From positions 1 to 59,875 of the forward strand of contig OMUY01000041.1 in the NCBI GenBank assembly GCA_900314355.1: a stretch of 59,875 nt of DNA, in the 5' to 3' direction. The notes under the pieces were generated by a model. The model saw only the letters and a list, made by a program, of their open reading frames with translations. It did no database searches and had not been told where the DNA came from. Every line of letters begins with the position of its first letter. Within the stretch, counting starts at the first letter, position 1. Shown here one piece after another: positions 1 to 59,875 of the stretch. This DNA is from an uncultured Eubacteriales bacterium. GTDB taxonomy: Bacteria; Bacillota; Clostridia; Oscillospirales; Acutalibacteraceae. Both the position numbers and the translations under genes were made by a program.

Positions 1-13
1 TCCGCTTTATATT

Positions 14-916
14 TTAGAATTTCAGTTTTCTAAACTTTCCCGGGGAAATGCCTTCGTTCTCCGAGAAAAAATAGATAAAATTGGACTCGCTGTTGAAGCC
101 GATGTCATAGGCTATGGAGGCGATAGTCATATCTGTCTGCTGAAGAAGATATTTTGCTCTGTTCAGACGTGAAAGCAGAACGTAGTCGTAAGGAGAAACT
201 CCTGTCTGCTGTTTGAATACTCTTGAAAAATGAGAAGAACTCATGCTTACTATTTCGGCGAGCTTGGAGACCGTAAGGTTTTCATTCAAATTTTCGGAAA
301 TATATTCTTTTACTTCCCGAATATCTTCTTCATAACTGCTTTCGCCTTTTGCTTTGGGACTCAAAGGGTTTAACAGCTCGGCAAACAGTTTATAAATATC
401 AAGCGACATTCCTATTTCCGACGAGGGCTTTTCCTGGCGTATGCAGTCGAACAGACCAAACAGAAGATTTTTCACATGCTGAATATCTTTGCATTTTACA
501 AGATTTCCGCTGTTTCTTTCGATCTCTTCAAACAGGTCAAAAGAATTTCCTCCGCTTATATGCACCCATATCGACTCAAGACTGTTGTCGGTATAGTATT
601 CGTGCGGTTTGTAACAGTCGAGTATTACCGTATCGCCCGTTCGCGCCGTTATTGGGCTGCCGTCTTTTACAAAGGTAAATGTTCCGCTCAGAATGTGCGT
701 GATTAAAAGACTGTCATAATTATCCCTGATAAGATGATAGCCTTTGACGCAGAAAAAATGACCGGCGCTTATAGGATAATAATAAAGCTTTTTCGCCGTT
801 TGTGAAGGCGTGGAAAAATACACTTCGGATTTTTCGAGAACGCCTGTTTCTCTTGATTTCATTGCAACATCATACTTTATGGTAGAATTTCTAAAAAATC
901 CGGCAGATTTTCTCAA
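14..916 (-). CDS. AraC-family transcriptional regulator
   Basis: A cytoplasmic DNA-binding regulator, about 300 residues, the usual AraC length. The N-terminal half is a cupin-like sugar-sensing fold (roughly residues 30-160, with the TGDTVILDCYKPHEY segment). The C-terminal 100 residues carry two helix-turn-helix units, including the family signatures SMSSSHFSRVFKQQTG and IASIAYDIGFNSESNF. It is transcribed away from the sugar-catabolic operon to its right, so it is most likely that operon's effector-responsive regulator; this is inferred from position. The longest frame begins with TTG at 916, without a clear ribosome binding site. An ATG at 862 (residue 19, MKSRETG) is an alternative. A consensus sigma-A promoter lies just upstream. 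The effector is unknown. Confidence 0.93.
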   Translation of the reverse strand: MRKSAGFFRNSTIKYDVAMKSRETGVLEKSEVYFSTPSQTAKKLYYYPISAGHFFCVKGYHLIRDNYDSLLITHILSGTFTFVKDGSPITARTGDTVILDCYKPHEYYTDNSLESIWVHISGGNSFDLFEEIERNSGNLVKCKDIQHVKNLLFGLFDCIRQEKPSSEIGMSLDIYKLFAELLNPLSPKAKGESSYEEDIREVKEYISENLNENLTVSKLAEIVSMSSSHFSRVFKQQTGVSPYDYVLLSRLNRAKYLLQQTDMTIASIAYDIGFNSESNFIYFFSENEGISPGKFRKLKF

Positions 917-933
917 TTTTTTTTCTGATTTTT

Positions 934-962
934 ATTATATAATCAAATTAACAAAATGTCAA
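934..962 (-). promoter_or_regulatory. Sigma-A promoter for the AraC-family gene
   Basis: Reading the minus strand, TTGACA (962-957), a 17-base spacer and TATAAT (939-934) match both consensus hexamers exactly. Transcription would start near 927, a few bases before the TTG at 916 or about 65 bases before the ATG at 862. The plus strand of the same interval holds a TATAAT at 969-974 with no good -35, as expected for an activator-dependent promoter serving the operon to the right. That second assignment is inference. Confidence 0.8.
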
Positions 963-972
963 TTTCCTTATA

Positions 973-1518
973 ATGAGGTATGATATTAAGAAATTTTCAA
1001 AAGTAAAAGTTTGGGAAGATATTGTTGTAATTCCGACATACGAAATCGGCAAACCGGTTTACACCTTATTTATGTTTGACGACGGTCAATATCGAATTAC
1101 CAACGGCGAAATCAGCGACGTCGGTATAAATAAGAACCAAATTAAATGGTATAAATGGGCAGTTGACGGAATAAAAAAAGAGAACGGCGCCATTGTTCCG
1201 AATATGGCGTTCATGCACGTTCCTCTGCCAGAATACAAAGAGCTGGACGGTAATTTTGAGATAGGTATGAGACAGGAAAACAGTTGTACGGCGAGAGAAA
1301 ACGACGGATTTTTTAATGTCTTCAAAGAAAACGGCGGCACGCATGTTTTCTCAGGTCATGACCATAACAATAATTTTGTCGCCGATTATGAGGGAGTCAA
1401 GCTGTGCTATATGACAAAAAGCTCATATAACTGCTATTTCTCATCAAAAACTCTTGGAGGAACAGTCCTGACTCTTGACAAAAACAACAAGATTGGCACA
1501 GACATTAAATCTTTTTAA
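973..1518 (+). pseudogene. 5'-truncated calcineurin-like phosphoesterase remnant
   Basis: This 181-residue frame corresponds to only the C-terminal half of a metallophosphoesterase. It keeps the late metal-binding motifs (AFMHVPLPEY and FSGHDHNNN) but lacks the DxH, GD and GNH(D/E) motifs that build the rest of the di-metal site. The same C-terminal architecture (AFFHIPMKEY, FVGHDHMNN) is present in the complete relative at 11183-12232, so about 170 N-terminal residues are missing. A TATAAT at 969-974 overlaps the only plausible ATG and there is no ribosome binding site, so translation is doubtful. It ends 18 bases before the dehydrogenase gene. Most likely a decaying remnant left by a deletion or by insertion of the regulator gene; a small functional protein is not excluded. 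Confidence 0.65.
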
Positions 1519-1536
1519 TTAATCGGAGGACGATTT

Positions 1537-2742
1537 ATGAAAACATATGCGACCTATTTCCGGAACGATGAAAAAGAGCCGCTTCGCTACGGCGAAATCA
1601 ATTTGATAAATCCGCCGCGTCAAAGGCTAAGAAATGAGGAAAAAAAGACGGGAATCGAAGCAGTTCCCGTATTCTGCGGATTTTGCGGAACGGATTACGA
1701 GCTGATGAAGATGGGAAGAGAGAAAAAACTCACGCCGAAATTTCCCGACGGCGAAAAAAGACTAATAAACGGGCATGAAGGAGTCGTGTGGGTGCCTTCC
1801 GAAAACCGCTTCGCAATAGTTTTGATACGCGGCGGCGACAGCTGTGATCCTACCCGATTTACCGAGGACGAAACATATTTTGAATACGGGTGCGACGGCG
1901 CCGACGGTATTTTCTGCGACAAGGGCTTTTTTAACCCCGATATGCTATTGCACCTGCCGGGTAAATATGACAAACTAAAAAAACTTCCATTGTCGCTCGC
2001 CAAAAAATTGGTATTTTCCGATCCTTACGCTTGCGCGGTATTCCAGTATGAACGCATGTGTGATATAGGCGAGGCGCAGAATTTCCGTGTTGAACTCTCA
2101 AAACGAAAGTGTGATGAAAAAACCGCGAGAAAATATGCCGTAAAAAGGACTTTTGATCGTACGGTAATATTCGGTTTAGGCACGACGGGGCTTTTTATAG
2201 GCGACCAGATACGCTCAAATCAGAAAGACGCAAAAATTCTTTTTGTCGGAAGGAGCGAAGAAAACAGCAAAAAGGCGTTGTTTGTGAAAAATGAGCTTGG
2301 CTGCGACTATCTTTCTTCGGGCGGTATGAACGAAGAAGAAACAGCCGCCGCAATAACAGAAAGAATCGGCGGAACGGCAAGCGTCTTTGTCGGCACAAGC
2401 GGAACGGATGTTGAACACCGCATAGCGTTTGAACAAAAAGTTTTGGGCTGCAACGGAATATACAACAGTTTTTCCTTAGGTCCCAAAGTCACATTTGACA
2501 CCATGCCGTTCGGCTTTAAAAATCAGGTGATTTTGGCGTCAATCAATTTTACGCAAAAGCACATGGAAACGGCTATCGAACTATTGTGCAAAAGCAAGTT
2601 TGACCGACTTGTCGAACTCATTGACAAAGACGAATTTATAAATAATCCAATAGACTTTTACGAAAATAAAATTTATTCCAAAGGCGCGCCGTTAAAAACG
2701 GCGGTCATATGGAACGATAAATACATTGACTCGGAGGCATAA
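1537..2742 (+). CDS. Glucose-dehydrogenase-like MDR sugar 1-dehydrogenase
   Basis: A 401-residue medium-chain dehydrogenase/reductase, similar in layout to archaeal-type glucose/galactose dehydrogenases, which oxidise an aldose at C1 to a lactone with NAD(P)+. Visible features are the catalytic-zinc segment CGFCGTDYELM, the GHEGVVWV element (catalytic His-Glu) and a Rossmann dinucleotide loop IFGLGTTGLFIG. The usual four-cysteine structural-zinc lobe is degenerate: only scattered Cys residues remain in the 110-140 region. A strong GGAGG lies nine bases before the ATG, so the start is secure. It is the first intact gene of the operon and ends two bases before the next. In this context I infer it makes the aldonolactone consumed by the amidohydrolase-type protein at 6435. 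The sugar itself cannot be read from sequence. Confidence 0.8.
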   Translation: MKTYATYFRNDEKEPLRYGEINLINPPRQRLRNEEKKTGIEAVPVFCGFCGTDYELMKMGREKKLTPKFPDGEKRLINGHEGVVWVPSENRFAIVLIRGGDSCDPTRFTEDETYFEYGCDGADGIFCDKGFFNPDMLLHLPGKYDKLKKLPLSLAKKLVFSDPYACAVFQYERMCDIGEAQNFRVELSKRKCDEKTARKYAVKRTFDRTVIFGLGTTGLFIGDQIRSNQKDAKILFVGRSEENSKKALFVKNELGCDYLSSGGMNEEETAAAITERIGGTASVFVGTSGTDVEHRIAFEQKVLGCNGIYNSFSLGPKVTFDTMPFGFKNQVILASINFTQKHMETAIELLCKSKFDRLVELIDKDEFINNPIDFYENKIYSKGAPLKTAVIWNDKYIDSEA

Positions 2743-2744
2743 AA

Positions 2745-3770
2745 TTGAAAGCGGTACAAATTACAAAACCCGGTGAAATAAAAATTATCGAGAAAGACGC
2801 ACCAAAAGCAAAAGACGGTGAAGCGCTTTTAAAAGTGCTTTACTGCGGAATATGCGGCGCAGATGTTGCTTCATATACAGGCAACCAGCCGTTTACCACA
2901 TATCCCAGAATACCGGGACATGAATTTTCGGCGCAGATTTTAGAAATTCCGGATAATGACAAGGGACTGAAAACAGGAGATATTGTAACTTGCAATCCTT
3001 ATTTCAACTGCGGCAAATGCTATGCCTGCAAGCGGGGCATCGTGAACGCCTGCTATGACAATCAGACTATGGGCGTTCAGCGTGACGGCAGTTTTCAGGA
3101 ATATATAACAATGCCGATTGAAAGAATAATTGACGGTAAAGGTTTATCCGCAAAAGAACTTGCTCTTATCGAACCGTTTTCAATCAGCTGCCACGCGCTT
3201 TCAAGAGCCGATATTAAAAAAGGCGATAAAATGCTTATTATGGGATCAGGTCCCATCGGGCTTTTCGCTGTTATGCGCGCCAAAGCTCTCGGCGCAAAAG
3301 TTTTGATTGCAGATATGCTTGAATGCCGTCTTGAGCTTGCCAAGGAATTCGGAGCCGACCGTATTGTAAATGTCAAACAGAATAATTTGCATGAAGAATG
3401 TTTAAAATTTACGGACGGCAACGGATTCGACGTCTGCGTTGAGGCCTGCGGCGCACCCGAGACGTTCCTTTCATGTTTGAATGAAGCGGCGCACGGCGCA
3501 AATGTTATTTTAATCGGCAACGGCAAAAGGGAAACCACTTTCGTCCATTCCATTATTTTGAAAAAAGAGCTGAATATTTTCGGAAGCCGCAATTCTTTTA
3601 CAAAAGATTTTGAAACACTTATAGACCTTGTAAAAAACGGACAAGCGGATATACTTAAAATTGTCAGCGGCGTATATGAAAAGGAAAAAGCAAAAGACGC
3701 TTTTGAAGCTCTTGTCCATAATGACGGCACGCTGGCTAAAATTTTGATAAAATTCGGCGGGGAAATATGA
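2745..3770 (+). CDS. Zinc-dependent MDR alcohol dehydrogenase (aldonate/polyol dehydrogenase)
   Basis: A 341-residue cytoplasmic MDR dehydrogenase of the sorbitol/threonine dehydrogenase group. Catalytic-zinc residues sit in CGICGADVASY and GHEFSAQI. The structural zinc is bound by a complete cysteine cluster in CNPYFNCGKCYACKRG followed by a further Cys. The Rossmann motif is GSGPIGLFAVM. It starts at TTG (2745) preceded by GGAGG at about 2731-2735. The next gene overlaps it by four bases (ATGA), indicating translational coupling. E. coli LgoD, an L-galactonate 5-dehydrogenase yielding D-tagaturonate, belongs to this same family; the adjacent UxaB and UxaA homologues make that the best-fitting role. 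L-iditol or another polyol dehydrogenase is the alternative. Family assignment is firm; substrate is inference. Confidence 0.85.
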   Translation: MKAVQITKPGEIKIIEKDAPKAKDGEALLKVLYCGICGADVASYTGNQPFTTYPRIPGHEFSAQILEIPDNDKGLKTGDIVTCNPYFNCGKCYACKRGIVNACYDNQTMGVQRDGSFQEYITMPIERIIDGKGLSAKELALIEPFSISCHALSRADIKKGDKMLIMGSGPIGLFAVMRAKALGAKVLIADMLECRLELAKEFGADRIVNVKQNNLHEECLKFTDGNGFDVCVEACGAPETFLSCLNEAAHGANVILIGNGKRETTFVHSIILKKELNIFGSRNSFTKDFETLIDLVKNGQADILKIVSGVYEKEKAKDAFEALVHNDGTLAKILIKFGGEI

Positions 3771-5092
3771 AAGAAAAAATTATTCAATTCGGAACAGGCA
3801 ATTTTTTAAGAGGATTTGCCGATTATTTCATCGATTCTCTGAATAAACAAGGATTGTACGACGGCAAAACAGTTATCGTATCGCCAACGGATTCCGAAAA
3901 TGTAAAAAAAATAAACGAACAGAACGGAAAATATCATCTGATTTTAAGAGGAATAGAAAACGGGCGCGAAATATGCGAAATGACCGAAATAAATTCCGTT
4001 TCCCGCGCAGTAAATCCATACCGTGATTTCCGGGCTTTTTTGTCGCTTGCCGAAAATCCCGACATGCGATTTATCATCAGCAATACCACCGAAGCTGGCA
4101 TATGTTTTGACGATTCCTGCTCATTTGACGACAAGCCTGCGTCTTCTTTTCCCGGCAAGCTGACTCAGTTAATGTATAAGCGCTATCAAAAAGGTCTTGA
4201 AGGCTTTGTGATTTTAGCCTGCGAATTAATTGACGATAACGGCAGAAAACTTAAAGATTGCGTTTTGCAATACGCAGAGAAATGGGGACTCGGAGAGAAT
4301 TTCAAAAACTGGATAAAAGAGAAAAACCGCTTTTGCAATACTCTTGTCGACCGCATTGTCACGGGATATCCCAAAGACGAGGCGGAAGAAATATTCAAAA
4401 AATCGGGCTTCCGCGATATGCTTCTTGACACAGCCGAGCCTTATAATCTCTGGGTTATCGAAGGCGATTACGAACAAGAGCTTCCGCTAAAAAAAGGCGG
4501 ATTCAATGTGATTTGGACAGATGACGTTTCACCTTATAAAAAGATGAAAGTCCGCATTCTCAACGGTTCGCATACTTCGCTTGTTTTCCCGTCCCTTCTC
4601 TGCGGCGTGGAAACAGTCGGCGATAGTCTTAAAGACAGTCTGCTCAACGACTATCTTCACGCCTGCCTTTTTGACTGTATTCTGCCGACCTTGGGCGTGA
4701 ATACGGAAAATATGAAGTTCGCTTCTTCGGTGCTTGAACGTTTCGCCAATCCTTACATCAGACACCTTTGGCGGTCTATTTCGCTGAATTCCGTGAGCAA
4801 ATTTACCGTAAGAGTTCTGCCCGCAATAAAAGATTATTATCAGAAAAATGAAAATTTGCCAAAGGTTCTTGTTTTCTCTCTTTCATGTCTGATAAAATAT
4901 TACAAAGATTATGAACCGAATGACAGCAAAGCGGTTGTTGATTATATTAAAACGCACGATACCGGCGAAATTTTAAAAAAGGCCGCTTTATGGGGCGAGG
5001 ATTTGAGTTTTATGACGGAAATTGTAAATGAAAGTCTTGCCGAAATCAATAAGGACGGAATTAGAGAGGCGGTTAAATGGAGTATGTCCTGA
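3767..5092 (+). CDS. uxaB: Tagaturonate reductase / mannitol dehydrogenase family (UxaB-like)
   Basis: A 441-residue member of the polyol-specific long-chain dehydrogenase family. It has the N-terminal nucleotide-binding loop IQFGTGNFLRGF, the ISNTTEAGI segment typical of altronate oxidoreductases, and the C-terminal-domain signature KVRILNGSHTS near the middle. UxaB reduces D-tagaturonate to D-altronate with NADH in the cytoplasm. The ATG overlaps the previous stop (ATGA) and the 3' end overlaps the next gene by 16 bases, so this is the core of a translationally coupled operon. Fructuronate reductase (UxuB) and mannitol dehydrogenase are relatives. The NTTEAGI and NGSHTS motifs plus the adjacent altronate dehydratase favour UxaB. 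Length is slightly short of typical UxaB. Confidence 0.85.
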   Translation: MKEKIIQFGTGNFLRGFADYFIDSLNKQGLYDGKTVIVSPTDSENVKKINEQNGKYHLILRGIENGREICEMTEINSVSRAVNPYRDFRAFLSLAENPDMRFIISNTTEAGICFDDSCSFDDKPASSFPGKLTQLMYKRYQKGLEGFVILACELIDDNGRKLKDCVLQYAEKWGLGENFKNWIKEKNRFCNTLVDRIVTGYPKDEAEEIFKKSGFRDMLLDTAEPYNLWVIEGDYEQELPLKKGGFNVIWTDDVSPYKKMKVRILNGSHTSLVFPSLLCGVETVGDSLKDSLLNDYLHACLFDCILPTLGVNTENMKFASSVLERFANPYIRHLWRSISLNSVSKFTVRVLPAIKDYYQKNENLPKVLVFSLSCLIKYYKDYEPNDSKAVVDYIKTHDTGEILKKAALWGEDLSFMTEIVNESLAEINKDGIREAVKWSMS

Positions 5093-6438
5093 TAAATGAA
5101 AACGACAATGTTAAAGTCAGCCTTTCCGACGGTCATAAATACGCTTACAGGGATATAAAAAAAGGAGAGCCTGTAATAAAATACGGCTTTCCGATCGGAT
5201 TTGCCCTGCGGAATATAAAATCGGGCGAAATGGTTCATACCGATAATCTGAAAACATATCTTTCAGGCGTGAAAAATTACGCGTATAATCCCGAATTTAA
5301 GCCTTTGAAAAAAACTTCTCCGGCAGTTATCAACGCTTTCAAACGAAAAAACGGAAACGTAGGAATAAGAAACGAAATATGGATTGTCTCAACCGTCGGC
5401 TGCGTGAACGGCGTTGCGAAAACGATTGCCGAAAAAACGGGTGCGTTCTGTTTTACGCATCCTTACGGATGCAGCCAGCTTGGCGACGATTTATCAATTA
5501 CCCGAAAAATCCTCTCGGGGCTTATAAAAAATCCCAATGCCGGCGGCGTTTTGGTCATAGGTCTCGGATGCGAAAATAACGGCGTTGAAGAGATGAAAAA
5601 GGTTCTCGGCGACTATGATAAAGAAAGAATCCGCTTTTTAAAATGTCAGGAATGCGGCGATGAAATCAGTGAGGGTGTAAAAATAATATCAGAGCTTGAA
5701 AAAATCACGGCGGAAGACAAGCGCGTTCAGGTTCCGATATCAAATCTCAGGCTCGGACTGAAATGCGGAGGAAGCGACGGACTCTCAGGTATTACGGCAA
5801 ACCCTCTCTGCGGAAAAATCACGGACAGATTGACATCAATGGGCGGCTCGGCCGTTTTGACCGAAGTACCTGAGATGTTCGGCGCAGAAATGATTTTATT
5901 CAGGCGCTGTGTCGATAAATCGGTTTATGAAAAAGCCGTAAATATGATAAATAATTTCAAGCGGTATTTTATCGCCCGGGGTCAGTCTATAAGCGAAAAT
6001 CCTTCTCCCGGAAACAGAGAAGGCGGCATTACAACTCTTGAGGAAAAATCCCTCGGCTGCGTGCAGAAAGGCGGTTCTTCTCCCATAACTGCCGTTCTCG
6101 ATTACGGCGATACGGCGAAAGAGCCCGGTCTCAACCTTCTGAACGGTCCGGGAAACGACATTGTGGCAGCGACAAATCTGACGGCTGCCGGCTGTCAGCT
6201 TATTTTATTTACGACAGGCAGAGGAACGCCGCTCGGATCTGCTGTTCCGACCGTAAAAATCGCTACAAATTCCGCGCTTGCCCGAAAAAAACAAAACTGG
6301 ATAGATTTTGACGCCGAGTCGCAGAACGAAGAGGAGCTTTTTGACCTTCTGATAAAAACGGCGGACGGACAGCAAACTAAAAACGAGAAAAACAACTTCA
6401 GGGAAATTGCAATTTTTAAGGACGGCGTCACATTATGA
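5077..6438 (+). CDS. uxaA: Altronate dehydratase (UxaA-like)
   Basis: A 453-residue altronate/galactarate dehydratase family protein. Residues 1-75 form the small SAF-like domain. The main domain carries conserved Cys-containing motifs, including HPYGCSQLGDD, GLGCENNGVEE, GLKCGGSDGLSGI and TTGRGTPLGSAVPT. The reaction is dehydration of D-altronate to 2-keto-3-deoxy-D-gluconate, usually needing Fe2+ or another divalent metal. It is somewhat shorter than the roughly 495 residues of E. coli UxaA. It overlaps uxaB by 16 bases and the following amidohydrolase gene by four (ATGA), so it sits in one coupled operon. Its product would enter the KDG kinase/aldolase route, but neither enzyme is encoded within this window. 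Confidence 0.9.
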   Translation: MEYVLINENDNVKVSLSDGHKYAYRDIKKGEPVIKYGFPIGFALRNIKSGEMVHTDNLKTYLSGVKNYAYNPEFKPLKKTSPAVINAFKRKNGNVGIRNEIWIVSTVGCVNGVAKTIAEKTGAFCFTHPYGCSQLGDDLSITRKILSGLIKNPNAGGVLVIGLGCENNGVEEMKKVLGDYDKERIRFLKCQECGDEISEGVKIISELEKITAEDKRVQVPISNLRLGLKCGGSDGLSGITANPLCGKITDRLTSMGGSAVLTEVPEMFGAEMILFRRCVDKSVYEKAVNMINNFKRYFIARGQSISENPSPGNREGGITTLEEKSLGCVQKGGSSPITAVLDYGDTAKEPGLNLLNGPGNDIVAATNLTAAGCQLILFTTGRGTPLGSAVPTVKIATNSALARKKQNWIDFDAESQNEEELFDLLIKTADGQQTKNEKNNFREIAIFKDGVTL

Positions 6439-7310
6439 TCATAGACTGCCACGCGCATTTGTGGAAAAATCAACACGGAAAAGTTCAGGGCAGAGATGTT
6501 TTCTCTGTCGGAGGCGGAAAAAGCGATTTCGGCGGTGAAGTTCGTCAAATGATGCCGCCCTATATGGTAAACGGCGAAAATACCGCGGAAATGTTAATCT
6601 CGAATATGGACTATGCGGGAGTCGGCGGCGCTGTCATCACTCAGGAAGAAATTGACGGCAATCAGGACGGGTACCTTTTAACGGTAAAGAAAAAATACCC
6701 CAACAGGCTGAAAATCTGCTCGCTCTATGAAGAAAACAAACCGTTTTCCCTCGACGGCTTCGACGGGGTAAAAATATGCGCCGGCCGATTGCCGACGGAG
6801 GATTTGACGAAGCACTGCAAGGTATTTGAGAAAGCGGACAAAGAACATAAGTTTATATCAATAGAACTCGCGGACGGCGACAGACAAACCGGCTCGCTGT
6901 TGGAGATAATACGGCAGTATCCCGATTTGCGGTTTTCTGTCGGTCATTTCGGAATGGTGACGCGCGTCGGCTGGAAAGAGCAGATAAAGCTTGCGAGAAA
7001 CAAAAACGTCCGTATTGAAAGCGGCGGCATAACATGGCTGTTCAACAGCGAATTTTACCCATATCCGTCGGCTGTCAAAGCGATAAAAGAAGCCGCCGGA
7101 ATATGCGGTTTTGAAAAGCTGATGTGGGGAAGCGACTATCCGCGTACTATGACGGAAATAACGTACAAAATGAGTTTTGATTTTGTATTAAAATCAAAAG
7201 AGCTGACCGAAGCGGAAAAGAAAGCTTTTCTCTTTGAAAATGCGAAAGAATTTTACGGGTTTACTGATTTGACGAAATGCAATAAAATAAAGAATATGCT
7301 GGAGGACTGA
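6435..7310 (+). CDS. Amidohydrolase-2 family protein, possible sugar lactonase
   Basis: A 291-residue TIM-barrel hydrolase of the metal-dependent amidohydrolase superfamily (Amidohydrolase_2). It begins with the metal-binding motif IIDCHAHLW. It also has a mid-barrel histidine in FSVGHFGMV and the C-terminal MWGSDYPRTM motif, whose Asp is the expected catalytic residue. COG3618-type relatives include sugar lactonases, notably L-galactono-lactonase and L-fucono-lactonase, as well as decarboxylases and sulfomuconolactonase. Placed between a sugar 1-dehydrogenase and UxaA/UxaB homologues, a lactonase converting the aldonolactone to the aldonate is the most economical role; this is inference from context. 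The ATG overlaps the stop of uxaA, and the gene ends two bases before the beta-helix gene. Confidence 0.8.
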   Translation: MIIDCHAHLWKNQHGKVQGRDVFSVGGGKSDFGGEVRQMMPPYMVNGENTAEMLISNMDYAGVGGAVITQEEIDGNQDGYLLTVKKKYPNRLKICSLYEENKPFSLDGFDGVKICAGRLPTEDLTKHCKVFEKADKEHKFISIELADGDRQTGSLLEIIRQYPDLRFSVGHFGMVTRVGWKEQIKLARNKNVRIESGGITWLFNSEFYPYPSAVKAIKEAAGICGFEKLMWGSDYPRTMTEITYKMSFDFVLKSKELTEAEKKAFLFENAKEFYGFTDLTKCNKIKNMLED

Positions 7311-7312
7311 AA

Positions 7313-8944
7313 ATGACCACCGTTTACGCCCGTGATTTCGCAATTAAGCCCGATACGGACGTCACCGAAAAGCTTGCCGCGCTTATATCAAGGCTGAAAA
7401 CCACAGAAGGAGAAAAGACTGTAATCTTTGAAAAAGGCGTTTATTACATTGACGGTGAAAAATGCGAAAAGCATATGCTTTATATCACAAATACGGTCGG
7501 CGACAAAGAACTTTCTTCCGACGAAACGCCGCATCTGAACGCCGTTCCGTTTTATTTCGGCGAAATTAACGACATGAACTTTGACGGCGGAGACTCCGTA
7601 TTCGTCATTGACGGAATAGTTACAAACGTCGCGATTGAAAACTGTATAAATATCACGCTGAAAAATCTTGAAATCCGGCACAAGCATCCGGATATGCATG
7701 AACTTAGAGTGATGAGTAAAACTCTTTTCAGCGTTGATTTTGAAATTGACCGAGACAGTCTATTTGAATCAGAAAACGGTAAACTTTGTTTTTACGGCAA
7801 AGACTATCGCGTTTTAGCCGATGAAGGCGCTTTGAAAGCTCATTGGATAGGACTAATCAGAGAAAAAACGCCAAATAAAATCATTCGTACTTCGCATCCT
7901 CTTATTTGCGCCTTAAAGTCGCGTGACCTCGGCAGCAGAAAAATCTGCGTATATTATCCTAATACTTTTCGATTTAAAACGGGCGACCGCTTTTATCTTT
8001 TTGACGTCCGCCGCCAATTTGCCGGAATTTTTATTAACAAAAGCAAAAACGTAACGCTTGAAAACATAAAACAGAGATTTAATTATTCTCTCGCCCTTGC
8101 GGCGCAGGATACCGAAAATATCACGGTTGAAAATATAAGCTTTTCGCCCGAAAAGGATTCCGCGAGAAAAATGGCGTCTGTCGCCGATTTCATACAGCTC
8201 TGTATGTGCCGTGGAAAGATTGTTATTAAAGACAGTTATTTTGAGGGCTCCGGCGACGATCTTCTGAATGTTCACGGAATACATTTTAAAATCACTGACA
8301 TTGAAGGAAAAAATATAACCGTTCGTTTCATGCATCCGCAGACTCACGGCTTTAATCCGTTAAGATCGGGCGATACGATAGCCTACATCAATCCGGAAAC
8401 GCTTCTGGAGGAGGGCTCGGCGGAAATTGAAAAATCGGAGTTATTGAATGAATACGAGATCAGACTGTCGGTAAGCAGTACGAAAAACGCGGTTGTCGGC
8501 AAAGTTATTGAAGATATAACCGCCTGTCCCGATCTTGAATTTACGGGCAGCATCTCTTCAAAAATAATCACAAGAGGACTTCTTATTACCACAAGAGGAA
8601 AAGTAAACGTTGAAGGCAACCGCTTTTTGAGCTCGTCTATGAGCGGCGTCCTTCTTTCGGATGACGCAAAAAGCTGGTATGAAAGCGGTATGTGCCAAGA
8701 TGTCGCGATTAAAAATAACATATTCGATTACTGCGGCAAAACGCCTATTCTCATCAAACCGGAAAACAGCCGTTATGATGGCGCTGTTCATAAGAACGTC
8801 AAAATTTGCGGCAACACATTCAGAAATTACCGCGGCGCCTGTATTAAAATAAAAAATTCCGATAATATCATTATCCGGGACAATAAATTCGACCGCTCAA
8901 AATCAATCAGGATGAAAAACTGCAATAATATAATCAGAGAGTAA
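7313..8944 (+). CDS. GH110-like right-handed beta-helix glycosidase
   Basis: A 543-residue protein built of short parallel beta-helix rungs, recognisable by recurring N-I/V-T-x-E-N-I patterns (for example VTLENIKQRF and ITVENISF). It resembles GH110 exo-alpha-1,3-galactosidases. Residues 312-318 contain GSGDDLLNVHG with adjacent Asp315-Asp316. Downstream segments RGLLITTRGKVNVEGN and LLSDDAKSWYESG are also typical of that family. No signal peptide is visible, so it probably acts inside the cell on imported oligosaccharides or glycosides. It lies two bases after the amidohydrolase gene, in the same operon. GH110 enzymes remove terminal alpha-galactose from blood-group-B or linear Gal-alpha-1,3-Gal structures. 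The specificity here is unproven and another exo-glycosidase activity is possible. Confidence 0.72.
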   Translation: MTTVYARDFAIKPDTDVTEKLAALISRLKTTEGEKTVIFEKGVYYIDGEKCEKHMLYITNTVGDKELSSDETPHLNAVPFYFGEINDMNFDGGDSVFVIDGIVTNVAIENCINITLKNLEIRHKHPDMHELRVMSKTLFSVDFEIDRDSLFESENGKLCFYGKDYRVLADEGALKAHWIGLIREKTPNKIIRTSHPLICALKSRDLGSRKICVYYPNTFRFKTGDRFYLFDVRRQFAGIFINKSKNVTLENIKQRFNYSLALAAQDTENITVENISFSPEKDSARKMASVADFIQLCMCRGKIVIKDSYFEGSGDDLLNVHGIHFKITDIEGKNITVRFMHPQTHGFNPLRSGDTIAYINPETLLEEGSAEIEKSELLNEYEIRLSVSSTKNAVVGKVIEDITACPDLEFTGSISSKIITRGLLITTRGKVNVEGNRFLSSSMSGVLLSDDAKSWYESGMCQDVAIKNNIFDYCGKTPILIKPENSRYDGAVHKNVKICGNTFRNYRGACIKIKNSDNIIIRDNKFDRSKSIRMKNCNNIIRE

Positions 8945-8997
8945 ACAACCACAGAAAAACATACGCGGAATTTTCAGCAAAAACATCAGGGAGAAAA

Positions 8998-10911
8998 ATG
9001 GAATACAGAAATTTACAACTTTCATACAGCTCTGTGACAGGAGATTACGAAATCAAATACAACGGCTTTTCGTGGATAAGCGACGGCAGGCGTCCTTATA
9101 TTATTATACGAAAAAAGGTAGGCGGCAAATATATCCGCACTTTCCGGCTGCTTTCGAGCGCGCTTGACAAAAAGGTCGAAAAAAGCGATAACCGCATTGT
9201 GTGCCGATATAAAAACTACATCGCGTTCGGGAAAAAACTGCCCTTTTCGCTTATTTGCACTGCTGAAATTACGGGAGAAAATACGGTTGAATTTTCTGTC
9301 AAGGCAGAAAACGAAACGGGCTATGATATTCAGGCGGTGTATTTTCCTGCTCCGTTCAATTCAAAAGCGAAAGGGAAGAAATCTTACCATGTTGACTCGA
9401 TGCGTCAGGGCTTTTTAATGCCGGACGGATACAGGGAGAATTTTTTGTCAACTTTCGGATTTGCGCATTATCTGCGAAAAATAAACACGGGCGACTGTTA
9501 TATGCCTGTTTGGGGCAGAGTGTGCGACGGTCATACTTTTACGGCTGTTGTCGAAACGCCTTTTGACGCATGTATGTTCTCATCATTCGGACGTCATAAA
9601 GCTTTCGTCAATTCCGTTCATTGGATGTCCTCTCTCGGCAAACTTTCTTACGAAAGAAAAATCAAATTTATTTTTCATGAAAAAAGCGACTATAACACTG
9701 TGGCGAAAGATTACCGCGCGTATCTTAAAGAAACCGGACAGTTCGTTTCAATAGATGATAAAATAGAGAAAAACAAAAACATTGAAAAGCTTATCGGCTG
9801 CCCGGTTCTGCATCATAAAATTTATTCAAAAATCAACGAAAAGTCAAAATTTTACGATGAGAACGGCACGAATGAAATTTTGTACGCCACATTTTACGAG
9901 CGTGCCGAACAAATGAAACATTTGAAAGAAATGGGGCTCCAAAAACTGTATATCCACACCGACGGCTGGGGAAAGGACGGTTACGACAACAACCACCCAT
10001 ATATTCTTCCTCCCTGCGAAGCGGCAGGCGGATATGAGGGCTTAAAAGAGTTTTCAAAAGTAAGCCGTGATCTCGGCTACATCTTTGCTCTTCACGACCA
10101 GTACCGCGATTACTATTACTCATCGCCTGTTTTCGATATGGATAAGGCTGTTGAAAATATTGACGGCTCTCACCCCTATTGCTCGATATGGGACGGCGGC
10201 GAGCACACATTTCTCTGTTCTTCTCAGGCGCTTGAATTTGTCAAGAAAACTTATTCTGAGCTTGAAGAACACGGCGTTGACGTACAGGGAGCATACCTTG
10301 ACGTCTTTTCTGTTATGAACGGGGATGAATGTTTTAATCCGAAACACAAAATTACAAGGGAGCAAAGCATCCGGTATCGTGCCGAATGTTTTGATTATCT
10401 GAACGACAAAGGATTTATTATGTCTTCGGAAGAGCCGGCGATGCAGCTAATCAATCATATTGCGCTTGTCCATCACGGGCCTTTTACTTTAAGACCGCAG
10501 GAAAACGGACAGGCGGTAGGTATTCCCGTACCTCTCGGCAATCTCGTGTTTCACGACTGTGTTATGGTTCCGTGGAATTGGTTTAATAACTGGGGAATTC
10601 CAAAAGGCGACAACGGCGACTTATACTGCGCCCTGCTTGCCGGTATGCCTTATATCAGCCCGTTCGGCACTGCAGTCAGAAAAATCGGAACAGACAGCCG
10701 CACGGCTGATACTGAACTAATGGACGATGAAAACCTTAAAAAAGAGATTAACCGCGTCATGCCGCTTGCCGCTCTGCAGGCGAAACTTTACAACAAAGAA
10801 ATGGTAAAACACGAGTTCCTGGGAAATGTCCGCCGCCAGAGGGCGACCTATTCGGACGGCACAACGGTTACCGTTGATTTTGACAAAAACACCTATGAAA
10901 TCTTAGAATGA
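8998..10911 (+). CDS. Putative GH129/GH101-like glycoside hydrolase
   Basis: A 637-residue protein with an N-terminal beta-rich domain (about 1-240) and a C-terminal TIM-barrel-like region. The arrangement and length recall GH129 alpha-N-acetylgalactosaminidases and the related GH101 enzymes. Candidate active-site elements are YIHTDGWGKDGYDN (about 320), the strand-end GAYLDVFSVM with Asp435 as a candidate nucleophile, and IMSSEEPAMQ with a candidate acid/base glutamate. There is no signal peptide, so it is likely intracellular. It follows the GH110-like gene after 53 bases with GGGAG just before the ATG and is the last gene of the operon. An uncharacterised family related to GH101/129 is equally possible. 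The fold assignment comes from recalled motif resemblance, so confidence is moderate. Confidence 0.55.
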   Translation: MEYRNLQLSYSSVTGDYEIKYNGFSWISDGRRPYIIIRKKVGGKYIRTFRLLSSALDKKVEKSDNRIVCRYKNYIAFGKKLPFSLICTAEITGENTVEFSVKAENETGYDIQAVYFPAPFNSKAKGKKSYHVDSMRQGFLMPDGYRENFLSTFGFAHYLRKINTGDCYMPVWGRVCDGHTFTAVVETPFDACMFSSFGRHKAFVNSVHWMSSLGKLSYERKIKFIFHEKSDYNTVAKDYRAYLKETGQFVSIDDKIEKNKNIEKLIGCPVLHHKIYSKINEKSKFYDENGTNEILYATFYERAEQMKHLKEMGLQKLYIHTDGWGKDGYDNNHPYILPPCEAAGGYEGLKEFSKVSRDLGYIFALHDQYRDYYYSSPVFDMDKAVENIDGSHPYCSIWDGGEHTFLCSSQALEFVKKTYSELEEHGVDVQGAYLDVFSVMNGDECFNPKHKITREQSIRYRAECFDYLNDKGFIMSSEEPAMQLINHIALVHHGPFTLRPQENGQAVGIPVPLGNLVFHDCVMVPWNWFNNWGIPKGDNGDLYCALLAGMPYISPFGTAVRKIGTDSRTADTELMDDENLKKEINRVMPLAALQAKLYNKEMVKHEFLGNVRRQRATYSDGTTVTVDFDKNTYEILE

Positions 10912-11182
10912 TTATGCCTGACCTTGAAAAAATAACGATTATTGATTTTTCAAGCTGAAAAATCCCGCCGGTATTTTACAGTCGGGAGGAACAAAATTCG
11001 CAACAGATGATTTTGAATGTTTTTTTTCGATTACGGCGGGCGTGAAACATCATATCGCCGTACGCGGCAAAACGGCATTTTCCGGGAAGTTCAGAGCGGC
11101 AAGCCCGTAACAATTACCTATAAGCATATACACCATGAATTGAAAACCTATTAATACACATATAATGAGGAAAATATTTAAT
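10912..11182 (+). other. Intergenic region with inverted repeat and possible gene remnant
   Basis: Just after the glycosidase gene there is a perfect 9-base inverted repeat, CTTGAAAAA (10923-10931) and TTTTTCAAG (10946-10954), without a T tract. A 45-codon frame at 11017-11154 starts with ATG, is rich in Arg/Gly/Lys codons and has no ribosome binding site at proper distance. It may be the tail of a decayed gene but I cannot identify it. A TATAAT at 11161-11166, with a TTGAAA 15 bases upstream, may be a weak promoter for the phosphoesterase that follows. Confidence 0.3.
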
Positions 11183-12232
11183 ATGAAAAAAGGGATGAAA
11201 ATATTTTTAAGTGTATTGCTTGTTTTTGCAATAATAGGAGCGGCTGCCTCTTTGACCGCAACATTTTACGGCAAGAAATATGTCAGAGCCGAAGATACGG
11301 CGTTCTCCGTTTTGCAGATAACCGATGTTCATCTTCTTAACGATGAAAAAAAGGACGCAAAGGCATTTAAAACAATAACCGCTATGGTTGAAACAACAAA
11401 GCCGGATATGATAGTCGTAACCGGTGACGTCACAAGCGAAAAGGAAAATTATACGGCTTTCAAAACTTTCTGCGGTTTTATGGAAAAATTCCGTATTCCA
11501 TGGGCGTTTACATTCGTCAATCACGAGGGACTTGATATAAAATATTCGCCGGATGAGGTTTTAGACCCCAAAAAGACTGCGGATAAAAAAACGCTCAGTG
11601 ATTATCTTGAATCGCTTAAATACTGTATTTATGAACGTGGCGACGAAAATGTTGACGGAATGGGCAATTATTATTACACAGTCCGTGATGATAACGGCAA
11701 AGCCCTGACCTCTTTGATTTTTATGGATTCAAACAGTTATGATGAAAAAAACAACGGCTATGATCATTTTCACGATAATCAAATACAGTGGTATAAAAAC
11801 ACAATTAAAAAAATAGCAAAACAGGAAAACGGAGATGAAAGCAGAGTTTTGCCGTCACTCGCGTTTTTTCATATTCCCATGAAGGAATATATGACAGCTT
11901 ATGACGAAGCGAAGGGTACGAAAAACCTGATTTACGGATTTCGTTTTCCGAATGAGGACGGTACTCCAGCGGTTGACGACGATATGTTTGAAACTATGCT
12001 TGAGCTCGGCTCTACAAAGGGTTGTTTCGTCGGTCATGACCACATGAACAACTATTCGGTAATTTACAAAGGCATAAGACTTACCTACGGTATTTCGTGC
12101 GACCATAATATTTATTTTGTTCCGTTCAGAGGCGGCACTCTTATAAATATAAAATATGACGGTTCATTTACGACTCAGCCGCTTATAAGGCACAGAGGAC
12201 AAAATACCGTCACCGTTTGCGAGGAATACTGA
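11183..12232 (+). CDS. Membrane-anchored calcineurin-like phosphoesterase
   Basis: A secreted or membrane-anchored metallophosphoesterase of about 349 residues, DCR2/purple-acid-phosphatase-like. Lys-rich residues precede an N-terminal hydrophobic segment (IFLSVLLVFAIIGAAA) that acts as signal peptide or anchor. The di-metal motifs appear in order: VLQITDVHLL, VVTGDVTSEK, FVNHEG (Val in place of the usual Gly of GNH), FFHIPMKEY and FVGHDHMNN. It presumably hydrolyses phosphate esters outside the membrane; the substrate is unknown. I chose ATG 11183 because GAGG (11167-11170) precedes it. An in-frame ATG at 11165 would add six residues but lacks a ribosome binding site. It is a complete relative of the truncated copy at 973-1518 and is followed by a terminator. 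Confidence 0.85.
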   Translation: MKKGMKIFLSVLLVFAIIGAAASLTATFYGKKYVRAEDTAFSVLQITDVHLLNDEKKDAKAFKTITAMVETTKPDMIVVTGDVTSEKENYTAFKTFCGFMEKFRIPWAFTFVNHEGLDIKYSPDEVLDPKKTADKKTLSDYLESLKYCIYERGDENVDGMGNYYYTVRDDNGKALTSLIFMDSNSYDEKNNGYDHFHDNQIQWYKNTIKKIAKQENGDESRVLPSLAFFHIPMKEYMTAYDEAKGTKNLIYGFRFPNEDGTPAVDDDMFETMLELGSTKGCFVGHDHMNNYSVIYKGIRLTYGISCDHNIYFVPFRGGTLINIKYDGSFTTQPLIRHRGQNTVTVCEEY

Positions 12233-12402
12233 TATTCAGCCGTAAAATAATCTGAATTGTCATTTTCTTTTGCGCAAATTGGCATCGGTCGTTTTTACGT
12301 CGGAAAAAAACAGTGGATTTTTTCGGCGTACCGGGCAGATGAGGACGTTTTTGGAATATGAAATTATCGATTTTTTAAAACGATACATTTATTCGTTTAT
12401 TT

Positions 12403-12430
12403 TTCCCCGATTAAGGTGGGGAATTTTTTT
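12403..12430 (+). terminator. Rho-independent terminator after the phosphoesterase gene
   Basis: Stem TTCCCC (12403-12408) pairs with GGGGAA (12418-12423) around a nine-base loop, followed directly by seven T residues. It would stop transcription before ligA. Confidence 0.7.
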
Positions 12431-12434
12431 GACT

Positions 12435-12464
12435 TTAAACTTTAAAAATTATTTCAAATATAAT
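12435..12464 (+). promoter_or_regulatory. Probable promoter for ligA
   Basis: TTAAAC (12435-12440), an 18-base spacer and a perfect TATAAT (12459-12464) lie about 38 bases before the ligA start and directly after a terminator. The -35 is weak, so this is a moderate call. Confidence 0.45.
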
Positions 12465-12474
12465 ATAATCTTAA

Positions 12475-14495
<2,021 letters not shown>

Positions 14496-14585
14496 ATGAA
14501 ATACGCCGAAATACGTATGACTTTTTCAACAAAAATTTTCAATATTCGGTCAATGTTTTCTAAAATTACAATTTTGTAACGTTTA

Positions 14586-14614
14586 TTGACATCGTTAATG
14601 AAAAAATGTAACAT
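14586..14614 (+). promoter_or_regulatory. Promoter for livJ
   Basis: A consensus TTGACA (14586-14591), a 17-base spacer and TAACAT (14609-14614) lie about 95 bases upstream of the livJ start, leaving a leader of roughly 90 bases. No riboswitch structure was recognised in the leader. Confidence 0.65.
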
Positions 14615-14709
14615 ATGGATAATAGTTCACCAAACTAAAGTGTATTAAATTTATTTTATGATGCACAGTAAAAAAAAGAGTGAACGAAAAACAGGGAGGA
14701 TAGATTTCT

Positions 14710-15957
14710 ATGAAAAAGTCCATCTTAAGAGTACTTGCAGTAGTTCTTTCGGTTGCGATGATAGTTGCGTGCTTTGCGGCATGCGGCGGCAAAGGAAAAG
14801 AAGAAGCTTCTTCCGAAGAATCTTCTGCGGCAGCAGGCGGCGCTGCTGTAGAGCCCGGCGACAACACCCTCAATATCGGTGTTATAGGACCTCTTACAGG
14901 AGATACGGCAGTTTACGGCAAGGCTGTTCAGTACGGAGCTCAGCTCGCGGTTGACGAGGTAAATGCCGCAGGCGGAATCAACGGCATGAAGATAGCTTTC
15001 AAGGCTGAGGACGACGAAGGCGATCCCGAGAAGTCGGTAAATGCTTACAACACATTAAAAGACTGGGGCATGGATATTCTTGTCGGCACGGTTACAACTA
15101 ACCCCTGCCTTGCGGTTGCAGATTATACGGCTCAGGACAATATGTTTGAGCTTACACCTTCCGCTTCCGCAGCGACTGTTGTTGAAAAAGGCAACAACGT
15201 ATTCCAGGTTTGCTTCACCGATCCTAACCAAGGTATTGCTTCCGCAGATTACATCTCGGACAACAAACTTGCCACAAAAGTAGGAGTTATTTACAACTCT
15301 CAGGATGCTTATTCATCTGGAATTCATGATAGATTCATTTCTGAAGCTAAGACAAAGGGCCTTAACATAGTATCTGATGAGGCTTTCACAACAGATAACG
15401 CTACGGACTTCTCTGCTCAGCTTAATGCAGCTAAGAGCGGCGGCGCCGAACTCATTTTCATCCCCATCTACGCTAAAGAGGCTACTTCAATCCTTTCTCA
15501 GGCTAAGGATCTCGGAATCACAGCTAAGTTCTTCGGATGCGACGGACTTGACGGAATCCTCGGAATCGACGGTTTCGACACATCTCTCGCTGAAGGCGTA
15601 ATGCTTCTTACACCTTTCTCTGCTAACGCTACCGACGACGCTACCGTTAAATTCGTAAAAGCTTACAAGGCTGCCGGATATGACGAGGCTAACCTCAATC
15701 AGTTCGCGGCTGATGCCTATGACGCTATTTACATCATTAAGGCGGCTGCAGAAAAGGCTGTCGTTAAGGCTGATATGTCTGTTTCCGATATGGGCACGGC
15801 TCTTTCAAAGGCTATGTCTGAAATCACAGTCGACGGCGTAACAGGCACAGAAATGAAATGGCAGGCTACAGGCGAAGTCAACAAGACTCCTAAGGCCATC
15901 GTTATCAAAAACGCCGAGTACATCCCCATGGATTTACAGGAATCCTCGACTAAATAA
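14710..15957 (+). CDS. livJ: Branched-chain amino acid ABC transporter substrate-binding lipoprotein
   Basis: A 415-residue extracytoplasmic solute receptor of the Leu/Ile/Val-binding type (Peripla_BP_6). The N-terminus is a lipoprotein signal peptide with the lipobox ending at Cys24 (CFAAC), followed by a Ser/Glu/Ala-rich tether (about residues 28-48). The mature domain begins with the characteristic NIGVIGPLTGDTAVYG. It captures branched-chain amino acids or related ligands and delivers them to the LivHM channel encoded just downstream. GGGAGGA lies before the ATG. Codon choice is richer in GCT/CTT/ATC than in neighbouring genes, in keeping with high expression. A hairpin terminator separates it from livH, so it is probably made in excess over the membrane parts. 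Ligand specificity is inferred from the family. Confidence 0.93.
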   Translation: MKKSILRVLAVVLSVAMIVACFAACGGKGKEEASSEESSAAAGGAAVEPGDNTLNIGVIGPLTGDTAVYGKAVQYGAQLAVDEVNAAGGINGMKIAFKAEDDEGDPEKSVNAYNTLKDWGMDILVGTVTTNPCLAVADYTAQDNMFELTPSASAATVVEKGNNVFQVCFTDPNQGIASADYISDNKLATKVGVIYNSQDAYSSGIHDRFISEAKTKGLNIVSDEAFTTDNATDFSAQLNAAKSGGAELIFIPIYAKEATSILSQAKDLGITAKFFGCDGLDGILGIDGFDTSLAEGVMLLTPFSANATDDATVKFVKAYKAAGYDEANLNQFAADAYDAIYIIKAAAEKAVVKADMSVSDMGTALSKAMSEITVDGVTGTEMKWQATGEVNKTPKAIVIKNAEYIPMDLQESSTK

Positions 15958-16011
15958 TTGATAAAACTTAAAGGGAAGTTTTATCGGGGTCACAATTTAA
16001 TATGACTTTCA

Positions 16012-16066
16012 AAGGGGAAAGTTCCTGAAATCGCAATGACAGAAGGACTTTCCCCCTAATTTTTTA
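16012..16066 (+). terminator. Terminator between livJ and livH
   Basis: GGGGAAAGTTCC (16014-16025) pairs, with one bulge, with GGACTTTCCCC (16045-16055), followed by a T-rich tract at 16060-16065. A smaller perfect hairpin, GATAAAACTT and AAGTTTTATC (15960-15985), precedes it. Together they would stop or attenuate most livJ transcripts. Confidence 0.65.
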
Positions 16067-16250
16067 AAATTGTTTCCGGAGCGGCGCAGTTTTGCTGTAA
16101 GTATTATTATGTTATTTACCGCGATGCTGCGGTGTCCCTGAATTTTATGCCAAAGATTGATATTATTGATATGAAATTTTCATAAATTGTATCTTATTTT
16201 TGGCAAAAACGTTGATTTTACTTTAATCGACTGAATTTTTTCTTTTGGAA

Positions 16251-16279
16251 TTGTATTGATATTTTTTTTGTGATATAAT
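16251..16279 (+). promoter_or_regulatory. Extended -10 promoter for livHMGF
   Basis: TTGTAT (16251-16256), a 17-base spacer and a perfect TATAAT (16274-16279) preceded by TGA give an extended -10 promoter about 105 bases before livH. The rest of the 427-base interval between livJ and livH holds the upstream terminator and the leader structures listed separately; I see no gene in it. Confidence 0.65.
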
Positions 16280-16295
16280 AAGCGTATTAATCTAA

Positions 16296-16352
16296 TAAAA
16301 GAAGAATATTTTTATTATTCTTTTTTAGAGGGAAATGTTCTTAAAGAACATT
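16296..16352 (+). promoter_or_regulatory. Structured livH leader with hairpin and perfect palindrome
   Basis: Downstream of the promoter, an AAGAATA/TATTCTT hairpin is followed by a run of Ts (about 16301-16326), resembling an attenuator. Next comes a perfect palindrome, AATGTTCTT-A-AAGAACATT (16334-16352), 33 bases before the livH start. The palindrome could be an operator or an mRNA hairpin close to the ribosome binding site. It does not match the CodY consensus well and I cannot assign a regulator. Confidence 0.45.
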
Positions 16353-16384
16353 GTTAAATCCACTTAAATAAGGGGTGCATTTTT

Positions 16385-17266
16385 TTGGAATTCCTGAATA
16401 ACGTTATTAACGGCATAAGCTTGGGCTCTATTTATGCTGTAATTGCTTTGGGATATACAATGGTTTACGGTATCGCTAAAATGCTTAACTTCGCTCACGG
16501 CGATATTATCATGGTGGGTTCTTATATCGTATTTATTTTGATGTCAAGAACTTCTGTCAATCCATATATCGCTCTTTTGATTTCAATAGCGGCTTGTACT
16601 GTATTGGGAGTCCTCGTGGAAAGACTTGCTTACAGACCTTTGAGAGGCGCGTCTCCTCTTGCCGTTTTGATTACGGCTATAGGCGTATCATATTTCCTTG
16701 AAAATGCGGCTCTTTTGATTTTCGGTTCTCAGGCCAAAAACTTCACCTCTTTTATAAAATTCCCGTCAATTACATTCGGCGGCGGAGCTGTGGTAATTCA
16801 GGGTCTCACAATCGTCACAATAGTCGTTTCTCTCGTAATAATGATAGTGCTCACTTTATTTGTAAACAAGACAAAACCCGGAAAAGCTATGCTCGCTGTA
16901 TCTGAGGATCAGGGCGCGGCTCAGCTTATGGGAATCAATGTAAATAAAACTATCGCTCTTACATTCGCTATCGGTTCAGGACTCGCTGCGATAGCAGGCG
17001 TTCTTCTCTGCTCAAAATATCCTACACTTTCGTCTCAGACAGGTGCTATGCCCGGTATCAAGGCGTTTGTAGCGGCCGTTCTCGGCGGTATAGGTTCTAT
17101 TCCAGGAGCTGCGATAGGCGGACTTCTTATAGGCATTATAGAGATACTTTCAAAAACTTATATTTCATCTCAGCTTTCAGACGCCATAGTTTTCGCAGTG
17201 CTTATAGTAGTTTTGCTTGTAAAGCCCACCGGAATCCTTGGCAAAAAAGTACAGGTTAAAGTTTAA
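16385..17266 (+). CDS. livH: Branched-chain amino acid ABC transporter permease LivH
   Basis: A 293-residue integral membrane permease with about eight hydrophobic helices, starting with the typical FLNNVINGISLGSIYAVIAL and including YGIAKMLNFAHGDIIM. It forms half of the inner-membrane channel together with LivM and docks onto the ATPases LivG and LivF. The EAA-like cytoplasmic loop region is around GINVNKTIALTFAIGSGLAA. It starts at TTG 16385, preceded by AGGGG about nine bases upstream; there is no better in-frame ATG near the N-terminus. It is the first gene of livHMGF, with livM beginning 15 bases after its stop. Confidence 0.95.
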   Translation: MEFLNNVINGISLGSIYAVIALGYTMVYGIAKMLNFAHGDIIMVGSYIVFILMSRTSVNPYIALLISIAACTVLGVLVERLAYRPLRGASPLAVLITAIGVSYFLENAALLIFGSQAKNFTSFIKFPSITFGGGAVVIQGLTIVTIVVSLVIMIVLTLFVNKTKPGKAMLAVSEDQGAAQLMGINVNKTIALTFAIGSGLAAIAGVLLCSKYPTLSSQTGAMPGIKAFVAAVLGGIGSIPGAAIGGLLIGIIEILSKTYISSQLSDAIVFAVLIVVLLVKPTGILGKKVQVKV

Positions 17267-17281
17267 AGGGGGCGCGGTGAA

Positions 17282-18403
17282 ATGTCAGAACTTGCTAAGA
17301 ATAGCAAAAAAAATTTAAATAAGAGCGTTCAGTCGGAGATTACCACCCTCCTGATAGTAGCAGTGGCTTTTGTCATAGTTGAAATATTCAAATCAGTCGG
17401 ACTTATCAACAGCCATGTTCAGGGTATGCTCGTTCCCCTATGCTACTACTCAATAGTTGCCGTGTCTTTGAATCTTGTCGTAGGTATTCTTGGTGACCTT
17501 TCTTTGGGACATGCGGGATTTATGTGCGTCGGCGCTTATGCATCGTCTATTTTCTCCGTTGTGACAAAAGACGCGATACCGTCCACATGGCTCAGATTTA
17601 CATTGGCAATAATTCTCGGCGGTATATTCGCTGCGATATTCGGATTTTTAATCGGAATACCCGTACTCAGACTTTCAGGCGACTATCTTGCAATAGTAAC
17701 GCTCGCATTCGGTGAGATTATCAAAAATATTCTCGGTTCTATTTATGTAGGCTATGATTCAAATGGTATTCATATGTCGTTTGAATCGACGTCGTCTCTC
17801 AATCTTGAGGAAGACGGAAAATTATTAATTAACGGACCTCTGGGAATAAGCGGAACGCCTAAAAACGCAACGTTTGAAGTCGGCGTCGTCCTCCTTCTCA
17901 TAACTCTCGTAGTTGTTCTGAACTTTATTAATTCCAGAGGCGGCAGAGCTGTAATGTCCGTAAGAGACAACAGAATAGCTGCCGAATCGGTAGGAATAAA
18001 CGTTACAAAATATAAACTTATCGCTTTTACTCTTTCCGCATTTTTCGCCGGAATTGCCGGAGTTCTTTATTCGCATAATATTGCTGTTCTCGCGGCGTCG
18101 TCCAAAAACTTCGGATACAATATGTCAATACTCTTCCTTGTATTTGTAGTTCTCGGCGGAATAGGAAATATAAGAGGCTCTGTAATAGCGGCTGTCGTTC
18201 TTACTCTTCTTCCGGAACTTCTGAGATCAATGAACGATTACAGAATGCTCATTTATTCGATAGTGCTTATTTTAATGATGATATTCACGTCAAGCCCGAA
18301 GATGATAGAGTACAGAGAAAAACACGGCCTTCACAGAAAAGTGAAAGCGGGAAATAAGAAAAATAATGTTCCCAAAGATGCCGGAGGTGAAGAAAATGTC
18401 TGA
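17282..18403 (+). CDS. livM: Branched-chain amino acid ABC transporter permease LivM
   Basis: A 373-residue permease that pairs with LivH. Conserved LivM segments are VVGILGDLSLGHAGFMCVGAY (shortened signature LSLGHAGFM) near residue 80 and SVRDNRIAAESVGINVTKYK, the cytoplasmic loop contacting the ATPases. It has a charged C-terminal tail of about 35 residues after the last helix. AAAGGGGGC lies upstream of its ATG. The 3' end overlaps livG by eight bases, so the permease and ATPase genes are translationally coupled. Confidence 0.95.
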   Translation: MSELAKNSKKNLNKSVQSEITTLLIVAVAFVIVEIFKSVGLINSHVQGMLVPLCYYSIVAVSLNLVVGILGDLSLGHAGFMCVGAYASSIFSVVTKDAIPSTWLRFTLAIILGGIFAAIFGFLIGIPVLRLSGDYLAIVTLAFGEIIKNILGSIYVGYDSNGIHMSFESTSSLNLEEDGKLLINGPLGISGTPKNATFEVGVVLLLITLVVVLNFINSRGGRAVMSVRDNRIAAESVGINVTKYKLIAFTLSAFFAGIAGVLYSHNIAVLAASSKNFGYNMSILFLVFVVLGGIGNIRGSVIAAVVLTLLPELLRSMNDYRMLIYSIVLILMMIFTSSPKMIEYREKHGLHRKVKAGNKKNNVPKDAGGEENV

Positions 18404-19163
18404 TGAAGTAGTATTAAAAGCTGAAAATTTAGGCGTTCAGTTCGGCGGACTTAAAGCGGTAGACAATTTCAACATAGAAATAAAAAAAGGCCAGCTTTAC
18501 GGTCTTATCGGACCTAACGGCGCGGGCAAGACTACTATTTTCAATCTTCTGACAGGCGTTTATAAACCGACAGAAGGTTATGCAGAGCTGTGTGGGAAAA
18601 AAATCACCGGACTTTCACCTGTAAAAGTAAATAAAATGGGAGTTGCGCGTACATTTCAGAATATCAGACTTTTTTCACAGATGTCTGTTCTTGACAATGT
18701 AAAAGTCGGTCTTCACAACAGATACAAATACGGCACGTTTCAGGGAATTTTAAGACTTCCAAAATACAGGAAAACAGAAAGAGAAATGGACGCGGAAGCT
18801 TTCAGAATACTGAAAATATTCGACCTCGATCAGGAAGCTTCGTTTATGTCGTCCAATCTTCCTTACGGAAAACAGAGAAAGCTTGAAATAGCGAGAGCGC
18901 TTGCAACTGAGCCGAAGCTTCTTCTTCTCGACGAGCCGGCGGCAGGAATGAACCCTAACGAGACAGCGGAGCTTATGGATACCATAAAGCTTGTAAGAGA
19001 TAAATTTGATATGACCATTCTTTTGATTGAGCATGATATGCATCTTGTTTCGGGTATTTGCGAACAGCTTACTGTTCTGAATTTCGGACAGGTTCTCTGC
19101 CAGGGAGACACAAAATCGGTTTTGACAAATCCGGAAGTTGTAAAGGCTTATCTCGGAGACTAA
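18396..19163 (+). CDS. livG: Branched-chain amino acid ABC transporter ATPase LivG
   Basis: A 255-residue ABC ATPase that powers the transporter from the cytoplasmic side. The Walker A loop is GPNGAGKTT, the Walker B is LLLLDEPAAGMNP and the switch histidine lies in LLIEHDMHL. The family's ABC signature is divergent here (LPYGKQRKLEIARAL), which is usual for LivG. The ATG at 18396 follows GGAGGTG and overlaps the livM stop. A longer frame from 18366 would put the start before that ribosome binding site and is rejected. livF follows after 15 bases. Confidence 0.95.
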   Translation: MSDEVVLKAENLGVQFGGLKAVDNFNIEIKKGQLYGLIGPNGAGKTTIFNLLTGVYKPTEGYAELCGKKITGLSPVKVNKMGVARTFQNIRLFSQMSVLDNVKVGLHNRYKYGTFQGILRLPKYRKTEREMDAEAFRILKIFDLDQEASFMSSNLPYGKQRKLEIARALATEPKLLLLDEPAAGMNPNETAELMDTIKLVRDKFDMTILLIEHDMHLVSGICEQLTVLNFGQVLCQGDTKSVLTNPEVVKAYLGD

Positions 19164-19178
19164 GGAGGAAAAAATCAG

Positions 19179-19889
19179 ATGGCATTGCTTGAAGTAAAAG
19201 ACCTTGAAGTCAGCTACGGAGTAATCCGCGCTATTAAGGGTATATCCTTCCAAGTCGAAGAGGGCGAAATAATCGCTCTTATCGGAGCGAACGGCGCCGG
19301 CAAAACGACAACTCTTCATACAATTTCGGGACTTATGAAACCTGATAAAGGCAGCGTAATATATAACGGCGAGGATATTACAAAAAAGCCCGCTTATCAG
19401 ATAGTATCAATGGGCATGGCTCAGGTTCCTGAAGGAAGACGTGTTTTTTCAAACTTGACCGTTCTTGACAACTTGAAACTCGGCGCGTATTCGAGAAAAA
19501 ACAAGGACGAGATAAAAGACAGCATTAAGTACGTATATGAAAAATTCCCCAGACTTGAAGAAAGAAAAAATCAGGTCGCCGGAACGTTGTCGGGCGGCGA
19601 ACAGCAGATGCTCGCAATGGGCAGAGCGCTCATGTCAAGACCAAAACTTATATTGATGGATGAACCGTCAATGGGTCTTTCTCCTCTTCTCGTAAACGAA
19701 ATTTTTGATATTATCAGGTCTATCAATGAAAATGGAACGACAGTTCTTCTTGTTGAGCAGAATGCTAAAAAAGCTCTTGAAATTGCCGACAGAGGATATG
19801 TTCTTGAAACCGGATCCATTTCACTCAGCGGCGACGCGAAAGATCTTATGAATAACGACGAGGTCAGAAAAGCTTATCTCGGTGAATAA
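19179..19889 (+). CDS. livF: Branched-chain amino acid ABC transporter ATPase LivF
   Basis: A 236-residue ABC ATPase, the second nucleotide-binding subunit of the LivHMGF importer. Walker A is GANGAGKTT, the ABC signature is LSGGEQQMLAMGRAL, Walker B is LILMDEPSMGLSP and the switch histidine position is occupied by Gln in LLVEQNAKKAL, as is common in LivF. AAGGAGG precedes the ATG closely. It is the last gene of the operon and is followed by a terminator hairpin. Confidence 0.95.
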   Translation: MALLEVKDLEVSYGVIRAIKGISFQVEEGEIIALIGANGAGKTTTLHTISGLMKPDKGSVIYNGEDITKKPAYQIVSMGMAQVPEGRRVFSNLTVLDNLKLGAYSRKNKDEIKDSIKYVYEKFPRLEERKNQVAGTLSGGEQQMLAMGRALMSRPKLILMDEPSMGLSPLLVNEIFDIIRSINENGTTVLLVEQNAKKALEIADRGYVLETGSISLSGDAKDLMNNDEVRKAYLGE

Positions 19890-19906
19890 AATTTGTTTTC
19901 ATATTT

Positions 19907-19938
19907 AAACCGGTCGATTATTTCGATCGGTTTTTTCT
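19907..19938 (+). terminator. Terminator of the liv operon
   Basis: ACCGGTCGA (19909-19917) pairs with TCGATCGGT (19923-19931) with one G-U wobble and a five-base loop, followed by six Ts. Confidence 0.85.
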
Positions 19939-19973
19939 TTGAAAATTATTGTTTCATTAATATTGAAAAAGAC

Positions 19974-20001
19974 TTGCAATTTATGCAATATTTGATATAA
20001 T
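19974..20001 (+). promoter_or_regulatory. Extended -10 promoter for the Y-family polymerase gene
   Basis: TTGCAA (19974-19979), a 16-base spacer and TATAAT (19996-20001) preceded by TGA lie about 60 bases upstream of the gene start. No canonical Firmicutes LexA box was found beside it. Confidence 0.6.
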
Positions 20002-20061
20002 ATAAGTAAGTTAAAGGAATGTACAAACCTTGAAATTACATAAATTACAGGCGGTGATTGC

Positions 20062-22107
20062 ATGGACGGCAGATATATAGCTATAGACCTGAAGTCGTTT
20101 TATGCGTCGTGCGAATGCGTTGAAAGAGATCTTGACCCGCTCAACACAAATCTTGTTGTCGCCGATATGTCGAGAACAGAAAAAACAATATGCCTTGCGG
20201 TGTCTCCGGCTCTAAAAAGTCTCGGAGTTCCCGGCAGACCGAGGCTTTTCGAGGTCAATGAAAAAGTAAGAGAGATAAACGCCGACAGGAAAGCCAAATA
20301 CGGCAAAAACCTGAAGAAGAAGTCCGTTTACCTGTCGCAGATAAAATCAGATCCGTCTCGGAAGGTTGATTTTATAGTTGCTAAACCGAGAATGGCGATG
20401 TATATTTCATATTCGACTAAAATCTACTCGATTTATTTAAGGTACGCCTCACCGGACGATATACATGTCTATTCAATTGACGAGGTTTTTATAGACGCCG
20501 CCCCTTATATGAAGCTGTATAAAAAAACAGCAAGGGAACTTGCCGTAGAAATTATTCATACTGTTCTTAAAGAGACAGGAATAACGGCGACTGTAGGTAT
20601 CGGCACAAATCTGTATCTGAGCAAAATCGCTATGGACATAGTCGCGAAACATGTTGACGCCGATAAGGACGGGGTCAGAATTGCTCAGTTGGATGAAATC
20701 AGTTACAGAAAACTTTTATGGGGTCATACGCCTATCACGGATTTTTGGAGGATAGGACGAGGAATTTCAAAAAGACTTGAAAAAATCGGAATAAAGACAA
20801 TGGGCGACGTGGCAAGATGTTCTCTCGGCGGTCCTGACGATTTTTACAATGAAGATATTCTATATAAGATTTTCGGAAAAAATGCGGAACTTCTCATTGA
20901 CCATGCGTGGGGATTCGAGCCATGCCGTATAAGCGATATTAAATCATATACGCCGCAGGAGAGGAGCGTTTCAAACGGTCAGGTTCTTCATAAGCCTTAC
21001 ACTTTTGACGAGACGAGGCTTAACGTCAGGGAAATGGCGGACGAGCTTAGTATGACATTGTTTGAAAAGGAAGCTGTGACAGACCAGCTTGTTCTTTATA
21101 TCGGATACGATGCCGTCAACACGGAAAACGGTTTTTCGGGCGAAATACATATCAACCACTACGGAAAAACGGTTCCTGCCGGAGCGCGCGGTTCGCTTAA
21201 TCTCGGACTTTACACAAACAGTTCAAAAATAATCGTATCATCGGCGCTGAAGCTGTACGATTCAATCGCCGACAAAAATCTTCTTTCAAGAAGAATTTAC
21301 ATCGTGGCAAATCATGCGAAAAGTGAAAGCGAAGTCATGGCAGAAAAAAAAGATGAACAGCTTTCGTTTTTTGTCGATTACGATAAAAAGAGCAGGGAAG
21401 AAAAAGAGCTCGGTAATTTCCTTGAAAAAGAAAAGAAACAGCAGTCCGCTCTGCTGTCAATTCAAAAAAAATTCGGGAAAAATTCGATATTCAAAGCGTC
21501 GGATCTCGAGGAAAACGCCACTGCAATCGAAAGAAACAATCAGATAGGCGGTCACGCGTCAGGAGAAAACAGCGAAACTCAGTCGGATGATGTGCGTTGG
21601 GCGGCTTTAAAAGAGACATCCGAAAAAAGGGAGTCGATGAAGAAAAACGCGGAACTGTTTTCCGGTAAAAGCATTGATTTCAGCTGCGGCAGCGGATATG
21701 ATGATATGATTTATCTGTCTCCGCATAAATCGGCGGCAAGACCAAAAATGAGTCTTCATGACAGAGCGGCGCAGTTTTCGCCGTTTGACGCACTCAAAGG
21801 ATTTGACGAGGCTGTCAGGGAAACGTCGAAGCTTACAAAATCAAAAGTTATCCATTCGTCCGATATGGATGAGGAGACAAATGAAAGCCTTGTTAAAATA
21901 GCGGAAAACATAGATTCTCACCCTGAGGTTGAGGTTAAATATTTTTCTTCGGACGAAAGTAAAAGCGGCGGTGATTATATGATTAAAAAAGGTTTTGTCA
22001 AGAAGATAGATGCTTTAAGCGGCAAAATGATTTTTGAGGACGGCGGCAATGTCAAAATAAATGATATAGACTTTGTTGAGATTTTAAATAAAGAAGGGCG
22101 GGCTTAA
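20062..22107 (+). CDS. Y-family DNA polymerase fused to a YolD-like domain
   Basis: A 681-residue protein combining two functions normally encoded by separate genes. Residues 1 to about 430 are a UmuC/DinB-type translesion polymerase. Asp9 lies in YIAIDLKSFYASCE, which also contains the steric-gate aromatic region, and Asp140-Glu141 are in YSIDEVFIDA. A helix-hairpin-helix region follows near 230-260 and a little-finger domain near 300-425. A charged linker (about 430-545) leads into a YolD-like module with the family hallmark DRAAQFSPFDALKGFDEA at 567-584 and a beta-rich end. YolD proteins are usually small partners encoded beside such polymerases in Firmicutes. It presumably performs damage-tolerant synthesis. 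GGCGGTG precedes the ATG. The frame is continuous, with no sign of frameshift. Confidence 0.88.
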   Translation: MDGRYIAIDLKSFYASCECVERDLDPLNTNLVVADMSRTEKTICLAVSPALKSLGVPGRPRLFEVNEKVREINADRKAKYGKNLKKKSVYLSQIKSDPSRKVDFIVAKPRMAMYISYSTKIYSIYLRYASPDDIHVYSIDEVFIDAAPYMKLYKKTARELAVEIIHTVLKETGITATVGIGTNLYLSKIAMDIVAKHVDADKDGVRIAQLDEISYRKLLWGHTPITDFWRIGRGISKRLEKIGIKTMGDVARCSLGGPDDFYNEDILYKIFGKNAELLIDHAWGFEPCRISDIKSYTPQERSVSNGQVLHKPYTFDETRLNVREMADELSMTLFEKEAVTDQLVLYIGYDAVNTENGFSGEIHINHYGKTVPAGARGSLNLGLYTNSSKIIVSSALKLYDSIADKNLLSRRIYIVANHAKSESEVMAEKKDEQLSFFVDYDKKSREEKELGNFLEKEKKQQSALLSIQKKFGKNSIFKASDLEENATAIERNNQIGGHASGENSETQSDDVRWAALKETSEKRESMKKNAELFSGKSIDFSCGSGYDDMIYLSPHKSAARPKMSLHDRAAQFSPFDALKGFDEAVRETSKLTKSKVIHSSDMDEETNESLVKIAENIDSHPEVEVKYFSSDESKSGGDYMIKKGFVKKIDALSGKMIFEDGGNVKINDIDFVEILNKEGRA

Positions 22108-22137
22108 AAAGTCCGCTCAAATTATTTGACGCCCTGT

Positions 22138-23481
22138 TTATGAAAGCTTCCACTTTTGTATTCTTCCCGTCTCGTCTCTCGGCAAAACGCCGTGGAAAGA
22201 AACGGCGGCTTTTATCTGTCCGTTTTTGCTCAATGTTCCGTTCAGTTTTTTTACTGCCGAAATGGCGGCTATCATATCTATCTTGTCTGATACGACTAAA
22301 GCGGGGCTTCCGTTTTGGTCAATAATACATAATTCGTCAGAGGAAAGGATGTTTCTCAGCTTCTCTTCGTATTCCTCACAGTGAATTTTTGTGCCGTCCG
22401 ATAGAATTATAATATCTTTTTTGCTGCATTTGAATTTAAACGAACCGTCGAAATATTTTTCTCCTATGTCGCCTGTCAAAAAATATCCGTCTTTATCAGT
22501 GGGCATTGTTCCGTCTATATAACAGTCCATTAAATTATCCGATTTGACTTTTATCTCGCCGTCACCTTCAAATTCTATTTTATTATTTCCGCAGGCTTTA
22601 AGTCTGTACGGGTCGTCTTCTAAACAAGACGCGGCGGCAATTCCGGAAAGTTCGGTCATTCCGTAGACTATTTTCAAATTGATGTCTCTGTCTTTTAATT
22701 CAGACGCGATATTTTTAGGAAGAAGAGAAGCGGCGACTATTACTGTCTTTAAATTGTCGTTAAACCCGTCTGTTTTAATAAGTTTTTTCAAAGCCGCAGG
22801 TGACGCCGGCAATATGGTAGGTCTGAAATAATTCGGATTCTTTTCGTCGGATATGTTTTTGGAAAGCGCTATGCAGGAGCCAGAACAAAGTCCCCAAAGG
22901 ATTGCGCATACGAAGCCGAACGCGTGGCTTACGGGAAGCGAAGATAAAATTATATCGTTTTCGCCGGCGTGCACAGAGTCCTGAAGGCAGTCGGAGGCAG
23001 ACAGCAGAGCCTTTTGGGAAATAACGGCGCCCCTCGGATTTCCGTTCGCTGTAGACGTAAAAAATACCAATCTTGCCTTGTTGTTTTCTTTTTTCTCTTT
23101 TTTAATGTTTTCGGAAGATTTATAAAGCTTAGGTAAAAGTGACTTTCTCTGTTCATAATCAACCGCAAAAACCGAATCGCATTTTGACGCGGTGAATATT
23201 TCCGACAATGCGTCTTCCGAAAGAGTTTTATCAGCCGTTACTACGTCTATTCCGGCGATAATGTCAGCAAAAATTCTGATAACGGTCTTTTCGTCATTTG
23301 AGCAGACGACAAGTTCACGGGAAATATTCTGTTTTTTTGCTTTTTCCGCAAGTCTCATCACTTCAAAGTAAAACCTTTGATATGTGATGAACATTTTTGA
23401 CCCGCTGAAATCAAAAAGAAGCGCGGGCAGCTCGGAATTTTTTCGATATTCAAATATTTCCGAGAAAGAGTTGAAAATCAT
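22138..23481 (-). CDS. Divergent AMP-dependent (acyl-adenylating) synthetase
   Basis: A 447-residue member of the ANL superfamily (acyl-CoA synthetases, adenylation domains), shorter than the usual 500-550. Recognisable core motifs are altered. The phosphate loop reads FFTSTANGNPRGAVIS instead of the usual TSGTTGxPKG, the adenine-binding motif YGMTE is intact and the hinge region TGDIGEKYFDG is recognisable. The C-terminal A10 motif reads DETGRIQKWKL, with Arg where the catalytic Lys is normally found. The substrate is unknown and reduced or altered adenylation is possible. It is convergent with the Y-family polymerase gene (30 bases between stops) and has no carrier-protein gene next to it. 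A second, more canonical family member lies at 56765. Confidence 0.75.
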   Translation of the reverse strand: MIFNSFSEIFEYRKNSELPALLFDFSGSKMFITYQRFYFEVMRLAEKAKKQNISRELVVCSNDEKTVIRIFADIIAGIDVVTADKTLSEDALSEIFTASKCDSVFAVDYEQRKSLLPKLYKSSENIKKEKKENNKARLVFFTSTANGNPRGAVISQKALLSASDCLQDSVHAGENDIILSSLPVSHAFGFVCAILWGLCSGSCIALSKNISDEKNPNYFRPTILPASPAALKKLIKTDGFNDNLKTVIVAASLLPKNIASELKDRDINLKIVYGMTELSGIAAASCLEDDPYRLKACGNNKIEFEGDGEIKVKSDNLMDCYIDGTMPTDKDGYFLTGDIGEKYFDGSFKFKCSKKDIIILSDGTKIHCEEYEEKLRNILSSDELCIIDQNGSPALVVSDKIDMIAAISAVKKLNGTLSKNGQIKAAVSFHGVLPRDETGRIQKWKLS

Positions 23482-23587
23482 AATATATCCTTCCTTGTTT
23501 TCATCGATAAAAAACGATACAAAAAGACGCCTGAATTTATTCAGATATTATATCATAGACTATTTTTTTATTCAACAATTAAAGCGA

Positions 23588-23622
23588 TAAAAAAATACGC
23601 CCTGTTTTTGGCGGGGCGTTGA
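23588..23622 (-). terminator. Terminator of the secreted beta-structure protein gene
   Basis: On the minus strand ACGCCC and GGGCGT form a stem around an 11-base loop, followed by A and a run of seven Ts (plus-strand As at 23589-23595). Confidence 0.7.
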
Positions 23623-23691
23623 AAAATCCAAATGAATTTTTTTCCGGCTTGAAAATAATTACGTCGTTCGGTTTATCCGAGATATAAATTT

Positions 23692-25410
23692 TTACTTTGA
23701 GAAAATCGATTCTATTTTATCTATGATATTTCTGAAAAAAGATCTTATTCTTTCGATTATTTTAATGAAAAACGACTCCTGATGCTGTTCTTCGTTATTG
23801 TTTGAATCTTTGATATCGTTTGAGCTGTTTGAGGACGTTGAAGACGCGGTGGTTTTTTCTGTTGTTGTGCTTTCACCTGAAGAATAAGATGTAAACAAAG
23901 TGTCGGTATTTGTTCCGAAGTAGGAGTCAAAGTCTGTTCTGGAGATAAAATCGGAGTCTGCCGATGAAGCTCCCGATGTGTCTGCTTCAGCCGAGTAAGT
24001 TCCCGTTACTGTTAAAGTGACGTCAGATGTACCTTTCACAACTGTTTTGCCGCCTGCTACGATAGTTGCTGTTTTTCCGCTCTCGTCAACTATCTGAGCG
24101 CCGTTTGCCGCAGAAAGATTTGTAACGGCAGAATCGCCTGTCAAAACCCATTTTGAGCTTGAATCCAATGTCACGGATATCGGAGAATCGGATTTGTCGG
24201 TGTTAACTGAATTTGTCGTGATGTAAGTCGAGCCTGTATAAGTGGAATTATTTACGATATAAATATCCAAAGCGGAAATTGTATCGGCGGAGATATTTCC
24301 CGAAACTGTCTCATTGTCTAATGTGACAGTCGCTTTTCCTCCGTTTGAACCGGCTGTGCCCCAGTTATTTGAATCGTTTCCTTCGGCTCTTATCAGATAA
24401 GCATTGTCAGAGTCGTAATTTAATGTCGCGTTCTTTAAAAGAAGATCGGCGGTCGTGTTGGTGATATAGAAAAAAGCACCCGATGTAATTGCCGATGTAA
24501 GAGTGGAATCAATCGCCTGAAATTCTGCGCTGGTGCTTGACGAGGCGTCGGCATCGCCTGATGTGGACTGATAGATAATAACTGCGTCGGCTATGGGATC
24601 CGACCCCGAAGATTTAGTATTGGAAGATGTCAGGGATGAATTTAAAATGATTATCTTGTTCAATCCTTCCATTCCGGCTATTTGGCTGCCTGTCGCTTCT
24701 CCTGTGACGTTTGAAACTTCAATGTCGCCTGTCGAGTAGATAAGCGGAGACCCCGCGCCCTGAGTTTTCAGCTCCGAATCTGCAACAGATACGTTTCCGC
24801 CGCCTCTGTCCGTCGCGAGAGCCGCCGAGTGATCGCCCGATGTAGATATATTCATCTTCGACGCTACAACAGTTCCTCCGTATGTCGCGTCAATTCCTCT
24901 TGAATTTCCCGCCGTTGTAGTGACAGTGTCGTTTAAAGCGTAAATTGTGCCGGAGTCTGTGGAAAATAATCCGTTAGACCCTTCCGAATCAGCTGATAAA
25001 TTTGAATCTTTAATATAAACTTTTGACGAATCTCCGACTGAAAGAACAATAGAGTTTACGCCGTAAAAATTACAGTTGTCGCCGTCTGAGTCAGAACCTG
25101 TTTTTGTTATTGTTCCGTTCGTGACGGCTGCTGTTCCTCCGTTTTCAGAAAGTACGGCGTTCTGATCCGAGTTTGTAGCCGAAATAGTTTCCGAATCTGA
25201 TTGCTTGCTTTCTCCGTCGGCTGTCAAAGCTCCCGAATAGCTTCCCGAATAATCGTACTCCTGAGTGTTCGCTCCTTTCCCGGGACCTCCGGAAGAACCT
25301 CCCGGCATTGAAGGAGGCGCCGAAGATGCGTATGATATAACAGATACCGAAGCGAATGCGATTGCTGCCGAAAGTAAAATACCCAATGTTTTTTGTAGCG
25401 TTTTCTTCAT
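23692..25410 (-). CDS. Secreted repetitive beta-structure protein, function unknown
   Basis: A 572-residue exported protein. A signal peptide (about residues 1-28, cleavage near SYA-S) is followed by a Gly/Pro/Ser-rich stretch (SSGGPGKG). A long region (60-490) contains short repeated strands rich in Ser, Thr, Asp, Gly and Asn, with recurring small turns such as ATDRGGG and LIYSTGDI, suggesting a right-handed beta-helix or adhesin-like solenoid. A low-complexity Ser/Thr/Asn linker (about 500-540) leads to a basic/aromatic amphipathic C-terminal helix ending in FFRNIIDKIESIFSK. There is no LPXTG signal. AAAGGAGA precedes the ATG. Upstream lies an array of four 11-base repeats resembling a PhoP box. 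Possible roles are adhesion or surface coating; I recognise no enzyme motif. Confidence 0.75.
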   Translation of the reverse strand: MKKTLQKTLGILLSAAIAFASVSVISYASSAPPSMPGGSSGGPGKGANTQEYDYSGSYSGALTADGESKQSDSETISATNSDQNAVLSENGGTAAVTNGTITKTGSDSDGDNCNFYGVNSIVLSVGDSSKVYIKDSNLSADSEGSNGLFSTDSGTIYALNDTVTTTAGNSRGIDATYGGTVVASKMNISTSGDHSAALATDRGGGNVSVADSELKTQGAGSPLIYSTGDIEVSNVTGEATGSQIAGMEGLNKIIILNSSLTSSNTKSSGSDPIADAVIIYQSTSGDADASSSTSAEFQAIDSTLTSAITSGAFFYITNTTADLLLKNATLNYDSDNAYLIRAEGNDSNNWGTAGSNGGKATVTLDNETVSGNISADTISALDIYIVNNSTYTGSTYITTNSVNTDKSDSPISVTLDSSSKWVLTGDSAVTNLSAANGAQIVDESGKTATIVAGGKTVVKGTSDVTLTVTGTYSAEADTSGASSADSDFISRTDFDSYFGTNTDTLFTSYSSGESTTTEKTTASSTSSNSSNDIKDSNNNEEQHQESFFIKIIERIRSFFRNIIDKIESIFSK

Positions 25411-25441
25411 TTTTATCGTCTCCTTTTGTTTTGTTGATTAA

Positions 25442-25494
25442 ATCATAAATTTCAAAACTAAAAGAAGATTAAACTTAAATTAAAACTATGTTAA
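25442..25494 (-). promoter_or_regulatory. PhoP-box-like array of four 11-bp direct repeats plus -10
   Basis: On the minus strand four consecutive 11-base units begin with TTAACA, TTAATT, TTAATC and TTAGTT (25494 down to 25451), followed by a TATGAT -10 hexamer (25447-25442) and the secreted-protein gene 32 bases later. B. subtilis PhoP binds tandem TT(A/C/T)ACA-like hexamers with 11-base periodicity covering about -20 to -60, which this reproduces. AT-richness makes chance similarity possible. The remainder of 25495-25697 holds only the pflB terminator. Confidence 0.5.
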
Positions 25495-25658
25495 AATTTG
25501 ATTTTGCATTATTGATTATTAATTCTTGCGGCAGGTTATTCGAATTTTCAAAATGACTTACTTGACAAATAACTGTTTGCAGTCGTAACAAAAACTTTCA
25601 TTAAATAATTCATAGTTTTAAATCGTGAAAAAAGCTATGTATAAAAAATCGAAATCAG

Positions 25659-25692
25659 TCAAAAAAATCGGTCGCACTTAAACGACCGATAT
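25659..25692 (-). terminator. Terminator of pflB
   Basis: Minus-strand stem ATCGGTCG/CGACCGAT (perfect 8 base pairs, 25690-25683 with 25674-25667) is followed by six Ts. Confidence 0.85.
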
Positions 25693-25697
25693 TTCTT

Positions 25698-27962
25698 TTA
25701 AAGTCTCTCGTGGCATGTTCTCGATATTACGTCAAGCTGCTGCTCCCTCGTAAGGTCTATGAATTTTACCGCATATCCGGAAACTCTTATCGTGAAATTT
25801 GCGTATTCTTCCTTCTCAGGATGATTCATCGCGTCTATTAGTTTTTCTCTTCCGAAAATATTTACGTTTAAATGATGAGCTCCCTGAGAGAAATATCCGT
25901 CAAGAACGGAAACGAGATTTTTAACTCTTTCGTCGTCCGAATGTCCGAGAGCGCTCGGATTTATTGTCTGAGTGTTGGAAATTCCGTCAAGAGCGTATTC
26001 GTATGGAAGTTTTGCCGTTGAATTTAATGACGCCAAAAGACCGTTTTTCTCCGCCCCGTAAGCAGGATTCGCGCCGGGAGAAAACGGCTCGAAAGCTTTT
26101 CTTCCGTCAGGCAGCGCGCCGGTGGCTTTGCCGTAAACGACGTTTGACGTGATTGTAAGTATTGACGTGGTGGGCTCTGAATTTCTGTAAGTGTGGTGTT
26201 TTCTTATTTTTGTCATAAATGTTTTCAGAAGTTTTACCGCAATATCGTCGGCTCTGTCGTCATCGTTGCCGTAGCGGGGAAAATCGCCTTCAATTTCATA
26301 ATCCGTCACAAAGCCCGTCTCATCTCTTATCGTTTTGACTTTCGCATATTTTATCGCGCAAAGAGAGTCTACAACATGTGAAAAACCGGCTATTCCCGTT
26401 GCGAATGTTCTTCTGACATCTGTGTCAATCAGAGCCATCTCCGCCGCTTCGTAATAATACTTGTCATGCATATACTGAATAAGATTCAAAGTATTCACGT
26501 AAAGTCCTGCGAGCCAATCCATCATAATGTCGTATTTTTTAACTACTTCATCATAGTTCAAGTATTCCGAAGTAATGGGAGAAAGTTCGGGACCGACCTG
26601 CATATGACTGCCGTCTTTATTTAAAAATTTCTCGTCTTTTCCGCCGTTAATCGCGTAAAGAAGACATTTCGCAAGATTTGCCCTCGCTCCGAAAAACTGC
26701 ATTTCCTTGCCTGTCTGAGTCGCGGAAACACAGCAGCAAATCGAGTAATCGTCGCCCCATACAGGTCTCATCACGTCGTCGTTTTCATACTGAATAGACG
26801 ACGTTTCAACTGATATTTTCGCGGCGTATCTTTTGAAATTTTCTGGCAGTCTTTTAGAATAAAGCACCGTCAGATTCGGTTCGGGAGAGGGACCCATATT
26901 TTCAAGAGTGTGGAGAAAACGGAAATCGTTTTTTGTCACCATGTGTCTTCCGTCCATTCCGAGTCCGGCCATTTCAAGAGTCGCCCATACCGGGTCGCCC
27001 GAGAAAAGCTCGTTGTATGACGGAATCCTCGCGAACTTGACCATTCTGAATTTCATTACAAGGTGGTCTATAAGCTCCTGCGCTTCCTCTTCCGTCAATA
27101 TACAGTGCGCAAGGTCTCTTTGAATATATATGTCAAGGAATGTTGAAATTCTGCCGACGGACATCGCCGCGCCGTTCTGCGTTTTTATTGCCGCAAGGTA
27201 GCCGAAATAAAGCCACTGTACGGCTTCTCTCGCGTTTTTCGCCGGAGCGGAAATATCAAAACCGTAAGTCTCGGCCATTTTTTTCATTTCGCCGAGAGCT
27301 CTTATCTGTTCGGCTATCTCTTCTCTTAAACGTATTACATCGTCCGTCATAACTCCGTCTCCGCAGTTTAAGAGATCTTCTTTTTTCTTTTCGATAAGAA
27401 AATCTACGCCGTATAAAGCCACACGTCTGTAATCGCCGACAATTCTGCCTCTGCCGTATGTGTCGGGAAGACCTGTGATTATATGACAGTGCCTCGCGGT
27501 TCTCATTTCAGGCGTATAGGCGTCAAATACCGCCTGATTGTGAGTTTTGCGGTATTCGTTGAAAATCTTATCATATTTGGGATTTATCTTGTAGCCGTAA
27601 TTCTCTGCCGCCTGCTGCGCCATTTTTATTCCGCCGTAAGGCATAAAAGCCCTTTTGAGAGGCTTGTCCGTTTGAAGTCCCACTACTTTTTCAAGATTTT
27701 TGGTGTCTTCGCTTATATATCCGGGACCGTATGCGTTAATACCGGATACTACCTCTGTCTCGCAGTCTAACACGCCGCCCTTTTTTCTTTCTTCCTTTTG
27801 CAATGCGGAAAGTTTTCCCCATAGTATGTTAGTGCTTTCCGTAGGACAAGCGAGGAAATTTTCGTCCCCGTCGTAAGGCGTGTAGTTGTTTTGTACGAAA
27901 TCTCTGACGTCAATGTCGTCTGTCCATTTGACGCCTTTGAATCCTCTCCATTCTTTCCTCAT
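25698..27962 (-). CDS. pflB: Formate C-acetyltransferase (pyruvate formate-lyase)
   Basis: Converts pyruvate and CoA to acetyl-CoA and formate in anaerobic metabolism. It has 754 residues, typical for PflB. The C-terminal glycyl-radical motif RVSGYAV places the radical on Gly729. The active-site cysteines lie in the run CCC at residues 409-411 ([13 protein letters not shown]). The enzyme is oxygen-sensitive and must be activated by the radical SAM protein encoded immediately upstream, 144 bases away. GGGAGA precedes the ATG, and a terminator follows. Presence of this gene supports a strictly or facultatively anaerobic mixed-acid fermenter. Confidence 0.98.
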
Positions 27963-28106
27963 TTATTTTTTCTCCCTGATTTATTCGCTTTCTCTGATCG
28001 TTTAATTGTGATTTTTAAAAATGCAAATTCGTCAAAAACACAATATAATGTTTGATCAGCGTCTAAAGTATACTATATTTATTGCTGTTAGTAAAGACTA
28101 AATATT

Positions 28107-28859
28107 TTATAAAGATGAGACGCCGGAAGATAAAATTTTTATTGCATTTTTAACTCTGTCTGAATCGGGAGGCTCAACACCTTTTAGCCTGTATGGAATT
28201 TTCAGTTTTTCATATTCAGGAACTCCTAAAGTGTGATAGGGAAGAACTTCGATTTTTTTGACATTTGAAAGTGATTTTATAAACTCCGCTGTTTTTTTCA
28301 GATATATGTCGTCGTCCGTGATTTTCGGAACTAAAACGTACCTTATCCATATGGGCTTGTCAATCTCGTCAAGATACCTGAAGCATGAGATGATATTGTC
28401 GTTTTTCTTCCCCGTCAGATTTAAATGAATTTCGGGGTCAATATGCTTTATGTCGCATAAAAGCAGATCGGTATAATTCATCAGATTTTTAAATTTTGAA
28501 AAATAAGGTTCTTCTCTTGTAAACGGCTGAAGGCTCGTATCTATGCATGTGTTTACACCGTTTTCCCTGCAGAGCTTGAAAAATTCTGTAAGAAAATCTA
28601 TTTGAAGAAGCGGTTCGCCCCCGGAAACTGTAATTCCGCCGTCATCGCCCCAGTATGAAGAATATTTTTCCGCCTTCTCAAATATCTCCTCCGGAGTGTA
28701 TTCAGAGCCTTTATTTTTGTCCCATGTTTCCGGATTGTGACAGTAAAGACAGCGCATGTCGCAGCCCTGAAGAAACACTACAAATCTGACTCCGGGACCG
28801 TCAACAGCTCCGAATGATTCAAATGAATGAACTTTTGCGGTAATATTTTTGTCGCCCAT
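28107..28859 (-). CDS. pflA: Pyruvate formate-lyase activating enzyme
   Basis: A 250-residue radical SAM enzyme that abstracts a hydrogen from Gly729 of PflB to create the glycyl radical. The [4Fe-4S] cluster motif is CDMRCLYCHNPETW (Cys33, Cys37, Cys40). GGITVSGGEPLLQ provides the SAM-binding GGE element. The gene precedes pflB on the minus strand, the reverse of the common pflB-pflA order. A strong terminator just upstream isolates it from alr, and an AGGAG ribosome binding site lies between that terminator and the ATG. A promoter must therefore lie close to or inside that short interval, or read-through must supply it. Confidence 0.97.
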   Translation of the reverse strand: MGDKNITAKVHSFESFGAVDGPGVRFVVFLQGCDMRCLYCHNPETWDKNKGSEYTPEEIFEKAEKYSSYWGDDGGITVSGGEPLLQIDFLTEFFKLCRENGVNTCIDTSLQPFTREEPYFSKFKNLMNYTDLLLCDIKHIDPEIHLNLTGKKNDNIISCFRYLDEIDKPIWIRYVLVPKITDDDIYLKKTAEFIKSLSNVKKIEVLPYHTLGVPEYEKLKIPYRLKGVEPPDSDRVKNAIKILSSGVSSL

Positions 28860-28872
28860 ATTTTTCTCCTGT

Positions 28873-28906
28873 CAAAAAATTCCGGCTGAAAGAGCCGGAA
28901 AAATTT
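28873..28906 (-). terminator. Terminator of alr
   Basis: Minus-strand perfect stem TTCCGGCT/AGCCGGAA with a five-base loop is followed by six Ts, located immediately after the alr stop and before the pflA ribosome binding site. Confidence 0.85.
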
Positions 28907-30059
28907 ACACCAAATAATTTACCGTTTCCGTTTCTCTGCCGTCCTTTATGTATTTTCTCGGACAGCGTCTTGAAACTCCGCAGATTATCTCATAGTTGAT
29001 AGTATTGCAGATACCGGCTATTTCATCGGGAGAAACAGTGTTTTTCCCGTCAGTGCCGAACAATATTACCTCGTCGTCTACTTTAGCTTCGGGTATACCG
29101 GTTACGTCAACCATTATCTGATCCATACATACTATGCCGACAACAGGCGCGTATTTGCCGTGAATCAATACCCTGCCTTTATTTGAAAGCATTCTCGGAT
29201 AGCCGTCCGCGTATCCGGCGTTGATTGTTGCCACTTTAATATTTTCTTTCGCCGTATATGTAAGTCCGTAGGATATTCCTTCTCCTTTTTTTACCGTTTT
29301 AATAAGCGTAATATGACTTTTTAACGTCATAGCAGGTCTGATATTCAATTTGCTTTTGTCCATAGCGTCCGACGGCCATAAGCCGTATAGAAGTATTCCC
29401 ATCCTTACCATATCGTAGTGCTCGCTGTACTTTGTTATGGCGGCGGAGTTGCATATGTGCTTTATTCCCAAGTCTACGCCCTTTTTTTCGCACAAATCGC
29501 AAAAGAAATCAAACAAATTTTTCTGATGAGAAGAAAATTTATCGTTTTCTGTATCGGCGCATGCGTAGTGAGAGAAAACGCCCTCAATTTTTACGAAGGG
29601 AAGTTTTGAAATTTCTTTTACGTCGTCTGCCGATTTTTCATCCGGATAGAAACCTATTCTCTTCATTCCGGTGTCGACGGCGATATGAATCTTCGCTTTT
29701 ATTCCTGTTTCCTTCGCCTTCTCATTCATTTTTTTTGCGTCCGTAAGGGAAAATACCGCCATTGAGACGCCGGCTTTTATCATCTTTTTCATATTGCTTT
29801 CATGTGTATATGAAAGCATGATAATGTTGTCTTTTATTCCGGCGTTTCTCAATTCGCACGCTTCGTCGGCTGTTGCGACCGCGAAAAAATCAACCTTTCC
29901 AGACAGAAATTTACCGACAGCCACAGCGCCGTGACCGTAACCGTCGGCTTTGATTACGGCGCATGTTTTGGCGTTTCCGGAATATTTTTTCAACTCGGAA
30001 AGATTATGTTCAATATTATCTAAATTTATTTGAGCGTATGTTCTTAAATATTCGTTCAA
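28905..30059 (-). CDS. alr: Alanine racemase
   Basis: PLP-dependent interconversion of L- and D-alanine for peptidoglycan synthesis. The N-terminal PLP-binding lysine is in CAVIKADGYGHGA. The MVRMGILLYGLWPS segment and the second-domain INAGYADGYPR are standard. Length is about 384 residues from the TTG at 30059, which is preceded by AAGAAG at eight bases and gives the family-like N-terminus NEYLRTYAQINLDNI. The frame extends to another TTG at 30098 (397 residues) and includes a GTG at 30065, so the start is uncertain. It is followed by a terminator and appears to be a single-gene unit. Confidence 0.95.
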   Translation of the reverse strand: MNEYLRTYAQINLDNIEHNLSELKKYSGNAKTCAVIKADGYGHGAVAVGKFLSGKVDFFAVATADEACELRNAGIKDNIIMLSYTHESNMKKMIKAGVSMAVFSLTDAKKMNEKAKETGIKAKIHIAVDTGMKRIGFYPDEKSADDVKEISKLPFVKIEGVFSHYACADTENDKFSSHQKNLFDFFCDLCEKKGVDLGIKHICNSAAITKYSEHYDMVRMGILLYGLWPSDAMDKSKLNIRPAMTLKSHITLIKTVKKGEGISYGLTYTAKENIKVATINAGYADGYPRMLSNKGRVLIHGKYAPVVGIVCMDQIMVDVTGIPEAKVDDEVILFGTDGKNTVSPDEIAGICNTINYEIICGVSRRCPRKYIKDGRETETVNYLV

Positions 30060-30284
30060 AATTTTCACTTCTTTGAAATTATTGTGATGCGGTTTCAATA
30101 TTATATGGCCGCGAAAAGCCTTTATATAACAGAAATTGCATGAAATACTACTCTGTACAAAATAATATTATAATTGTTTTTGCCTCGATTGTAAAGATTA
30201 TATAAAATAGAATTAATGAAAATTATTTTAGTAATTTTTATAAAAACTTGGCTGAATTTTGGAAGAAAAAAAATAATATATCCT

Positions 30285-30325
30285 AAAAATAATAATTCGG
30301 CGGAAAAATACCGCCGAATTAATTA
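30285..30325 (-). terminator. Terminator of the double phosphoesterase gene
   Basis: A perfect 10-base stem, AATTCGGCGG (30294-30303) and CCGCCGAATT (30311-30320), is followed on the minus strand by a T-rich tract. The rest of 30060-30284 upstream of alr shows no gene. Confidence 0.8.
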
Positions 30326-30346
30326 TTATTAAGAATTATTCTTGGA

Positions 30347-33300
30347 TTATGATCCGATGCTTACGAAACGTGACAAGAGATTTTTCAATACTTTGAATAC
30401 TCTCTTGAGAGTGTTGAAGAACTTTTCGATTTTTAAAACAAACGCCGATTTCATCTTGTGTTCCGATGCTTTTACATCGTCTGCGTCACCGGCATAGCTT
30501 TCGCTTGATTCGATATTGTCGTTTTTTGTTATAGCGAAATTATCAGCAAGCTCTGTATTGCCGTCGGAATCTACAAAGTACGCGTCGGCGTAAAGCGTAT
30601 CGCCCGTAATCTGAACGGATGTAAACATAGGCTTCGCCGCAAGTCCGTATTTTTCCGCTCTCGGGAAGTATTCATCGGTTTCGGAAGCGTCAACTGCGTT
30701 ATAGACCTTGACGCCCGACGTACCGGAGATTAAATACGTAGTTCCCTTAGGACTTACGTCCGCGATATAAGTTTCGCCGTTGTGATTTAATTTGACTCTC
30801 TTTGAATCTACGACACTGTTTGAATCAATACTGTATGTTCTCATATATACATGGTCGTGACCTTCAAGAACCAGGTCTATTCCGAGTTCCGGCATAAGTT
30901 TGCCGAGCTGCGTCCTCATGGCTTTTACATCCTTGTCCTTAAAATGAGAACCGTTGGAATAAACAGCCTTGTGAGTTGCGACTATGTGCCATTCGGCGTC
31001 TGATGAGCCGGCGATATCTTTTTTCAGCCATTCTATCTGTTTGTCCGAAAGAGTGGAATCGGAATTTAAGTCGTTCGCATTCAGAACTGAAACATGTACG
31101 TTGTTGTAGTCAAACGAATAGTAGACGCCGGATTTAGTATCCTGTTCCGGAACGTTCGGAAGGTCAAAATAACTTACTGTAGCGTATTTGCCGAAATTTT
31201 CATGGTTTCCGGATACTGGCATCAGATAAGTTTTTGTAAGATTATTCGCGCCGGAATCAAACATATTGTGCCATAAAGTTTCGTTTCCGCCGTTGTCAAC
31301 AAGGTCGCCTGTGTTCAAAACGAATTTTGCATCGGGATAAAGCTTAAACGCCGCCGAAAGAACGTTTTTCCATGTCCTGTCGTACTGCTCTCTGTTTCCC
31401 GACTGCGGATCAGACATATGGAAAAATGTAACGGAGTCGGAATTGTCGGCTGTTTCTGTTTCGCATGTTTCCGACCACCAGCCCTTCGACTCGTCGCCGA
31501 CTCTGTAAAGATATTTCTCACCCGATTTGAGATTCGAAAGCTTTATCGTATGTCTTGTGAGATAGACGTTGTCGTTGAAAAATCCGATAACCGAAAAATC
31601 TATTCCGGGAGCCTGATATGTCACCTGCTCGGACGATGCGCTTACGGTAACCGAAGATGTATCGGCATTTGAAACGCCTTTAAAAGATGAATAATCATCA
31701 GCGGGATAAATTTCTATATCCGTTCCCGTAACAGTCGATTTCGTAAACCATGTGACAGTAGCTTCCGATGAAGCGTCTTCGCCAATTGTCTCGTTAATCA
31801 TGGAGGGAAGTCTGTAATTTTCCTTTGTGGCCTCGGGCGTTTCGTAGGCGGATGTATAAGTTGCAAATCTGTCGCCTTTTACCTTAGGATTCGAGTCGTT
31901 GATAAAATCGTCAATATCTGTATAAAGTTCGTTCGCAATCTGTTCCCACTGAGAATCAGTCATATATTTAGATATGAACAGCTTGTCGGCAAGATCCCAG
32001 AGAGATGTGTAATCTACAGCTTTCAGGCTGAAGAAAGTATCTACAAGATTTAAGTAAGACGTGTCGTCTTTTAAAATCTTTTTCTCTATGTATTTCAGAT
32101 TTTTCGCGACTATCTTTCCGCCGGTTGTTCCACTGTCGGCAAGTGATTCAAGCCTTACGTCAAGTCTCGCAAGTATGTCGTCTCTTAAAATGTCGTTGTA
32201 AACTATATCAAGAAGGAAATTGATAAGTCTTTTTGAAAGATCTCCGTTTTTGAAATTGTCAAGTACATCCTTTTCAAAGGCGTCATTTTCATCTGTTTCA
32301 TCGCCCAGAGTCCAGTTCAAAACGGCGCAGAGCGCGAAATCTCCGAGTGTTCCTCCTCTTGTCTTTGAACCTATTCCGTATGTGTCGTAATATTTGTCGC
32401 AGGGAATATCCGAAAGTTTAAAAGTCATGACTTTTTCGATTATCGGATAAAGAAGGTTCATCGTCGCCTGCGGATTGTCTATATACTGCTCGTCAACCTG
32501 ATTTAAAAGATCCTGCACAAACCAGTTTATGTTGTCGAGAGTAAAAAGATTGATATTGCCGATTTTTATTCCGTCGCCAATGTAAGGGCCTACGTATTTT
32601 TTGATGTATGAAGACAAGTCTATGTTGTGGTTGATAAGGAATTGATTTATTCCGCCTTCATCTTTTATTTTCTGAAGAAAATCCTTTAAGTAAGAATCGA
32701 CAAGAGTATTAATAAACCTCGTCATGTCAGGTCTGCCGTCCGGCGAATTGTTTCCTCCGTAGTTAATACCGAATGACGCGTATTTGAACGGACGGGCATA
32801 CGTTATGCCGTCGTCGACTATCGGGTGGGCGTAATCACAGTCGCCGAGAGAATAATCCATTGTCGCAACTCCTGTAGATGCGTTTCTCGTCGCCTTGAAC
32901 TCTCTGAATTCGTTCGGAAAACCTATCATGGAGCCTATCTCGCAGTCGTAGAGAACAGAACCGTTGTCGGCGGTGATTTTATTGATATCGTTTGAATGTT
33001 GATGACCCGTAAAAGTGAAATGAATGTTGTGCTCGGCGAAGTTTTCCGCGATAAGATCATAATCCTCAACCGTAAACGCCCATGTAACAGTATGCTCCAA
33101 CTTCATGTGGGAGTTGATATTGTGATGCATCATAAGCATTACTTCCTGACCTTCTGCCTCGGCTTTGTCAGCCTCGTCGTCTATCCATTTCAAAAGGTCA
33201 TCCGTAATCATTCCGTCGGTCTTGTGCTCGCCCGATTCGTATTCGCAAGAGTCAACGCAGATAAGGTAGAAATTGCCTGCGAGGTCTACCGTGTAGGAAA

Positions 33301-33871
33301 GACCTCCTTGAATGGTTCCCTCTGGAGGGGTATAGAAGTCGTCGGCTATGTCGTAGCCTAAATCGGCGTAAATATTTCTGAAATCCTCGGGAGTGGTCAT
33401 CTTAGCGGAAACTTTTGTCCCCGACGAGAAATCGCAGGCGTCGGAGTTGTTTATATCGTGGTTGCCGTTTATGACTATTACCTGAATGCCCGTATTTTTT
33501 TCAAAATTTTCAAGCTTTTCGGCAAGTTCCTTGTGCCCCTGATATTCTCCGTCTTTTGTGAGGTCGCCTGAAATAAGAAGATACTTGGTATCAAGTCCCT
33601 CGTTTGATTTGAGGGCGATAGAATCAAGAGCGGCGTCTGTTATGGCTTCAGACTGCTCAAATTCCTTCGATTTAGATGTGCAGAAATCTTTCCATTCCTC
33701 ACTGTCGCCGCCCGTCAATGATTTCGGATAAAAATGAACGTCCGACATTCCGGCGAAATTCAGCTCGTTTGGATTTTCGTCATCTGCTCCGGCGAATAAA
33801 ATAAGCGAAACCGATGAAAAAACAAGCAGAACAGAAAGTAATAACGATAAAACTTTTTTTGATGTTTTCAT
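30347..33871 (-). CDS. Secreted protein with two metallophosphoesterase modules
   Basis: An exported protein of about 1174 residues. A signal peptide (VLSLLLSVLLVFSSVSLIL, cleaved near FAGA) precedes a first calcineurin-like phosphoesterase (about 40-310) with AGMSDVHFYP, SGDLTKDGE, INGNHDIN, MMHHN and FTGHQHS. A helical middle region (about 340-670) follows. Then comes a purple-acid-phosphatase N-terminal fibronectin-like domain (about 680-800). The second phosphoesterase (about 815-1040) has FFHMSDPQSG, NTGDLVDNG, SGNHENFG, THKAVYS and LEGHDHVYMRTY. The C-terminus is a basic/aromatic amphipathic helix (FFNTLKRVFKVLKNLLSRF). Substrates are unknown; nucleotides, phytate-like or glycerophospho compounds are possible. 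ATG 33871 follows GAGAGG, whereas a frame extending to 33946 lacks signal-peptide logic. Confidence 0.9.
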   Translation of the reverse strand: MKTSKKVLSLLLSVLLVFSSVSLILFAGADDENPNELNFAGMSDVHFYPKSLTGGDSEEWKDFCTSKSKEFEQSEAITDAALDSIALKSNEGLDTKYLLISGDLTKDGEYQGHKELAEKLENFEKNTGIQVIVINGNHDINNSDACDFSSGTKVSAKMTTPEDFRNIYADLGYDIADDFYTPPEGTIQGGLSYTVDLAGNFYLICVDSCEYESGEHKTDGMITDDLLKWIDDEADKAEAEGQEVMLMMHHNINSHMKLEHTVTWAFTVEDYDLIAENFAEHNIHFTFTGHQHSNDINKITADNGSVLYDCEIGSMIGFPNEFREFKATRNASTGVATMDYSLGDCDYAHPIVDDGITYARPFKYASFGINYGGNNSPDGRPDMTRFINTLVDSYLKDFLQKIKDEGGINQFLINHNIDLSSYIKKYVGPYIGDGIKIGNINLFTLDNINWFVQDLLNQVDEQYIDNPQATMNLLYPIIEKVMTFKLSDIPCDKYYDTYGIGSKTRGGTLGDFALCAVLNWTLGDETDENDAFEKDVLDNFKNGDLSKRLINFLLDIVYNDILRDDILARLDVRLESLADSGTTGGKIVAKNLKYIEKKILKDDTSYLNLVDTFFSLKAVDYTSLWDLADKLFISKYMTDSQWEQIANELYTDIDDFINDSNPKVKGDRFATYTSAYETPEATKENYRLPSMINETIGEDASSEATVTWFTKSTVTGTDIEIYPADDYSSFKGVSNADTSSVTVSASSEQVTYQAPGIDFSVIGFFNDNVYLTRHTIKLSNLKSGEKYLYRVGDESKGWWSETCETETADNSDSVTFFHMSDPQSGNREQYDRTWKNVLSAAFKLYPDAKFVLNTGDLVDNGGNETLWHNMFDSGANNLTKTYLMPVSGNHENFGKYATVSYFDLPNVPEQDTKSGVYYSFDYNNVHVSVLNANDLNSDSTLSDKQIEWLKKDIAGSSDAEWHIVATHKAVYSNGSHFKDKDVKAMRTQLGKLMPELGIDLVLEGHDHVYMRTYSIDSNSVVDSKRVKLNHNGETYIADVSPKGTTYLISGTSGVKVYNAVDASETDEYFPRAEKYGLAAKPMFTSVQITGDTLYADAYFVDSDGNTELADNFAITKNDNIESSESYAGDADDVKASEHKMKSAFVLKIEKFFNTLKRVFKVLKNLLSRFVSIGS

Positions 33872-34035
33872 GTCATGAAACCTCTCATCAATAAATTCCT
33901 TGACAAAGGCGTTTAAAGTCTTTGTCTTTTGCATAAAAATTGTCAATAAACTATGACTGTTTTTTTATATTATAAATATTATATTTAATTTTATTATTTT
34001 TAATTGTAAAAATAGACAAATTAAAAATAATTTTT

Positions 34036-34072
34036 TAATAAAAATCGCTCCGACTGTAACAATCGGAGCGCG
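34036..34072 (-). terminator. Terminator of the lysozyme gene and upstream operon
   Basis: Perfect 8-base stem CGCTCCGA/TCGGAGCG (34046-34053 and 34063-34070) is followed on the minus strand by ATTTTTATT. Confidence 0.8.
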
Positions 34073-34100
34073 TATAAAGTGTTTATTAACCTTAATCATG

Positions 34101-35423
34101 TTAATAATCAAAATCGAAGTTATATGTTTTATTGAACCTGTCAATATAAAATTCCAAATCTTCTAACTTTGCGCAAATTCTCAGAAGAATTCTCGCGTCA
34201 AGAGCGTTGACCGAACCGTTTGAATCGATGTCGGCGTATTTCTCCGCATCTTTATTTAATTCTGAAAGCTTTGCGGAAAATCTGAGAATAAGTCTTGCGT
34301 CTTCCGCCGATAATTTTCCGTTTCCGTCCACGTCTCCGAAAGAATATTTTTCTTTGTCGACATTTTTTGTCATGCTTTCAGTCTCTGATTTTTCTGTCTC
34401 CTCGGCAGTAGTATCGGTCTCATGTGCGGCGGTCGTTTTCTCGGAAGCAGTCTCCGTCTCCGTCGGATTATCCGAGCCTTTTCCGTTAAGTCCGTTGTCG
34501 GATATATATTTCGGATAATCAAAATAACATATGTTCAAATCGAGATATTCTGAATCCTGAACGCCGTCAATTTCCGCTTTATCTGTTATCTGCGCCATAT
34601 CGTATCTTCCGGAATATCCCGTATACCCTCTGTAATCCGCTACCCAAAGTGTCGAGCCGTCCAATGTTTCGTCATCCAGGTAATCGTTCGCCCATGAAGA
34701 CGACGTATAAACGCCCGGATAATATCCTCTCTTCTTTAAAATATCCAAAGCTTTGCCAGTTGCGTTTCTAATGACGCTTCCGCCTTTTTTCATAAGATAA
34801 GTAGATTCGGTGTCAAGGAAAACCGGCATATCCGGTTTGAAACCGTATTTCTCTAAAGTGTCGGCGATGTAATTTGCGGATTTTTCCGCTTCAGACTGAT
34901 TTACGGCGCTGAAATAAAAGTAAACGCCTACGTGAAAGCCCGCGTTGACTGCGTCAGTATAATTTTCGACGAATTTGCTGTCGATGTAAATTGTTCTGTC
35001 GTTTGCGTAATAAACGCCGGCCATTCTTACGATGACGCCGTAAACTCCGCAGTATTTGAGCTTGTCCCAGTCAATATCGCCATTCCATTTAGATACGTCT
35101 ACAACTGTTTGTTTTGTGTCGTATTTACTGCCGAGAGTATTATGCGTGTCAGAATATTTCATCAGATAATTTGACGAAACATATCCTTCTTTCCCGTTGT
35201 ATTCGGTTTGCGCCCATCCGTTTTCAATATCGGAAACATATAGGGGAGTGCCGAAAGGTATGTACTCCATAACGCCGCTTGACGTAGTCGGCGCTTCTCT
35301 TAAATTCAGATAAGACGCCTTTGAAACTACATAGTTGGTGTTTCTGGAGGCAGATATGGAAAATATGGATAAACAGGAAAAGGATATTGCAAAACTTAGC
35401 AGCAGAGTTATGATTTTTTTCAT
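34101..35423 (-). CDS. Secreted SH3b-GH25 lysozyme with C-terminal dockerin
   Basis: A 440-residue exported muramidase. Residues 1-25 are a signal peptide. A bacterial SH3 domain (about 31-88, starting YVVSKASYLNLREAP) follows. The GH25 catalytic domain (about 105-305) has VVDVSKWNGDIDW, VFLDTES and LWVADYRGYTG, which carry the expected Asp/Glu active-site residues. A Thr/Glu/Ser-rich linker precedes a type I dockerin (362-425) with two calcium-binding repeats, FGDVDGNGKLSAEDARLILR and YADIDSNGSVNALDARILL. The dockerin predicts docking onto a cohesin-bearing scaffold, as in cellulosome-producing ruminococci, but no cohesin is encoded here. It sits 27 bases downstream of ispG with a GGAGAC ribosome binding site, so it is probably transcribed with the envelope operon. 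Role: cell-wall turnover or lysis of competitors. Confidence 0.93.
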   Translation of the reverse strand: MKKIITLLLSFAISFSCLSIFSISASRNTNYVVSKASYLNLREAPTTSSGVMEYIPFGTPLYVSDIENGWAQTEYNGKEGYVSSNYLMKYSDTHNTLGSKYDTKQTVVDVSKWNGDIDWDKLKYCGVYGVIVRMAGVYYANDRTIYIDSKFVENYTDAVNAGFHVGVYFYFSAVNQSEAEKSANYIADTLEKYGFKPDMPVFLDTESTYLMKKGGSVIRNATGKALDILKKRGYYPGVYTSSSWANDYLDDETLDGSTLWVADYRGYTGYSGRYDMAQITDKAEIDGVQDSEYLDLNICYFDYPKYISDNGLNGKGSDNPTETETASEKTTAAHETDTTAEETEKSETESMTKNVDKEKYSFGDVDGNGKLSAEDARLILRFSAKLSELNKDAEKYADIDSNGSVNALDARILLRICAKLEDLEFYIDRFNKTYNFDFDY

Positions 35424-35450
35424 TTGTTCGTCTCCGAAAAATGGGAATTT

Positions 35451-36503
35451 TTACATTTTTTCTATCTCTGAAACGAGCGCGTCTACGAGATTGTTTTCAT
35501 CAACTTTTTTTATAATTTCGCCTTTTTTGAAAATGAGTCCCACTCCGTCGCCGCCGGCTATTCCGATATCTGCTTCTTTTGCCTCGCCCGGTCCGTTTAC
35601 GGCGCAGCCCATAACAGCTACCGTGATATTTTTATCTACATTTTTCAGACGATTTTGAACTTCATCCGCAATTTTGATTAAATCTATTTTCGTTCTTCCG
35701 CATGTCGGGCAGGATATAAAATTAATACCTCTTTTTCTTAGGTCGAGCGCTTTTAAAATGTCGAAAGAAGCATATACCTCTTTGACGGGATCCGCAGTAA
35801 GAGAAACTCTCATTGTGTCGCCTATTCCGTTTAAAAGGAGAGCGCCTAAACCGGCGGCTGATTTAATTATGCCCATGCGTTCTGTTCCGGCTTCCGTCAC
35901 ACCTATATGAAGAGGGTAGCTGCATTTTTCGGCAATTATTTTGTAAGCTTCAAAGCATTTGGAAACATCCGACGATTTTATTGAAATCACAATATTGTCA
36001 AAATCAAATTTTTCGAGAAGTCCGACGTGGTACATCGCACTCTCGGCGAGAGCTTCCGGAGTTGGGGCGCCGTATTTCGCGAGGATATGTTTTTCAAGCG
36101 AGCCTGAATTTACGCCGATTCTGATTGGAATGTTTTTCTGTCTGCATATGTCTGCGACTGCTTTCACTTTGTCGTCGGAACCTATGTTGCCGGGGTTTAT
36201 TCTTATTTTATCAACGCCGGCTTCAGCGCACGCTATGGCGATCTTATAATCAAAATGAATGTCGGCAACTATCGGTACGGACACGTTCTCTTTAAGAAGT
36301 TCCACTGTTTTTACACAGTTTAAATTCGGAACAGCCGTTCTGATAATTTCACAGCCGGCTTTCTCAAGCTCTTTTGCCTGATTTACGCATTTTTCGGCGT
36401 CTTGAGCCGGAGTATTAAGCATTGACTGCACGGCGACAGGATTATTTCCGCCGATTTTTATATTACCTATTTTTACTTCTTTTGATTTTCTTCTCTCAAT
36501 CAT
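35451..36503 (-). CDS. ispG: 4-hydroxy-3-methylbut-2-enyl diphosphate synthase IspG
   Basis: Penultimate enzyme of the MEP isoprenoid pathway, converting MEcPP to HMBPP with a [4Fe-4S] cluster. It has 350 residues, a TIM barrel beginning with IKIGGNNPVAVQSMLNT and cluster cysteines in FISCPTCGRTKIDL and VMGCAVNGPGE, as in bacterial GcpE. It lies six bases after rseP and, with dxr in the same operon, supplies isoprenoid precursors used by the neighbouring UppS. Electrons probably come from ferredoxin or flavodoxin in this anaerobic setting (family knowledge). Confidence 0.97.
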   Translation of the reverse strand: MIERRKSKEVKIGNIKIGGNNPVAVQSMLNTPAQDAEKCVNQAKELEKAGCEIIRTAVPNLNCVKTVELLKENVSVPIVADIHFDYKIAIACAEAGVDKIRINPGNIGSDDKVKAVADICRQKNIPIRIGVNSGSLEKHILAKYGAPTPEALAESAMYHVGLLEKFDFDNIVISIKSSDVSKCFEAYKIIAEKCSYPLHIGVTEAGTERMGIIKSAAGLGALLLNGIGDTMRVSLTADPVKEVYASFDILKALDLRKRGINFISCPTCGRTKIDLIKIADEVQNRLKNVDKNITVAVMGCAVNGPGEAKEADIGIAGGDGVGLIFKKGEIIKKVDENNLVDALVSEIEKM

Positions 36504-36509
36504 TTTTTA

Positions 36510-37622
36510 TTACCATCCGAAATTGTATGTTCCGTTGAAAAGATTTCTTATGTCCGAAAATGTTACAATCACCATAAATCCCATGAGCAGCGCGAATCCG
36601 ATAGCGTGGACAAGTCCCTCTCTTTTAGGAGATACCGGTTTCCCCCTTATCCATTCAATCAGCACGAAGAAAAGTCTGCCTCCGTCGAGAGCCGGTATCG
36701 GAAGAAGATTGAACACTCCGATATTTATTGTAATAAGCGCCATTATATAGAATATCGTATCCATCGGTATACCGCCTGACGCCGCGGAACTTGCCGCTTC
36801 GGCAACAACAGTCACGGTTCCTATCGGCCCGGACAATTCGTTTAAGCCGTATCTTCCGGTTATAAGATCGAAAAGTGACAGCCATACGAGTCTTGCCAGC
36901 GAAATTGTGTCCATAAACGTTGTTTTGATTACGTTCAAAGGAGTTTTTTTGACTCCTACTAAAATAAAGTCAAAAATTATTGTATTTTCGCCGTTGGCAG
37001 CTTTTGTCTGCTGAAATTTTACGTTTTTCAGCTCTACGTCTTTTCCGTCCCTTTCGACAATAAAATCATATGTCGCGTCCTCGTCCCTGATAAGGGCGTA
37101 ATCAATGTCTCTCGAAGAAAAAATATGCTCGCCGTTTATGTTTTTGATTATGTCTCCCTCTTTAAGACCGTATCTGCATGATGTGGCATTGTCGTAAAAC
37201 GAATGAATCTGTCTTGTTCCGATTAAATCGCCCATACATGTTAAAATCGCCACGAAAATAAGACCTAAAATCAGATTATTTACGGCTCCTGCGGCAAGAA
37301 TAATAAATTTCTGCCACGGTTTTTTGCTTCCGAAAGCGTTTTCGTCGTCGCTTCCTCCGTCTTCGCCTTCCATAGAAACATATCCGCCGATAGGAAGGCA
37401 TCTTATCGAATACTGTGTTTCGTTTTTCTTTTTCTTGAAGATGGCGGGACCCATTCCTATGGAAAATTCGTTGATTTTGACTTTGAAAATCTTTCCCCAC
37501 ATGAAATGACCGAGCTCATGAATCAAAATAATGAGCCCGAAAAACAGAATCGCGACTAAAACAGGCCATACCTTAGACCATATTTGTCCTGCCGTGACCG
37601 ACAAATTTAAAATATTTATCAA
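36510..37622 (-). CDS. rseP: RIP (site-2) metalloprotease RseP
   Basis: A 370-residue intramembrane zinc protease cleaving membrane-anchored regulators and signal peptides. The first transmembrane helix contains the HELGH motif (His35, Glu36, His39). A PDZ domain follows (about 150-240) around GLKEGDIIKNINGEHI. The C-terminal helix has the third ligand in NLLPIPALDGGRL. About four membrane segments are visible. It is placed between dxr and ispG, the usual Firmicutes order. It ends six bases before ispG. Confidence 0.96.
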   Translation of the reverse strand: MINILNLSVTAGQIWSKVWPVLVAILFFGLIILIHELGHFMWGKIFKVKINEFSIGMGPAIFKKKKNETQYSIRCLPIGGYVSMEGEDGGSDDENAFGSKKPWQKFIILAAGAVNNLILGLIFVAILTCMGDLIGTRQIHSFYDNATSCRYGLKEGDIIKNINGEHIFSSRDIDYALIRDEDATYDFIVERDGKDVELKNVKFQQTKAANGENTIIFDFILVGVKKTPLNVIKTTFMDTISLARLVWLSLFDLITGRYGLNELSGPIGTVTVVAEAASSAASGGIPMDTIFYIMALITINIGVFNLLPIPALDGGRLFFVLIEWIRGKPVSPKREGLVHAIGFALLMGFMVIVTFSDIRNLFNGTYNFGW

Positions 37623-37691
37623 TGTAATTTATTCCACCCGTAATTTTTTTTTTACATTATCGCCTTTTTTTCTTGATTTACTGTTGATTCT

Positions 37692-38843
37692 TCAGACTAA
37701 GCGTCTTACGTTTTCGCGAACCGATTTGTCGATCGAAAAAATATCGTCTGCGTCAAAATCGGATTTGTTTTCTATCAGTTCGGAGGCTTTTTTGATAAGT
37801 ACGGGTATGTCGGTAAATTTGATTTTTCCTTCTCTGAAAAGACTGTTTGCCTCTTCGTTTGCCGAATTTACGGCGGCCGGCATCAGACCGCCCTCTTTAA
37901 TCGCATTTTTGCAAATCGATATACATTCAAAAGTATCATAGTCGGGCTCGAAAAATGTAAGTTTACCGAGTGACGCGAGGTCAAGCTCGCCGACCGGAGA
38001 TTCACATCTGTCCGGGTAAGTCAGAGCGTACTGTATCGGTATTCTCATATCCGGAAGACCTAATTGGGCGATAACCGCATTGTCTTCGTACATTACCGCG
38101 GAATGAACTATTGATTCTCTGTGTACTACGATTTTGACCATATCGTAAGATACGTCAAAAAGCCTGACCGCCTCAATAAGCTCAAGACCTTTGTTGAACA
38201 TCGAAGCGGAATCTACCGTAATTTTGGCTCCCATTGACCAGTTCGGATTTTTGAGAGCCTGTTTGATTGTGACATTTTCGAGATCCTTTTTTTTCATACC
38301 GAAAAACGGACCGCCGGACGCTGTCAAAATTATTTTTTTAAGTCTTCTCTCTGGAGGCTGTCCCTGAAGGCACTGAAAAATAGCCGAATGTTCCGAGTCC
38401 ACCGGCAGAATGTCAACGCCGTATTTTTTCGCCTCGGCTTTGACTATGTCGCCGCCTGCGACGAGGGTTTCCTTGTTTGCAAGAGCAAGTTTCTTTTTGG
38501 AGCGGATGCATGAAAGTGTCGGCTTGAGGCCTGCGAGACCTACTATCGCGTTTACAGCCGTGTCGGCGCCGGAAGACATAATCGCCTCCTCTATTCCGCT
38601 TTCACCGCCGTATACCTTTATATCTGTGTCGGCAAGGTTTTCTTTTAGTTTTTTTGCTGCATCCTCGTCGAAAAGAGCGGCAGATTTTACGGATAATTTT
38701 CTCGCCTGAAGTTCAAGTTCTCTGTAATTTGAACCGGCGGCTATCGTGTCAACTTTGTATCCCTGTTTTTCGGCTACGTCTAATGACTGTCTGCCTATGG
38801 AGCCTGTTGATCCGAGAATTAGTAAAGTTTTTGTTTTTTTCAT
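37692..38843 (-). CDS. dxr: 1-deoxy-D-xylulose-5-phosphate reductoisomerase
   Basis: Second step of the MEP pathway, making 2-C-methyl-D-erythritol 4-phosphate with NADPH and a divalent metal. It has 383 residues. The N-terminal nucleotide-binding loop is LILGSTGSIGRQSLDV. Central metal/substrate residues are in LPVDSEHSAIFQ, and TASGGPF and GAKITVDSASMFNKGLE are the standard substrate-binding elements. It lies six bases after cdsA and 69 bases before rseP. Confidence 0.98.
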   Translation of the reverse strand: MKKTKTLLILGSTGSIGRQSLDVAEKQGYKVDTIAAGSNYRELELQARKLSVKSAALFDEDAAKKLKENLADTDIKVYGGESGIEEAIMSSGADTAVNAIVGLAGLKPTLSCIRSKKKLALANKETLVAGGDIVKAEAKKYGVDILPVDSEHSAIFQCLQGQPPERRLKKIILTASGGPFFGMKKKDLENVTIKQALKNPNWSMGAKITVDSASMFNKGLELIEAVRLFDVSYDMVKIVVHRESIVHSAVMYEDNAVIAQLGLPDMRIPIQYALTYPDRCESPVGELDLASLGKLTFFEPDYDTFECISICKNAIKEGGLMPAAVNSANEEANSLFREGKIKFTDIPVLIKKASELIENKSDFDADDIFSIDKSVRENVRRLV

Positions 38844-38849
38844 CTTTTA

Positions 38850-39695
38850 TTAAATTTGTTCAATTATCCATACTGCGAGGTACAGAGAAGGCAGTACGAA
38901 AAGCATGGAGTCGAATCTGTCCATAACTCCGCCGTGTCCGGGAAGAAGTTTTCCGAAATCTTTTACTCCGTGATTTCTCTTTATGACGGATGCCGAAAGG
39001 TCTCCGAACATGCTGATAACAGACAGAATAACTGTGACTGCGAGAATGTGGTACCATGTGAGAGTGTGGAATGTGAAGAAAAATCTGTCAAAAACAATAA
39101 ACAGAATTTCACTTACGGCTATCGCGCCAAGAATTCCGCCTATTGCGCCTTCAACCGATTTTTTGGGACTGATTTCGGGGCAGAGTTTGTGCTTTCCGAG
39201 TTTTCTGCCGACGAAATAAGCGAAAATATCCGTGCCCCAAGCGGCGAAGAATGAGTAAAGAATAAGAAATATTCCGGCGTATTTGTCAAATTTTTCGGGA
39301 TATGAAATATATACGTCTCTCAGGGAAATTAGCATTGACATCGAGACAGGCACGGCGAACGTTGAAAAAAGAGATATTACAGCGTCGGCAAAAGTAGTTT
39401 TTGAATATCCGAGCACCATTATTATAAGATAAGCTAACGTATAAATTACGGCAGCCGGCAGTAAAGGAATTTTGTCGGTCAGATGATAATGAAAAAGAAA
39501 CGGGATTACAGCCGCTGTAATTATTGAAATTACGTAGATTGCTTTATTTCTGCATCCCACGGCGTGAATTATTTCGTAAACGCCTACCGCGGAAATCAGA
39601 GCTATCAGAATAGGGAACGGAAGATAGTGCATGAAAATCACGCACGGAATAACTATGCAGGCTCCGATAAGACCTGTCAAAATTCTTTGCTTCAT
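38850..39695 (-). CDS. cdsA: Phosphatidate cytidylyltransferase
   Basis: A 281-residue membrane enzyme producing CDP-diacylglycerol for phospholipid synthesis. About seven or eight hydrophobic helices are visible. The C-terminal CdsA signature reads SMFGDLSASVIKRNHGVKDF and continues with LPGHGGVMDRFDS, both containing the metal-binding aspartates. AAAGG precedes the ATG. It follows uppS by 24 bases in the envelope operon. Confidence 0.96.
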   Translation of the reverse strand: MKQRILTGLIGACIVIPCVIFMHYLPFPILIALISAVGVYEIIHAVGCRNKAIYVISIITAAVIPFLFHYHLTDKIPLLPAAVIYTLAYLIIMVLGYSKTTFADAVISLFSTFAVPVSMSMLISLRDVYISYPEKFDKYAGIFLILYSFFAAWGTDIFAYFVGRKLGKHKLCPEISPKKSVEGAIGGILGAIAVSEILFIVFDRFFFTFHTLTWYHILAVTVILSVISMFGDLSASVIKRNHGVKDFGKLLPGHGGVMDRFDSMLFVLPSLYLAVWIIEQI

Positions 39696-39719
39696 GTTTT
39701 TTACCTTTTTAAATTAATA

Positions 39720-40457
39720 TTAAACTCCGCCGAATCTTCTGTGGCGTTTTTCAAAATCAAAAAGAGCCTCGTTCAATGTCTCCTCGGTGAAATCCGGCCA
39801 TAATACGTCCGAAAACCAAAATTCGGAATACGCCGACTGCCATGTCATAAAGTTGGAAAGCCTCTCTTCTCCCGACGGTCTGATTATTAAATCGGGGTCA
39901 GGCATATCCGCGGTATAAAGGTTGTCCGAAATCATTTTTTCTGTGATATCTTCCGGCTTGATTTCTCCGTTTTTGACTTTTTCCGCCAATATTTTTGCGG
40001 CTCTCGTAATTTCGGCTCTTCCGCCGTAATTTACGGCGATGTTAAGGAAAAATTTGTTCTTGTCTTTCGTGTGATTCTGAACGTATTCTATAAGCCCCTG
40101 AAGCTCCTCGGGAAGCTTTGTCTCATCGCCGAAAAAGCTTATGCGAACTCCTTTTTCCTCGTTTTCCTTTTCCTGCGAAATCGCCCAGTCGAGGTACTCG
40201 TCAAAAAGCTCCATAAGAGCGTGTACTTCTTTTTGCGGTCTTTTCCAGTTCTCGGTGGAGAACGCGTATACTGTCAGATATTTTATTCCTATCTTTTGAC
40301 AGTAATCGGCTGTTTTTTTGAAAACGCGCGCGCCTTCCTTATGACCGGCAGAACGTTCAAGACCTCTTTTTTCCGCCCAGCGTCCGTTTCCGTCCATAAT
40401 TATTCCGAGATGCTCGGGCAGAATGTCAAAATGAGGCAGTTTAATTTCTTCGCTCAT
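39720..40457 (-). CDS. uppS: Undecaprenyl diphosphate synthase
   Basis: A cis-prenyltransferase making the C55 lipid carrier for cell-wall synthesis, about 245 residues. The catalytic Asp is in LGIIMDGNGRWAEKRG. The C-terminal RPSGEERLSNFM and YSEFWFSDVLWPDF segments are diagnostic. Start at ATG 40457 (MSEEIKLPH), preceded by GAAGGA; a frame reaching 40493 adds 12 residues without a ribosome binding site and is rejected. It lies 70 bases downstream of frr. Confidence 0.97.
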   Translation of the reverse strand: MSEEIKLPHFDILPEHLGIIMDGNGRWAEKRGLERSAGHKEGARVFKKTADYCQKIGIKYLTVYAFSTENWKRPQKEVHALMELFDEYLDWAISQEKENEEKGVRISFFGDETKLPEELQGLIEYVQNHTKDKNKFFLNIAVNYGGRAEITRAAKILAEKVKNGEIKPEDITEKMISDNLYTADMPDPDLIIRPSGEERLSNFMTWQSAYSEFWFSDVLWPDFTEETLNEALFDFEKRHRRFGGV

Positions 40458-40527
40458 AATTTTTTCCTTCTCAATGAATATAAACCCGGACATAATAGTT
40501 CGGGCTGTAAAATTATACGTTGAAAAA

Positions 40528-41088
40528 TCAGATTTCCATTAGCTCGGCTGATTTCTTCTCGGCGATTTCTTCGATTTTCTTGATGTAATCGTCGTGAATA
40601 TCCTGAACCTTTTTTTCTCCGTCTTTCTGGTCGTCCTCGGTAATTTCATTGTCTTTCTGCATTTTCTTAACCTTGTCGACCGAATCGCGGCGAATCTGTC
40701 TTATTGCTATTTTAGCCTGTTCCGCTTCCTTTGAAACTTCCTTTGAAAGCTGTTTGCGTCTTTCCTCTGTCAGAGCGGGGAAAGCAAGGCGAATGCATGT
40801 GCCGTCGTTCTGAGGATTAATTCCGAGGTCGGATGCCTGAATAGCTTTTGTTATAGGAGTCAGAGCCGTTCTGTCCCACGGCGTGATTATTAATGTTCTC
40901 GCGTCCTGATTTGCGATAGAAGCCATCTGATTTATCGGCGTGGGTGTTCCGTAGTATTCCGCTTCAATTCTGTCAAGAACTTTTGCGGAAGCTCTGCCGG
41001 CTCTTATCGTGTCAAGGTTTGACTGGAGGGAATGGATTGTTTTTTCCATTCTCTCTTTTGTCTCGGTATATAAATCTTTAAGTTCCAT
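40528..41088 (-). CDS. frr: Ribosome recycling factor
   Basis: A 186-residue cytoplasmic factor that, with EF-G, splits post-termination ribosomes. The sequence has the typical three-helix-bundle pattern and conserved segments LDTIRAGRASAKVLD and PTPINQMASI. AGGAGG precedes the ATG at close range. It is second in the pyrH operon. Confidence 0.98.
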   Translation of the reverse strand: MELKDLYTETKERMEKTIHSLQSNLDTIRAGRASAKVLDRIEAEYYGTPTPINQMASIANQDARTLIITPWDRTALTPITKAIQASDLGINPQNDGTCIRLAFPALTEERRKQLSKEVSKEAEQAKIAIRQIRRDSVDKVKKMQKDNEITEDDQKDGEKKVQDIHDDYIKKIEEIAEKKSAELMEI

Positions 41089-41122
41089 ATTTTTCCCTCC
41101 TGAAATTATGAATTGGTTTTTG

Positions 41123-41836
41123 TCAGTCCTGAACTATCGTTCCGATGTCCTCGCCTTTTACGGCTCTTACAATATTTTGCGGGTCGTTTAAATTGAATAC
41201 AAGTATTGGAATGTTATTGTCCTTGCACATTGCTGCCGCCGTGGAGTCCATTACGCCTAAGCCCTGTTCTACGATTATCGCATGTGTCAGGGTGTCGAAT
41301 TTGACGGCGTCGGGATATTTGTTCGGGTCTTTGTCGTAAACTCCGTCAACGTTCGTAGCCTTCAGCATTATGTCGGCATTGATTTCCGCCGCTCTGAGCG
41401 ATGCGGCGGTGTCTGTGGAGAAATAAGGCATTCCCGTCCCGCAGCCGAAAATTACAACTCTTCCTTTTTCAAAATGATGTATAGCTCTTAAACGTATGTA
41501 AGGTTCTGCTATCTGTTTCATCTCAATCGCGGTCTGAACTCTTACCTCTACGCCAAGCTGCTCCAGAGTATCCGCAAGAGCGAGGGAGTTCATAACTGTT
41601 GCGAGCATTCCTATGTGGTCCGCTCTCGCCCTGTCCATATTGCCTGACGAGCGGCCTCTCCAGAAATTGCCTCCGCCCACGACTATACCGACCTGAACGC
41701 CTAAATTGTTTACGTCTCTTATCGCTTCGCATATAGGTTCGACCGTATCGAAATCAATTCCCGTTTTTTTATTTCCGGCTAAAACCTCGCCCGATAATTT
41801 CAGCAATATTCTTTTGTATTTAAACTGCTGTTCCAA
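41123..41836 (-). CDS. pyrH: UMP kinase
   Basis: Hexameric bacterial UMP kinase phosphorylating UMP to UDP. It has 237 residues, with the phosphate-binding segment [25 protein letters not shown] and the central [16 protein letters not shown]. It starts at TTG (41836); the upstream leader carries GAGGAGCGGG, somewhat distant. It is first in the operon pyrH-frr-uppS-cdsA-dxr-rseP-ispG and has a strong promoter upstream. The common neighbours rpsB and tsf are not adjacent here. Confidence 0.97.
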
Positions 41837-41913
41837 AATTAAAACCCGCTCCTCTCAAAAATTATCATCAGATATATTTTGCCGCAAATTGAGTTCCGGC
41901 TTTTTTCATTCCT

Positions 41914-41942
41914 ATTATAAACAATTAAAGCGGAAATTTCAA
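41914..41942 (-). promoter_or_regulatory. Promoter of the pyrH envelope operon
   Basis: Minus strand: TTGAAA (41942-41937), a 17-base spacer and a perfect TATAAT (41919-41914), about 78 bases before the pyrH start. Confidence 0.75.
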
Positions 41943-42065
41943 TAAATTATAAAAAATTATACATATCGCCTGCATAAAAATTGTTAAAAAATTATCGCAC
42001 AAAAAATTTTTCCGATTCCGTAAAGATCTGCGCCGGAAAAAACAAGCGGATAAATATAAAATTTA

Positions 42066-42094
42066 TTGACTAATTATATCTGAAAAATTATAAT
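42066..42094 (+). promoter_or_regulatory. Promoter of the sugar-kinase gene
   Basis: TTGACT (42066-42071), a 17-base spacer and TATAAT (42089-42094), about 100 bases before the next plus-strand gene. Apart from this and the divergent pyrH promoter, I see nothing else in the 356-base interval 41837-42192. Confidence 0.75.
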
Positions 42095-42192
42095 ATTAAA
42101 GATATTTTTAAACTGTAAAAGACGGATTTTTTTTTCGACCGGCTGAATACAAAATATTGATTTTTTATTTATTATGACGGAGATAATCTCAA

Positions 42193-43299
42193 ATGCAGGA
42201 AAATTTTTATAAGATTGATTCAATACTTTCTAATATAATAAAATCGTACCCTATTGACGCCGTGGGCTATGTTCCGATAAAAAGCGGACATATCAACTCC
42301 ACTTACAAGCTGATAGGTGACGACGGTAAAAATTTTCTGCTTCAAAAAATCAACACTTATGTCTTTAACCGTCCGGAAGAGCTGATGGATAATATCATCA
42401 GAGTTACATCGCATCTCAGAAAAAAAATCGCTGCCGAGGGCGGAGATCCGTCGAGAGAGACGTTGACCGTTGTAAAAACAAACGACAATAAAAATTTTGT
42501 CCGTGCAGACGATGACACTTTTTGGAGAGTCTATAATTTCATAGAAAATACCGAAAGCTATGACAAATCAAACGAATTTCTCTTCAAAAAAACAGGCGAG
42601 GCTTTCGGAAAATTTCAAAGCGATCTCTCGGATTTTCCGATAGACACGTTGTTTGACACTATTCCGGACTTCCACAATACTCCCAAAAGATTTAAAAACT
42701 TTAAAAAATCCGTTGAAAATAATTTATCGGGAAGAAAAGACAGATGCCTTGACGAAGTGAATTTTGTCCTTGAAAGAGAAAATATCTGCCCTCAAATAGC
42801 ATCCCTGATTTCCGAGGGAAAAATTCCTCTGAGAGTCACGCACAACGACACGAAACTTAACAATGTAATGTTCGACAAAAATACGATGGAGCCGGTTTGT
42901 ATTGTGGATCTCGATACCGTTATGCCGGGCAGCGTGCTGTACGATTTCGGCGACGCCGTAAGGTTCGGAGCGAATACCGGCGCGGAGGATGAAAAAGATT
43001 TGGATAAGGCGAATTTCAGCATCGATTTGTTCAAAGCCTTTACCGAGGGATATATGTCAAAGGCAAAAGAATCGCTTACCCCGACCGAGATTGAAATGAT
43101 ACCTTTTTCGTGTATTCTTATGACTTATGAATGCGGCATGCGTTTTCTCGGCGATTATATCGACGGCGACAAATATTTTGCTACCTCATACCCCGATCAT
43201 AATCTTGTAAGGGCGAAGGTTCAATTCAGATTAGTGAAGCAGATGGAAGAAAATTTATTAGAAATGAAGCGGATCGTAAAGGGGATTTGCGAACCGTAG
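42193..43299 (+). CDS. APH-family sugar kinase, N-acetylhexosamine 1-kinase-like
   Basis: A 368-residue phosphotransferase of the aminoglycoside-phosphotransferase/choline-kinase fold. The N-lobe shows GHINSTYKLIG and FLLQKINTYVF. The catalytic loop is THNDTKLNNVMFD (Asp219), and the metal-binding motif is in VDLDTVMPG and YDFGDAVR. This combination is characteristic of NahK-type N-acetylhexosamine 1-kinases, which phosphorylate GlcNAc/GalNAc released from host-type glycans. Substrate assignment is by resemblance. It has its own promoter and a GGAG ribosome binding site. It precedes a membrane-protein gene, and nagB is convergent nearby, consistent with amino-sugar use. Confidence 0.75.
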   Translation: MQENFYKIDSILSNIIKSYPIDAVGYVPIKSGHINSTYKLIGDDGKNFLLQKINTYVFNRPEELMDNIIRVTSHLRKKIAAEGGDPSRETLTVVKTNDNKNFVRADDDTFWRVYNFIENTESYDKSNEFLFKKTGEAFGKFQSDLSDFPIDTLFDTIPDFHNTPKRFKNFKKSVENNLSGRKDRCLDEVNFVLERENICPQIASLISEGKIPLRVTHNDTKLNNVMFDKNTMEPVCIVDLDTVMPGSVLYDFGDAVRFGANTGAEDEKDLDKANFSIDLFKAFTEGYMSKAKESLTPTEIEMIPFSCILMTYECGMRFLGDYIDGDKYFATSYPDHNLVRAKVQFRLVKQMEENLLEMKRIVKGICEP

Positions 43300-43314
43300 T
43301 CAGGGTGGTAATTT

Positions 43315-44091
43315 TTGGAAACGATAAAGGATAAACAACAGGTAACTGTCGGTTATCAGGCTAAATCTTATCTGTATTTCGGTATTGCCTCTATCATGCT
43401 CGCCTGCAATGCGATAGGAGAGAGGTTTTTAAACGATACGGATATTTCGGACGGTCTGAGAATGGTTTTCGTCGCTGTATCGCTTGTGTTCTACATTGCT
43501 TCTTATGTTTTCAGCATCAAAGGATTTTCCGTTTTTTCCAGAGCATGCAGGCTTACGGAGACAAACGACTGCTATTACCTGGGCAGAAATTTGAAAATTC
43601 TTTCGTTCATCAGCTTATTGGTGACGTTGATTTGCGAATTTCTGACTATAATTTTTTACATCCTATTGAGACAGTACGCCGGACGTATGCTTACTTCCGA
43701 CGAGACGGTTGCGTCTCAGAATATTATGATTATTTCCGGAATAGTCGTAATTGTCATGCAGATTTGTTCGCTGTCCAGCCTTTATATCATTTTCTTTCTG
43801 AAAAACAGAAGGCTCGTTTCCGTCAAATCGTTCAGAGACTTTTCGCTTTTTGCGGGAATACTTCTCGCCGTTCAGCTTATAATAGGAATAATTTCGAGAG
43901 TATTCGCTATTTCCGGTCAGAATATTTCTTTCCTGTCTGATTTTTCTATGATACTTCAGATAATAAAATATCTCATAATGATAATTTATTTCTTCTTTGG
44001 CAGAAATCTCGCTCAGACGAACGCGAATTTCGCAAAAGTCGAAAATACCGATTATGATAAGTCAAAATCAGACGCGTGGCTTGAAAATTAA
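43315..44091 (+). CDS. Six-helix integral membrane protein of unknown function
   Basis: A 258-residue protein with six predicted membrane helices, roughly at residues 14-33, 43-68, 91-117, 134-161, 174-198 and 208-230. Its short cytoplasmic tails are charged. I recognise no catalytic motif or family. It starts at TTG 43315 with AGGGTGG about eight bases upstream and lies 15 bases after the sugar-kinase gene, so the two are probably cotranscribed. A bidirectional terminator follows. It could be a transporter accessory or sensor, but nothing in the sequence supports a specific role. Confidence 0.75.
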   Translation: METIKDKQQVTVGYQAKSYLYFGIASIMLACNAIGERFLNDTDISDGLRMVFVAVSLVFYIASYVFSIKGFSVFSRACRLTETNDCYYLGRNLKILSFISLLVTLICEFLTIIFYILLRQYAGRMLTSDETVASQNIMIISGIVVIVMQICSLSSLYIIFFLKNRRLVSVKSFRDFSLFAGILLAVQLIIGIISRVFAISGQNISFLSDFSMILQIIKYLIMIIYFFFGRNLAQTNANFAKVENTDYDKSKSDAWLEN

Positions 44092-44102
44092 TTTTTTTAA
44101 AA

Positions 44103-44142
44103 AATTTTCCCGCTCATTTCAAACGAGCGGGAATTTATTTTT
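44103..44142. terminator. Bidirectional terminator between the membrane protein gene and nagB
   Basis: A perfect 9-base stem, TTCCCGCTC (44107-44115) and GAGCGGGAA (44125-44133), with As on the left and Ts on the right, serves both convergent genes. Confidence 0.85.
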
Positions 44143-44873
44143 TATTTTTTCAGAAGTGAAGACGCGTCCTTATCGAGTATTACATGTACGTTTGGATGGT
44201 TTTGAAGTATTGACGCGGGACATGACGGCGAAACTGGGCCTTCTATCATATTTTTCACGGCCTCCGCTTTGTTAAAGCCGTAGGCCATCAGAATAATCTC
44301 CCTTGCCTTCATAATGTTTTTAATTCCCATCGTCACGGCGTATTTCGGAACGTCGGATTCTTTTTCAAAAAATCTTTTGTTCGCCTCAATCGTACTTTCC
44401 GTCAGTTTTACCTTGTAAGTTCCTTCGGTGAATTTATCGGAAGGCTCGTTAAATCCTATATGACCGTTTCGCCCAATCCCGAGGAATTGAATATCTATTC
44501 CGCCGGCGTCGTCTATTTCTCTGTCATATTCACGGCAGAATTTTTCAATATCGGCAGGATTTCCGTCCGGGATATGAATGTTTTCGCTGTCGATATCGAC
44601 TTTGTCGAAAAGGTGCTCGTGCATAAATGTGTAATAGCTGTTTTTGTCGTTCTTAGGAAGTCCTACATATTCGTCGAGATTATATGTTTTTACATTTTTA
44701 AATGAAATTTCTCCGTTTTTATATCTCTTTATAAGCTCGTTGTAAGTTGTTATGGGAGTGTCTCCCGTCGCAAGACCGAGAACGGGAAATTCCTTTGACT
44801 TCATTACATTTTCGATGATGTCGGCAGCGTAAATTCCCATCTGTTCTTTTGTCTCAAAAATTTTGACTTCCAT
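44142..44873 (-). CDS. nagB: Glucosamine-6-phosphate deaminase
   Basis: Converts glucosamine 6-phosphate to fructose 6-phosphate and ammonia, feeding amino sugars into glycolysis. It has 243 residues, typical for bacterial NagB. Key segments are LGLATGDTPITTYNEL (phosphate binding), TYNLDEYVGL (catalytic Asp), QFLGIGRNGHIGFNEP (catalytic His and Asn) and the C-terminal EGPVSPSCPASILQNH. GAGGAG precedes the ATG. nagA is not adjacent. It is monocistronic with its own probable promoter. Confidence 0.97.
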   Translation of the reverse strand: MEVKIFETKEQMGIYAADIIENVMKSKEFPVLGLATGDTPITTYNELIKRYKNGEISFKNVKTYNLDEYVGLPKNDKNSYYTFMHEHLFDKVDIDSENIHIPDGNPADIEKFCREYDREIDDAGGIDIQFLGIGRNGHIGFNEPSDKFTEGTYKVKLTESTIEANKRFFEKESDVPKYAVTMGIKNIMKAREIILMAYGFNKAEAVKNMIEGPVSPSCPASILQNHPNVHVILDKDASSLLKK

Positions 44874-44897
44874 ATTTTCTCCTCTTTTCTGAAAAAA

Positions 44898-44926
44898 AAT
44901 ATATCTTGTTTGAAACTTTAGTTTAA
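44898..44926 (-). promoter_or_regulatory. Probable nagB promoter
   Basis: Minus strand: TTAAAC (44926-44921), a 17-base spacer and TATATT (44903-44898), about 25 bases before nagB. The -35 is imperfect. Confidence 0.4.
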
Positions 44927-45007
44927 CATTTATTCAGGTTTATTTCAATACTGTTGACAGAATATACGAAAATATTTATTTAAAAGTCCTCTATCCTCCG
45001 ACTTTAC

Positions 45008-45055
45008 AAAAAATGATAAAAGCGGCTTCGCATAAAAAAACGAAACCGCACTTAT
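45008..45055 (-). terminator. Terminator of upp
   Basis: GCGGCTTCG (45022-45030) and CGAAACCGC (45041-45049) form a stem with one mismatch, followed on the minus strand by a T-rich tract. Confidence 0.65.
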
Positions 45056-45068
45056 AATTTATGTACTA

Positions 45069-45698
45069 TTATTTTGTTCCGAAAATTCTGTCTCCGGCGT
45101 CGCCGAGTCCCGGAACTATATATCCGTTCTCGTTCAATTTTTCGTCCATTGCGGCGCAGAAAATATCAACGTCGGGGTGTGCCTTGGAAAGGGCGTCTAT
45201 TCCCTCGGGAGCCGCTATGACGCACATGAACTTGATTGATTTCGGCTCTCTCTTTTTTATCTGCGTGATTGCGTCAACTGCGCTGCCGCCTGTTGCGCAC
45301 ATAGGATCTACAAGAAGAACGTCTCTTTCCGAAATATCCTGAGGAAGTTTGCAATAGTATTCGACAGGCTCAAGAGTTTCGGGATCTCTGTAAAGACCTA
45401 TATGACCTACTCTTGCCGACGGAATCATTTTCAGTACGCCGTCGACCATTCCTATTCCCGCTCTTAAAATGGGTACTATAGCCATTTTCTTGCCGGCAAG
45501 TTTTTTTGTGGTAGCCGTTCCTATGGGCGTTTCCACTTTCGTATCTACAAGCGGCAGATCTCTTGTAGCCTCGTATGTCATAAGCATTGCGATTTCACCG
45601 ATTATCTCTCTGAAATCTTTGCAGCTTGTGTTTTTATCCCTCAGTATTGTGAGTTTGTGTTGAATCAAAGGATGCTGAATAATTTCTATTTTTCCCAT
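45069..45698 (-). CDS. upp: Uracil phosphoribosyltransferase
   Basis: Salvages uracil with PRPP to UMP. It has 209 residues, exactly the family size. The PRPP-binding loop is [14 protein letters not shown] and the uracil-binding C-terminus is [18 protein letters not shown]. The N-terminal [15 protein letters not shown] is typical. GGGAGGA precedes the ATG. It is flanked by terminators on both sides, so it is a single-gene unit. Confidence 0.98.
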
Positions 45699-45771
45699 TT
45701 TTTAAAGTCCTCCCGATGGAAAATAATATTTGGCTTTTAGTATTATACTATTCGATGAATAAGTTTACAAG

Positions 45772-45810
45772 TAAAAAGCGAATCGATTTTAAAAATAATC
45801 AATTCGCTTA
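45772..45810 (-). terminator. Terminator of rpiB (tsaE-tsaB-rpiB unit)
   Basis: AAGCGAATCGATT and AATCAATTCGCTT form a 13-base stem with one mismatch, followed on the minus strand by TTTTTAC. Confidence 0.7.
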
Positions 45811-45816
45811 AATATG

Positions 45817-46260
45817 TCAATTTTTCTTTTCTATTTCCGTTATGAGGTCAACTCTTCTCTGATGTCTTCCGCCCTCAAATTCGGTGTCGATGAAAAGGTC
45901 TACGAGTTCGTCGGCAAGACCTGCGCCTACAACTCTCGCGCCGAGGCAAAGAACATTGGCGTCATTGTGCGCTCTCGTAAATTTAGCGGAAAAACAATCC
46001 GAGCAGGCTGCGGCTCTGATTCCGTTTACCTTATTTGCGCAAATAGACATACCTATACCTGTTCCGCAGCAGAGTATTCCTCTGTAACATTCTCCCGATG
46101 TGATTTTTCCGCAGAGTTTTTCGGCGTAAACGGGGTAGTCGCAAGATTTTGTGTCGTAAGTTCCAACGTCCTCGTATTCGAGTCCTCTTTCGTCAAGATG
46201 CTTTTTTATTTCCTCCTTCAAGGGGAAACCGGCATGATCCGAACCTATTACAAGTTTCAT
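45817..46260 (-). CDS. rpiB: Ribose-5-phosphate isomerase B
   Basis: A 147-residue RpiB/LacAB-type isomerase interconverting ribose 5-phosphate and ribulose 5-phosphate. The N-terminal LVIGSDHAGFPLKEEI and the catalytic-Cys segment GILCCGTGIGMSICANK are diagnostic, followed by RAHNDANVLCLGARVVG. AGGAG precedes the ATG. It follows tsaB by 32 bases. Allose-6-phosphate isomerase activity is possible, but there are no allose genes nearby. Confidence 0.96.
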   Translation of the reverse strand: MKLVIGSDHAGFPLKEEIKKHLDERGLEYEDVGTYDTKSCDYPVYAEKLCGKITSGECYRGILCCGTGIGMSICANKVNGIRAAACSDCFSAKFTRAHNDANVLCLGARVVGAGLADELVDLFIDTEFEGGRHQRRVDLITEIEKKN

Positions 46261-46292
46261 ATCTGCTCCTTTCGCAATATAAAATATATTTT

Positions 46293-46997
46293 TTAAATTT
46301 TATTTTCTTCTGATTTTTTTCTGAGCATTCTCTCTGCCTGAGGCGGTCTCAGATAAACCGGTTCAAGCTTCCCGGATTCAACGAAATCGTCTTCTCTGTC
46401 ATTTGCTATAAGACAAGCAGACGACGCCCTTTGAAATTTCAGCTCGGGCGAGCATATAAATAAATCGTCCACTTTGCCGATTAAGTAGTTGTATGAAATA
46501 TCCGCGCCGTCTCCTATCAGTATTTTTTTGCCTGAAATCAAAGAAAGCTCTCTTCCCAAATCGTCGAGACTTATTGCCCTGTCCTCTGTAATTCTGCTGA
46601 CGGAAAAATCGAACGAAAAGAAATTGGCGTTATACACCTGATTTCTTCTCGCGTCCATAACAGATACGATAGTGGCGTCCGAATTTATAAGCGGATATGC
46701 TATCGCCTCAAGAGTCGAAACGGGACAGCATTTTATGTTGTTTTTAAAACATATTCCTTTTGCTGTCGCTATTCCTATTCTGACCCCGGTAAAAGACCCC
46801 GGACCGCATGTGACGGCTACTGCGTCCGTGTCATCTACAGATAAATCGGTGTTATTGTAAAGATTTTCTATAATCGGCATTAAAGTGACGGAATGAGTGA
46901 GTCCGGAATTTAAAAAAGTTTCTCCTATTATCTTTCCGTCTTTGGAGACAGCCGCCGATACGGATTTCGCGGAGGAATCGATTCCGAGTATTACCAT
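46293..46997 (-). CDS. tsaB: tRNA threonylcarbamoyladenosine biosynthesis protein TsaB
   Basis: A 234-residue ASKHA-fold protein that scaffolds TsaD and TsaE for the t6A modification of ANN-decoding tRNAs. It has the N-terminal LGIDSSAKSVSAAVS and VAVTCGPGSFTGVRIGIAT, typical of TsaB. It overlaps tsaE by seven bases, so the pair is coupled. The often neighbouring rimI and tsaD genes are absent; rpiB follows instead. Confidence 0.95.
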   Translation of the reverse strand: MVILGIDSSAKSVSAAVSKDGKIIGETFLNSGLTHSVTLMPIIENLYNNTDLSVDDTDAVAVTCGPGSFTGVRIGIATAKGICFKNNIKCCPVSTLEAIAYPLINSDATIVSVMDARRNQVYNANFFSFDFSVSRITEDRAISLDDLGRELSLISGKKILIGDGADISYNYLIGKVDDLFICSPELKFQRASSACLIANDREDDFVESGKLEPVYLRPPQAERMLRKKSEENKI

Positions 46998-47434
46998 CTT
47001 CCGCCTCCGTCTATAATAAATTTTCTTCTGTTTTCTCCGAGCGGCTCAATATTTACATTTATCAGGTTTATTGATCCGTCGTCAACAGCCTCTTCGATGT
47101 TTTCGCTCCATTCGATGAAAATTATGCTGTCGGAATCGAGATAATCGAAAAATCCAGTCGAATAAAGACTGTCCCATGAATTTACTCTGTACATATCGAA
47201 ATGATATACGTGAAATCCGTTAACGGTAATTCCGTAGTCGTTTACAATAGCGAATGTTGGACTTGTCACAGGCAGTTTTACGCCTAATTTTTCGCACGCG
47301 TACCTTGTAAAAGTCGTTTTGCCTGCTCCGAGGCCTCCTTTAAAAGCGACGACGTCGCCGCCTTTCAGTTTCGACGCGAAATCATATGCGATAGATTCCG
47401 TGTCACTTTCTTTTTCGGAAATATATACTTTCAT
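46991..47434 (-). CDS. tsaE: tRNA threonylcarbamoyladenosine biosynthesis ATPase TsaE
   Basis: A 147-residue P-loop ATPase that drives turnover of the TsaBD complex in t6A synthesis. Walker A is GGLGAGKTTFTRYA. The switch segment is SPTFAIVNDYG, and the Walker B-like FIEWSENIEE lies near the C-terminus. It is first in the unit tsaE-tsaB-rpiB and is divergent from rodA. Confidence 0.96.
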   Translation of the reverse strand: MKVYISEKESDTESIAYDFASKLKGGDVVAFKGGLGAGKTTFTRYACEKLGVKLPVTSPTFAIVNDYGITVNGFHVYHFDMYRVNSWDSLYSTGFFDYLDSDSIIFIEWSENIEEAVDDGSINLINVNIEPLGENRRKFIIDGGGRW

Positions 47435-47488
47435 AAAAAAACATAATATACTTGAAAAAACAGAGTTATGACTGTATAATATTTATTA

Positions 47489-47518
47489 TTGATTATATAT
47501 AAAAAATTAAAGTATAAT
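47489..47518 (+). promoter_or_regulatory. Promoter of the rodA gene cluster
   Basis: TTGATT (47489-47494), an 18-base spacer and TATAAT (47513-47518), about 38 bases upstream of the rodA-like start. Confidence 0.6.
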
Positions 47519-47556
47519 AATATCAATAAAAACTAAAGTTCAGGTTTATATCGGAT

Positions 47557-48738
47557 TTGAAAAATATTATATCACATATAAAAAGTTTTATCAAGCAGAC
47601 CGATAACTTTTTGCTTTTGATATGCATAGCGCTTTCAACTGTCGGAATACTTTCGGTTCAGTCGGCGACGCTTGTAAATTCCGGCTCGTCCGTGCCGAAG
47701 GGGCTTACAAGAGACGCCACGGTAATGCTTCTTGCCGTAGTTATCGGAATAGTTCTCGCGATATTGATTTCCTGCGTAAATTATGATTTCATGATAAGGC
47801 TTTGGCCTTTTATAGGGCTTGTATGCATGGGGCTTGTCGCGCTGACTTTGATTATCGGCGTCGGCCCGTCCGCGAGGTCTGACGCGAGAACATGGATAAG
47901 GCTGGGCGGTTCCGGTCTTTACTTTCAGCCGTCGGAACTTTGGAAAGTCGGATTTATTATCACATTCGCGTCGCATCTTGACAATGTAAAGGACAGACTC
48001 AATAAATTTTCGACATTTATCGTTCTCTGCATTCACGGCGCAATACCTGTCGCGCTTGTAACGATAAGCGGCGATATGGGTTCGGCTCTCATATTTTTTA
48101 TGATGTTTGTGATAATGATGTTCGCGTCGGGCGTTCATCTGAGATATTTTGCTTTAGGAGCGGCCGTCGGCATCGCGTCTATATATCCTCTTTGGAACTT
48201 TGTCTTTTCCGATATTCAGAAGGACAGAATTTTAGCGCTCATTAATCCCGAATCATATCCAGATATAATATATCAGCAGGAACAGGGACTTAAAGCTATT
48301 AAAAGCGGCGGATTTTTCGGAGCCGGTCTTTTCAAGGGATATTACACTCAGAACGGTCTCATACCCGAAGGCGAAAACGATATGATACTCGCGACAGTCG
48401 GAGAAGAGCTCGGACTTGTCGGATGTATAGTTGTGTTCGCGCTGTTTTTTATCCTCGTTTTCAGAATTGCTTCTGTCGGAAGAAAATCAAAAGATTCCGT
48501 AGTAAATATTATAGCTGCGGGGGCCGCTGCGATGATAGCGTCTCAGGTTATTATCAACGTCGGCATGGTGCTTGAAATTTTCCCTGTAATCGGAATAACT
48601 CTTCCTTTTTTGAGCGCGGGCGGTTCTTCAAACCTCTGCATTTACCTTGCGATAGGTATCGTGATGAGCTTAAGGCGTCATACAATGGCTAAAGACATCA
48701 CCGGTATTAGGCTTCAGAGAGGGAGCTTTTCGAGCTGA
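47557..48738 (+). CDS. rodA: SEDS-family peptidoglycan polymerase (RodA/FtsW-like)
   Basis: A 393-residue integral membrane glycosyltransferase of the SEDS family with about ten helices, polymerising lipid II during growth or division. Conserved segments are YFQPSELWKVGFI, ISGDMGSALIFF, EGENDMILATVGEELGLVG and TLPFLSAGGSSNL. The catalytic loop Asp is expected in this family between the later helices. It starts at TTG 47557 with only a weak ribosome binding site. The stop overlaps the next gene's ATG by one base. RodA versus FtsW cannot be settled from sequence alone; RodA is preferred because no division genes are adjacent. Confidence 0.88.
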   Translation: MKNIISHIKSFIKQTDNFLLLICIALSTVGILSVQSATLVNSGSSVPKGLTRDATVMLLAVVIGIVLAILISCVNYDFMIRLWPFIGLVCMGLVALTLIIGVGPSARSDARTWIRLGGSGLYFQPSELWKVGFIITFASHLDNVKDRLNKFSTFIVLCIHGAIPVALVTISGDMGSALIFFMMFVIMMFASGVHLRYFALGAAVGIASIYPLWNFVFSDIQKDRILALINPESYPDIIYQQEQGLKAIKSGGFFGAGLFKGYYTQNGLIPEGENDMILATVGEELGLVGCIVVFALFFILVFRIASVGRKSKDSVVNIIAAGAAAMIASQVIINVGMVLEIFPVIGITLPFLSAGGSSNLCIYLAIGIVMSLRRHTMAKDITGIRLQRGSFSS

Positions 48739-49484
48739 TGAAAGATGAAACGGAATTTTTAAAAAAGAGATTTTCGGAGCTCAGCGACAGAGCTTTTGAA
48801 AGAAACGTATGGGAATATTCCTCATTCCTCAATTTGGAGGAACAATCCGTTTTAATGTCGTCTGTTCCCGGCAATATGTATTTTCTTTACGGAGGGTACA
48901 CGGAAGCGGAGAGGAAAATCGCCGTTTTCGGAGACAGAGAAGAGTTTGGCTACGACCCGGCTTTCCCTGTTAAAATTATAAAGTTCACGCCGGTGAATAT
49001 GAAATTTTCTGATAATCTCACACACCGCGACGTTTTGGGTTCTGTTATGTCCTTAGGAATTGAGCGAAAAACAGTGGGAGATATTTTAATTTATGAAAAC
49101 ACGCCGTATGTATTTGTGCTGGATGAAATTTCAAACGCCGTTCTCGAACTGAAAAAACTTAAACACACATCTGTAAAAGCCGAAATCTGCTCTTTCGTTC
49201 CCGAACAGGCCGTACCGAAAATAACAGAAAAAGAAGTTACCGTGTCGTCACTCAGATTGGACTGCCTTGCCGCCGCGGTTTTCGGATTGTCGAGAAAAGA
49301 AGCTTCCGATTTATCAAAGAACGGCAGACTGTTTGTCGATTCCGCAGAAAAAATCAATCCGTCGTTTGAAGTGAAGGAAGGCAGTATAGTGTCAGTCAGA
49401 GGAAAGGGAAGATTTAAACTTTTATCTGTAAACGGATTAACTAAAAAAGGCAGATTGAAAATTACCGTCGGAACATATAGCTGA
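48738..49484 (+). CDS. ylmH: S4-domain RNA-binding protein, YlmH family
   Basis: A 248-residue cytoplasmic protein with an N-terminal YlmH-type RNA-binding region (about 1-165) and a C-terminal S4 domain (about 172-235) containing SLRLDCLAAAVFGLSRKEA and GRLFVDSAEKIN. YlmH homologues bind ribosomal RNA and are linked to ribosome quality control and, by gene neighbourhood, to cell division. The ATG overlaps the rodA stop (TGATG), indicating coupling. It is not next to the sepF/ylmG/divIVA set seen in many Firmicutes. Confidence 0.9.
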   Translation: MKDETEFLKKRFSELSDRAFERNVWEYSSFLNLEEQSVLMSSVPGNMYFLYGGYTEAERKIAVFGDREEFGYDPAFPVKIIKFTPVNMKFSDNLTHRDVLGSVMSLGIERKTVGDILIYENTPYVFVLDEISNAVLELKKLKHTSVKAEICSFVPEQAVPKITEKEVTVSSLRLDCLAAAVFGLSRKEASDLSKNGRLFVDSAEKINPSFEVKEGSIVSVRGKGRFKLLSVNGLTKKGRLKITVGTYS

Positions 49485-49521
49485 TATTTTTACAAAATCA
49501 ATTTTATGAAAGGAAAATCAC

Positions 49522-50508
49522 ATGCCCGGAAAATATTCCGTGTCACTCGGAAAGATAATAAAAGACAATCAGTTTGAAACGCTTTATACGCCTGATGATC
49601 CGGATAACATATATATAAGCTCAAAGGACGTAAACAGACCCGGACTTATGCTTTCGGGTTATTCGGATTACTTTGATTCGGAAAGAATAGATATTTTCGG
49701 ACTTACGGAAATTTCGTATCTCAGAGGGTTGTCTCCCGAAAAAAGAGAAGATTCATATGAATGTTTTTTCTCCGCGAGACCGGCGGCTCTTCTTATTACG
49801 AGGAGTCTTGAAACGGTAGGCAATATGATGGAATACGCCGAAAAATATTCGGTACCTGTTTTGAGAACGTCCGAACAGACTTCTGCCGCAATGGCCGCAT
49901 TGATTTCATATCTCGGCGTAGAACTTGCCGACAGGATAACAAGGCACGGAGTTTTGGTTGAAGTATCCGGGGAAGGAGTTCTGATTGTAGGCGACAGCGG
50001 AGTCGGAAAATCAGAGACTGCGGTCGAATTGATAAAAAGAGGTCATAGACTTATCGCGGACGACGCGGTCGAAATAAGGCGGGTTTCAAATAAAACTCTC
50101 GTAGGTCAGGCTCCCGACAATATACGGCATTATATTGAGGTCAGAGGCGTAGGAATAATAAACGCGAGAACTATATTTGGTCTCGGCGCGGTAAAACTTT
50201 CTGAAAAAATCGATATGGTCATACGACTTGAGCAGTGGGCTCCTGAAATGGTCTACGACCGCATGGGGCTTGAAGAAGACTATATAAATATCCTCGGCAT
50301 ACATGTTCCCGCCACCGTAGTTCCCGTAAAACCCGGAAGAAATCTCGCTATAATAATTGAGACTGCGGCTTTAGTCAACAGGCAGAAAAAAATGGGATAT
50401 AACGCCGCCAAGGAGCTTATGACAAGCCTCGGCATGGATGATTATTATCCAGAACAGAAGGAAATAGAGCATTGGAGTCTAGACGGCTCGTCAGGCGATT
50501 ATTATTAA
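49522..50508 (+). CDS. hprK: HPr kinase/phosphorylase
   Basis: A 328-residue bifunctional enzyme that phosphorylates or dephosphorylates HPr at its regulatory serine, controlling carbon catabolite repression in Firmicutes. The N-terminal domain is about 1-130. The kinase domain has Walker A GDSGVGKSETA, HRLIADDAVEIRR and the HprK signature EVRGVGIINARTIFG. AAAGGA precedes the ATG. It lies next to a glucokinase gene, a coherent carbon-sensing pair. Confidence 0.97.
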   Translation: MPGKYSVSLGKIIKDNQFETLYTPDDPDNIYISSKDVNRPGLMLSGYSDYFDSERIDIFGLTEISYLRGLSPEKREDSYECFFSARPAALLITRSLETVGNMMEYAEKYSVPVLRTSEQTSAAMAALISYLGVELADRITRHGVLVEVSGEGVLIVGDSGVGKSETAVELIKRGHRLIADDAVEIRRVSNKTLVGQAPDNIRHYIEVRGVGIINARTIFGLGAVKLSEKIDMVIRLEQWAPEMVYDRMGLEEDYINILGIHVPATVVPVKPGRNLAIIIETAALVNRQKKMGYNAAKELMTSLGMDDYYPEQKEIEHWSLDGSSGDYY

Positions 50509-50556
50509 ATAATAAATAATTTATAATCAAATTTTTATTTTTCGGAGGAAAAAATT

Positions 50557-51507
50557 ATGTTCAGAATCGGAATAGATCTGGGAGGAACAAACATCGTGTC
50601 CGCTGTTGTGGACGAAAACTACAACATCATTTCAAAAGGCAAAAAGAAAACATACAATGAAAGACCGGCTTCTCAGATATTCGACGATATAGCGGAGTCT
50701 GTAAGAATTGCAGTCAAAAACGCTGATATAACGTTGAACGAAGTCAAATCTATTGGAATCGGCACTCCGGGCTCCGTAAACAAGGCGAAGGGAGTTATAG
50801 ATTACGCAAACAATCTCGGATTTGACAAGGTCCCCGCTTATCAGATGCTTTCCGAGAGACTCGGCTTTGACAAAATATTTATAGACAACGACGCCAACTG
50901 CGCCGCTTTAGGCGAAGCTGTCGCAGGCGCCGGAAAAGGGTCAAAGGATTTTATCGCCATTACTCTCGGCACCGGAATAGGTTCGGGAATTGTATCAAAC
51001 GGCAAACTTGTGACAGGCGTAAATTATGCGGGCGCGGAGATGGGTCATACCGTAATAATCGCCGGCGGCGAGCCTTGCACATGCGGAAGAAGAGGATGCT
51101 GGGAAGCTTACGCCTCCGCTACGGCTCTTATCCGCGACACAAAAAAGGCGATGAAGGAAAATCCTTTTACGATTATGTGGGATATGGTAGATAACAATAT
51201 AGACGATGTAAACGGAAAGACTGCGTTTGACGCCATGAGAGCCGGAGACCCTGTAGCGACAGCCGTTTGTCAGAAGTACATCTACTATTTGAGCGTCGGA
51301 ACGATAAATATTGTCAATATATTCCAGCCTGAAAAAATCTGTTTCGGCGGCGGCATCGGTCACGAGGGTGAAAATATTCTCGCTCCTCTCAGAAAGATAG
51401 TCGCATCGGAAAGATACTCGAGACATTCTGAAAAACAGACGATTATCTGTGAAGCCGAACTCGGAAACGACGCCGGAATAATCGGAGCCGCTCTGCTTGA
51501 CGAATAA
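50557..51507 (+). CDS. glk: ROK-family glucokinase
   Basis: A 316-residue sugar kinase of the ROK family, phosphorylating glucose with ATP. The phosphate-binding IGIDLGGTNIVSAVVD opens the protein, the catalytic Asp is in IFIDNDANCAALGEA, and the ROK zinc motif is CTCGRRGCWEAYAS preceded by the zinc-ligand His in EMGHTVI. It has no DNA-binding domain, so it is an enzyme rather than a ROK repressor. TCGGAGGA precedes the ATG. Glucose is the most likely substrate, though other hexoses are possible. Confidence 0.93.
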   Translation: MFRIGIDLGGTNIVSAVVDENYNIISKGKKKTYNERPASQIFDDIAESVRIAVKNADITLNEVKSIGIGTPGSVNKAKGVIDYANNLGFDKVPAYQMLSERLGFDKIFIDNDANCAALGEAVAGAGKGSKDFIAITLGTGIGSGIVSNGKLVTGVNYAGAEMGHTVIIAGGEPCTCGRRGCWEAYASATALIRDTKKAMKENPFTIMWDMVDNNIDDVNGKTAFDAMRAGDPVATAVCQKYIYYLSVGTINIVNIFQPEKICFGGGIGHEGENILAPLRKIVASERYSRHSEKQTIICEAELGNDAGIIGAALLDE

Positions 51508-51539
51508 AAAGATAAAAATTTGTACGAACGTAAGTTTTT

Positions 51540-52451
51540 ATGAATACAGACGCTTCTATTGTTTTAAGCCTTGAAAAACTTGGCTTAACCGTTAAATTAA
51601 ACGAGGATATGTCTTGCCATACCACTTTTAAAGCGGGCGGCAGAGCCGAATACTTCATTTCCGCGAAAAACCCCGAATCTATCTACGGCGCCATAAAACT
51701 TGCCGAAAAAGAAAATATAGATTATTTCATCCTCGGCAAAGGTTCCGATACACTTTTCAGAGACAGCGGGTTTAACGGATTTGTGATTTCAACCGCTCAG
51801 TTTATGACAGAAATCAAAGTTTCCGGAAATATAATAAAGGCTCAGGCAGGCGCTTCTCTCGCGCATCTTTGTATGACGGCGTGCGAAAACTCTCTTACGG
51901 GACTTGAATTTGCCTACGGAATACCGGGATCTGTCGGCGGCGCTGTTTTTATGAACGCCGGAGCGTACGGCGGAGAGATGAAAGACATTATCAAATCAGT
52001 AACATACCTCGATAAAGACGGCCGGATTATCACTAAGAACAGAGGCTCTCTCGATTTGTCATACCGCCATTCGTTTTTTTCTGATAACCCCGGCTGCGTG
52101 ATAATTTCCTGCGAGGTGGAGCTCAAAAAAGGAGTTCAGAGCGAGATTAAAAGCAAAATGGACGATCTCACAGAAAGACGCAGATCAAAACAGCCGCTTG
52201 AATATCCGAGCGCCGGAAGCGCGTTCAAACGTCCGGAAGGGTATTTCGCGTCAAAGCTTATAGATGACTGCGGACTCAGGGGCGTTTCTGTGGGAAATGC
52301 GCAGATATCGGAAAAGCATACCGGATTTATTGTCAACAAAGGCGGCGCGACTGCCGATGATATAATCGGACTTATCAAACTTGTTCAGAAAACTGTTTTT
52401 GAAAAAACAGGAGTCAGACTTGAACCGGAGATTAGAATAATTCCGGCTTAA
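51540..52451 (+). CDS. murB: UDP-N-acetylenolpyruvoylglucosamine reductase
   Basis: FAD-dependent second committed step of peptidoglycan precursor synthesis, 303 residues. The FAD-binding region has FKAGGRAEYFI and ILGKGSDTLFRD. GIPGSVGGAVFMNAGAYGGE, YRHSFF and the active-site Ser region PSAGSAFKRP are all present, as in type II MurB. The ribosome binding site is weak (GTAAG). whiA follows after 11 bases; the rapZ and yvcK genes that commonly lie between them in Firmicutes are absent. Confidence 0.97.
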   Translation: MNTDASIVLSLEKLGLTVKLNEDMSCHTTFKAGGRAEYFISAKNPESIYGAIKLAEKENIDYFILGKGSDTLFRDSGFNGFVISTAQFMTEIKVSGNIIKAQAGASLAHLCMTACENSLTGLEFAYGIPGSVGGAVFMNAGAYGGEMKDIIKSVTYLDKDGRIITKNRGSLDLSYRHSFFSDNPGCVIISCEVELKKGVQSEIKSKMDDLTERRRSKQPLEYPSAGSAFKRPEGYFASKLIDDCGLRGVSVGNAQISEKHTGFIVNKGGATADDIIGLIKLVQKTVFEKTGVRLEPEIRIIPA

Positions 52452-52462
52452 ATAGGTGTCAA

Positions 52463-53371
52463 ATGTCATTTTCAGGCGAAGTAAAAAAAGAGTTATGCTC
52501 TTTGATAAATGAAAAAGACTGCTGCCGCAGGGCGGAAGCCTACGGAATGCTTTTTTTCGGAAAATATTTTGACAAAAATTCCATGGGAATACTGTCGGAT
52601 TATGAATTTGTCGCAAAAAAATACGCGGAGGAAGTCTACAATCTGACGGGATTCAGACCTGAAGTGGGTCAGACTGACAAAGGCAGCTACAAAGTCAGGA
52701 TAAAAAACAGGGACGAAATCAGGCTCATATTAAACGAACTCGGATATTCCGGAAATGAAGCCGTTCTGAAATTTCAGAAGAACAACTTGGAAAACGACTG
52801 CTGTGTAAGGTCGTTTTTGAGAGGCGCTTTTATTTCGTGCGGAATAGTCGCGGACCCTGAAAAAAGTTTTCATTTTGAATTTTCCGCGTCGTCGAAAGTA
52901 AAGTCAGACGCGTTGATAAAAATGCTGGAATCTTTGAAAAAAAGCCTTGACGGTCAGATTTCCGAACCTCTCGTTTCTTCAAGAGGCGGAGTGAGACTTG
53001 TATACTACAAAAAGAAAAACGACATAGAAAATATTTTAATAGCTATGGGCTGTCAAAACGCGGCGCTTGAATTTATAGACAATGAAATTATCAAAGTCGT
53101 AAAAAACAACGCCAACAGAGCGGCCAACTGCGATGCGGCAAATATAAAAAGAACAATCGAAGCGTCTAAAAAACAGACTAAGGCTATAAATATTTTAAAG
53201 CGCAAAGGCAAATTTGACACTCTGCCGGAGGAATATAAGCGAACAGCCGAAATCAGACTCGAAAGACCGGAGGCTTCTCTATCCGAGATAGGCAAATCGC
53301 TTGAAAAACAGGTTTCGCCTGCCACAGTCAGTTACAGATTAAATAAGATAGTAGAACTTTCGGAAAAATAA
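52463..53371 (+). CDS. whiA: DNA-binding protein WhiA
   Basis: A 302-residue protein with an N-terminal LAGLIDADG-endonuclease-like fold (about 1-190) lacking nuclease residues, and a C-terminal helix-turn-helix (about 220-300) ending in SLSEIGKSLEKQVSPATVSY. The family affects cell division, chromosome segregation and, in actinobacteria, sporulation. The segment SFLRGAFISCGIVADPEKSF is a WhiA hallmark. A weak AGGTG site precedes the ATG, suggesting translation linked to murB. Confidence 0.95.
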   Translation: MSFSGEVKKELCSLINEKDCCRRAEAYGMLFFGKYFDKNSMGILSDYEFVAKKYAEEVYNLTGFRPEVGQTDKGSYKVRIKNRDEIRLILNELGYSGNEAVLKFQKNNLENDCCVRSFLRGAFISCGIVADPEKSFHFEFSASSKVKSDALIKMLESLKKSLDGQISEPLVSSRGGVRLVYYKKKNDIENILIAMGCQNAALEFIDNEIIKVVKNNANRAANCDAANIKRTIEASKKQTKAINILKRKGKFDTLPEEYKRTAEIRLERPEASLSEIGKSLEKQVSPATVSYRLNKIVELSEK

Positions 53372-53391
53372 AATATTATACGGAGTAATAA

Positions 53392-54621
53392 ATGGACTTA
53401 GACAGCAAGAAACATCCGCTTATAAACGACCAAGTTACGAAAAAAAGATGGAATACTATTGTAATGGTGCTTTACTATATAATGTATATAGCGCTTTTCT
53501 ATATATTCGCGAAATATCTTCTTCTTCCTCTTTTTCCGTTTTTGTTCGCGTTTTTTATAGCGTATATTCTTCAGAGACCTATTCATACGCTTGAAAAAAA
53601 GAAATTGCCAAAAAAGGTAACGTCGGTTGTACTCGCGCTTCTTGTCTACGCCGCTGTTCTTGCTCTGATAGCAGTTATCGGTTACGCTGTATACAGCAGA
53701 GTACGTGATTTTATTCCGTCCGCTTCGGGCGATTCGAGCACTTTGTCCGGCATAGTTAAAACAATCAAAGACAACCTTCTGGCGTCCGACCTTTTTTCAA
53801 AACTTCCCGAAAATATAGTGAAAAGCATATCCGGCTGGTTTGATTCTTTTCAGACGTCTTTGAAAAGCGAGGGCGCCGTTTCCGCATTTATTGAAAAATT
53901 CGGAAGTTTTTCCGAAAAAATCAAGAGCGCTATTACATCTGTTCCCACAATGCTTATCTCGTCAGTCGTAGGAATAATAGCCACATGTTTTATAACAGTC
54001 GGATTTGACGACATAAAAGCTTTTATAAAAAGGCAGTACAAAACAGAAGAATCTCTTAATAAGGCGAGAACTACAAAGCGCGTACTCACCGTTTCACTCG
54101 GAAAGATAATCAGAGCGTACCTCCTTATTATGCTTATTACAGGAAGCGAAGTCGCCGCGGGGCTTATAATATTGAGTGCTGTAGGCATTTACGACGGCGG
54201 AAATATCGCGGCGATAGCAATCGGAACCGCGATAATCGATATAATACCTGTACTCGGCACCGGAACGGTTTTAATACCGTGGGCGATTTATGAGGTTATT
54301 ATCGGCAATTACGCCATGGCTCTCGGTCTTATAATAATGTATGTTATAATTACCGTTGTCAGACAGTATATTGAGCCAAAGCTTGTAGCGTCTCAGGTCG
54401 GTATGTCGCCGGTTGTGTCTATTTTAGCAATGTATATTGGCGCGAGATTTTTCGGCATTCTCGGTTTTTTCGTCGTTCCGCTCACATGTATTGTCATTAA
54501 ATTATTAAACGATGAGGGAGTTTTGCATATGTTCAAGACTAAAGATATGGAATTGAAAGAGCTTGCCGCCGAAAAATCTGAAGCGGATAATGAAAACGGC
54601 TCTGATATTGCCGAAAATTAG
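53392..54621 (+). CDS. AI-2E/PerM-family membrane permease
   Basis: A 409-residue integral membrane protein of the AI-2E transporter (PerM/YdbI/YtvI) family. There is a hydrophobic N-terminal helix cluster (about 20-105), a soluble segment (about 105-180) and a C-terminal set of helices with the family-typical IAIGTAIIDIIPVLGTG and RQYIEPKLVASQVGMSP. Members transport varied small molecules or sodium/proton; the substrate is unknown here. CGGAG precedes the ATG. It is probably the last gene read with hprK-glk-murB-whiA, though no terminator is evident after it. Confidence 0.9.
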   Translation: MDLDSKKHPLINDQVTKKRWNTIVMVLYYIMYIALFYIFAKYLLLPLFPFLFAFFIAYILQRPIHTLEKKKLPKKVTSVVLALLVYAAVLALIAVIGYAVYSRVRDFIPSASGDSSTLSGIVKTIKDNLLASDLFSKLPENIVKSISGWFDSFQTSLKSEGAVSAFIEKFGSFSEKIKSAITSVPTMLISSVVGIIATCFITVGFDDIKAFIKRQYKTEESLNKARTTKRVLTVSLGKIIRAYLLIMLITGSEVAAGLIILSAVGIYDGGNIAAIAIGTAIIDIIPVLGTGTVLIPWAIYEVIIGNYAMALGLIIMYVIITVVRQYIEPKLVASQVGMSPVVSILAMYIGARFFGILGFFVVPLTCIVIKLLNDEGVLHMFKTKDMELKELAAEKSEADNENGSDIAEN

Positions 54622-54725
54622 AAAACGAGAGATTTTTTGAAAATAATCGTTGATAATATTTCATTCCGCCGATAAAATAAATCGGAAAGGAAAACATAAA
54701 ATTTTTCAGAAAGGTCATAATTTTT

Positions 54726-56201
54726 ATGGAGAACAGGACAAAAAGGACGTTGATTGCGTCTGCGGCAGGTTTCGCGGCAGGTCTTGACGCGGTCAGAGCC
54801 GCTAAATTTAAACCGAAGAAAAAAGAATACCCCGCGCTGCCGGAAGAAAATGTCAATGTAGAAAGATACACCGAGACGCTTCAGGCAGCTATCAGATGCA
54901 AGACTATTTCCAATATTGATATGAGCAAGATGGATAAAAACGAGTTCATCAAGCTTCATAATCTTTTGAGAAAACAGTATCCTTTAATGCATGAAAAGCT
55001 GAAAGTCGAGGATATAGGTTTTGCCGCACTTCTTTACACATGGGAGGGAACAGACCCTTCTCTGAAACCTATAGCGCTTTTAGGTCATCAGGACGTAGTT
55101 CCTATCACAGACGGCACTCTCGGCGACTGGAAGCATCCTCCTTTTGACGCTGTTATTGACGACGGCGTTTTGTACGGCAGAGGCGCGATAGACATGAAAA
55201 ATCATCTTGTCGGCGTCTGCGAAGCTGTGGAGACGTTGCTTGAGGAAGGCTTTACTCCTAAGAGAACTGTTTATCTCTGCTTCGGCTGCAATGAGGAAAT
55301 TGTAGCCTCTCCCGAATCTCAGGCAGAGCTTATTTCAAAGACTCTTGAATCAAGAGGCGTTGAACTTGAATCGCTTCTCGACGAGGGCGGCGGACTTCTT
55401 AATATGAAAATACCCGGCGTTATAGATAAAAATATCGTAGGAATAGGTATTGGAGAAAAGGGAAACGTCGAATTCAGAATTACCGTTCCGGGCGACGGCG
55501 GTCATTCTTCGGCTCCTCCGAAACATACGGCGGCAGGAAAACTCGCTGATGTAATAAAGGATATCGAAAATCATCCGTTCCCCGTAAGAGTAAGCCCCGA
55601 AATCAAGAATGTCATAAAAATACTCTGTGAAAACGTCGAATTTCCCGTAAGACTTCTTACCGTAAATTACAAGGCTCTTATGCCCGCGATAGTTCTCGCT
55701 ATGGCAAATATCAAAGGTGCGTCGTCTTTAATGAGAACAATGCAGGCTGTCACAATGCTTGAGGGAAGTCCTCAGTTCAATGTTCTTCCCAAAAACGCCA
55801 CAGCCGGCGTCAATTTCAGAATAATTCCCGGCGAGCATGTTTCCGACGTTGAAAAGCATCTTCGCAAAGTCATAAAAAATAAAGACGCTGTTATTGAATT
55901 TAGAGGAGGCAACGAGCCGAGTATTATTTCTCCTACAGATTCGAGGACGTTCAATCTTATTTCCGACCTTGTCGGCTCTATGAGCGACAGAAACGTAATT
56001 GTGCCGTTTATTGTAATGGGCGGAACGGACGCGAGACATTATCAGAATATCTGTTCGCAGCTTTACAGAATTTCTCCTTTCCAGATGGATTTTGAAATAG
56101 TCTTCACATCACACGGAACGAATGAGCGGATTCCTGTCTCATCATTCCATGACGGAGTCGCTTTTTTTAAGAGATATATCAGAAAGCTTTCTTCCGAATA
56201 A
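54726..56201 (+). CDS. M20-family peptidase (CPS1/PM20D1-like carboxypeptidase)
   Basis: A 491-residue zinc peptidase. Metal ligands and catalytic residues are visible in ALLGHQDVVPI (His, Asp), GRGAIDMKNHL (bridging Asp), CFGCNEEIVAS (Glu-Glu), LLDEGGG and FTSHGTNERIP (final His). The dimerisation domain sits around 260-380 (PGDGGHSSAPPKHTAAGKL). The architecture resembles eukaryotic-type carboxypeptidase S and PM20D1 rather than short bacterial M20 peptidases. The N-terminus is short and weakly hydrophobic (LIASAAGFAAGL), so export is uncertain. The start is preceded by AGAAAGG. A terminator follows. Confidence 0.88.
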   Translation: MENRTKRTLIASAAGFAAGLDAVRAAKFKPKKKEYPALPEENVNVERYTETLQAAIRCKTISNIDMSKMDKNEFIKLHNLLRKQYPLMHEKLKVEDIGFAALLYTWEGTDPSLKPIALLGHQDVVPITDGTLGDWKHPPFDAVIDDGVLYGRGAIDMKNHLVGVCEAVETLLEEGFTPKRTVYLCFGCNEEIVASPESQAELISKTLESRGVELESLLDEGGGLLNMKIPGVIDKNIVGIGIGEKGNVEFRITVPGDGGHSSAPPKHTAAGKLADVIKDIENHPFPVRVSPEIKNVIKILCENVEFPVRLLTVNYKALMPAIVLAMANIKGASSLMRTMQAVTMLEGSPQFNVLPKNATAGVNFRIIPGEHVSDVEKHLRKVIKNKDAVIEFRGGNEPSIISPTDSRTFNLISDLVGSMSDRNVIVPFIVMGGTDARHYQNICSQLYRISPFQMDFEIVFTSHGTNERIPVSSFHDGVAFFKRYIRKLSSE

Positions 56202-56212
56202 AATTATATATT

Positions 56213-56248
56213 AAACAGTCGGATTTTTTTTCCCGGCTGTTTTTATTT
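56213..56248 (+). terminator. Terminator of the M20 peptidase gene
   Basis: AACAGTCGG (56214-56222) pairs with CCGGCTGTT (56233-56241) with one wobble, followed by a T-rich tract. Confidence 0.75.
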
Positions 56249-56764
56249 TCCACGGAACAGAAATTTTACAATAATTTGACAGAAAAAATAATTTGTTAAT
56301 AATTTGTTCATATTAGTTTAATAAAAACAGAACATTTTCAAGTTTCAGTTAAGATTAATAGAGTATAGTTTAATCAAGATAAAGATGAAGCAAGCGATAA
56401 ACCTATTCAATATTTCTTAGAGCTTTAAAAGATTTTATCAACGTCATTTATGAAGAATATGCACCTCTCTTCATAAAAGATACAGGTAAGAAAAATAAAG
56501 TTTCAAAGTTTTGTTTCATTAATGTCTTGCGTCCAAAATTTTAGATTACACCTTAAGTCTTTATAATGCAAATCCCCTCTAACACAAGATTAACGCCCAG
56601 TGACTGCCGGGCGTTAATTTTGTATAAGCGGCTTTTTATAATCGCTATTGAAATCGTGTTTATACAATGTTAAAATTTAGTGAGTATAATTTATCAAAAT
56701 GAAGAAGTACGTAAATCTTCATTGCAGAATATTTTTAAATATTTTTAATTGTTATTTTTGAGTC
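56249..56764 (+). other. Gene-less region with hairpins and an orphan terminator
   Basis: No convincing coding frame lies here. A TTGACA at 56276-56281 has only a poor -10 beyond it, and a TATAGT near 56360 is another weak candidate. A perfect 10-base inverted repeat, TTTATGAAGA (56447-56456) and TCTTCATAAA (56468-56477), lies mid-region. A strong hairpin near 56590-56625 looks like a terminator. A TATAAT at 56685-56690 may serve the downstream synthetase gene. The layout would suit a non-coding RNA of about 260 bases, or a decayed gene. Confidence 0.4.
56590..56625 (+). terminator. Orphan terminator hairpin
   Basis: Perfect 9-base stem TTAACGCCC/GGGCGTTAA (56590-56598 and 56609-56617) with a 10-base loop, followed by TTTTGT. 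There is no recognised gene immediately upstream on the plus strand. Confidence 0.65.
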
Positions 56765-58387
56765 ATGAAAAATCAGCCTTATCCGTTATATGAATTGCCT
56801 GTTATCACCGATTTAAAAGATATGGTGGTAAAGAGGGCGGAAGAAACACCGGACGAAATATGTTTTACTTTTCCCGTATCGAGAGATGTGACGGGTGAGA
56901 AAACGTGCAAGGAATTTTTAGACGATATTAATGCGCTCGGCACAATGCTGTATTCTCTCGGTTACAGGAATAAAAAGATTGCGATAATGGGCGAGAATTC
57001 GTACGAATGGATAGTGACGTTTCTCGCGTGCGCCAACGGAGGAAATATAGCCGTTCCTCTTGACAAGGAGCTTGAACCGAAGGATTTGAGGGAACTTATG
57101 AAAATGGTCGAATGCGACACAGTTTTCGCCTCAAAAAGATGCGTAAAGAAATTCAATGAATACGACGGTTTGACTGTATATAACTTCTCAAATTTTGACG
57201 GACTTATTTCTTCCGGTCGACAGATGATAAAAAACGGCGATACCGAGTTTATCGATTATAAAGTGAGACCGGAAAAAACAGCCGCTATTTTCTTTACATC
57301 CGGAACAACCGGCAGAAGCAAAGCGGCGATGCTTTCAAACAGAAATATCGCGAGCGATATCAATTCGTCTTGCAGAAATTTCAGACTTGACGGCGATACT
57401 CTTTCCGTCCTTCCTTTCCATCACACTTTCGGTCTTATAACTGCTGTTTTCATGGTCTTCAATTACAGGCATCAGGTATATATTGAAAAGAGCATGAAAA
57501 ATATTCAGCGGGATCTCAAAAACGTAAAACCGGCTATGATGTTTATGGTTCCTCTTATATTGGAATCGTTTTACAAGCGTATAATGGCGCAGGCGCAGAA
57601 TGAAGGAAAGTATGATAAGCTTATCAGAGGAATGAAAATTTCCGACAGACTTTTAAAAATCGGTATAGACAGAAGAAAAACAATGTTTTCGCAGATAACG
57701 GACGTTTTCGGAGGCAATCTTGATACGGTTATCTGCGGCGGCGCTTTTCTCGATGAAAAATATATAAGCGCGTTCAGAAGCTGGGGCGTAAAAATATTGA
57801 ACGGCTACGGCATAACAGAATGTTCGCCTGTGCTCGCAGTAAACAGAAACGATTATATTATTCCCGGCAGCGTCGGACAAGTTATCGACGCCGACGAGGT
57901 TAAGATAGCTGACGACGGCGAAATACTCGTAAAGGGAGCGAATATTTTCGAGGGATATTATAATGACCCTAAAGATACCGAAATGTCGTTTGACCACGGA
58001 TGGTACCATACCGGCGACCTCGGCAGACTCGGTGAAAATAATGTGCTTTTCATCACGGGCAGAAAGAAAAACCTGATTATACTTTCAAACGGCGAAAATA
58101 TTTCTGCTGAAATGATAGAACAAAGAATTTACGACAATATACCTTATGTAAAAGAAGTCGTCTGCTACGGCGAAGAGGGCAAGATAACGGCGGAAATATA
58201 CTTGGATCCCGATGTCTCTGACGCGGAACAGAATATTCAGAGAGACATCGACAACCTGAACAAGACCGGTAAATTAAATACGATGATAGGAAAAGTAAAA
58301 CTCAGGGTTCAGGAATTTGAAAAGACTACTACTCAAAAGATAAAAAGAATCGGGAGGGAACAGAAAAATGATGGAAAGACTGATTAA
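56765..58387 (+). CDS. AMP-dependent acyl-CoA/acyl-ACP synthetase
   Basis: A 540-residue ANL-family enzyme that adenylates a carboxylic acid and passes it to a thiol. The phosphate loop is FFTSGTTGRSKAAMLS, the adenine motif YGITECSP, the hinge region WYHTGDLGRL, then TGRKKNLIILSNGENIS and a C-terminal A10 lysine in TTTQKIKRIG. The intermediate sequence resembles long-chain fatty-acid ligases. Its last 20 bases overlap a dedicated acyl carrier protein gene, so the acceptor is probably that ACP rather than CoA. This is inference. The ribosome binding site before ATG 56765 is poor. Confidence 0.9.
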   Translation: MKNQPYPLYELPVITDLKDMVVKRAEETPDEICFTFPVSRDVTGEKTCKEFLDDINALGTMLYSLGYRNKKIAIMGENSYEWIVTFLACANGGNIAVPLDKELEPKDLRELMKMVECDTVFASKRCVKKFNEYDGLTVYNFSNFDGLISSGRQMIKNGDTEFIDYKVRPEKTAAIFFTSGTTGRSKAAMLSNRNIASDINSSCRNFRLDGDTLSVLPFHHTFGLITAVFMVFNYRHQVYIEKSMKNIQRDLKNVKPAMMFMVPLILESFYKRIMAQAQNEGKYDKLIRGMKISDRLLKIGIDRRKTMFSQITDVFGGNLDTVICGGAFLDEKYISAFRSWGVKILNGYGITECSPVLAVNRNDYIIPGSVGQVIDADEVKIADDGEILVKGANIFEGYYNDPKDTEMSFDHGWYHTGDLGRLGENNVLFITGRKKNLIILSNGENISAEMIEQRIYDNIPYVKEVVCYGEEGKITAEIYLDPDVSDAEQNIQRDIDNLNKTGKLNTMIGKVKLRVQEFEKTTTQKIKRIGREQKNDGKTD

Positions 58388-58595
58388 AATTTTATCGGAC
58401 TACACCGAATCAGACGTTCAGATTACGGAAGATACAGACATCATGAACGACCTTGGTTTGAGCTCGTTTGATATAATCAACCTTGCTGGCGATGTTGAAG
58501 ATGAATTTGATATTATCATACCTGATGACGATATTCCGACGCTCAGAACAGTCGGCGATGTCATCGCATTTATAAAAAATCATTCTGACAAATAA
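58368..58595 (+). CDS. Acyl carrier protein
   Basis: A 75-residue acidic, four-helix carrier protein. The phosphopantetheine attachment serine is Ser33 in DLGLSSFDIINL, where the usual DSL is replaced by SSF. GGGAGGG lies upstream of the ATG inside the synthetase gene, so translation is coupled. It is probably a specialised carrier loaded by the adjacent synthetase rather than the housekeeping AcpP, which normally clusters with fab genes. A terminator follows directly. Confidence 0.93.
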   Translation: MMERLIKILSDYTESDVQITEDTDIMNDLGLSSFDIINLAGDVEDEFDIIIPDDDIPTLRTVGDVIAFIKNHSDK

Positions 58596-58611
58596 TTAAA
58601 TTATATAAAGT

Positions 58612-58641
58612 GGGCGGCTTTTCGGCTGCCCGTTTTTTTTT
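58612..58641 (+). terminator. Terminator of the synthetase-ACP unit
   Basis: GGGCGGC (58612-58618) pairs with GCTGCCC (58625-58631), with one wobble and a six-base loop, followed by nine Ts. Confidence 0.85.
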
Positions 58642-58644
58642 GCA

Positions 58645-58686
58645 TGAAAAAATGACCGCCCTTTTTGAAGACGGTCATTTTTGTTT
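58645..58686 (-). terminator. Terminator of the InlB-repeat protein gene
   Basis: AAATGACCG (58650-58658) and CGGTCATTT (58672-58680) form a perfect 9-base stem with As on the left and Ts on the right, so it can act for the minus-strand gene. Confidence 0.75.
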
Positions 58687-58691
58687 TTATC

Positions 58692-59875
58692 TTATTTCGC
58701 GAACATCTTTTTGAACCAGTCAACTATCTTTCTAAGGAACGCAATAAGAGATGAGAAAATATTTGTTTTCTTTTCGCTCGCGATGTAGTTTACAGTGATG
58801 TTCTGTTCGGAAGTGATGTTTGAAACAGTGTATACTCCGTGAGAGTCGGGATAAATCTGATCACCGTTTACCTCGACAATCATGTAGTTGTCGGTGTATC
58901 CGTGGTCAAGAACTACTCTGAACTGATACGTTCCGCCGTATTTGACGTACTGCGGCTGAGTTCCGATCGATTCTACCTGAGCGTGCTTTGTGTTTACGGT
59001 TATATTCAGTTTATAAGTCTGTTCTTTGTTTCCCGTGTTGCCGCCGGAAGAGTTTTCGGTCCACTGAGCTTGGAATGTGACGTTGCCCCACATATTGAAA
59101 TATGTGCCTGCGGCGAAGAGCTTTGTATCGTCGTTTAACGCGTCAGCCCATGAGCTGTCTGAGTCGCATGAAATTACTTTCCAGCCCTTGAACGTGTAGT
59201 CGGCTTTCTGAACTGAAGGAAGGACGAACGAGCCTGAATAATTGTAAGTCCATGACGTTTTGTTGAAACTGAATCCGCCGTTTGTATCAATCGTTGCGGT
59301 GTAATCTATCGGAGTCCAGTGCGCGTAGATTACCATATCGTCTGTAACCTGAGTATTTGATGTCACCTGACTGCCCGCGTCCGGATCGGTGTACCAGCCC
59401 GAGAATGTGTATTTAGCTCTTGTCGGAGTATCGAGAGAACCTAAAGTTTCATTGTATTTTTTAGAAATATTGTTGTGAGTGCCGGGATAAATGTTGATTT
59501 TGAACGTATAGTTGTCAAAAGTGAAATCCTGGAAATCAGCTACATGGTCGTTTGCGTAGTAGATGAACATAGACGCCGTTGTGCCCGATGTGGCTGTTGT
59601 GCTTACGGAATAAGTCGTGCTCGATGAGCGTACGTTTAATTCCTTGCTTTCGCCGCCCGAAATGAAGTAGAATTTGGGAGAACATGTAAATCCGTCGTTC
59701 TGCGTCCATGCCGCGGGAGATTTACCGGATATATTCGTAAATGAAAGAGTGTATCCGCTGCTTGAATCGGGAAGAGCGATGTTTTTGAATATGTAGTAAA
59801 TGCCCTCGTCTGTATCAACTGTCCCGCCGCTCGGGTACTGAGCTCCCGGTGTTAAAGTATTCGCCGTGCCGTTTA
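58692..59875 (-). CDS. Secreted InlB-repeat surface protein (5' part outside window)
   Basis: The frame stays open to the right edge, so the N-terminus is missing and only about 394 C-terminal residues are visible. Two InlB/Flg_new-type beta-grasp repeats (Listeria-Bacteroides repeat) are present, with TFSGWYTDPDAGSQV, VIYAHWT and TFKGWKVI followed by a second alternate W-T end. A later beta-rich domain follows, containing YVKYGGTYQFRVVLDHGY. The C-terminus is a basic/aromatic amphipathic helix, LIAFLRKIVDWFKKMFAK, similar in character to those of two other secreted proteins in this window. There is no LPXTG motif. Probably an extracellular adhesin or surface protein; catalytic domains, if any, lie beyond the window. 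Confidence 0.85.
   Translation of the reverse strand, partial: NGTANTLTPGAQYPSGGTVDTDEGIYYIFKNIALPDSSSGYTLSFTNISGKSPAAWTQNDGFTCSPKFYFISGGESKELNVRSSSTTYSVSTTATSGTTASMFIYYANDHVADFQDFTFDNYTFKINIYPGTHNNISKKYNETLGSLDTPTRAKYTFSGWYTDPDAGSQVTSNTQVTDDMVIYAHWTPIDYTATIDTNGGFSFNKTSWTYNYSGSFVLPSVQKADYTFKGWKVISCDSDSSWADALNDDTKLFAAGTYFNMWGNVTFQAQWTENSSGGNTGNKEQTYKLNITVNTKHAQVESIGTQPQYVKYGGTYQFRVVLDHGYTDNYMIVEVNGDQIYPDSHGVYTVSNITSEQNITVNYIASEKKTNIFSSLIAFLRKIVDWFKKMFAK

Follow-up and report, generated by a model that had tools for sequence, protein, structure and literature searches.

A candidate operon for L-galactose catabolism with adjoining glycosidase genes in an uncultured gut Clostridia bacterium

Which sugar is broken down by five closely packed genes for two dehydrogenases, a tagaturonate reductase, an altronate dehydratase and an amidohydrolase in an uncultured Eubacteriales bacterium? 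The original prediction, made from the DNA letters, named L-galactose as the best-fitting substrate of one coupled operon. We analyzed the same window, i.e., the whole stretch of 59,875 bases; it is a complete contig (C19 of genome G000), so nothing is readable to the left of base 1. Judging by the families and folds of the proteins, their invariant catalytic residues, the order of the genes and their co-occurrence across genomes, we consider it likely that the operon serves the cytoplasmic dismantling of imported oligosaccharides and the catabolism of their L-galactose.

Layout of the gene run

All five open reading frames were found between positions 1537 and 7310, on the strand and with the family matches claimed for them (Table 1). 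The distances between adjacent core genes (2, −4, −16 and −4 bases) point to translational coupling of the five genes; this spacing and the recurrence of the order MDR1-MDR2-LAC in relatives uphold the claim of one coupled operon. Its end at 7310 was not upheld, since a GH110 gene, starting 2 bases after LAC, and a GH129-like gene, 53 bases further on and reaching to 10911, belong to the run.

Table 1. Features at the left end of the window
Feature	Position	Strand	Evidence and remarks
AraC-family regulator	14..916	−	HTH_18 83.9 bits, AraC_binding 31.8 bits; transcribed divergently to the operon, with an uncertain start codon
181-aa fragment, calcineurin-like phosphoesterase relative	973..1518	+	Clusters with phosphoesterases of 345-364 aa
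MDR1, predicted aldose (L-galactose) 1-dehydrogenase	1537..2742	+	Glucose-dehydrogenase-like fold
MDR2, zinc dehydrogenase, predicted L-galactonate 5-dehydrogenase	2745..3770	+	ADH_N/ADH_zinc_N; TTG start
UxaB, tagaturonate reductase	3767..5092	+	Mannitol_dh; NCBIfam NF002969 532.2 bits, over cut-off 359
UxaA, D-altronate dehydratase	5077..6438	+	GD_AH_second/GD_AH_C; GD_AH_C 314.7 bits
LAC, amidohydrolase, predicted sugar lactonase	6435..7310	+	Amidohydro_2 91.5 bits
GH110 alpha-galactosidase relative	7313..8944	+	GLAA-B beta-barrel 46.7 bits; PDB 8yk3, E 9.1e-57
GH129-like, alpha-N-acetylgalactosaminidase relative	8998..10911	+	PDB 5wzn (NagBb), E 9.6e-101; DUF5696 82.8 bits
Calcineurin-like phosphoesterase	11165..12232	+	Metallophos 39.3 bits; begins after a 253-base gap

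AraC genes of the window regulator's cluster occur in 15 loci, with the window counted. The 181-aa fragment gave no Pfam match by itself; calcineurin-like phosphoesterases of approximately 350 aa precede MDR1 in relatives, and the fragment looks like a decayed gene of this kind. At the other end, it is uncertain whether the phosphoesterase after the GH129-like gene is a member of the operon; in four loci (L016, L019, L035 and L082) a gene of its cluster comes after glycosidase or DUF5107 genes.

Predicted enzymes and reactions

We propose that the GH110 and GH129-like enzymes, together with GH29 and GH95 enzymes in relatives, would trim side chains of imported oligosaccharides. MDR1 would then oxidize L-galactose to L-galactono-1,5-lactone, LAC would open the lactone to L-galactonate, and MDR2 would oxidize L-galactonate at C5 to D-tagaturonate, which UxaB would reduce to D-altronate. 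Dehydration of D-altronate by UxaA would give KDG, and a kinase and a KDPG aldolase (the latter encoded on another contig) would yield pyruvate and glyceraldehyde 3-phosphate. C5 is the one position at which L-galactonate and D-altronate differ and, to our knowledge, L-galactose is the sole common hexose that reaches D-altronate through C5 inversion alone. D-galactose was rejected as the substrate because conversion of D-galactonate to D-altronate needs inversion at C2, C3 and C4. The folds, the identity of UxaB and UxaA and the genome-wide coupling to UxaA, which extends to operons without uxaBA, support the predicted reaction order, with L-galactose as the best-fitting substrate.

The family of MDR1 was assigned by fold. 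Its match to Glu_dehyd_C was weak (24 bits vs a cut-off of 34.9), and a sequence search of the PDB returned no relative. With the AF2 model (pLDDT 87.5), the top ten fold matches were all glucose dehydrogenase chains, at 16-18% identity, a low level that we counted against the L-galactose reading. Residues C50, T52, D53, H80 and E81, of which C50, H80 and E81 are catalytic, are kept in 63/63 aligned rows. MDR1 is therefore predicted to oxidize an aldose at C1, with L-galactose as the predicted substrate. By fold and invariant residues it is an MDR protein and differs by family description from BVU_0219, LguA and the plant L-galactose dehydrogenase, which belong to the aldo-keto reductases.

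LAC is predicted, from its modeled structure (AF2 pLDDT 93.1), to open a sugar lactone. Residues H6, H8, W10, H171 and D234 are kept in 55/55 aligned rows, and two structures labelled COG3618 (4dlf and 4do7) stood at ranks 2 and 4 of the fold search. Rank 1 was 4i6k, also the sole match in a sequence search of the PDB (E 1.9e-5). Its label is probable 2-pyrone-4,6-dicarboxylate hydrolase, and this best match to a dicarboxylate-lactone hydrolase was counted against a sugar lactonase.

Among eight E. coli MDR proteins, MDR2 matched LgoD best (34% identity, 189 bits), followed by RspB (32%, 176 bits). C37/H59/E60 and C89/C92/C95/C103 are invariant across 12 aligned rows including LgoD; in a tree with the eight E. 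coli dehydrogenases, the backbone was without resolution and MDR2 did not fall clearly inside the LgoD clade. Judged by sequence, MDR2 is predicted to oxidize L-galactonate at C5 to D-tagaturonate. UxaB is 39.6% identical to E. coli UxaB and 26.5% to UxuB, and UxaA is 52% identical to E. coli UxaA; GarD (galactarate dehydratase, TIGR03248) was rejected as the identity of the dehydratase, at 224.7 bits against a cut-off of 730.85. The genes in this respect resemble the L-galactonate pathway of E. coli (LgoD, UxaB, UxaA), whereas the E. coli lgo locus consists of lgoT, lgoR and lgoD, with no adjoining aldose dehydrogenase or lactonase.

The original prediction held that no UxaC is present, which is correct for the neighborhood (none among the ten genes covered by a profile scan at 14-12232) but not for the genome, where a single match lies on contig C87 beside a rhamnose isomerase and a carbohydrate kinase. 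A KDPG aldolase likewise lies on another contig. Ten genes close to the core, drawn from eight loci of relatives (L012, L018, L028, L038, L053, L064, L080 and L086), were Pfam-scanned, and neither a KDG kinase nor an aldolase was among them. Since the genome has UxaC and its sole PF04295 (UxaA-type) gene found is that of the operon, UxaB and UxaA probably also serve D-galacturonate. The argument that a missing UxaC speaks against galacturonate use fails: UxaC occurs in 61/61 searched genomes with MDR1, MDR2 and LAC (hereafter the trio), this one included, and in 212/385 trio-negative genomes (raw counts).

The GH110 protein also matches 7jw4 (E 2.5e-37), which relates it to solved GH110 enzymes; the DD pair aligned to 7jw4 chain positions 344-345 is kept, with Asp-344 as the likely general acid. 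The GH129-like protein keeps the positions aligned to NagBb D435 and E478, presumably the catalytic residues of GH129, as expected of a GH129 relative. Inspection by eye revealed no signal peptide in either protein. In relatives, GH95 and GH29 genes lie next to the core, GH35 and GH101-like genes are also among the neighbors, and these glycosidases suit host-type or plant side chains. L-galactose occurs in rhamnogalacturonan II and some xyloglucans. Corn glucuronoarabinoxylan contains it, and a GH95 enzyme releasing L-galactose has been reported, according to the part of the account available to us (PMC4491172). We considered whether the residue at the position of BACOVA_03438 Thr370 could tell an L-galactosidase from an L-fucosidase. 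The loci encode ten members of the GH95 cluster, of which nine have the motif, eight of these nine with Thr and one with His, and a GH95 protein on contig C75 of this genome also has Thr. However, XacAfc95 has Thr yet is a fucosidase, and T395H left its preference unchanged, as stated in the portion of that work consulted (PMC8245568); therefore, this residue was dropped as evidence.

Gene order and co-occurrence in relatives

The genes MDR1, MDR2 and LAC follow in this order in 74/86 homologous loci (71/83 distinct), an order that is not due to chance. The 71 comprise 40 long loci, with uxaB-uxaA inserted, and 31 short loci without the insert. Where uxaBA is not inside, it lies downstream (L069), upstream (L033 and L053), divergent (L030 and G470) or elsewhere. 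In the 31 short loci, the trio holds together although no uxaBA separates MDR2 from LAC, indicating that it is a unit of its own. Among the 12 exceptional loci, two have one uxa gene inside and seven have no lactonase; six of these seven end near a contig edge, and L056, which does not, was counted against the L-galactose reading. MDR1 stands alone in three, one at a contig edge (L093); because L040 and L049 are not at an edge, MDR1 can occur without MDR2 and LAC, which we also counted against it.

Co-occurrence across genomes was then compared in raw counts, uncorrected for phylogeny or completeness: UxaA is encoded elsewhere in 29/31 genomes with short loci, against 89/385 trio-negative genomes of the order that have it, which makes it probable that D-tagaturonate from the trio enters UxaB/UxaA. 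This set of 31 leaves out G384, whose locus ends soon after MDR2, and includes L053 and L035 as short although uxaBA sits on the same contig; L033 and L069, short loci with uxaBA in the locus, belong to genomes outside the genome search. Overall, 59/61 distinct trio genomes have UxaA, once each, a measure of co-occurrence and not of flux, and 57/61 have KDPG aldolase. In the genomes of two short loci (L039 and L057), neither UxaA nor KDPG aldolase was detected, which was counted against the L-galactose reading. Both the operon genes and this co-occurrence agree with a trio feeding UxaB/UxaA, as in the pathway of Bacteroides and Luteolibacter type.

Alternative substrates and known pathways

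With GH110 and GH129-like genes in the run, L-fucose (6-deoxy-L-galactose) becomes a serious rival, and L-fucose is the common sugar of L-galactose configuration. Mucin and blood-group glycans contain L-fucose, and we know of no L-galactose in mammals, which weighs against L-galactose given the mucin-type glycosidase neighbors. It is possible, although unlikely, that gut Clostridia trimming mucin glycans oxidize L-fucose (or both L-fucose and L-galactose) by a route not described before, in many genomes beside the isomerase route, in which L-fuconate would be C5-epimerized via 5-keto-L-fuconate and 6-deoxy-D-altronate by UxaB/UxaA-type enzymes. We consider it quite unlikely that L-fucose is the main substrate, with MDR1 forming L-fucono-1,5-lactone, LAC opening it, MDR2 giving 5-keto-L-fuconate, UxaB and UxaA acting on 6-deoxy analogues, and pyruvate and D-lactaldehyde as end products. 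The GH110, GH129-like, GH29, GH95, GH35 and GH101-like neighbors do resemble a blood-group/mucin toolkit, five of nine trio genomes in the order sample (G319, G160, G186, G353 and G384) gave no match to L-fucose isomerase, and the fold matches of LAC include a COG3618 protein of B. multivorans that we take to be a fuconolactonase. However, 51/61 trio genomes, G000 included, already have L-fucose isomerase (48 above the cut-off), as do 13/15 whose locus has GH110 or GH129, which contradicts mutual exclusion of isomerase and trio; the wider PF02952 model, found in 214/394 genomes of the order, differs from the isomerase model, and no enrichment is claimed. In addition, UxaB and UxaA score as canonical enzymes, UxaC adjoins uxaBA at two of seven fetched outside sites (L111 and L112), 6-deoxy KDG offers no C6 phosphorylation for KDPG aldolase, and the L-fucono-1,5-lactonase model (NCBIfam NF052480) gave LAC 17.4 bits against a cut-off of 400.

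A dual-purpose branch, in which loose MDR1, LAC and MDR2 enzymes take both L-galactose and L-fucose, appears very unlikely. A dual L-fuconate/L-galactonate TRAP transporter and mixed L-fucose/L-fuconate/L-galactonate loci are described for Chromohalobacter and Halomonas in the sections seen (PMC5507952), but Luteolibacter LguA was inactive with L-fucose according to the excerpt consulted (PMC12632266), and the 6-deoxy product would need a separate aldolase. That the genes form an ordinary D-galacturonate operon of UxaB and UxaA, with the dehydrogenases and amidohydrolase as unrelated neighbors, is highly improbable: it accords with UxaC in the same genome and the only UxaA in the operon, but the trio stays together in the short loci and galacturonate use requires none of its enzymes.

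The L-galactose pathway itself is not new, having been described in both Bacteroides vulgatus and Luteolibacter LG18. In Bacteroides (Phocaeicola) vulgatus it reportedly consists of Bvu0219/0220/0222 (Hobbs, 2014). L-galactose dehydrogenase, lactonase and L-galactonate dehydrogenase reportedly lead there to D-tagaturonate as well, but Bvu0219, an aldo-keto reductase, differs by description from the glucose-dehydrogenase-like MDR fold of MDR1. The regulator of the window would also have a counterpart in Luteolibacter if Btr is, as we presume, an AraC-family name. In the parts of the Luteolibacter sp. LG18 study available to us, which cites BVU_0219 and BVU_0222, lguRABCDEF is a dual L-glucose/L-galactose pathway with matching downstream steps, for which enzyme and knockout tests were made; its cluster holds an L-gluconate/L-galactonate dehydrogenase, D-tagaturonate reductase and D-altronate dehydratase on the same KDG route, with a divergent activator annotated Btr (PMC12632266). 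Its first enzyme, in contrast, is LguA, an NADP-dependent enzyme that groups with BVU_0219 and the Arabidopsis L-galactose dehydrogenase and from which MDR1 is set apart by family description; a KDPG aldolase lies inside the cluster, no glycosidase is among its listed genes, and the word lactonase is absent from the text (PMC12632266). In Halomonas and Chromohalobacter loci, lgoD, uxaA and uxaB (or uxaF) similarly stand together next to genes for fucose, but these loci have TRAP transporters and an L-fuconate route, with glycosidases unmentioned in the sections seen (PMC5507952).

What this operon adds is a predicted first enzyme of MDR type that resembles glucose dehydrogenases, its setting among glycosidase genes and its wide occurrence in gut Clostridia; one species-level genome collection encodes 301 MDR1 relatives. 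If the L-galactose reading is true, widespread and largely uncultured gut Clostridia can use L-galactose, starting with an enzyme that is no relative of the L-galactose dehydrogenases described so far, and MDR1 singles out an uncharacterized dehydrogenase family.

Operon layout and predicted enzymes

The five ORFs that the original prediction had placed at 1537-7310 were all present there on the + strand, with intergenic spacings of 2, -4, -16, and -4 bases. The coupled run extends beyond these five genes: a GH110 gene begins 2 bases past the amidohydrolase, and a GH129-like gene 53 bases downstream of GH110 belongs to the same run. A phosphoesterase gene lies downstream of the latter after a 253-base gap. 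The window is one entire contig (C19) of a 2.23-Mb genome (106 contigs, 86% complete), so the sequence stops at its left edge. The phosphoesterase fragment upstream of MDR1 is a 181-aa remnant; relatives carry phosphoesterases of approximately 350 aa at the same site, a second copy in the window has 355 aa, and the cluster was present in 18 distinct loci, window counted.

The sole family match of MDR1 was Glu_dehyd_C at 24 bits, below the cut-off of 34.9; NCBIfam models (E 0.01) gave no match, and neither did a sequence comparison with the PDB (E 0.001). The ten best PDB fold matches of its AlphaFold model (built on 63 rows; pLDDT 87.5) were all glucose dehydrogenase chains at 16-18% identity, and residues C50, T52, D53, H80, and E81 were identical in 63/63 rows. 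The amidohydrolase model (pLDDT 93.1) best matched 4i6k, a probable 2-pyrone-4,6-dicarboxylate hydrolase; its second- and fourth-ranked matches, 4dlf and 4do7, were COG3618 entries. Fold and context suggest that MDR1 may be an aldose dehydrogenase and the amidohydrolase a sugar lactonase. MDR2 is a zinc MDR; among eight E. coli MDR proteins, LgoD was nearest (34%, 189 bits) and RspB gave 32% and 176 bits, while the tree left its placement unsettled. UxaB exceeded the NCBIfam tagaturonate reductase cut-off (532 vs. 359 bits) and shared 39.6% identity with E. coli UxaB and 26.5% with UxuB; UxaA was 52% identical to its E. coli counterpart.

Positions of features in the window and in fetched loci (L numbers)
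Locus	Feature	Position	Remark
Window	AraC-family gene	14-916	divergent from operon, upstream of MDR1
Window	phosphoesterase fragment	973-1518	upstream of MDR1
Window	MDR1	1537-2742	
Window	MDR2	2745-3770	
Window	UxaB	3767-5092	
Window	UxaA	5077-6438	
Window	amidohydrolase (putative lactonase)	6435-7310	
Window	second phosphoesterase	11165-12232	
L035	DUF5107 protein	9324-11264	
L046	DUF5107 protein	5694-8915	
L040	MDR1 site	9989-12512	
L049	MDR1 site	686-1879	
L056	MDR1-MDR2 site	4569-8640	
L053	aldo-keto reductase with iron-sulphur domain	7923-9071	between uxaBA and trio
L038	FGGY-family carbohydrate kinase	13131-14507	scanned; downstream of lactonase
L053	FGGY-family carbohydrate kinase	15089-16477	same cluster; downstream of lactonase
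L106	GH95 gene	11144-13414	window's genome; uxuA relative and KDPG aldolase lie divergent to it
L104	L-fucose isomerase	8517-10319	window's genome

The MDR1-MDR2-lactonase trio in relatives

A search of genome contigs with the MDR1 alignment gave 301 encoded relatives. We retained the 80 best; these were labelled Clostridia, Oscillospiraceae, Ruminococcaceae, Eubacterium, and similar, and almost all were MAGs, many with a ruminant host named. Six loci from related genomes brought the set to 86, or 83 distinct, as each of the pairs L009/L048, L011/L062, and L013/L091 represents a single locus. In tblastn searches, uxaB-uxaA lay between MDR2 and the lactonase in 42/86 loci (40/83 distinct; long layout) and was missing from that position in 32/86 (31/83 distinct; short layout). 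The others comprised seven loci without a visible lactonase, three with MDR1 alone, and two with a single uxa gene inside (uxaA in L076, uxaB in L082). The uxaBA pair was downstream of the lactonase in L069 and upstream of the core in L033 and L053; in L033, a GH39 gene sits between MDR1 and MDR2. Away from contig edges, the fetched stretches of L040 and L049 held MDR1 without MDR2 or lactonase, a GH39 gene overlapping the end of MDR1 in L040, and that of L056 lacked a lactonase and had GH110 after MDR1-MDR2; the L056 genome has uxaA on a different contig.

Neighbours were scored on both strands over the whole fetched stretch; the genes were clustered, and each cluster took its label from Pfam scans of one to three of its members. 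Among 84 distinct loci (window counted), we found GH110 in 11, GH129-like, GH29, and GH95 in 10 each, GH35 and GH101-like in seven each, GH2 in five, MFS_2 transporters in six, and DUF5107 proteins in eight and six. DUF5107 proteins repeatedly adjoin glycosidases, as in L035 and L046; one form of about 1070 aa has a long TPR region.

Co-occurrence with UxaA, UxaC, and KDPG aldolase

We searched 63 trio genomes, 50 from the 80 loci (picked to cover most short layouts plus a set of long ones) and 13 related genomes; two identical pairs left 61 distinct. UxaA was present, in one copy each, in 61/63 (59/61 distinct). The two misses, the L039 and L057 genomes, also gave no detectable KDPG aldolase. 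In the 31 short-layout genomes (27 loci plus G006, G070, G160, and G186), UxaA was found outside the trio in 29, indicating that the trunk is retained elsewhere when absent from the operon. The trio-negative genomes of the order sample had it in 89/385 (98/394 minus nine trio-positive; Fisher p = 2.4e-15, uncorrected for phylogeny or completeness). At seven fetched outside sites uxaB adjoins uxaA, joined by uxaC at two (L111, L112). UxaC occurred in 61/61 trio genomes vs. 212/385 trio-negative ones, and KDPG aldolase in 57/61 trio genomes. The trio is thus associated with the tagaturonate-altronate trunk.

In the window's own genome, UxaC lies on contig C87 beside L-rhamnose isomerase and a carbohydrate kinase, so the earlier argument that a missing UxaC speaks against galacturonate use falls; the trio is unaffected. 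No UxaA other than the operon's own was found in this genome; therefore, the operon's UxaB and UxaA probably also serve D-galacturonate. KDPG aldolase is on contig C75, where its neighbours are a GH95 gene and a relative of uxuA.

Candidate sugar and relation to known pathways

D-altronate and L-galactonate differ at C5 alone, the centre that is inverted when C5 is oxidised and UxaB then reduces the product. From this stereochemistry and the co-occurrence, we consider L-galactose the likely main substrate. L-galactose occurs in corn glucuronoarabinoxylan and is released by a Bacteroides ovatus GH95 enzyme, which we count in its favour; that source also mentions alpha-D-galactose in complex xylans (PMC4491172). 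A GH95 Thr residue, considered as a discriminator of L-galactose from L-fucose, was not decisive.

The neighbouring glycosidases resemble a mucin or blood-group toolkit, which raises L-fucose as a possible main substrate, as does the lack of an L-fucose isomerase match in 5/9 trio genomes of the order sample. L-fucose has the configuration of L-galactose minus the 6-hydroxyl. However, KDPG aldolase requires a 6-phosphate, and L-fucose isomerase was present in 51/61 trio genomes (48 above cut-off), the window's among them, and in 13/15 whose locus holds GH110 or GH129; we therefore regard L-fucose as an unlikely main substrate. No obvious fuc operon surrounds the isomerase gene in the window's genome; its neighbours encode a cupin protein, a GT87-like product, and a purple-acid-phosphatase-like product. 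Use of both sugars appears slightly less probable still, and D-galactonate as intermediate is ruled out by the known configurations.

The Luteolibacter LG18 lgu cluster, tested by enzymes and knockouts, has D-altronate dehydratase, tagaturonate reductase, and L-gluconate/L-galactonate dehydrogenase, and its activator, annotated Btr, is divergent; its LguA was inactive on L-fucose (PMC12632266). The same paper cites BVU_0219 and BVU_0222 of B. vulgatus as L-galactose and L-galactonate dehydrogenases. In Halomonas, L-fucose and L-galactonate genes share mixed loci (PMC5507952). Among the open-licence papers listed for L-galactose/L-galactonate catabolism, Clostridia/Firmicutes included, none was listed as describing the MDR1-MDR2-lactonase trio; therefore, we take the trio to be a new form of an already known pathway.
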